From a virus, in the IMG/VR virus record IMGVR_UViG_3300028840_000358, positions 1 to 23,547 of that record: a DNA stretch of 23,547 nt. One strand, 5' to 3'. Position numbers and translations under genes: made by a program. The notes below the pieces were generated by a model. The model ran no database searches and was not told the origin of the DNA. It saw only the letters and a list, made by a program, of their open reading frames with translations. Below are positions 1 through 23,547 of the stretch, one piece after another. Every line of letters begins with the position of its first letter. The first letter of the stretch is position 1.

Positions 1-878
1 TTCGCCACGCTTTCAAAATTCCATACTATATCTTCATTATTGGACGCACCATTCACACCACCAAAAGTGAGAGCGTCTGCATCACAGAGGATTTTATTAG
101 CCGTTGCCCCTGCGAACATCAATATACCCGTAGCAAGATTGGAAGTGAGGTCTCCATCTTCCTCTATTGTCCAGACAAGGGTTGCAGATGCACCTCCGGT
201 ATTAGTGTAAAACTCAAGGTCTGTGGGCATCACACCATCAGCAGGTGTGCCATTGGCTATGCCCTGAATCCTCGCACCTTCAATCCAGCCGTCCGTATCA
301 TATCCCCTGAAAGAGATCGTACCAAGAACAGCATTGTCATCCACGGGCGTACCGTGGGAGGCTTCTGTGCCTTCCCCCTTTCCAAGGATAACTATAGGAG
401 TGGTCGCCTCCGTATCGTGATAGGCTGTAATACCTATGGCCGCATCAGACGCCTCATCTAAGACCTCAAGCTCGTAATCCGGTGTAGTGGTGGCTATACC
501 GACCTTACTTAGAAAATAGGCTATTCCGGTAGAGTCTATCCATGCCTGATCCACATCACCTACCTCAATCTGAAAAGTTTTCAGAGCGTGATAAGCGTTA
601 AGCCTGATAGTATCTCCGTCCGATGTAACCATGAACTCATTGTCCACGGTCTGACGAATAGTTATTCCTTCGTTGAGAACCAGCCTGCTGTTTACATATA
701 CCGTATCCTGATTCCACCCACGAAGGGTGTCGGCACGAAGGGTAATGGTAAAAAGCGAGTCAGAATAAATCTGAGCCATTCTTAATCGGGACTTCTTAAA
801 GCCTAACCCGAACTGCCCCTGCGCCAGAGCGGTTCCGGCAAACAGAAGCATGAGTCCTATAAGTAATTTCTTTTTCAT
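1..878 (-). CDS. Signal-peptide-bearing tail-fibre-like protein (C-terminus cut by window edge)
   Basis: The first 292 residues are visible; the gene continues past the left edge. Residues 1-19 form a typical Sec signal peptide: MKKK, a hydrophobic core, then ALA before Gln20. Residues 35-110 are beta-rich, followed by a motif near 127-140 (VGIATTTPDYELEVLD) that resembles the GIGTTSP...L.V motif of phage tail fibres and of bacterial surface proteins ending in a peptidase S74-type chaperone. Residues 140-292 continue as Gly/Thr/Asp-rich beta sequence (FYTNTGGASATLVWTIEEDG). The ATG at 878 has a GAGGTAA ribosome site overlapping the stop of the upstream gene. An in-frame ATG at 779 (MAQIYSDS) would remove the signal peptide but has only a weak ribosome site. 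Role inferred: receptor-binding fibre or a surface-exported adhesin. A secreted N-terminus is odd for a virion protein. Confidence 0.7.
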   Translation of the reverse strand, partial: MKKKLLIGLMLLFAGTALAQGQFGLGFKKSRLRMAQIYSDSLFTITLRADTLRGWNQDTVYVNSRLVLNEGITIRQTVDNEFMVTSDGDTIRLNAYHALKTFQIEVGDVDQAWIDSTGIAYFLSKVGIATTTPDYELEVLDEASDAAIGITAYHDTEATTPIVILGKGEGTEASHGTPVDDNAVLGTISFRGYDTDGWIEGARIQGIANGTPADGVMPTDLEFYTNTGGASATLVWTIEEDGDLTSNLATGILMFAGATANKILCDADALTFGGVNGASNNEDIVWNFESVA

Positions 879-881
879 GCG

Positions 882-1454
882 TTACCTCACTATCCACACA
901 GCGACGTAGATTTTAGTATCTGCCCCTGCGTTATCGTAGGTTTTTTGGTTGAAATGAATTGTAAATCCACCGGTTGCCCATAGTTCATTCGAGAGCGAAA
1001 CCCCGTAGGCTTCTCCGGCAGTCCAGTCGAGATAATCCACTCCGGCCTGTGCATAGACTCCGGGTGTGTCAAAGACCAGATAGGTAAGGTCTTCAGACTC
1101 ATACCACGCTTCCTTTTCATAGAAATACCCGTAAGGTTTGATCCATGCGTACAGAGAGTCGCTTTCTTCCGTGTTGTGAACCTCTGGAAGAATCTGGATG
1201 TACACATCACCGGTTGCGAGAACCTGCTGTCTCTGGTAAGCTGGTGAGGCAGTGGTCAGGGCTACGGTGTCGATAGTGACCTGATCCCACCTGGTTGTAG
1301 GAAAGGCCACGTAGACTACCTTCTCGGTAGCAGAATCCATTGTTACACTTGTAAATTGCGGTCTGATGGATTTAAACGTAATCCGTTCACCCTCTGCTTG
1401 GGCGAACAGAGAACCTGCCAGCATGAGAATTGCGATTGTTAAAAACTTTTTCAT
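882..1454 (-). CDS. Hypothetical secreted protein in the distal tail region
   Basis: This 190-residue protein is not recognised as a named family. Residues 1-18 are a clear Sec signal peptide (MKKFLTIAILMLAGSLFA, cleavage after Ala18 or Ala20). The mature part is predicted beta-rich, with many Thr, Val, Tyr and Trp residues and two acidic aromatic stretches (YFYEKEAWYESEDLTYLVFD). There is no lipobox Cys and no second membrane segment, so export to the periplasm or outside is expected. The ATG at 1454 has an AGGAGA site overlapping the TAG stop of the preceding gene, and its own stop lies 3 bases before the next start, so it belongs to the operon. It could be a fibre partner, a fibre chaperone or a surface protein that changes the infected host. 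The function is unknown. Confidence 0.75.
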   Translation of the reverse strand: MKKFLTIAILMLAGSLFAQAEGERITFKSIRPQFTSVTMDSATEKVVYVAFPTTRWDQVTIDTVALTTASPAYQRQQVLATGDVYIQILPEVHNTEESDSLYAWIKPYGYFYEKEAWYESEDLTYLVFDTPGVYAQAGVDYLDWTAGEAYGVSLSNELWATGGFTIHFNQKTYDNAGADTKIYVAVWIVR

Positions 1455-1463
1455 TGTGTTCTC

Positions 1464-1889
1464 CTAACTTTTCGTGAACGCAAAGGGATATTGAGAAACA
1501 GCAACTTTCGGAGGCGGTGATATTGCATCGGACGCTTCCGTAAGTTTTTCCAGAAAATCCCTATCCCAAAATTCTTTAGTTTGAAGGAACTTCGGTTCCC
1601 CCGTTTTATCAAATTGATCCTCGGCAAGTCTGGCCTTTACAAAAGCCACAACCGCCTGTGCTTCCGAGTCACGGCAATTCAGATAACTCGATGGAGTCGG
1701 AGAGGTGTTGTCGTCGAATCCAGACGAATCGACAAAGACCTTATCTCCGGTTGTGTATTCTATCTTCAGCCCGTCGGTCACATCCAGAGTGGGTTGCACG
1801 AGGTCTCCATCCGCATCAAGCTCGTAAAGCTCCAGGATGCTGCCCTTAACTCTCGCTGCCCAGGCTTTTGTTTTTAAATTGTCACTCAA
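1464..1889 (-). CDS. Hypothetical phage protein, TTG start
   Basis: The 141-residue acidic protein has no recognised family. The first ~50 residues look like beta strands (AARVKGSILELYELDADGD). The second half looks helical (SEAQAVVAFVKARLAEDQ and FLEKLTEASDAI), with a short Pro-rich stretch SPPPK near the end. The start is TTG at 1889, overlapping the TGA stop of the upstream gene as TTGA. A strong GAGGAGGAAGG ribosome site lies just ahead and no in-frame ATG is nearby, so TTG with coupled translation is well supported. Its place between an adaptor-like gene and the exported tail proteins suggests a small tail or neck component. That is inference from position only. Confidence 0.7.
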   Translation of the reverse strand: MSDNLKTKAWAARVKGSILELYELDADGDLVQPTLDVTDGLKIEYTTGDKVFVDSSGFDDNTSPTPSSYLNCRDSEAQAVVAFVKARLAEDQFDKTGEPKFLQTKEFWDRDFLEKLTEASDAISPPPKVAVSQYPFAFTKS

Positions 1890-2557
1890 TTGCCTTCCTC
1901 CTCGTCATACCATGAATTTGTAAATTTCCCGATAGCCCTTCGTGCTCTCTTGTATTCGTTCAATCCGACTTCCATGAGACTGAAGTTGTCAAATTCTGCC
2001 GAACCAGCAGATGCTGTTCCTACTATTTTGAGTTCACTGGTTTCCGGTGCTTCAAATTCCATTACGTTGGACGTGCCGTCCGCAAAGTCTCCGAGTTTGT
2101 TGCTTGAGTCCACAGTCTGAAGCTCAAAGGTTCCGCTTTTTAAATCACAGTCATATGTAAATCTGTAGCGATGATAAATAGTAATGATGTCGTCTACGTC
2201 GAGATAACAACTCTGGTCTGCGGCATCGTTCGCTACATCCAGGTCCGTGGTGTCATCAAAAGAAGACATATCCGTATTCGTCCAGTCCGTAGACCCGCCC
2301 GTGAAGGTTCGGTTTATAGCAGTGGTGATGAGTTCGGTTTCGTTGGAAGCATAAAGCACTGAAATCTTGATAATGTTCAGGGCTTCATCCGGTAAGTCGT
2401 AATGAACCTTGTCGTCTATGATGTTATATTTCTTTACTTTAGAAGTCGTGTATCCGAGTGTTGCCATCTTGTGAAAAGCATCCCTGACGAAAGCTGTAAC
2501 CACACCTTCGTCCTGAGACTTGACACGCTCCATTAATTCATCTAATGTCATTGACAT
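1886..2557 (-). CDS. Adaptor-like structural protein with an inserted carbohydrate-binding-like domain
   Basis: This protein has 223 residues. Residues 1-75 have a helix then strand pattern (LDELMERVKSQDEGVV, then VKKYNIIDDKVHYDLPDEALNIIKISVLY) like small phage adaptor or connector proteins. The last ~25 residues return to a charged helix (EYKRARRAIGKF). Between them, about residues 85-197 look like a jelly-roll of the CBM 4/9 type: a TDW entry motif, alternating strands YRFTYDCDLKSGTFELQTV, and a closing AEFDNFSLMEV. Its only two Cys (117, 137) lie in this insert. The ATG at 2557 follows GAGGTAATCC, which overlaps the upstream stop. The next gene overlaps its stop by 4 bases. The role is inferred as a head-tail junction or tail-surface protein. 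The family name is uncertain; the domain insertion is a pattern-based call. Confidence 0.6.
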   Translation of the reverse strand: MSMTLDELMERVKSQDEGVVTAFVRDAFHKMATLGYTTSKVKKYNIIDDKVHYDLPDEALNIIKISVLYASNETELITTAINRTFTGGSTDWTNTDMSSFDDTTDLDVANDAADQSCYLDVDDIITIYHRYRFTYDCDLKSGTFELQTVDSSNKLGDFADGTSNVMEFEAPETSELKIVGTASAGSAEFDNFSLMEVGLNEYKRARRAIGKFTNSWYDEEEGN

Positions 2558-2560
2558 GGA

Positions 2561-5500
2561 TTACCTCAAGAATGGGTTTTTGTGAGGCTTGTTTTTTGTC
2601 TTTACTTCTTTTAAACTTTTATTAAAATCATAAGTAATTGATTCTCGTTTTTTCCCGTCTTCTTCTCCGAGTTGCCATTTACTCAAAAAGAGTCTCATGG
2701 GATTTCCAGTTTCACCCGTAAGTAAATCGTATGCGCCTTCGCCAGTAATTAAAATTTGGGGGGTGGGTAAACCAAATAAATAACCAGCAGCTTTTGTCCC
2801 GTGCTTTAACTTCTTGCCGAAACTCTTTGATCGCCCAAATGCCACGAGTGCTTCGGGAAATGCTTCTGCCGGTGTTGCTGAATATGGATATTTATTTACT
2901 AATGACCCAACAATACTCCCCACTATTGGAAACAATGCGGAACCGTAACCTATTATTTCCTTTCCCACTGTCGCTGCTTTCTTACTAACCGGTTCTTTTT
3001 TTAATAGTTTACCGGAAACAACGCCAGCAAAAAGAGCTGGAACAACCGTAAGCCACATATAGGACACCATCGCATCGCTTTTGGAAATTTTGCCTTGCTT
3101 TAACATCCCATACGTTCTTGCTGATTCATTATAGGCGTTGGAAAAATGAGAATAGAACATTGTGAATAGTTTTTGAAATTCTGAGCCACGCATAATAGAT
3201 GGTAAGTCTTTAGGTGAGCCAGTAGGCTGAGTTCTTCTCACAATCATGTCGGCATACTCAACCATCGCTTTTTCATTCCCCTTGTATTTCTTACTTGCGC
3301 TGGCATAAGCCCCTGCCCATGTTGGAAGAGTTGCTGTTTTATCTACTGTACTAACGAGATGGAATAAAAATTTGTGCTTATCTAATGCGAATTTTCCCTT
3401 TTGTCCTAAATTTTTGTGTATAAGATCACGCAATTCCCTATCATAGTTTTCCCTGCGATATTTCATTTGTGGGCTTTTACTATATATAAATTCTTGTATT
3501 TTGGGTATTTCTTTGGGGTTTTGCAAAAAAGCAGTTATGCCCTCCGTAGCATCCTTAACTCCTAATCTATTAATGGTTTGTGAAAATGAACCAGCCTGTT
3601 TTAAAGATACTGAAACTTTCGCTCCAAGAGCTGCCATTGTTGAATTATGCCTTAGGCCAGCCGCAGCTCTTTCTAAAATATTTGTTGGGGTTTGGTATGG
3701 TGCTGCAACATGTCTTAACCATCCCCGTAACTCCAGATATTCAGCTTCTCCTTTTGCACTCTTAATAGCAGTTCGCATTTTGGGTGTAGTTAAAATTCTC
3801 TGCACATCCCGCACGGGAATGGCATGGGTAATAAAATGATCTGTTTTGTCAATATGATCCGTAAAGACTTTAAAGAAATCAAGACTTATTGGGTCAGTTC
3901 CACCCTTTCTTGTGATTGTAAATCCACGGCTTACATAGGCTTTACGAATTATATTTTTAAATAAATCCCGTTCACGTTCCCTAATTAACTGTTGATCCGA
4001 AAAATCTCTATCCGTATAGATAGGCCAATAATTTTCAACTGCTTTTGGGGTTGTACCAAGAAGTTTTTTACCGACACGGGCAATGCCTTTCCACTGGCTC
4101 TGCACTATCCCCATCATTCCATTTACAAATTTCCTCTCTGTTGAAGTTAGATTATCAACGATATTATCAATTTTTTCTTCGCTCCACCCCTGTCCTACAC
4201 GTAATCTATATCTATTATCTGGGTTTAAACTATTGGCATAAACTGCCATTTGTTCTGTTTTGGTAAGCGCACTTCCGTCTATAACATCCTGTTCTTCATG
4301 TGCCGCTCTGAAGTCTATTTTACTTTTATCCATCGCTTCTTGAATGGTGTTATATATTTTGTGACTTCTTAAAAGCTCTCTGTCTTCAGCCTTTTTAATT
4401 GGATAGAATGTTTCGTACCAAACAGAACCACATTCTCTATACCCATCAAGACCCTCTATAATAGCTTCTGGTTTTTTAAGCATGCCAAAAACTTTATCCA
4501 TTGTTCCCGTTATTTTCTCTTTCTTTTTGCCAAGAAATCCCTTGCTACGTCTTTCTGATGGGGTTAGGTATTTGTCCGAGAACGGAACTTTTGGCTTCGG
4601 CGTATTCTTTATAATTTCTTTGGCAAGAAAATCTGTGATCTTTTGGAGTTCTCTGACTTCTTGCCTGACAATTAGTTTTTGTTTATATTTGCCAAGGTGA
4701 ACGAGTATCTTCGCCTTATCGTGAACTTCGCCAAGTTCCTCAATAGTCATATCGTTAAGGGGTTTCTTAAAAGTCGTAGTGAGGATTTCTTTAGGGATAT
4801 AAAAGAACTCGCCCATCTCTTTTCGTTCAAGATACTTTTTACGTTCTTCTCTTTCGTGAAGAACTTTCTTGCTTCGTTTTTTTAGATCATAAGGAGAAAG
4901 AAGTTCGTCTACTTTTTCTCTGTAATCTTCAGGAAGTTTGGTTTTCTTGAATACATTTATGGCTTTTACAAGACGTGTTACCTTGTCACGATTTCGAATT
5001 ATTTCTGATTTTTCTTTATACCCAAACCGATAGCCTTCTTGTGAGGCTTTCTGTTCTGCCCTGAGTTTAATTCTGAGATTGATGCGTTCCTGTTCGGTTT
5101 TAGCCTCTGCCATTTTTTGTTTATAAGCTTGAAGTTTCTCAGCACCAATTCCCTTGCCCTCTTTTTTCCCTGCCCGATAACCTTCTCGCGAAGCTGCTTG
5201 CTGGCGTTGGAAGAATCTGCGAAGTGCTTGTTTTTGATTAAGTTCTAAGTATTCACCAGTAGTGAGGTCAGTTGCTTTTTTAATGCGTGACTTAACCGTG
5301 CCTTTTTGTTTTAATGGATCATATTGCAATTTAATTGTAAGTCCGGGTGTGAGTATTCCACCGAGTGCTTCTGGTATTTTGTTTTTTATAGATTCTCCAA
5401 CCTCATCTGCGACATCCATTGGAATGTTATTTTTCTGAAGCTTACGGGAGGCAACTTCCTGAATTGCACTTGAACCGCCACCGAGTATTCCACCAACTAC

Positions 5501-6361
5501 GGCAGACATGGCGGCTTCCTGTACGATAGGCATGATACCTTCAAACTCTCTTGCGCCTGTAGTGGTCATAATAGTAGATTCGGAAATGGTTTGACTTGCT
5601 TCCTGAATCGCTTCAGAAGCCATGCGTGTGAGAGCACCCTTAAGTGGGGTGGAGTAAACTTTCAAAAACTGCTGTAAGCCCCAAGACTCTAAAATAGCCT
5701 CACCAATTCCAACAGAAGTCGAAACAGCACTTGCATCTTCAGGAGACATCCCGCCTTTCCTTGCTTCAGTGTAAGCTCTGCTTTTAGCCATGATACCAAA
5801 AGCCGCGCCTGCAACATTTGGGTTTTTGGTTGCATAGCTTAATCCGAGTGCCAACGCCAAAGAACCTGCTCCCTGTCCGAGAGTCTCTGCAAATCTTTTA
5901 TAAGCGGTTTCCTGCTCTGGATAGTTTTCTTTTATGTATGCTTGATTCTGGTCTATCCACTTCTTACCAAGCTGTGCGACTTTTTCATCTATCTCTGTTC
6001 CCTTTGCCAGCCACTTCATGAAGGGTTTCATGGTCAGGATAGGGTTAAGGGTAGTCTGAATGAGTGACGACGTATCTTCCGCACGTTCCCCTACTTCCAT
6101 CATGATACCGCCAGCTACCTGTGGGAGAGATGCCATGAACTTCTCCACGCCTGTAATAAGGGCGTTCACGCCTGTTTTTTCTCTTATGGGAGCGAACGGG
6201 TCTAAGCCTTCACCAAGCTGTTTGTACTTATCCGGGATTTCTTCCTGTTCTTCCGGTGCTTTTCCAATGTCAAAAGACGGGGGAACGACACGGGTGGAAG
6301 ACGGCTCTGCTGTAGCACCATATTTTTCGTGAAGAATTTTTAAGTCTTCCTCGTAACTCAT
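2561..6361 (-). CDS. Giant internal virion (ejection-type) protein, 1266 residues
   Basis: Residues 1-60 look disordered and Pro-rich. Residues 61-305 are helical with hydrophobic Gly/Ala-rich segments (about 160-192 and 276-305) that could insert into membrane. Residues 370-460 are a charged coil with two copies of an EGYRxGxKE-type motif. The part from about 600 to 1240 resembles the C-terminal region of large polyvalent-associated or internal virion proteins of short-tailed phages, including RRTQPTGSPKDLPS and FQKLFTMFYSHFSNAYNES near 1042-1080. Two hydrophobic stretches follow at 1102-1120 and 1134-1155. No lysozyme or transglycosylase motif was found. The start overlaps the upstream stop as ATGA, so translation is probably coupled. 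Inferred role: a protein packed inside the capsid and ejected to help DNA cross the envelope. The distal two-thirds is distinctly AT-rich compared with the N-terminal part. Confidence 0.7.
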   Translation of the reverse strand: MSYEEDLKILHEKYGATAEPSSTRVVPPSFDIGKAPEEQEEIPDKYKQLGEGLDPFAPIREKTGVNALITGVEKFMASLPQVAGGIMMEVGERAEDTSSLIQTTLNPILTMKPFMKWLAKGTEIDEKVAQLGKKWIDQNQAYIKENYPEQETAYKRFAETLGQGAGSLALALGLSYATKNPNVAGAAFGIMAKSRAYTEARKGGMSPEDASAVSTSVGIGEAILESWGLQQFLKVYSTPLKGALTRMASEAIQEASQTISESTIMTTTGAREFEGIMPIVQEAAMSAVVGGILGGGSSAIQEVASRKLQKNNIPMDVADEVGESIKNKIPEALGGILTPGLTIKLQYDPLKQKGTVKSRIKKATDLTTGEYLELNQKQALRRFFQRQQAASREGYRAGKKEGKGIGAEKLQAYKQKMAEAKTEQERINLRIKLRAEQKASQEGYRFGYKEKSEIIRNRDKVTRLVKAINVFKKTKLPEDYREKVDELLSPYDLKKRSKKVLHEREERKKYLERKEMGEFFYIPKEILTTTFKKPLNDMTIEELGEVHDKAKILVHLGKYKQKLIVRQEVRELQKITDFLAKEIIKNTPKPKVPFSDKYLTPSERRSKGFLGKKKEKITGTMDKVFGMLKKPEAIIEGLDGYRECGSVWYETFYPIKKAEDRELLRSHKIYNTIQEAMDKSKIDFRAAHEEQDVIDGSALTKTEQMAVYANSLNPDNRYRLRVGQGWSEEKIDNIVDNLTSTERKFVNGMMGIVQSQWKGIARVGKKLLGTTPKAVENYWPIYTDRDFSDQQLIRERERDLFKNIIRKAYVSRGFTITRKGGTDPISLDFFKVFTDHIDKTDHFITHAIPVRDVQRILTTPKMRTAIKSAKGEAEYLELRGWLRHVAAPYQTPTNILERAAAGLRHNSTMAALGAKVSVSLKQAGSFSQTINRLGVKDATEGITAFLQNPKEIPKIQEFIYSKSPQMKYRRENYDRELRDLIHKNLGQKGKFALDKHKFLFHLVSTVDKTATLPTWAGAYASASKKYKGNEKAMVEYADMIVRRTQPTGSPKDLPSIMRGSEFQKLFTMFYSHFSNAYNESARTYGMLKQGKISKSDAMVSYMWLTVVPALFAGVVSGKLLKKEPVSKKAATVGKEIIGYGSALFPIVGSIVGSLVNKYPYSATPAEAFPEALVAFGRSKSFGKKLKHGTKAAGYLFGLPTPQILITGEGAYDLLTGETGNPMRLFLSKWQLGEEDGKKRESITYDFNKSLKEVKTKNKPHKNPFLR

Positions 6362-7635
6362 TCCATCAGCTTTTTCTTTTGGGGTTTGTCAAGATATTTA
6401 AAGTATTCCTTATCTTCCCACATAAATACCGCGTCTACAGCATCTTGTATGTTTTGAATTTCTTCAGGCGTTGCATCCTTTCCGGGAGTACTTTTCGCTC
6501 GCTCCATAGTAAATTGCATGAATTTTTCAGATGGCATAAGGTCTCGCTTACTCACAGCCTCAGCCTTAATAAGCCTGTTAAGCATTTTATTTGCTTCTTT
6601 CGTAACACGATCATGCTGTTTTCTAAGCCTTGCTTCTTCTTTTCGCCTTGGTTTCGGGGAATATGGGTCCCATATACTTTGCTTGCCAAAAGAAACATCT
6701 TCCGGGTTGGGTCCGCTCGCTGCGTCTATAATTGAATCAATCACACTTTGTGGCATATCAAGAATATCTTCTGTTTTCCCACCCATAATGCTGAATGGGA
6801 GTAACTTGTTGTATGCTTCTTTCGCCTTGAGATACATTTTTTTATCACCGGTATCGTTAGCAATTTTCATCGCATCCAAATAGGCCTTTCTTAGAGCGAT
6901 TGTTGCATCGTCTTTTCGTTGGGTGGTTCTGGCCCTGTAAGCCTCAACCTGTTTCTCCCGTGCCTGAATAGACCTTAAATCTAATTCCTGCTTGACACCT
7001 TTATCGCTAATTTGCATAGCTCGTGCAATGGCTCCCTTCCCGGTAATGGGGTCTATGTCAGGCATGAGTTTTTTGAGGGCGTCCTCTGCACCTGACTTAT
7101 CAAGCCGTAAAGCCTCAATGCTTCCAGCTTTTTCACCTTCGGTAAATTTCCCCATCTCATAAATGGAGGCAGCGAGAGCATCGTCAGTGAAGCCTTTCTG
7201 GTAACTTCCGTAAGTTTCCTTGGCTTTCCCGATCCGTGCCCGTTGCGTGCTCATAACACCCATGAGGCGTTCCATCTGAGTGGAGTGCTGTTTCATTCTG
7301 CCGGATAGCGTGTTGGCTCTTTTCTGCACACTTGTCATGGAATCGGATATGAGTTTTTTCATTCCTTCGGAAGTATCTTCATCGGTTGTCAATAGGCCAA
7401 GCGTGGCAATACGCTCCTGTTCTGCTGTGTATTGCTTTTCAAGGTTTCCCATTTGTTCAAACATAAATTTCAGTTCAGCCTGTTGCCTGCCTTCCTGCGC
7501 CCGTGCTTCTTCCATCCACCTTGCCATGCCGGAACGGTAAGCTCTGTCCTCCTGTCTCTCCTGTTTTTTTCTTTGTTCACCCTGAATCTTCTCGAACAAA
7601 GTGAGTATATTGCCTAAACCTTCACCGCGAGCCAT
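6358..7635 (-). CDS. Coiled-coil internal virion protein
   Basis: This 425-residue protein is almost entirely helical and highly charged. Coiled-coil stretches are visible at about 15-60 (KIQGEQRKKQERQEDRAYRS), 60-140 and 200-270. There is no signal peptide or membrane segment, and no catalytic motif. Size, composition and position directly upstream of the giant ejection-type protein match the internal or ejection proteins that short-tailed phages encode in series. The ATG at 7635 has a GAGGT ribosome site, and the TGA overlaps the next start by 4 bases. The functional label is inferred from context and composition; the sequence itself does not match a family I can name. Confidence 0.65.
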   Translation of the reverse strand: MARGEGLGNILTLFEKIQGEQRKKQERQEDRAYRSGMARWMEEARAQEGRQQAELKFMFEQMGNLEKQYTAEQERIATLGLLTTDEDTSEGMKKLISDSMTSVQKRANTLSGRMKQHSTQMERLMGVMSTQRARIGKAKETYGSYQKGFTDDALAASIYEMGKFTEGEKAGSIEALRLDKSGAEDALKKLMPDIDPITGKGAIARAMQISDKGVKQELDLRSIQAREKQVEAYRARTTQRKDDATIALRKAYLDAMKIANDTGDKKMYLKAKEAYNKLLPFSIMGGKTEDILDMPQSVIDSIIDAASGPNPEDVSFGKQSIWDPYSPKPRRKEEARLRKQHDRVTKEANKMLNRLIKAEAVSKRDLMPSEKFMQFTMERAKSTPGKDATPEEIQNIQDAVDAVFMWEDKEYFKYLDKPQKKKLME

Positions 7636-7652
7636 TTAGATACCTCAATTAT

Positions 7653-8174
7653 TTAAAACTCTTTGCTTGCTTCACCAATGTCTTCCCACGCAGAAGCCGG
7701 ATCAGAAATAGCCTGCCATCCCATCTCCCAAACAGTAGGCGGGTCAATGTCCATGCTTGCCATTTGTGCAAGAAGATCGGATTTAAATTTTTCAAGTTCT
7801 GTTAAACCGCTTAGGTATTCTTTTTGTGCTCCAAGTTTGCGTTCTTGGAAACTATCAAAAAGATTCTGCATTCCAAACTCGTGACTCTGCTGAATTCGCC
7901 CGGTTCCTCGTTCACGGCCTCTTTCGAGCGCACCCGATCCACCGAATCCAGACTTACTCTGAGCACCTCGATACTTGGTCATAAAGTCGTAGATAGACCC
8001 GCTTGTTTGAAAACTGAGGTCCTCCGCCCGATTGGAATACTGAGCCTGAAACAAATCTTTTTGCTTGTTGAATACATCCTCAAGTCCCTGCTTCATCTCA
8101 GGATATTTTTCAAGCTGTTCGCCAAGTAAATTATATAGAGATACCTGTTGTTGCCACTCGGTATACTTACCCAT
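7653..8174 (-). CDS. Small helical virion-associated protein (hypothetical)
   Basis: This 173-residue protein has no named family. Residues 1-60 and 100-145 read as amphipathic helices (WQQQVSLYNLLGEQLEKYPE; FQERKLGAQKEYLSGLTELE). They are separated by a Gly/Arg/Ser-rich linker (about 70-95: SKSGFGGSGALERGRERGTG). The C-terminus is Trp-rich and acidic (PPTVWEMGWQAISD). The ATG at 8174 follows AGGAGT, which overlaps the stop of the preceding gene. Its position between the stabilisation-type protein and the large internal proteins suggests a small ejection or internal core protein. This is positional inference only. Confidence 0.6.
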   Translation of the reverse strand: MGKYTEWQQQVSLYNLLGEQLEKYPEMKQGLEDVFNKQKDLFQAQYSNRAEDLSFQTSGSIYDFMTKYRGAQSKSGFGGSGALERGRERGTGRIQQSHEFGMQNLFDSFQERKLGAQKEYLSGLTELEKFKSDLLAQMASMDIDPPTVWEMGWQAISDPASAWEDIGEASKEF

Positions 8175-8182
8175 GATAACTC

Positions 8183-8725
8183 CTAATTAAAAATGCTAAA
8201 CCTGAAATCACTAAATTCTTCCTGTTCTTCAAAAATCTTTTTCAGGTCTTCTATCTTCTTCTTGCTTTCAGAAGTCGGCAAAATTTCTCTTTCGGGAGCA
8301 AGATCGGGTTTATTTGGAATAGTACCCTTATTTCCAAATATTTCCAGTAATTTCTCAAGTTCGTTTTGATTTCCGGCGGCCTGACCAACAGCACCGAATT
8401 GTCCCATAGGATCACCAGAAGGTCCACCGAAAAAGACGTTAAGATTATCCATGAAATTTCTGTCGGGTGTAGTTCCTTGGGTTAGAGTCTGACCAATATC
8501 AATGCCTTTTTGAGATTCAAGGTTCTGCATTCCGGTTGAAAAAAGACTGACTGCCGCATTGAATGTTTTCATTCTCTGCTCTCGTGCGATTCTATCTTTT
8601 TCCATGTTCTTTTTAATCTCTGCGATCTTGGGAGCAAGGTCATAAGTCTCTCGTTGCATTCCTGAAAACTTGCTGTATGCAGAGCCAAGTCCCTTGAAAA
8701 GTGATCCAGTACGTTTTATAGCCAT
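8183..8725 (-). CDS. Small virion-associated protein (hypothetical)
   Basis: This 180-residue protein has no recognised family. The N-terminus is basic with a Gly-rich start (AIKRTGSLFKGLGSAYSKF). A helical segment follows (about 25-75, KIAEIKKNMEKDRIAREQRM), then a Gly/Phe/Asn-rich flexible middle (95-120, FFGGPSGDPMGQFGAVGQAA) and a charged helical C-terminus (about 150-172). The ATG lies one base after the stop of the upstream 60-residue gene, with GGGG ahead as a ribosome site. Its size and position suggest an internal or ejection protein, like its neighbours. The function is unknown. Confidence 0.6.
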   Translation of the reverse strand: MAIKRTGSLFKGLGSAYSKFSGMQRETYDLAPKIAEIKKNMEKDRIAREQRMKTFNAAVSLFSTGMQNLESQKGIDIGQTLTQGTTPDRNFMDNLNVFFGGPSGDPMGQFGAVGQAAGNQNELEKLLEIFGNKGTIPNKPDLAPEREILPTSESKKKIEDLKKIFEEQEEFSDFRFSIFN

Positions 8726-8726
8726 G

Positions 8727-8909
8727 CTATACCCCTGTAAAATTTATGTAGTAAAGCTTACCGCGCTGTTTTGTGTAAAGTCTTAAAGTCCCATTCACCA
8801 GACAATATCTCTGTTCACCATTTCTCATGCTGTCTTTAGAAGGTTGAACATCTGAAAACGTGGCGCGTTCTGGTTTGTTGTGCTGAAGATTGCGAAGTTC
8901 TCTACTCAT
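8727..8909 (-). CDS. Conserved-looking 60-residue small phage protein
   Basis: This short basic protein ends in a compact strand-like segment (NGEQRYCLVNGTLRLYTKQR, then GKLYYINFTGV). Similar short proteins with a DGxxxYxxxNGxLRLYxKxxGKLYYxxFT layout are, from memory, common in tail modules of environmental phages; this could not be checked. Its start overlaps the upstream stop by one base (TAATG) with AAGGAA ahead, and the next gene starts one base after its stop. This tight coupling supports a real gene despite its size. It is probably a small virion or tail component. Confidence 0.6.
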   Translation of the reverse strand: MSRELRNLQHNKPERATFSDVQPSKDSMRNGEQRYCLVNGTLRLYTKQRGKLYYINFTGV

Positions 8910-11464
8910 TAGGTAAATTCCTTATGAATGGGTCTATTCTCTACAGCTATATCGTTTACCCTAACAAGATTGGATGTCCATGCCGCCTTAACCCTGATAC
9001 TCTGGACTGAAATTGGAGTAGAGAGTTCGATGTATGCCATATTCCATGTAGCTGCTACCGGAAGCTCTGTGGCTGGAATATAGGTGTTCACAAAAGACGT
9101 TCCACCGTCTAAGGCATAAGTCACCAGGTCATTCATGTTAATTTTGACGGATGCTTTATAGGTAATTGAGAACCCATAGATTCTTTTTACCTGGTGTGGA
9201 TTTCCAAAATCTTCATCTTTAAACGTCACCCACCCTGTTCCGGCTACCGGTGTTGGGTCCCATTTCTTTATGGTGGTCTGATTGCCAGAGTCGTATCTCC
9301 CAACGATAAGCTCATTTTCAAGTGGGGCAAAGTTTGTCATGTTATCACCGGAAGACTGAGAAAAAGAAGTATTATAGGTCCATGTTTTCGTAGAGAAGTC
9401 ATAGATGTAAGTCTTACCTGCTGTAGCATTAGCATCACACACTACGATTACCTGTTTCTCAAGAGGTTCATATCCAATAAGAACATCGGCATGAATATCA
9501 GAATCCCATGTAGAACCATCGAGAATCTTATTTCCCTGAGCATCTTCTATGAGGTTGTAAATCTTGTTCCCGTCGTAGTAATAACACCCGTTTTTGTTTA
9601 CCCACACGATCCCAATGTCTGTTTTGTAGGTTGCCGATGGGGTTTCCACACCCATGTATGGATTGGTAGATTCAAGGAACCAGCCCGTATCTTCACCCTG
9701 TGCCACATTGATGATATAGAGTGTCTCTGACTTAAAGGCTAAGAGCCTATCATTAAATCCTTGAAGGGCGGTGAACTCATCACCATCATTAATCCCTACA
9801 TCGAGATAAAATGTATTTGGGAATGAGTCAAAACAATTCACTGGTGAGTACATAATTCTATCCCCATGAATTACATCATCACCAGCCTCATTCGCGACCT
9901 TTACATTTGCTATCCATGTTCGTCTGTTCAGGGTTGCAGCACACCTAAACTTAGCTTCTAAACTAATTGTACTCTGAGAAATTCCCGTTAAATTTTCATA
10001 GGTAAGAGTCGTAGGGGGATCATACCAATAAATTGCAAGTCCGGCATAGAAATAAGCATCGGTTGGAGCATCACCGGAACCAGTCAGTGCCCCCCTGTAT
10101 GTCCACGGATGTTCGTCGGACATAAATTCTTCTGTGGGGTCAACCCTTACACCCTTTTCAAAGGAAATATCTAAAAATAATTTCCAGTCACCCCGCGGGC
10201 CACTTTCCCTGTAATATATTCTTGCACCCGTAAGTCGTTCATTGTACGACTTCGTTGCGTAAATCTGACCATAGATTTCTTTACTTGCCGTGGGTGTGAA
10301 AGTACCCTTCATGATATTTGGTAAAGATTCCTGAACACCATCATAAATAAATGTTTGAGCAAACTCAAGTTCATCTGCGGTCCATGTGCCGACACCAGCA
10401 CCACTCGTAAGTCCGAGTGTAAACCCTGCCCCCTCTGGGGGGCAAAGAACACCAGTACCAATCCATGTGTCAGCACCACCCAAATCATCGGTTGTAATCT
10501 CGTAATCAGGACCCGCCCCCTGAGCGGTTATTGCTCGTGCCTTTTCAGCTACTATATGAATTGCGACATATTTCTCTGTTCCATCTATGTCGTAATCTTC
10601 ATAATTCCCATCAGATTTTAGTATGGTAGCGGTAGAATCACCATCTCCATTAGCGAGTACACCACCTCCGACAATCCCATGAGTAGGGGCTGTTATCGCG
10701 GCATCTTTAGAATACCAACCATCCAAGACATCTTCTTTTGCATCACCACAAGTGAAGTGATTACCTTTAATATACCCGAACCACTTCCGCACATTACCGG
10801 TTCTAAATATTACATCACATACCCTCAAAGCCCCGTCTATGTAGTAAAAAACCGCCCTGCTTCCAGCGGCACTTCCACCAAGAGAAATCATTCCCCTGTG
10901 AACCACATCGTCGGTAACGGGCATAATGTCTATTGCCGCACTTGTGTCCCCATCTGCTAAAGCAATGTATTTTTCATTGGAGGTGTTGGTTGCTTCGGAA
11001 ACTTCTACGTAACTTCCAGTGATGTTATCTACGTAGGTATCTGTAGTATCATAGGTCGTGGCCGTGACAACTTCTATGGTTTTATATCCATTATAAGCTG
11101 TTGTGGTAAATCCGTAATGAAAAACCCGATCACCCGTGGCAAGTCCATGATTGTCTGAAGTGGTGTACCGGGCATCTCCCACACCACCAATTCCACCAGT
11201 ATTTGCTACACCCGTTATTGATCCATAAGACGGCATATCCCAATCAGCACCAAATGTGAAAAGTCCATAGTTTTTAATACCTGTCATCGAGGCGAATACT
11301 GTTGAGACTCCCGTAGGCGCAACAAGACTTCCGTCCGATTGAAGCACACCGTCTTTAACGAACTGCACATTAGAGACATCAGAAACTTCATTCGTCAGGT
11401 CTCGTGGGTCTTTGGCGTTGTTGAGACCGCCGTTGAAAGGAATGTTTTTAAAGTTTCGAGGCAT
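8909..11464 (-). CDS. Tail stabilisation / hub-type beta-rich protein
   Basis: This protein has 851 residues. Its N-terminus (NIPFNGGLNNAKDPRDLTNE, then VSNVQFVKDGVLQSDGS) matches the F.GGLN...P..L...E...N......G.L.. opening common in podovirus tail tubular or stabilisation proteins. The whole protein is beta-rich. From about residue 540 on, repeated strand motifs (GFNDRLLAFKSETLYIINVA; IGIVWVNKNGCYYYDGNKIY; GYEPLEKQVIVVCDAN; KTYIYDFSTKTWTY) look like propeller blades. The middle (about 230-400) may hold an additional beta-sandwich module. There is no signal peptide. The start is coupled to the upstream stop by TAATG. Inferred role: closes the portal channel or forms the tail knob. The class assignment is moderately sure; the exact homologue (P22 gp10-like or T7 gp12-like) is not. 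Confidence 0.65.
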   Translation of the reverse strand: MPRNFKNIPFNGGLNNAKDPRDLTNEVSDVSNVQFVKDGVLQSDGSLVAPTGVSTVFASMTGIKNYGLFTFGADWDMPSYGSITGVANTGGIGGVGDARYTTSDNHGLATGDRVFHYGFTTTAYNGYKTIEVVTATTYDTTDTYVDNITGSYVEVSEATNTSNEKYIALADGDTSAAIDIMPVTDDVVHRGMISLGGSAAGSRAVFYYIDGALRVCDVIFRTGNVRKWFGYIKGNHFTCGDAKEDVLDGWYSKDAAITAPTHGIVGGGVLANGDGDSTATILKSDGNYEDYDIDGTEKYVAIHIVAEKARAITAQGAGPDYEITTDDLGGADTWIGTGVLCPPEGAGFTLGLTSGAGVGTWTADELEFAQTFIYDGVQESLPNIMKGTFTPTASKEIYGQIYATKSYNERLTGARIYYRESGPRGDWKLFLDISFEKGVRVDPTEEFMSDEHPWTYRGALTGSGDAPTDAYFYAGLAIYWYDPPTTLTYENLTGISQSTISLEAKFRCAATLNRRTWIANVKVANEAGDDVIHGDRIMYSPVNCFDSFPNTFYLDVGINDGDEFTALQGFNDRLLAFKSETLYIINVAQGEDTGWFLESTNPYMGVETPSATYKTDIGIVWVNKNGCYYYDGNKIYNLIEDAQGNKILDGSTWDSDIHADVLIGYEPLEKQVIVVCDANATAGKTYIYDFSTKTWTYNTSFSQSSGDNMTNFAPLENELIVGRYDSGNQTTIKKWDPTPVAGTGWVTFKDEDFGNPHQVKRIYGFSITYKASVKINMNDLVTYALDGGTSFVNTYIPATELPVAATWNMAYIELSTPISVQSIRVKAAWTSNLVRVNDIAVENRPIHKEFT

Positions 11465-11973
11465 TAGTCTACCACTAAAAATTCAAGAGCAAGATGACCG
11501 GCTGAAGCATTTTCAGAGCCATCTAAATCTACAGTTCTAAGTACAATATCTGTGGGGTCAATACCGGCATTATCATCTTTAAAAACAAGGCATTCGCCAG
11601 GATCAAGAATGGAAATTGTTGTAGTCCCAGGATTCAGATAAACACCGAGGGCTTTATTTAATGGTTCACCAAGTACTGTAGCCGATGAATAGGTATGACC
11701 GGTGTTTTTAATAAACATAAAAGATGCGGTTATTTCAGCTCCGCCACCAGTAGATTGATTATACGTACTGTCATGAATTTCTTGATAATAAACAGAACCA
11801 TCCTTATATCCCTGTGCTGAATTGCCCCCGGCATAATCCGTCACTACCGCAACACCACTTCCGCCAAGCCTTTTCCCAACCTCACCAGAGATGACGTTTT
11901 TCGTATTACCTTGTTCGTCGGTCAATTCCTCTCTTGGCTCGACGTTTATTTTGTATCTGATTGAATCACTCAT
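11464..11973 (-). CDS. Small beta-rich virion protein, paralogue B of a tandem pair
   Basis: This 169-residue protein is clearly homologous to the gene just upstream (11975-12472). Both share VEPREELTDEQ, the VISGEVGK..GGSG block, a FxxIxNTGxTxSxATxLG segment, ILDxGECLVxKDDNAGI and a terminal DGSENASAGHLAxExLVVD. The sequence is beta-rich with no catalytic motif, signal peptide or membrane segment. The start lies one base after the upstream stop, and the end overlaps the next start by one base. Likely a structural protein on the tail or neck, but no family was recognised. By eye the pair is about 60 percent identical with a few small gaps. Confidence 0.7.
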   Translation of the reverse strand: MSDSIRYKINVEPREELTDEQGNTKNVISGEVGKRLGGSGVAVVTDYAGGNSAQGYKDGSVYYQEIHDSTYNQSTGGGAEITASFMFIKNTGHTYSSATVLGEPLNKALGVYLNPGTTTISILDPGECLVFKDDNAGIDPTDIVLRTVDLDGSENASAGHLALEFLVVD

Positions 11974-11974
11974 T

Positions 11975-12472
11975 TTAATCCACCACTAAATATTCCACTG
12001 CTAAATGACCGGCGGAGGCATTCTCAGACCCGTCTGTATCCACTGTTCTTACATGGATTCCCGTACAGACTATCCCTGCATTGTCATCTTTTAAGACAAG
12101 ACATTCACCAGCATCGAGAATAGAAATCATTGTAGTTCCTATCATCACCTTGACCGACTTTGCGAGAGCATCTCCAAGAGTGGTTGCGTCTGAAAAAGTG
12201 TAGCCTGTGTTTCTGATATAAACGAACGAAGCCGTAGCCTCAGATGAGATGTCCGTGGTGTCGTCAGAATCGATACACTCCAAATAATTGACCGTGGCGT
12301 TCAGGTATCCCTGGGCAGCAGCGGTTCCATCATACGCTGTCACTACCGCTGTTCCGCTTCCCCCTAAAGATTTGCCTACCTCACCGGAAATAACGGTATG
12401 GGTATTGGATTGTTCATCCGTCAGTTCTTCTCTTGGCTCCACACTTATTGAGTATTTGATTGTGTCGCTCAT
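11975..12472 (-). CDS. Small beta-rich virion protein, paralogue A of a tandem pair
   Basis: This 165-residue protein is the upstream member of a tandem duplication. It begins MSDTIKYSISVEPREELTDE and ends NASAGHLAVEYLVVD, the same framework as its neighbour. The differences concentrate in the middle (about residues 45-85), where loops vary in length. The ATG overlaps the stop of the 1275-residue gene as ATGA, with GGAGAAA ahead. Being coupled to the large appendage protein, it may bind or cap it, but this is inference from position. The fold appears all-beta. Confidence 0.7.
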   Translation of the reverse strand: MSDTIKYSISVEPREELTDEQSNTHTVISGEVGKSLGGSGTAVVTAYDGTAAAQGYLNATVNYLECIDSDDTTDISSEATASFVYIRNTGYTFSDATTLGDALAKSVKVMIGTTMISILDAGECLVLKDDNAGIVCTGIHVRTVDTDGSENASAGHLAVEYLVVD

Positions 12473-15400
12473 TGATTTTCTCCTTTAATCTCAAATGGTA
12501 CGAATCCCTGTTCGTACTGCTGTTTGAGTCTGTTATATTGATTGGCAAACCAATCGTAGTTTATCTGTCTCTTTTGTAGGAGAGCGTTAAACTGTCCGAT
12601 GTTCGCCTGAACTTCCGAACCGTATGCTCCGATTTCTGCGGAATATTTATTCAATAGCCTCTGGTTTACTTCCGAAACCTTCTGAAGCTCACCGAGATAC
12701 TTTGCCATGTTCGCCTGAAATTCTGTGTTCTCGTTCTTTACGTCCTCAGCGTGTTTGGCTATGGTCATCTGTGCGTCCGAGGTAAATAGTGAAAGGTCGT
12801 ACCCTGTTTCGGATTCGAACGTCTTTACGGCTTTCTCAATCAAGGTCGTCCAGTTTTTCAGTTCAGAGTCAAATTCCTGAGTGGCTTCTGCGAGTTCCTG
12901 AGTAAACACCTGAATCACACTCTGTGATTTGGTCTGAAATTCTGCCAAGAGATTACGTCTTTTCTCTGTCCACTCTGCGAGTTCAGCCTGCACGTCTTTC
13001 TGTAAGTACTCCTGAATCTCTGTGTTTACGTCAGTCTGGTATTTCTGTAAAGCACTCACATATTTCTGAACTTTGAGTCTATTTTCTTCGGTCTCTGAAG
13101 CGAGAAGATTGGCAGCTTCGGTCAGTTTCTCCTGAATGGTTGCCTGATATTCTACATTGGCATCGTTAAATTCCTGTGTGGCAACCTGAATGTCAGCCTG
13201 ATACTTGGCAATCTCGGTCTGTCTCTGAGCGATCCACTTGGCCTGTTTGCCGGAGAGTTGTTCAGCGTTAAATTTTTCAATTTCCGCTTTAGCCTGCGCC
13301 TGATACTTTTCAAGTTTTGAGCTATACTCATTAACTTCTTTATTAACCTGCGCTATATAAGAATCAACCTCTGATTTATGTTTGGCAAGAGTGGTGCTGT
13401 TGGATGCACTTTCCTCAGACAAAACGGCATTGGCCTCAGCTATTTCTTTTTCGAGTTCCAATTTATACTGAGTCGATTCCAGGTTAAACGTATTCAGGGC
13501 ATCTTCAACCTTTGCTTTGTATTCAGAGACTTTAGCAGGAACATTGGCAAGTCTTGCCTGAACCTCTGCCACATACCCCTGAGCAATCCCTATCTTGGAA
13601 GAAATCTCAGTAGCGTATCCCTGAGCAGATTTGAGGTATCCATCCACCACCACACCATAACCACCAACCTGTGCTACTCTTGCGGAAACCTCTTTGGTAT
13701 AAATTTCAGCCTCAAGAGCACTCGCTTTTGCTTCTGCTAAAAAGGCGTTTCCGGTGTTGATTCTGTTTTGGGTTGTACCCACAAAGGCATTGGCATATCC
13801 GAGCCTTGCTTTGACTTCTTCGGAATATCCCTGAGCGGCGGCGATATAGGCACTCACAACAGAAGTGTAGCTTTGAGCAACCTTAATATCCTGCTCTACT
13901 TCCTGGAGATAGGCAGAAGCCGTTCCGAGATAACCCTTGGCTGCTGCGGCATATCCCTGAGCCACACGGGAATATCCACCGCCTGAATCAATGTATCCCT
14001 TGGCAACTTCTATCTGTCCTCTGACCTGATTTACTCTTGAAGTGACTTCTTTCGCATAGGCATCCACCTCACCGGCATCGCCGGAAGCCTCGCCCAAATA
14101 TCCCTGTCCTGCCTGAACGTAACTTACTGCCAGTTCAGGGTCTTCAGCGGCAGTCTGAGTTACAGCGGAATCAAATTGAGTGTTCGCTAACGCAACGGCA
14201 GTATTGATCCGCCCACATGCGGTAGTAATGGCGGCCACGGCAGTGTCAATGTCCGCATCTATGAGTGTGGCGGCCTCTGCGATTTCAGCAGTTGCTTTAT
14301 CGACTTCTGCGTTATCCAGTTCGGTTTCAGCAGCCATCTTGTCAAGCTCTGCGTTTGCAAGACCTATCTCGGTATTGGCAGTCGCTACTCTGGTAGTGGC
14401 GGCTTCAAGACTCGTGACACCGCTTGCGGCATTGGTCACGGCAGAATCAACCTGAGTGTTAAGAAGGTCTAAGGCTGTGTCGATTTTAGCATCATCTACC
14501 TCTGCTTCAGCACCAACGGCTTCCAGAACCGCATTATCAAATTCTCCGTTTGCAAGAGCAACAGCCGTGTTAATTCTTCCGGCGGCAGTCACGATAGCGG
14601 CAAGGGCTGTATCTACCGAGGCATCTACCTGAATTTCAGCCTCATCAAGTTGTGTTGCTGCTGTATCTATTTGAGTCTTGATAAGTTCTTCAAGAGTGGT
14701 TACTTTTTTCAGAGATATGTTATCAATCCATACAACTTCGTTACCATCTTCGTCTGTACCGTCATGAGCATAGACTCTGGTACGTCCGCTCGATGTTCCG
14801 GTGGTTGTACAAATAAAAGTTTCCGAAACGGTTGCCCATGATTCAGAATCCAAATCAATTGAATGTTCTACATCTGTAGCGGTTGAGAGCACCTTTACTT
14901 TTGCATCTGTACAATTTGATACTTTATAGTCAAATGATATTTGATAAGTACAATTCTTTACAAGTAGATTTTCTCCTCCGAATACCAAGTGTATAAAAGG
15001 TCTATCATCTGAACCTGTATGAATCTTGCAGCAGAAATCCGATCCATTGTAGGTATTCACACCTGATCCAGCTTCGTTGTCTGTCTCCGCAGAGCAGTTA
15101 TTTTTTGACCAGTCTGTGTTTGTTTCTATGTCCGTGCCGTCCGCACCGGCTGCCTCGAAATCTCCGTTGTCATCGTCAAGTGAGCCAGATATAAGAAAGT
15201 TTTTTCCAACAGTATCCGTATTTAGATTGTTAGTTATTGCTGTCAACGCAGTTGTTATCTCTGTAGCATAGTTTGGATAAGCGTCTGCCCATGCCGTTCC
15301 GTCGATAGTCGTAGTGGGTGAGGTGTAGGTTGGCAACGCTTCCGTCATGGTTATTGCGCCGGTTGTAAAACCTTTAAGTGCAGGAGGTGACGGGGGACTA

Positions 15401-16296
15401 ACCGTAATATCAAGATCAGGGGGAGTAGCCGGAAGTACGAGAGAGTCAAGTGTCACCGCATCTGTCAAAGCCAGTACAGGAGCCGTAAAAGCCGGAGCCG
15501 TACCGAAAGACGCCACAGTACCATTCGTTATCTCTATCACCGGAACAGACGGAGCCGAGGTTGATTGGGTAAATGCAGAGATGGATAGGTCGGAACCAAG
15601 AGAGAGGGTTGGAAGCACAATAACCGAGGGTGCGGAATACGAAGGTGTAGAGCCTATGCCTGAAAAATCAATATTCGCTCCCGATGGGGGATTGGGCAAG
15701 ACTACAGGCGATACCGCTGTATAGGTGGGTAGAGAAGTGGCAACATCCGAGAAAGACGTGATTGTGGGTAGCACGGGCAGGGTCAGGTCTGACGGAAGCG
15801 CAAGGTCTGAAATCTTCCCTAAAAGATTCTGAAGTGAAGCGTAAATCACCACGAGGTATTCGAGTTCATTCGGGAAGTTGGTTATCGAAGAAGACGATCC
15901 AGCCGTGGTAGCCGGAACAACCACCGACACCTTTGCATTGGTTGCCGAGGATGGTTGCGGTAAGACGATAAGTGTATTGTTGAGTCTGTAGAAATGAGGA
16001 TACTGCGTGGTTGCACGGTGAAGACTCGTAGATCGTCCTGAACGATGTCTCATCGAGGACGGAACTTCCTGACACTCGTAGCCTCCACGGTGAACGTCCA
16101 GAATCACAGCAGTTCCGGCAAGAGCAAGACCAGACGTGCCCACGTTTATCTCCTGAGCAAATCTGTGCAAGGGTGCTCCTAATACCTGAAGCCTGCGAAT
16201 TACATCTTTAATACCGTCTTGTACCCATGTGGTCACTTCATCTGCGTCAGTTACCGTTCCAGATAAAGCGGTTATCTGTGCGCTAAGTGTAGCCAT
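12469..16296 (-). CDS. Mosaic 1275-residue neck/tail appendage protein
   Basis: Five regions are visible. Residues 1-175 have a helix-strand layout like head-tail adaptor proteins (VTTWVQDGIKDVIRRLQVLG; LEYLVVIYASLQNLL). Residues 176-335 are Pro/Thr/Ser-rich degenerate beta repeats. Residues 365-532 look like a CBM 4/9-type jelly-roll (TDW entry; YQISFDYKVS; closing VVWIDNISLKKV) with six of the protein's eight Cys. Residues 535-720 are Ala-rich helix containing a duplicated 38-residue block. Residues 726-908 carry a strict heptad pattern of Tyr/Phe, followed by charged coiled coil to the end. The ATG at 16296 has AAGGA ahead. The 700-plus-residue helical part suggests a long fibre or whisker anchored at the neck. 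A tape measure was considered, but a tape measure would not be expected with this module set or in this gene order. Confidence 0.65.
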   Translation of the reverse strand: MATLSAQITALSGTVTDADEVTTWVQDGIKDVIRRLQVLGAPLHRFAQEINVGTSGLALAGTAVILDVHRGGYECQEVPSSMRHRSGRSTSLHRATTQYPHFYRLNNTLIVLPQPSSATNAKVSVVVPATTAGSSSSITNFPNELEYLVVIYASLQNLLGKISDLALPSDLTLPVLPTITSFSDVATSLPTYTAVSPVVLPNPPSGANIDFSGIGSTPSYSAPSVIVLPTLSLGSDLSISAFTQSTSAPSVPVIEITNGTVASFGTAPAFTAPVLALTDAVTLDSLVLPATPPDLDITVSPPSPPALKGFTTGAITMTEALPTYTSPTTTIDGTAWADAYPNYATEITTALTAITNNLNTDTVGKNFLISGSLDDDNGDFEAAGADGTDIETNTDWSKNNCSAETDNEAGSGVNTYNGSDFCCKIHTGSDDRPFIHLVFGGENLLVKNCTYQISFDYKVSNCTDAKVKVLSTATDVEHSIDLDSESWATVSETFICTTTGTSSGRTRVYAHDGTDEDGNEVVWIDNISLKKVTTLEELIKTQIDTAATQLDEAEIQVDASVDTALAAIVTAAGRINTAVALANGEFDNAVLEAVGAEAEVDDAKIDTALDLLNTQVDSAVTNAASGVTSLEAATTRVATANTEIGLANAELDKMAAETELDNAEVDKATAEIAEAATLIDADIDTAVAAITTACGRINTAVALANTQFDSAVTQTAAEDPELAVSYVQAGQGYLGEASGDAGEVDAYAKEVTSRVNQVRGQIEVAKGYIDSGGGYSRVAQGYAAAAKGYLGTASAYLQEVEQDIKVAQSYTSVVSAYIAAAQGYSEEVKARLGYANAFVGTTQNRINTGNAFLAEAKASALEAEIYTKEVSARVAQVGGYGVVVDGYLKSAQGYATEISSKIGIAQGYVAEVQARLANVPAKVSEYKAKVEDALNTFNLESTQYKLELEKEIAEANAVLSEESASNSTTLAKHKSEVDSYIAQVNKEVNEYSSKLEKYQAQAKAEIEKFNAEQLSGKQAKWIAQRQTEIAKYQADIQVATQEFNDANVEYQATIQEKLTEAANLLASETEENRLKVQKYVSALQKYQTDVNTEIQEYLQKDVQAELAEWTEKRRNLLAEFQTKSQSVIQVFTQELAEATQEFDSELKNWTTLIEKAVKTFESETGYDLSLFTSDAQMTIAKHAEDVKNENTEFQANMAKYLGELQKVSEVNQRLLNKYSAEIGAYGSEVQANIGQFNALLQKRQINYDWFANQYNRLKQQYEQGFVPFEIKGENQ
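13573..14121 (-). repeat. Heptad-locked aromatic repeat in the 1275-residue protein
   Basis: Residues 726-908 of the encoded protein hold 18 aromatic residues (16 Tyr, 2 Phe), all spaced by exact multiples of seven; one further Tyr (834) is out of register. Many are preceded by Gly or Ala (AQGY, AKGY, SAY). In the C-terminal half the same heptad position alternates between an aromatic and Arg/Lys every 14 residues. This was counted directly from the translation. Confidence 0.85.
14161..14274 (-). repeat. Internal protein repeat, copy 2
   Basis: Residues 675-712 of the 1275-residue protein closely match residues 553-590. The conserved core is DTAVAAITTACGRINTAVAL followed by AN.QFDSAV. The spacing is 122 residues. 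At DNA level the copies differ mainly at third codon positions, so the duplication is not recent. Confidence 0.8.
14527..14640 (-). repeat. Internal protein repeat, copy 1
   Basis: Residues 553-590 of the 1275-residue protein, with core DTALAAIVTAAGRINTAVAL. A shorter third relative (DTALDLLNTQVDSAVTNA) lies between the two copies, which suggests an Ala/Val-rich helical array grown by duplication. Confidence 0.8.
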
Positions 16297-16332
16297 TATT
16301 TATCCTTAGATGTTTCAAATTGTATTTCAAAA

Positions 16333-17079
16333 TTATTTGGAGAGGATTCCGTTGCGTAGCTCGTTATAAACCGACTTTGCGAGTTTACCCTGTTTCTTTC
16401 CTATGTTTTTCGATTCCTGCATAACGAGGTCTATCACATCCTGCTTGGTCTTCCACGGAAGGGCTGGAAGCGATCCCCCGTTCCATACCGATCTGCGCCC
16501 CATCAGGCCAAGCTCCTGCACCGTTGAGGCACATCCATCCCACCACGTTAACCTGAGTCCTATGAAACATTGTTTGTAAATCTCCCTGAGTTGTTCTCTC
16601 GTAAAGTCTTCCGCACTGTTCGTGACTATCATTTCGAACGGGAGTTCTTCCTGAAGCTCGTCTATCAGGTAGCGTCTGTAGATAGGCATGTCCGGTGCGT
16701 AAGCGTAAACCTTGTTTCCGAGTGTTTCCGATTTCCAGAAATCTATGTCGGTTGACGGAAGCACGATATACTCATGCTCTACTCCGCGAGATGTTAATTT
16801 CTTATCTATCCATTTTGAGATAGCGATGTGCCGTATTTCTTTCGGGCGCACACGATTTATGTTGTTTTCATCCAGAAGATCACTGCCTGCCCAAACCAGC
16901 GTAGCTTCTCCGGTATGACACACGATTCTGGTAGAGTCATAACCCGTGTAGTTTCCCCAAAAAAGCGTTGGGGCTTTGGGATCGTAGTCTTCTTCAGTGG
17001 CGAGTTTGAGATTATATATCTTGGCTACAGTTTCACCGAAAAACTTAACGTGAGGCGACATCACGAGTTGCTCAAGCAT
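16333..17079 (-). CDS. Compact GT-B-like glycosyltransferase
   Basis: This 248-residue protein is short for a GT-B enzyme but looks two-domained. The N-terminal half is alpha/beta (APTLFWGNYTGYDSTRIVCH; ATLVWAGSDLLDENNIN). A hinge-like strand NKVYAYAPD is near 122-130. The C-terminal half ends with GLRLTWWDGCASTVQELGLM near 174-193, resembling the GT-B donor-sugar site, where a Glu (here Glu189) typically contacts the nucleotide sugar. No signal peptide or membrane segment is present, so it should act in the cytoplasm. The ATG at 17079 sits inside the end of the preceding glycosyltransferase gene (8-base overlap) behind a near-ideal ribosome site. Substrate unknown; modification of virion proteins or of a host glycan are both possible. 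Confidence 0.65.
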   Translation of the reverse strand: MLEQLVMSPHVKFFGETVAKIYNLKLATEEDYDPKAPTLFWGNYTGYDSTRIVCHTGEATLVWAGSDLLDENNINRVRPKEIRHIAISKWIDKKLTSRGVEHEYIVLPSTDIDFWKSETLGNKVYAYAPDMPIYRRYLIDELQEELPFEMIVTNSAEDFTREQLREIYKQCFIGLRLTWWDGCASTVQELGLMGRRSVWNGGSLPALPWKTKQDVIDLVMQESKNIGKKQGKLAKSVYNELRNGILSK

Positions 17080-18094
17080 GGATCACCTCCGTGTAGAGGT
17101 CTATTGCTCTGCCGATAAAGTTCTCCATGCAGTACTTTTTCCGCTTAAGCATCAGTTCTTTTCTCAGGTATGGGGCTTCGTCCCATCTGTCGATAAGCTC
17201 GTCTGGATGGGAAATCACCATACCGATCTTGTCTTCTTGGAGAATCTCCTGAACTGAAGTGATGTGAAACACCACACTTGGGATTCCGGCTGCGAGGGCG
17301 TCGTAGAACTTATTGGGTGCGGAATACTGCCAGACCACATGATCCGTCCAGTTTCCAACAAGGTTCCATGTATGTTCACCCAGTTTATTTAAAAGAACGT
17401 CGTATGGATGTGAAGCTACATTCGTTGTAAATTGCTTGTAATATTTTGTGACATTTTCATCTGTGGGAACGTACGCAAAGATGTTGCATCGTCCTCTTAG
17501 ATATTTATAGAGCGGTGTATAGTCTCTCCAATGCTCTCCAACCCGTGTAAAATGTCCGGGTATTGCATGTCCACCCTGAGAAACCAATCCCCCCTGAAAA
17601 TTGTGTTGTTGATAGCGGTAGTCCGTTCTCAATGAAGCAGGTGGAACTATGGCGATCGGTCTGTCGGTTCTGGTCTTTAGTTCGTTTCTCGATCCCTCAG
17701 AACCGACCACGAACCCATTGCAAATCGCAACAGAGTAATCTTCTTCGTGCCACCTTGCCTGTTCGTTCGGAGCCACAACTTCTGCGTCTGCGTCAAAGTA
17801 CCAGTAGATACTGTCGTGATAGTCCAGAACTATCTTTGCGTCCGGCAAAGCCTCTCTGATTATCATAGCAGGCCATGTGGGTTCGTTATGAACCACAAAC
17901 ACATCTGTTTCTTTGTCAATTAACTTTACTGCGTCTTCGAGTTCTTTCGGGTTTCCCCAGTACAGGACATTATTGTAAATCTCACTGTCCATTGTGGGTG
18001 AAACGAGATTAATCTCATGCCCCAAACCCTTCAGGGCAAATGCCTCCTTGGCGACCCGTATGCACGGACGCCTTGTTACTATCGTGATTTTCAT
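17072..18094 (-). CDS. GT4-like GT-B glycosyltransferase
   Basis: The protein has 340 residues from the chosen start. The N-terminus MKITIVTRRPCIRVAKEAFA then LGHEINLVSP is a GT-B Rossmann opening, and KIVLDYHDSIYW near 88-99 fits GT4 enzymes. The C-terminal domain contains APNKFYDALAAGIPSVVFHI (about 259-278), a close match to the PxKxxEyxAxGxPvv donor-site motif, followed by a typical C-terminal helix. The ATG at 18094 is preferred over the in-frame ATG at 18127 because GGAGGAG lies directly ahead, while the earlier ATG lies within a strong hairpin. There is no membrane segment. It probably transfers a sugar to a protein or glycan in the cytoplasm; the acceptor cannot be read from sequence. 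It is coupled to a second glycosyltransferase. Confidence 0.8.
   Translation of the reverse strand: MKITIVTRRPCIRVAKEAFALKGLGHEINLVSPTMDSEIYNNVLYWGNPKELEDAVKLIDKETDVFVVHNEPTWPAMIIREALPDAKIVLDYHDSIYWYFDADAEVVAPNEQARWHEEDYSVAICNGFVVGSEGSRNELKTRTDRPIAIVPPASLRTDYRYQQHNFQGGLVSQGGHAIPGHFTRVGEHWRDYTPLYKYLRGRCNIFAYVPTDENVTKYYKQFTTNVASHPYDVLLNKLGEHTWNLVGNWTDHVVWQYSAPNKFYDALAAGIPSVVFHITSVQEILQEDKIGMVISHPDELIDRWDEAPYLRKELMLKRKKYCMENFIGRAIDLYTEVIHA
17080..17090 (-). promoter_or_regulatory. Near-ideal Shine-Dalgarno sequence for the second glycosyltransferase
   Basis: Read on the minus strand, GGAGGTGATCC lies directly before the ATG at 17079. It matches the canonical complement of the 16S rRNA 3' end over 11 bases. 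It lies inside the coding end of the upstream glycosyltransferase, so translation is likely both coupled and strong. Confidence 0.75.
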
Positions 18095-18110
18095 ATCTCC
18101 TCCATAGTTC

Positions 18111-18147
18111 GGGAAAGGGGTGAGCATCGAAACTCACCCCTGTTCCC
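18111..18147 (-). terminator. Strong intergenic hairpin after the capsid genes (terminator-like or RNA-processing)
   Basis: The arms 18111-18124 and 18133-18147 pair over 14 bp with one bulged base (142) and an 8-base loop. The stem is GC-rich (GGGGTGAG against CTCACCCC). It lies between the second decoration-like gene and the ribosome site of the first glycosyltransferase. No T-run follows on the minus strand, so it is not a classical intrinsic terminator. It may attenuate transcription, block 3' exonucleases or be cut by RNase III. The hairpin is seen directly; the role is inferred. Confidence 0.6.
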
Positions 18148-18154
18148 TGAATGT

Positions 18155-18583
18155 TTAGCTTGTCCCGGTATACCATACCATAACTTTAACCGTGGAATCC
18201 ATAGTACCGGAATCCACAGCAAGCTGGATTACTCCACCGCTTGCAAAATAAGCTCCACCCACCGGATCGGCATTTGCCGTGCCTCCAAGTCCGCTATAGA
18301 TAATGTCGTTGGCGGCAGCATCTGTGATACCGTCAAGAAACTTATCTATAGTACCTTCCACTCCTACGTCGATAGTTACAGAAGCAAGAGCGGTTGCAGA
18401 GACCCACAAGCCGACCTTGTGGACGATTGACAGAGGCGGAACCTCCACCGCGTCAGTAGTACCGGTCGAATTAATCCGAATGCCGGAACTAATAAGCGGA
18501 GAGTCGCACATCCCCTGAAGTCTGATGGAACTCATTTGAAACTTGTTTTTCTTGTTACCGAGATAAACTCTGTCAGTTGACAT
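18155..18583 (-). CDS. Capsid decoration-like small protein, paralogue 2
   Basis: This 142-residue protein is a tandem paralogue of the gene upstream. Over an ungapped 139-residue alignment I count about 100 identities (72 percent). Conserved blocks include SPLISSGIRI, PPLSIV.KVGLW, VGVEGTIDKFLD, NADPVGGAYFASGGVIQL and VWYTGTS. It is beta-rich with no signal peptide. The ATG at 18583 has TTGGAGGTTAAT ahead; the in-frame TTG at 18595 is part of that ribosome site and is rejected as a start. Position directly after the major capsid gene suggests a capsid decoration or head-fibre protein. The family was not recognised, so the role is inferred from position and size. Confidence 0.7.
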   Translation of the reverse strand: MSTDRVYLGNKKNKFQMSSIRLQGMCDSPLISSGIRINSTGTTDAVEVPPLSIVHKVGLWVSATALASVTIDVGVEGTIDKFLDGITDAAANDIIYSGLGGTANADPVGGAYFASGGVIQLAVDSGTMDSTVKVMVWYTGTS

Positions 18584-18598
18584 ATTAACCTCCAACTT

Positions 18599-19030
18599 TT
18601 AGCTTGTCCCGGTGTACCACACAAGAACTTTAACGGTTGAGTCATCTGTACCAGCACCGACACCGAGTTGGATTACCCCGCCACTGGCGAAGTAGGCTCC
18701 GCCGACAGGATCGGCATTAACCGCACCGGCAAGTCCACTCATCTTGATGTCGTTTGCAGCGATAGTGCTTACACTGTCGAGAAACTTGTCGATAGTACCC
18801 TCAACACCAACGCAGAGCGTAGCTCCACTGATGGCGGTTCCGGTATTCCACAACCCTACCTTTGTCACAATCGACAAGGGAGGAATTTCAACAGCATTAG
18901 TGGTTCCAGCGGTTCCGATTCTGATTCCAGAACTGATAAGCGGTGAATCAACCAGACCCTGAGCACGTATGGAACTCGTGACAAACTTATCGGAGTTGTT
19001 GCCGAAATATACTCGATCTAAACCGGCCAT
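18599..19030 (-). CDS. Capsid decoration-like small protein, paralogue 1
   Basis: The protein has 143 residues, beginning MAGLDRVYFGN. The ATG at 19030 follows AAGGAGGTAATC, which overlaps the TAA of the major capsid gene. The open frame extends back to 19084 but that part lies inside the capsid gene and has no ribosome site, so it is rejected. The protein is Gly/Ala/Thr/Val-rich and beta-like. It differs from its paralogue mainly in four variable patches (about residues 9-26, 60-70, 85-100 and 125-130), the expected pattern for exposed loops on a shared framework. Likely a capsid surface protein expressed with the major capsid protein. Confidence 0.7.
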   Translation of the reverse strand: MAGLDRVYFGNNSDKFVTSSIRAQGLVDSPLISSGIRIGTAGTTNAVEIPPLSIVTKVGLWNTGTAISGATLCVGVEGTIDKFLDSVSTIAANDIKMSGLAGAVNADPVGGAYFASGGVIQLGVGAGTDDSTVKVLVWYTGTS

Positions 19031-19040
19031 GATTACCTCC

Positions 19041-20579
19041 TTATTTCCATACAGCCCATGCTTCAGGCAGAGCAGGCTCAACACCGAACTCAGTCTGAAT
19101 CAGGTCTACAGTTGCATCGGTTCCAGTGTTCTCGATTGTCTGAACACCCTTATAAATTGTGGTGTCTCTGTTTTTTCCGTTACCGATCAACGGACGATAT
19201 TTCACCTGTCCAAGAGGAACAGCAAGCATTTTGATGTTGGTTCCATCCAAATGCGGGTCTCTCAGGACATACATCGGGCCGTACAAAGTGCCGAACTGAA
19301 AAAGATTCGCTCCGGCCAAGTTACGTCCGCCGTTCTTGGCGAAATCATAGTAGTAATAGGTTGCCGTAGTCCCGATTACACCGGTTGTCAAGTTCTGAAG
19401 GGGATAACCCGCCAGTTTGTGAAGCCAGTTGTAATACAGGGTTGATACGACAAAGAGACACTTGTTGATTTGATTATACCGTGGGTCAAACAGGGTGGAA
19501 AAATCTTCAAGGAAGTTGTCCTGATTCTTACTTGTGGTAAGACCAAAGACGTTTCCATAGTTCAATGTCCACGAAGCGATTCCCTGGGTATGCTGTGGTC
19601 CGCCGGTTTCAAGGTAAAGATCAGAGAAATAAATCTCGTTACCGATGTCCCACTTGTGAAGCAACGTCTTCTCATCCCACAAACGATTGTACTCATTCTT
19701 TACGAGTTTGAGTTCAGTTGCCATTGTGGAGTTGTCCATCGAGAGAGATTGCTTCTGGATCATGGTTGCACCGTAACGGTTGTAATACGGCTGTGTTTCA
19801 TACGTATCGGGCAGGCCGGAGCCTTTCGCGTACGCATTACCAACCACATACGACCTTGCGGCTTCCATGATTGTTTTTGTTCCGCCCACGTCATGTCCAT
19901 GAGCCAGATCATAAGTAGAAGTCAGAAAGGTTCCACCCGGAGCAGAACAGTAATACTTGTTACTTGCAGAAGCAAGGGGCTTCACAACGATTCCAGCGAT
20001 GTAAGCATACTGGCCGGAAGTCTGAACGTCCATGATTCTGATAGTAAAGTAATCGTCTGCCACGAGATCACCGGTTGCTGATTTCATAGAAATTCTAACG
20101 ATCTGGTTTTCCATGAAAAAGGTGGGGAGTGTACCGGTATCACCAATGGTGATTGCGTTGGTGCTGTTACCGTACACATTTTGCTGATTGCCCGAAGACT
20201 TGTAATCCGCTCCCATCTTGAACGCAGCATAAGTTCCCTGCGTTTGGGGAGTGATTCCAACGACTCCGATTGCATCGTCATCCGTACTATAGTCGGTGAC
20301 GGGAGCATTTCCGGTTCCTGTCCAAGTCTTGCTACCTACGACATAGGCGTACCGCTTCCATAGGAACGGGCGTTCCTCGGTATATTTAAATATGGTTTCC
20401 GCGACAGGAGAAGTCCGTTTTTCAGAAAGAATCCTGAATAACGGGTCTGCCGGGATATTTAATTTGGAAAGACGGCTTGATCCATAGGCGTAACCACGCC
20501 TAATATCACCTATGCCATAGGAAGTCTCTTGGTCAGTCTGCTCAAGATCGGAAATGGTCAATGGGGTATCTGTAGCCAT
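19041..20579 (-). CDS. Major capsid protein
   Basis: This protein has 512 residues and lies directly after the scaffold gene, the usual place for the major capsid gene. It is mixed alpha/beta with no signal peptide or membrane segment. A central helix-rich block near 275-330 (QKQSLSMDNSTMATELKLVK then EYNRLWDEKTLLHKWDIGNE) followed by FSDLYLETGG resembles the layout of HK97-fold capsid proteins such as the SU10/N4 gp56-type families: a ...Y...QI....S....T...... segment, then a long helix. The last ~100 residues are beta-rich (FGTLYGPMYVLRDPHLDGTN). GGAGGCCAA precedes the ATG. The identification rests on position, size and general pattern, not on a specific motif. Confidence 0.75.
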   Translation of the reverse strand: MATDTPLTISDLEQTDQETSYGIGDIRRGYAYGSSRLSKLNIPADPLFRILSEKRTSPVAETIFKYTEERPFLWKRYAYVVGSKTWTGTGNAPVTDYSTDDDAIGVVGITPQTQGTYAAFKMGADYKSSGNQQNVYGNSTNAITIGDTGTLPTFFMENQIVRISMKSATGDLVADDYFTIRIMDVQTSGQYAYIAGIVVKPLASASNKYYCSAPGGTFLTSTYDLAHGHDVGGTKTIMEAARSYVVGNAYAKGSGLPDTYETQPYYNRYGATMIQKQSLSMDNSTMATELKLVKNEYNRLWDEKTLLHKWDIGNEIYFSDLYLETGGPQHTQGIASWTLNYGNVFGLTTSKNQDNFLEDFSTLFDPRYNQINKCLFVVSTLYYNWLHKLAGYPLQNLTTGVIGTTATYYYYDFAKNGGRNLAGANLFQFGTLYGPMYVLRDPHLDGTNIKMLAVPLGQVKYRPLIGNGKNRDTTIYKGVQTIENTGTDATVDLIQTEFGVEPALPEAWAVWK

Positions 20580-20593
20580 TTGGCCTCCTAACG

Positions 20594-20627
20594 GAGCGAG
20601 GCATGGCCGATCACCAATTACTCGCTC
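20594..20627 (-). other. Inverted repeat spanning the scaffold stop and the gap before the capsid gene
   Basis: The 7-base arms GAGCGAG (20594-20600) and CTCGCTC (20621-20627) flank a 20-base loop. On the minus strand the first arm covers the last two scaffold codons and abuts the TAA stop; the second arm ends just before the capsid gene's ribosome site. It may be an RNA-processing or translation-control hairpin, or chance. The pairing is exact, the function is unproven. Confidence 0.4.
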
Positions 20628-21403
20628 TCATTAACTGCTATATTTAAGTTTGTGCTGTTGATTCGGGCTTGTTGCTCCCGAAATATTTTCTCGATAGGCG
20701 AGTCTGGCTTTCCAGAGGAGTTAGCCGATGCAAGACTTGCGGGGGTTTGTTGGACCGTTCGCTGTTGTTCAGTAATGTCCTTACGGGTGGTCTCGGCCAC
20801 CCTCTTGGAAAATTCTTCCGGGTTATGAAGCATGTAAAGGTGCTCAATGGTCATCGGGTTGTTCTTCGACCACGCGATTAAACCGTCAACATCTTTTCTG
20901 CTTTTGTCCGGGTGATCTTTCAGAAAGGTTTGAATCTGCCTTTCCAAAGCATTTTCCCGATTGGACGTTTGCTTGAAGGTTGCGAGTTCGGTCTTTACAA
21001 TCTCTCGTGCCTTTTTGTCAACCTGTTCCTGAAATACTTTAGGATCAGTTAAATCTAAGTCTTGCAGATTTTCCTCCTCGGATGGTTTCCAATAACTTGT
21101 GATATGTTCTACAAGCTTCGGGTCATCCTTGAGAGATTTTATGAACGAAGCATAATCATCGTAGTCCCCAAGTTTACTCTTGGCTTCCTCTAATAACACT
21201 TCAAGTTTTTCAATTGTTTTATCCTTTGCCTTGTTTTCTTTGGCAAGTTGAACACCATGTTTTCTCGATTCTTCATACCGCTGTGGAAGCGGAGGAAGGT
21301 TCTCTTTTGCGAGGTTCTCCGGTGCAGAGGTTCCCTCATTTGGGATAGCTGGAAAATCAATCTCTGCGGAGTCCGGTTTCGGGTTGTCCGCTGTTTTTGG
21401 CAT
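20618..21403 (-). CDS. Capsid scaffolding protein
   Basis: This 261-residue protein is highly charged and almost wholly helical, lying between portal and major capsid genes, the classic scaffold position. Residues 1-40 are Pro-rich and disordered. About 40-78 (RYEESRKHGVQLAKENKAKD then KTIEKLEVLLEEAKSKLGDY) is coiled coil, and about 120-165 is another helical stretch. The Gln/Ser-rich linker near 213-232 leads to a basic-acidic C-terminal helix (PIEKIFREQQARIN), typical of scaffold segments that contact the capsid protein. There is no protease motif. The ATG at 21403 has AAAGGAGGCAAC ahead. Confidence 0.8.
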   Translation of the reverse strand: MPKTADNPKPDSAEIDFPAIPNEGTSAPENLAKENLPPLPQRYEESRKHGVQLAKENKAKDKTIEKLEVLLEEAKSKLGDYDDYASFIKSLKDDPKLVEHITSYWKPSEEENLQDLDLTDPKVFQEQVDKKAREIVKTELATFKQTSNRENALERQIQTFLKDHPDKSRKDVDGLIAWSKNNPMTIEHLYMLHNPEEFSKRVAETTRKDITEQQRTVQQTPASLASANSSGKPDSPIEKIFREQQARINSTNLNIAVNESE

Positions 21404-21442
21404 GTTGCCTCCTTTGTTTAGTTAAATACAATTGTCCACTAA

Positions 21443-21470
21443 TTTATGGATAGTACTCTTGCGAAGTCAA
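21443..21470 (-). promoter_or_regulatory. Candidate sigma70-type promoter upstream of scaffold/capsid genes
   Basis: On the minus strand TTGACT (21465-21470) and CATAAA (21443-21448) are separated by 16 bases. They match the consensus at 5 of 6 and 4 of 6 positions. The site lies in the only sizeable gap in the operon, just upstream of the highly expressed capsid genes. The host sigma factor is unknown and AT-rich gaps often give such matches. Confidence 0.35.
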
Positions 21471-21500
21471 ATCTATTAAAATTAATCCCTTGGGTTAAAA

Positions 21501-21514
21501 AGCGCCTTGGCCAA
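21501..21514. repeat. Direct repeat copy 1 (AGCGCCTTGGCCA-type)
   Basis: AGCGCCTTGGCCAA matches a second copy 67 bases away, with one T deleted. It contains the perfect 8-base palindrome TTGGCCAA. It lies in the portal-scaffold gap. Confidence 0.5.
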
Positions 21515-21567
21515 CAGGTCGTGCCTACACATATTCACAATTAAACATAACTTCATTATTTACAATG

Positions 21568-21581
21568 AGCGCCTTTGGCCA
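21568..21581. repeat. Direct repeat copy 2 (AGCGCCTTTGGCCA)
   Basis: AGCGCCTTTGGCCA lies just downstream of the portal stop (minus strand). Together with copy 1 it could be a pair of regulator sites, or the remnant of a small duplication. The rest of this 188-bp gap is AT-rich and shows no gene. Confidence 0.5.
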
Positions 21582-21591
21582 CCATTCTTTT

Positions 21592-23547
21592 TTACTTTTT
21601 CTTTTTCGTTTCTACTTTCTGTGGTTTTTCTCTTTGTTTTGCTTTTTCTTCTATGAGTTTCATCGCTCCCGTATGCACCATAGCACGGGCGTTCATATCA
21701 GACTTCACCTTGGTTACAATCTTATCTATTTCAACATCTGCGTTTTTGACTTTTTCCTTAATGCCTGCATGTTCCAACTCTCTCGTGAAGGTCTCGATGG
21801 TTCCGTCCTTCTTCTTCAGTTCCGCTTTAAGTGCTTCGTTTTCCTGAGAAAGCTGAGAGTAAATGGACTTGCGCTTGATGACTTCTTCCTTGTTCTTCAC
21901 GTCTGTTTCTGCGAGAAACGCTATGTCATCTATGATTCCAGCTTCGAACCACTTTGTATATTCTTCTAACTTCGCCCACCTGTTCACCGGAAGGGTACTG
22001 CCCGGCTTAACCTTGATGTCGAAAATCGTAGAAGCATAGTCGTGATACCGCTCGACATCTCTCGACAGGTCGGGATAGATCGGGATATTGAGTTCGTACT
22101 TCTTCACATCTCCGGTATCCGGGTTGACAATGCGGAATACCTTGTAGGACTTGTAGAGAAACTGGGCATATTCCGTAAAGACTTTAAAAACTTGTTCAAG
22201 CGCAGGCTCAACCACATTTCCCATCCACGCCTTGATGTTTCTCGTTGAGGCTTCTTCTTCGGCAAGATAACCCCTGAAAGTCTCCTGACTGCTCTTGCCC
22301 CCGTGAAGAATCGCCTTGGCTCCCATGAGTTCTTCAATGATCTGCTCACCCTTCTCAGCAACACTGAAAAATGCCTGATTAAGCTGTGCCGGAAGAACTT
22401 CTTTTACGTCGTCCAGATTCCCAGTAAGAACGGTGATGATCCCACCAGGTGTAGTGATTTGTGTGGGAAAGTCTGTATCCGTTGCGCCCTTCTTGACTTT
22501 CCACCGGAGACTCGATCCAAGAGCGGCATTGTGAAGCATTAACTGATGCGCCTTGTTGACTTCCTGCTGAGTCCCTACGGCTTTCTGAACCACGCTCATG
22601 GGAAACGGTGTTCCGGTATAGATGCACGGAACGGGAATGATTGGATAATTCTCGCCGGGGAGTTCGTTCTTGTAGAGAAATGTGTCAGACCCGATAGAAG
22701 CAATTACCCTCACCTTGTCTCTGTAGAATGGAACAGCACTTACGATCTTGTCTTTAAAGGCTTTGCTTTTTCTTATTTTCTCGTATTCTTTTTCCGTAAC
22801 CGCAACAGTCTGTGTGGTAGTTATGCTGTTTATGGCATCGTTTGTGATTTTTGTTTCGTAGTCTTTGACTGCTCGTTTGGCTTCTTCTCTGAGTTTCTGA
22901 ATCTCGAAGTTCATTCTCTCTTTGGAAATAGTCTGTCGGTTAAAGGCATCTTCCAGACCGATAGCCTGGTCCTTTAACTCGGTTGCGAGGTTCTTCTCAA
23001 AGAGAGCGACTTCAGCAGACACACGCTGTTTAACCTGATCGATCTCGGCCTGAGATGGTTCCGTACGGGTCGTTACAGTGACGAACCTGACCTTGTATTT
23101 CTCGTATCTCTCGTAATAGTCGAGCCAGTCTGAATCCTGTCCGTTGATGCTGGTGGAAATATCCGCAGGCTGGATGCTTTCGGATTGGACGGTATCTCTG
23201 TCTGAATAGCCTGTGTTGTGTTCGTCGTTACCGGAAGCCCTTTTGATTTTCTCAGCGAACTGGGGAAGTTTGTTCATTAACTGTTTTCGGATAAAGTCTT
23301 TCTTTACTATGATAAAGGAAGCGTCCCGATAGAAAATGTCAGTCGAGGACGGGTCTACATATACATCCCACGTATCCAGACTCTTAAAGACTACCTCTCC
23401 ATTCCCCCTGTCGGCATTCGGGTCGATAGAGATAAACCAGTACCCGACACTTCTTGTGAGTGAATTTCTCAGAATCTGCCCATGAACGCTTTTCCCCATC
23501 GACAAATCCCAACAATGCTCCACAAGGGCGTTGTGGATAGAGGCAAG
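21592..23547 (-). CDS. Portal protein (N-terminus cut by window edge)
   Basis: The frame is open to the right edge with no stop, so the GTG at 23523 is only an internal codon; 651 residues are visible. The opening region (YWFISIDPNADRGNGEVVFK; DTWDVYVDP) and the central NYPIIPVPCIYTGTPFP, then VGTQQEVNKAHQLMLHNAAL, match portal proteins of short-tailed phages. A helix-rich stretch with GKSSQETFRGYLAEEEAST and EPALEQVFKVFTEYAQFLYK fits the stem and crown. About 100 residues of charged coiled coil (near 156-255 counted from 23523) are inserted between two strand segments. The C-terminal ~95 residues are another coiled coil ending in KKVETKKKK-type basic sequence. Role: dodecameric DNA gate, docking the terminase and the tail. 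It is followed by scaffold and capsid genes as expected. Confidence 0.85.
   Translation of the reverse strand, partial: LASIHNALVEHCWDLSMGKSVHGQILRNSLTRSVGYWFISIDPNADRGNGEVVFKSLDTWDVYVDPSSTDIFYRDASFIIVKKDFIRKQLMNKLPQFAEKIKRASGNDEHNTGYSDRDTVQSESIQPADISTSINGQDSDWLDYYERYEKYKVRFVTVTTRTEPSQAEIDQVKQRVSAEVALFEKNLATELKDQAIGLEDAFNRQTISKERMNFEIQKLREEAKRAVKDYETKITNDAINSITTTQTVAVTEKEYEKIRKSKAFKDKIVSAVPFYRDKVRVIASIGSDTFLYKNELPGENYPIIPVPCIYTGTPFPMSVVQKAVGTQQEVNKAHQLMLHNAALGSSLRWKVKKGATDTDFPTQITTPGGIITVLTGNLDDVKEVLPAQLNQAFFSVAEKGEQIIEELMGAKAILHGGKSSQETFRGYLAEEEASTRNIKAWMGNVVEPALEQVFKVFTEYAQFLYKSYKVFRIVNPDTGDVKKYELNIPIYPDLSRDVERYHDYASTIFDIKVKPGSTLPVNRWAKLEEYTKWFEAGIIDDIAFLAETDVKNKEEVIKRKSIYSQLSQENEALKAELKKKDGTIETFTRELEHAGIKEKVKNADVEIDKIVTKVKSDMNARAMVHTGAMKLIEEKAKQREKPQKVETKKKK

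What the first reader, a model, noticed from the sequence alone, without database searches (positions are those of the whole stretch)
1..1454. Two consecutive tail-end proteins carry Sec signal peptides
Both genes start with MKK plus a hydrophobic core and an AXA-like cleavage site (ALA|Q; LFA|Q or AQA|E), each backed by a good ribosome site. Virion fibres normally fold in the cytoplasm, so exported fibre-like proteins are unexpected. They may be surface adhesins or exclusion factors displayed on infected or lysogenic cells, fibres fitted onto particles outside the cytoplasm, or genes captured from a host surface-protein locus. The hydrophobic N-terminus could also serve as a virion anchor and never be cleaved.
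Basis: partly seen in the sequence, partly recalled or inferred. Interest (0 to 1): 0.6.

Follow-up and report, generated by a model that had tools for sequence, protein, structure and literature searches.

The report
Exported fibre-like proteins in phage operon
A phage of an unidentified Bacteroidota-like host carries, at the sequenced end of its particle-building gene cluster, two genes whose products look set to be exported out of the infected cell's cytoplasm; one resembles a tail fibre but has the layout of such hosts' own surface proteins, so it more likely alters the cell surface than forms part of the virus.

Summary
Both genes (882-1454 and 3-878, minus strand) start with textbook Sec signal peptides and good ribosome sites; no other of the 20 window genes does. 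Shuffled N-termini reach the scores in 2 and 7 of 20,000 trials. The phage is a P22/BPP-1-like podovirus fragment. Its relatives' S74 fibres have no signal peptide, and three of these lie near homologues of the two genes upstream of the pair. In Bacteroidota genomes the pattern is reversed: 32 of 40 sampled S74 proteins carry signal peptide plus Gln, and the best match to P0001's fibre part has one too. Similar phage-borne exported proteins exist (FCL-2 gp71, P. gingivalis phages), and an unrelated siphovirus group keeps a Q-rule signal peptide on the gene just after its capsid gene at 59-66% identity. Best reading: phage-encoded exported envelope or surface proteins made with the virion genes, perhaps blocking receptors. 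P0002 is not demonstrably fibre-like. Location, function, virion presence and the C-terminus of P0001 (cut by the contig edge) remain open.

The parts
3..878 (-). P0001: Sec signal peptide (residues 1-19) plus fibre-like protein with a VGIATTTP module, cut by the contig edge
822..878 (-). P0001 signal peptide MKKKLLIGLMLLFAGTALA, predicted cut before Gln20
   Evidence: Q-rule PMC5837995
24..503 (-). P0001 fibre module (about residues 126-285) similar to proteins of Bacteroidota genomes; cyanophage fibres match an overlapping stretch
882..1454 (-). P0002: Sec signal peptide plus 172-aa protein without known family
1401..1454 (-). P0002 signal peptide MKKFLTIAILMLAGSLFA, predicted cut before Gln19
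   Evidence: Q-rule PMC5837995
1464..1889 (-). conserved neighbour, homologues in the structural region of related phages (no signal peptide)
1886..2557 (-). neighbour with homologues in the structural region of related phages, perhaps a connector (no signal peptide)
2561..6361 (-). Bbp10-like large protein (PHROG 9880), marks the virion gene cluster
19041..20579 (-). protein in major-capsid position, used to find relatives
21592..23547 (-). P22-like portal protein (PF16510), cut by the contig edge

Best explanation
P0002 and P0001 are phage-encoded Sec/signal-peptidase-I substrates, arranged in one operon with the virion genes and so probably made with them. The signal peptides are cut before a glutamine by the host enzyme, leaving the proteins in the periplasm or on the surface of the infected cell. 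P0001 has the architecture of the S74-type exported proteins that Bacteroidota genomes encode themselves. It most likely acts on the envelope, for example by occupying or hiding the phage receptor so that progeny and competitors do not adsorb to the dying cell or its debris. Shown: gene structure, signal peptides, gene order, host-type architecture. Inferred: co-expression, cleavage, final location, function. The export step I hold at about 0.85; the envelope or receptor-blocking function at about 0.45.
For: Signal peptides are far beyond chance and unique to these two genes in the window. Both fit the Q-rule, as does a small SP gene in the sister contig G001 (MCP 100% identical; MKYAIIAVLLIFTLSFA|Q); Gln is 4% of window residues, whereas Q-values average 71% in Bacteroidetes (PMC5837995). 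Intergenic gaps are 9 and 3 bases, same strand, with GC (0.48) and codon use in the range of the other genes. Host precedent: S74 proteins in 56 of 198 Bacteroidota genomes, 32 of 40 sampled with SP plus Gln. P0001 residues 126-276 match at about 30% a 1598-aa protein of genome G270 that scores as SP plus Gln, and residues 114-267 match at 23% a 403-aa SP plus Gln protein of G100. Phage precedents: FCL-2 gp71, SP + QVGIATTTP, whose C-terminal part matches a tail-fibre PHROG; contig L185; Q-rule proteins of P. gingivalis phages (PMC10367356). T5 Llp, an exported exclusion protein, is encoded adjacent to and downstream of the receptor-binding gene (PMC9586334).
Against: No homologue of P0002's mature part, and no complete P0001 with its C-terminus, was found. 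No surface-anchoring or sorting signal is visible. In relative G018 a homologue of the 1464-1889 gene is followed by a small gene and an S74 fibre, the same order as here, which would fit P0001 being the virion fibre. Receptor blocking rests on analogy only.
Confidence: 0.5

Rival explanations
1. P0001 (perhaps with P0002) is the phage's own fibre, exported through Sec and fitted onto particles outside the cytoplasm, in the periplasm or after lysis.
For: Position: in relative G018 a homologue of the 1464-1889 gene is followed by a small gene and an S74 fibre, as here. PHROG 9942 tail-fibre match. An unrelated siphovirus group carries a conserved SP plus Gln protein directly after its capsid gene, where decoration genes often lie.
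Against: Related phages' S74 fibres have no signal peptide. The PHROG 9942 match covers profile positions 466-675 of 1178, so the N-terminal part of that profile is missing here and a signal peptide stands in its place. I know of no tailed phage that assembles fibres this way.
Confidence: 0.18
2. The hydrophobic N-termini are uncleaved anchors that hold the proteins in the inner membrane or virion.
For: Positively charged N-terminus followed by a hydrophobic core.
Against: Core of about 15 residues is short for a membrane helix; canonical cut followed by Gln in both, and the same pattern conserved in a parallel phage family.
Confidence: 0.08
3. P0001 is made in two forms, an exported one from 878 and a cytoplasmic virion one from the internal ATG at 779.
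For: An in-frame ATG exists at 779.
Against: No ribosome-site motif scores upstream of 779, while the start at 878 has GAGG.
Confidence: 0.06
4. The two genes are exported accessory (moron-like) proteins whose role is unrelated to the receptor, for instance adhesion, envelope repair or lysis support.
For: P. gingivalis and Flavobacterium phages carry exported Q-rule proteins of unknown role (FCL-2 gp71).
Against: Placement in line with the virion genes rather than in a separate accessory region.
Confidence: 0.18

Closest known systems
Exported S74-type ('VGIGTTTP') proteins of Bacteroidota genomes
   Same: Sec signal peptide with Gln after the cut, followed by a VGI(A/G)TTTP-type fibre module; about 23-30% identity over roughly 150 residues.
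   Different: P0001 lies in a phage virion gene cluster; its C-terminus, and so any S74 domain, is not in the window.
Flavobacterium phage FCL-2 gp71 and the 187-aa protein of contig L185
   Same: Phage-borne, signal peptide with Gln, then VGI(A/G)TTTP; gp71 also has a stretch matching a tail-fibre PHROG.
   Different: Small single proteins away from the annotated tail genes; P0001 is larger and sits with virion genes.
Q-rule signal-peptide proteins of Porphyromonas gingivalis phages (PMC10367356)
   Same: Phage genes predicted to use Sec/SPI under the Q-rule.
   Different: Described there as genes of unknown function; a link to fibre modules was not seen in the passages read.
Phage T5 Llp and the Cor family (superinfection-exclusion lipoproteins)
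   Same: Exported phage proteins; Llp is encoded next to the receptor-binding gene (PMC9586334).
   Different: Llp is a small lipoprotein; P0001 and P0002 have no lipobox. No sequence relation was tested directly.
S74 tail fibres of related phages (G012, G014, G018, G021)
   Same: Same virus group; in three of them the S74 gene lies near homologues of the 1464-1889 and 1886-2557 genes.
   Different: No signal peptide.

Membership tests
Sec/SPI substrate of the Q-rule type | Positive n-region, hydrophobic core, A-x-A type cut | tested here: met
Sec/SPI substrate of the Q-rule type | Gln immediately after the cut | tested here: met
   A19|Q20 in P0001 and A18|Q19 in P0002; for P0002 the scan itself scored AQA|E slightly higher
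Sec/SPI substrate of the Q-rule type | Cleavage and pyroglutamate formation in the cell | not testable with these tools
   needs mass spectrometry
Exported S74-type protein of Bacteroidota | Signal peptide plus VGI(A/G)TTTP fibre module | tested here: met
   P0001 only
Exported S74-type protein of Bacteroidota | C-terminal Peptidase_S74 chaperone domain | tested here: inconclusive
   no PF13884 match in the window, but the gene is cut by the contig edge
S74 tail fibre of tailed phages | Cytoplasmic protein without signal peptide | tested here: not met
S74 tail fibre of tailed phages | Present in virions | not testable with these tools
   needs virion proteomics
Llp/Cor superinfection-exclusion lipoproteins | Lipobox Cys at the cut | tested here: not met
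   residue after the cut is Gln in both

The most novel reading that the evidence does not exclude
Some phages of Q-rule bacteria route outer virion proteins (a fibre here, a protein encoded just after the capsid gene in the L003 group) through Sec and add them to particles outside the cytoplasm.
Probability: 0.13. Interest if true: 0.85.

Novelty: new variant of a known kind. Interest (0 to 1): 0.5.

Why it matters
Tailed-phage particles are built in the cytoplasm, so exported proteins encoded among virion genes must act elsewhere or be added in a way not yet described. The Q-rule fit, and a conserved signal peptide on the gene after the capsid gene in a second phage group, make this a testable pattern for phages of Bacteroidota-type hosts. 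If P0001 blocks receptors it would be an exclusion protein built from a fibre-type module rather than a lipoprotein.

Tried and rejected
Structure prediction of both mature proteins from single sequences gave pLDDT near 34 and was discarded, so no fold search was run. No relatives of P0001 by peptide patterns in viral or genome contigs. The P0002 hit in L002/L003 is essentially the signal peptide, which the search pattern itself selected. No contig extending the left edge was found. A 35-residue similarity of P0002 to peptidase-like exported proteins in Bacteroidota genomes was judged chance: one recurrent family, marginal after correction for the genomes searched, and P0002 is too short. P0002 versus the phage's own decoration-like protein: no similarity. 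Host-DNA contamination of the contig end was considered and rejected because of gene spacing, composition and codon use. Pfam, NCBIfam and PDB gave nothing useful for either protein. Several weak P0001 genome hits (L153-L159, L161) were not recovered on re-alignment or fall in proteins without a signal peptide and were not counted as homologues.

Full report
Context. The window is a whole 23.5-kb IMG/VR record, a fragment of a podovirus with a P22-like portal (PF16510) and a Bbp10-like protein (PHROG 9880; BPP-1 among the matches). All 20 called genes lie on the minus strand. A sister contig (L004/G001, capsid-position protein 100% identical) covers the other end of the phage but ends inside the 6358-7635 gene, so the two genes of the finding are seen in one record only.

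The observation. P0002 (882-1454) and P0001 (3-878) begin with signal peptides by a heuristic that finds no others in the window. The scores are reached by 2 and 7 of 20,000 own-composition shuffles, and no internal 45-mer of the window's proteins scores 8 or more. Starts are supported by AGGAG and GAGG ribosome sites; the internal ATG at 779 has none. The genes are 9 and 3 bases from their upstream neighbours, on the same strand, with GC and codon use in the range of the other genes.

The Q-rule. Bochtler et al. (PMC5837995) report that signal peptidase I cuts before Gln in about 71% of predicted substrates across Bacteroidetes, with most Chlorobi low and exceptions such as Ignavibacterium album (77%). 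P0001 (ALA|Q) fits, and so does P0002 if cut at LFA|Q; the scan itself put P0002's cut two residues later, at AQA|E. A 93-aa SP gene in the sister contig also fits (SFA|Q). Gln makes up 4% of residues in window proteins. The host is therefore probably Bacteroidota or a Q-rule relative. Most genes have Shine-Dalgarno sites (14 of 19, against 3 of 49 in Flavobacterium phage FCL-2 by the same caller); the caller partly uses those sites to choose starts, so this is suggestive only. One capsid relative lies in a Flavobacteriales MAG, weak evidence because it is a short binned contig.

Relatives of the phage. Among 805 called genes of 24 related sequences plus the unrelated contigs L002/L003 (some overlap each other), few score as signal peptides. 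Four related records (G012, G014, G018, G021) carry an S74 domain, in genes without a signal peptide. In G012, G014 and G018 that gene lies near homologues of the 1464-1889 and 1886-2557 genes; in G018 the order after the 1464-1889 homologue is small protein, then S74 fibre, as P0002 and P0001 follow it here. Sequence searches find no homologue of P0001 or P0002 in these contigs.

Host-type architecture. PF13884 occurs in 56 of 198 sampled Bacteroidota genomes. Of 40 such genes fetched from the higher-scoring hits, 32 score as signal peptide plus Gln; by eye four of the other eight start similarly. P0001 residues 126-276 align at about 30% with a 1598-aa protein of genome G270 that scores as a signal peptide followed by Gln, and residues 114-267 at 23% with a 403-aa SP plus Gln protein of G100. 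Two further G270 matches fall in a protein with an SP-like start that the scan did not score, and another in an open reading frame whose start is off its contig. In G100 the matching gene follows another SP gene. So P0001 looks like a phage-borne member of this host protein type; recent capture is not shown.

Parallels in phages. Flavobacterium phage FCL-2 gp71 is MKTIVITLLLSISTYS|QVGIATTTP... with a C-terminal stretch matching a tail-fibre PHROG; it was read by eye, not scored by the scan. A 103-kb contig carries a similar protein (L185). P. gingivalis phages carry Q-rule proteins of unknown function (PMC10367356). In a group of HK97-type siphoviruses (L003, L189, L190, L191) the gene right after the capsid gene keeps a signal peptide with Gln at 59-66% identity, its letters drifting while the pattern stays. 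That conservation supports a function for exported proteins encoded among virion genes.

Interpretation. Export is the firm part (about 0.85). For function, an envelope role such as receptor blocking is preferred by analogy with T5 Llp, encoded adjacent to and downstream of the receptor-binding gene (PMC9586334), but it is untested here, and Llp is a lipoprotein, which these are not. Exterior assembly of an exported fibre is the main rival and the most novel reading.

Limits. SignalP was not available; the heuristic missed some clear signal peptides in the host set. P0001 is cut by the contig edge. Structure prediction failed. Literature search covered open-licence papers only.

Noticed in passing
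window 16333-18127: Two consecutive genes after the decoration-like genes; the 17072 gene has weak glycosyltransferase matches, the 16333 gene had none.
   Followed up: no
window 18155-19030 and 11464-12472: Two pairs of tandem paralogues, about 72% and 64% identical.
   Followed up: no
window 12469-16296: 1275-aa protein with weak Pfam CBM_4_9 and OmpH-like matches below the curated cut-offs.
   Followed up: no
L003 8001-8528, L189, L190, L191: Unrelated HK97-type siphoviruses keep a Q-rule signal peptide on the gene directly after the capsid gene.
   Followed up: partly
window, all genes: Most starts have Shine-Dalgarno sites although the signal peptides follow the Bacteroidetes Q-rule, so the host may not be a typical Flavobacterium.
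   Followed up: partly
L183 7387-15927 (Bacteroidota genome G100): Three consecutive signal-peptide genes, the second matching P0001's fibre module, the third a 2099-aa protein.
   Followed up: no
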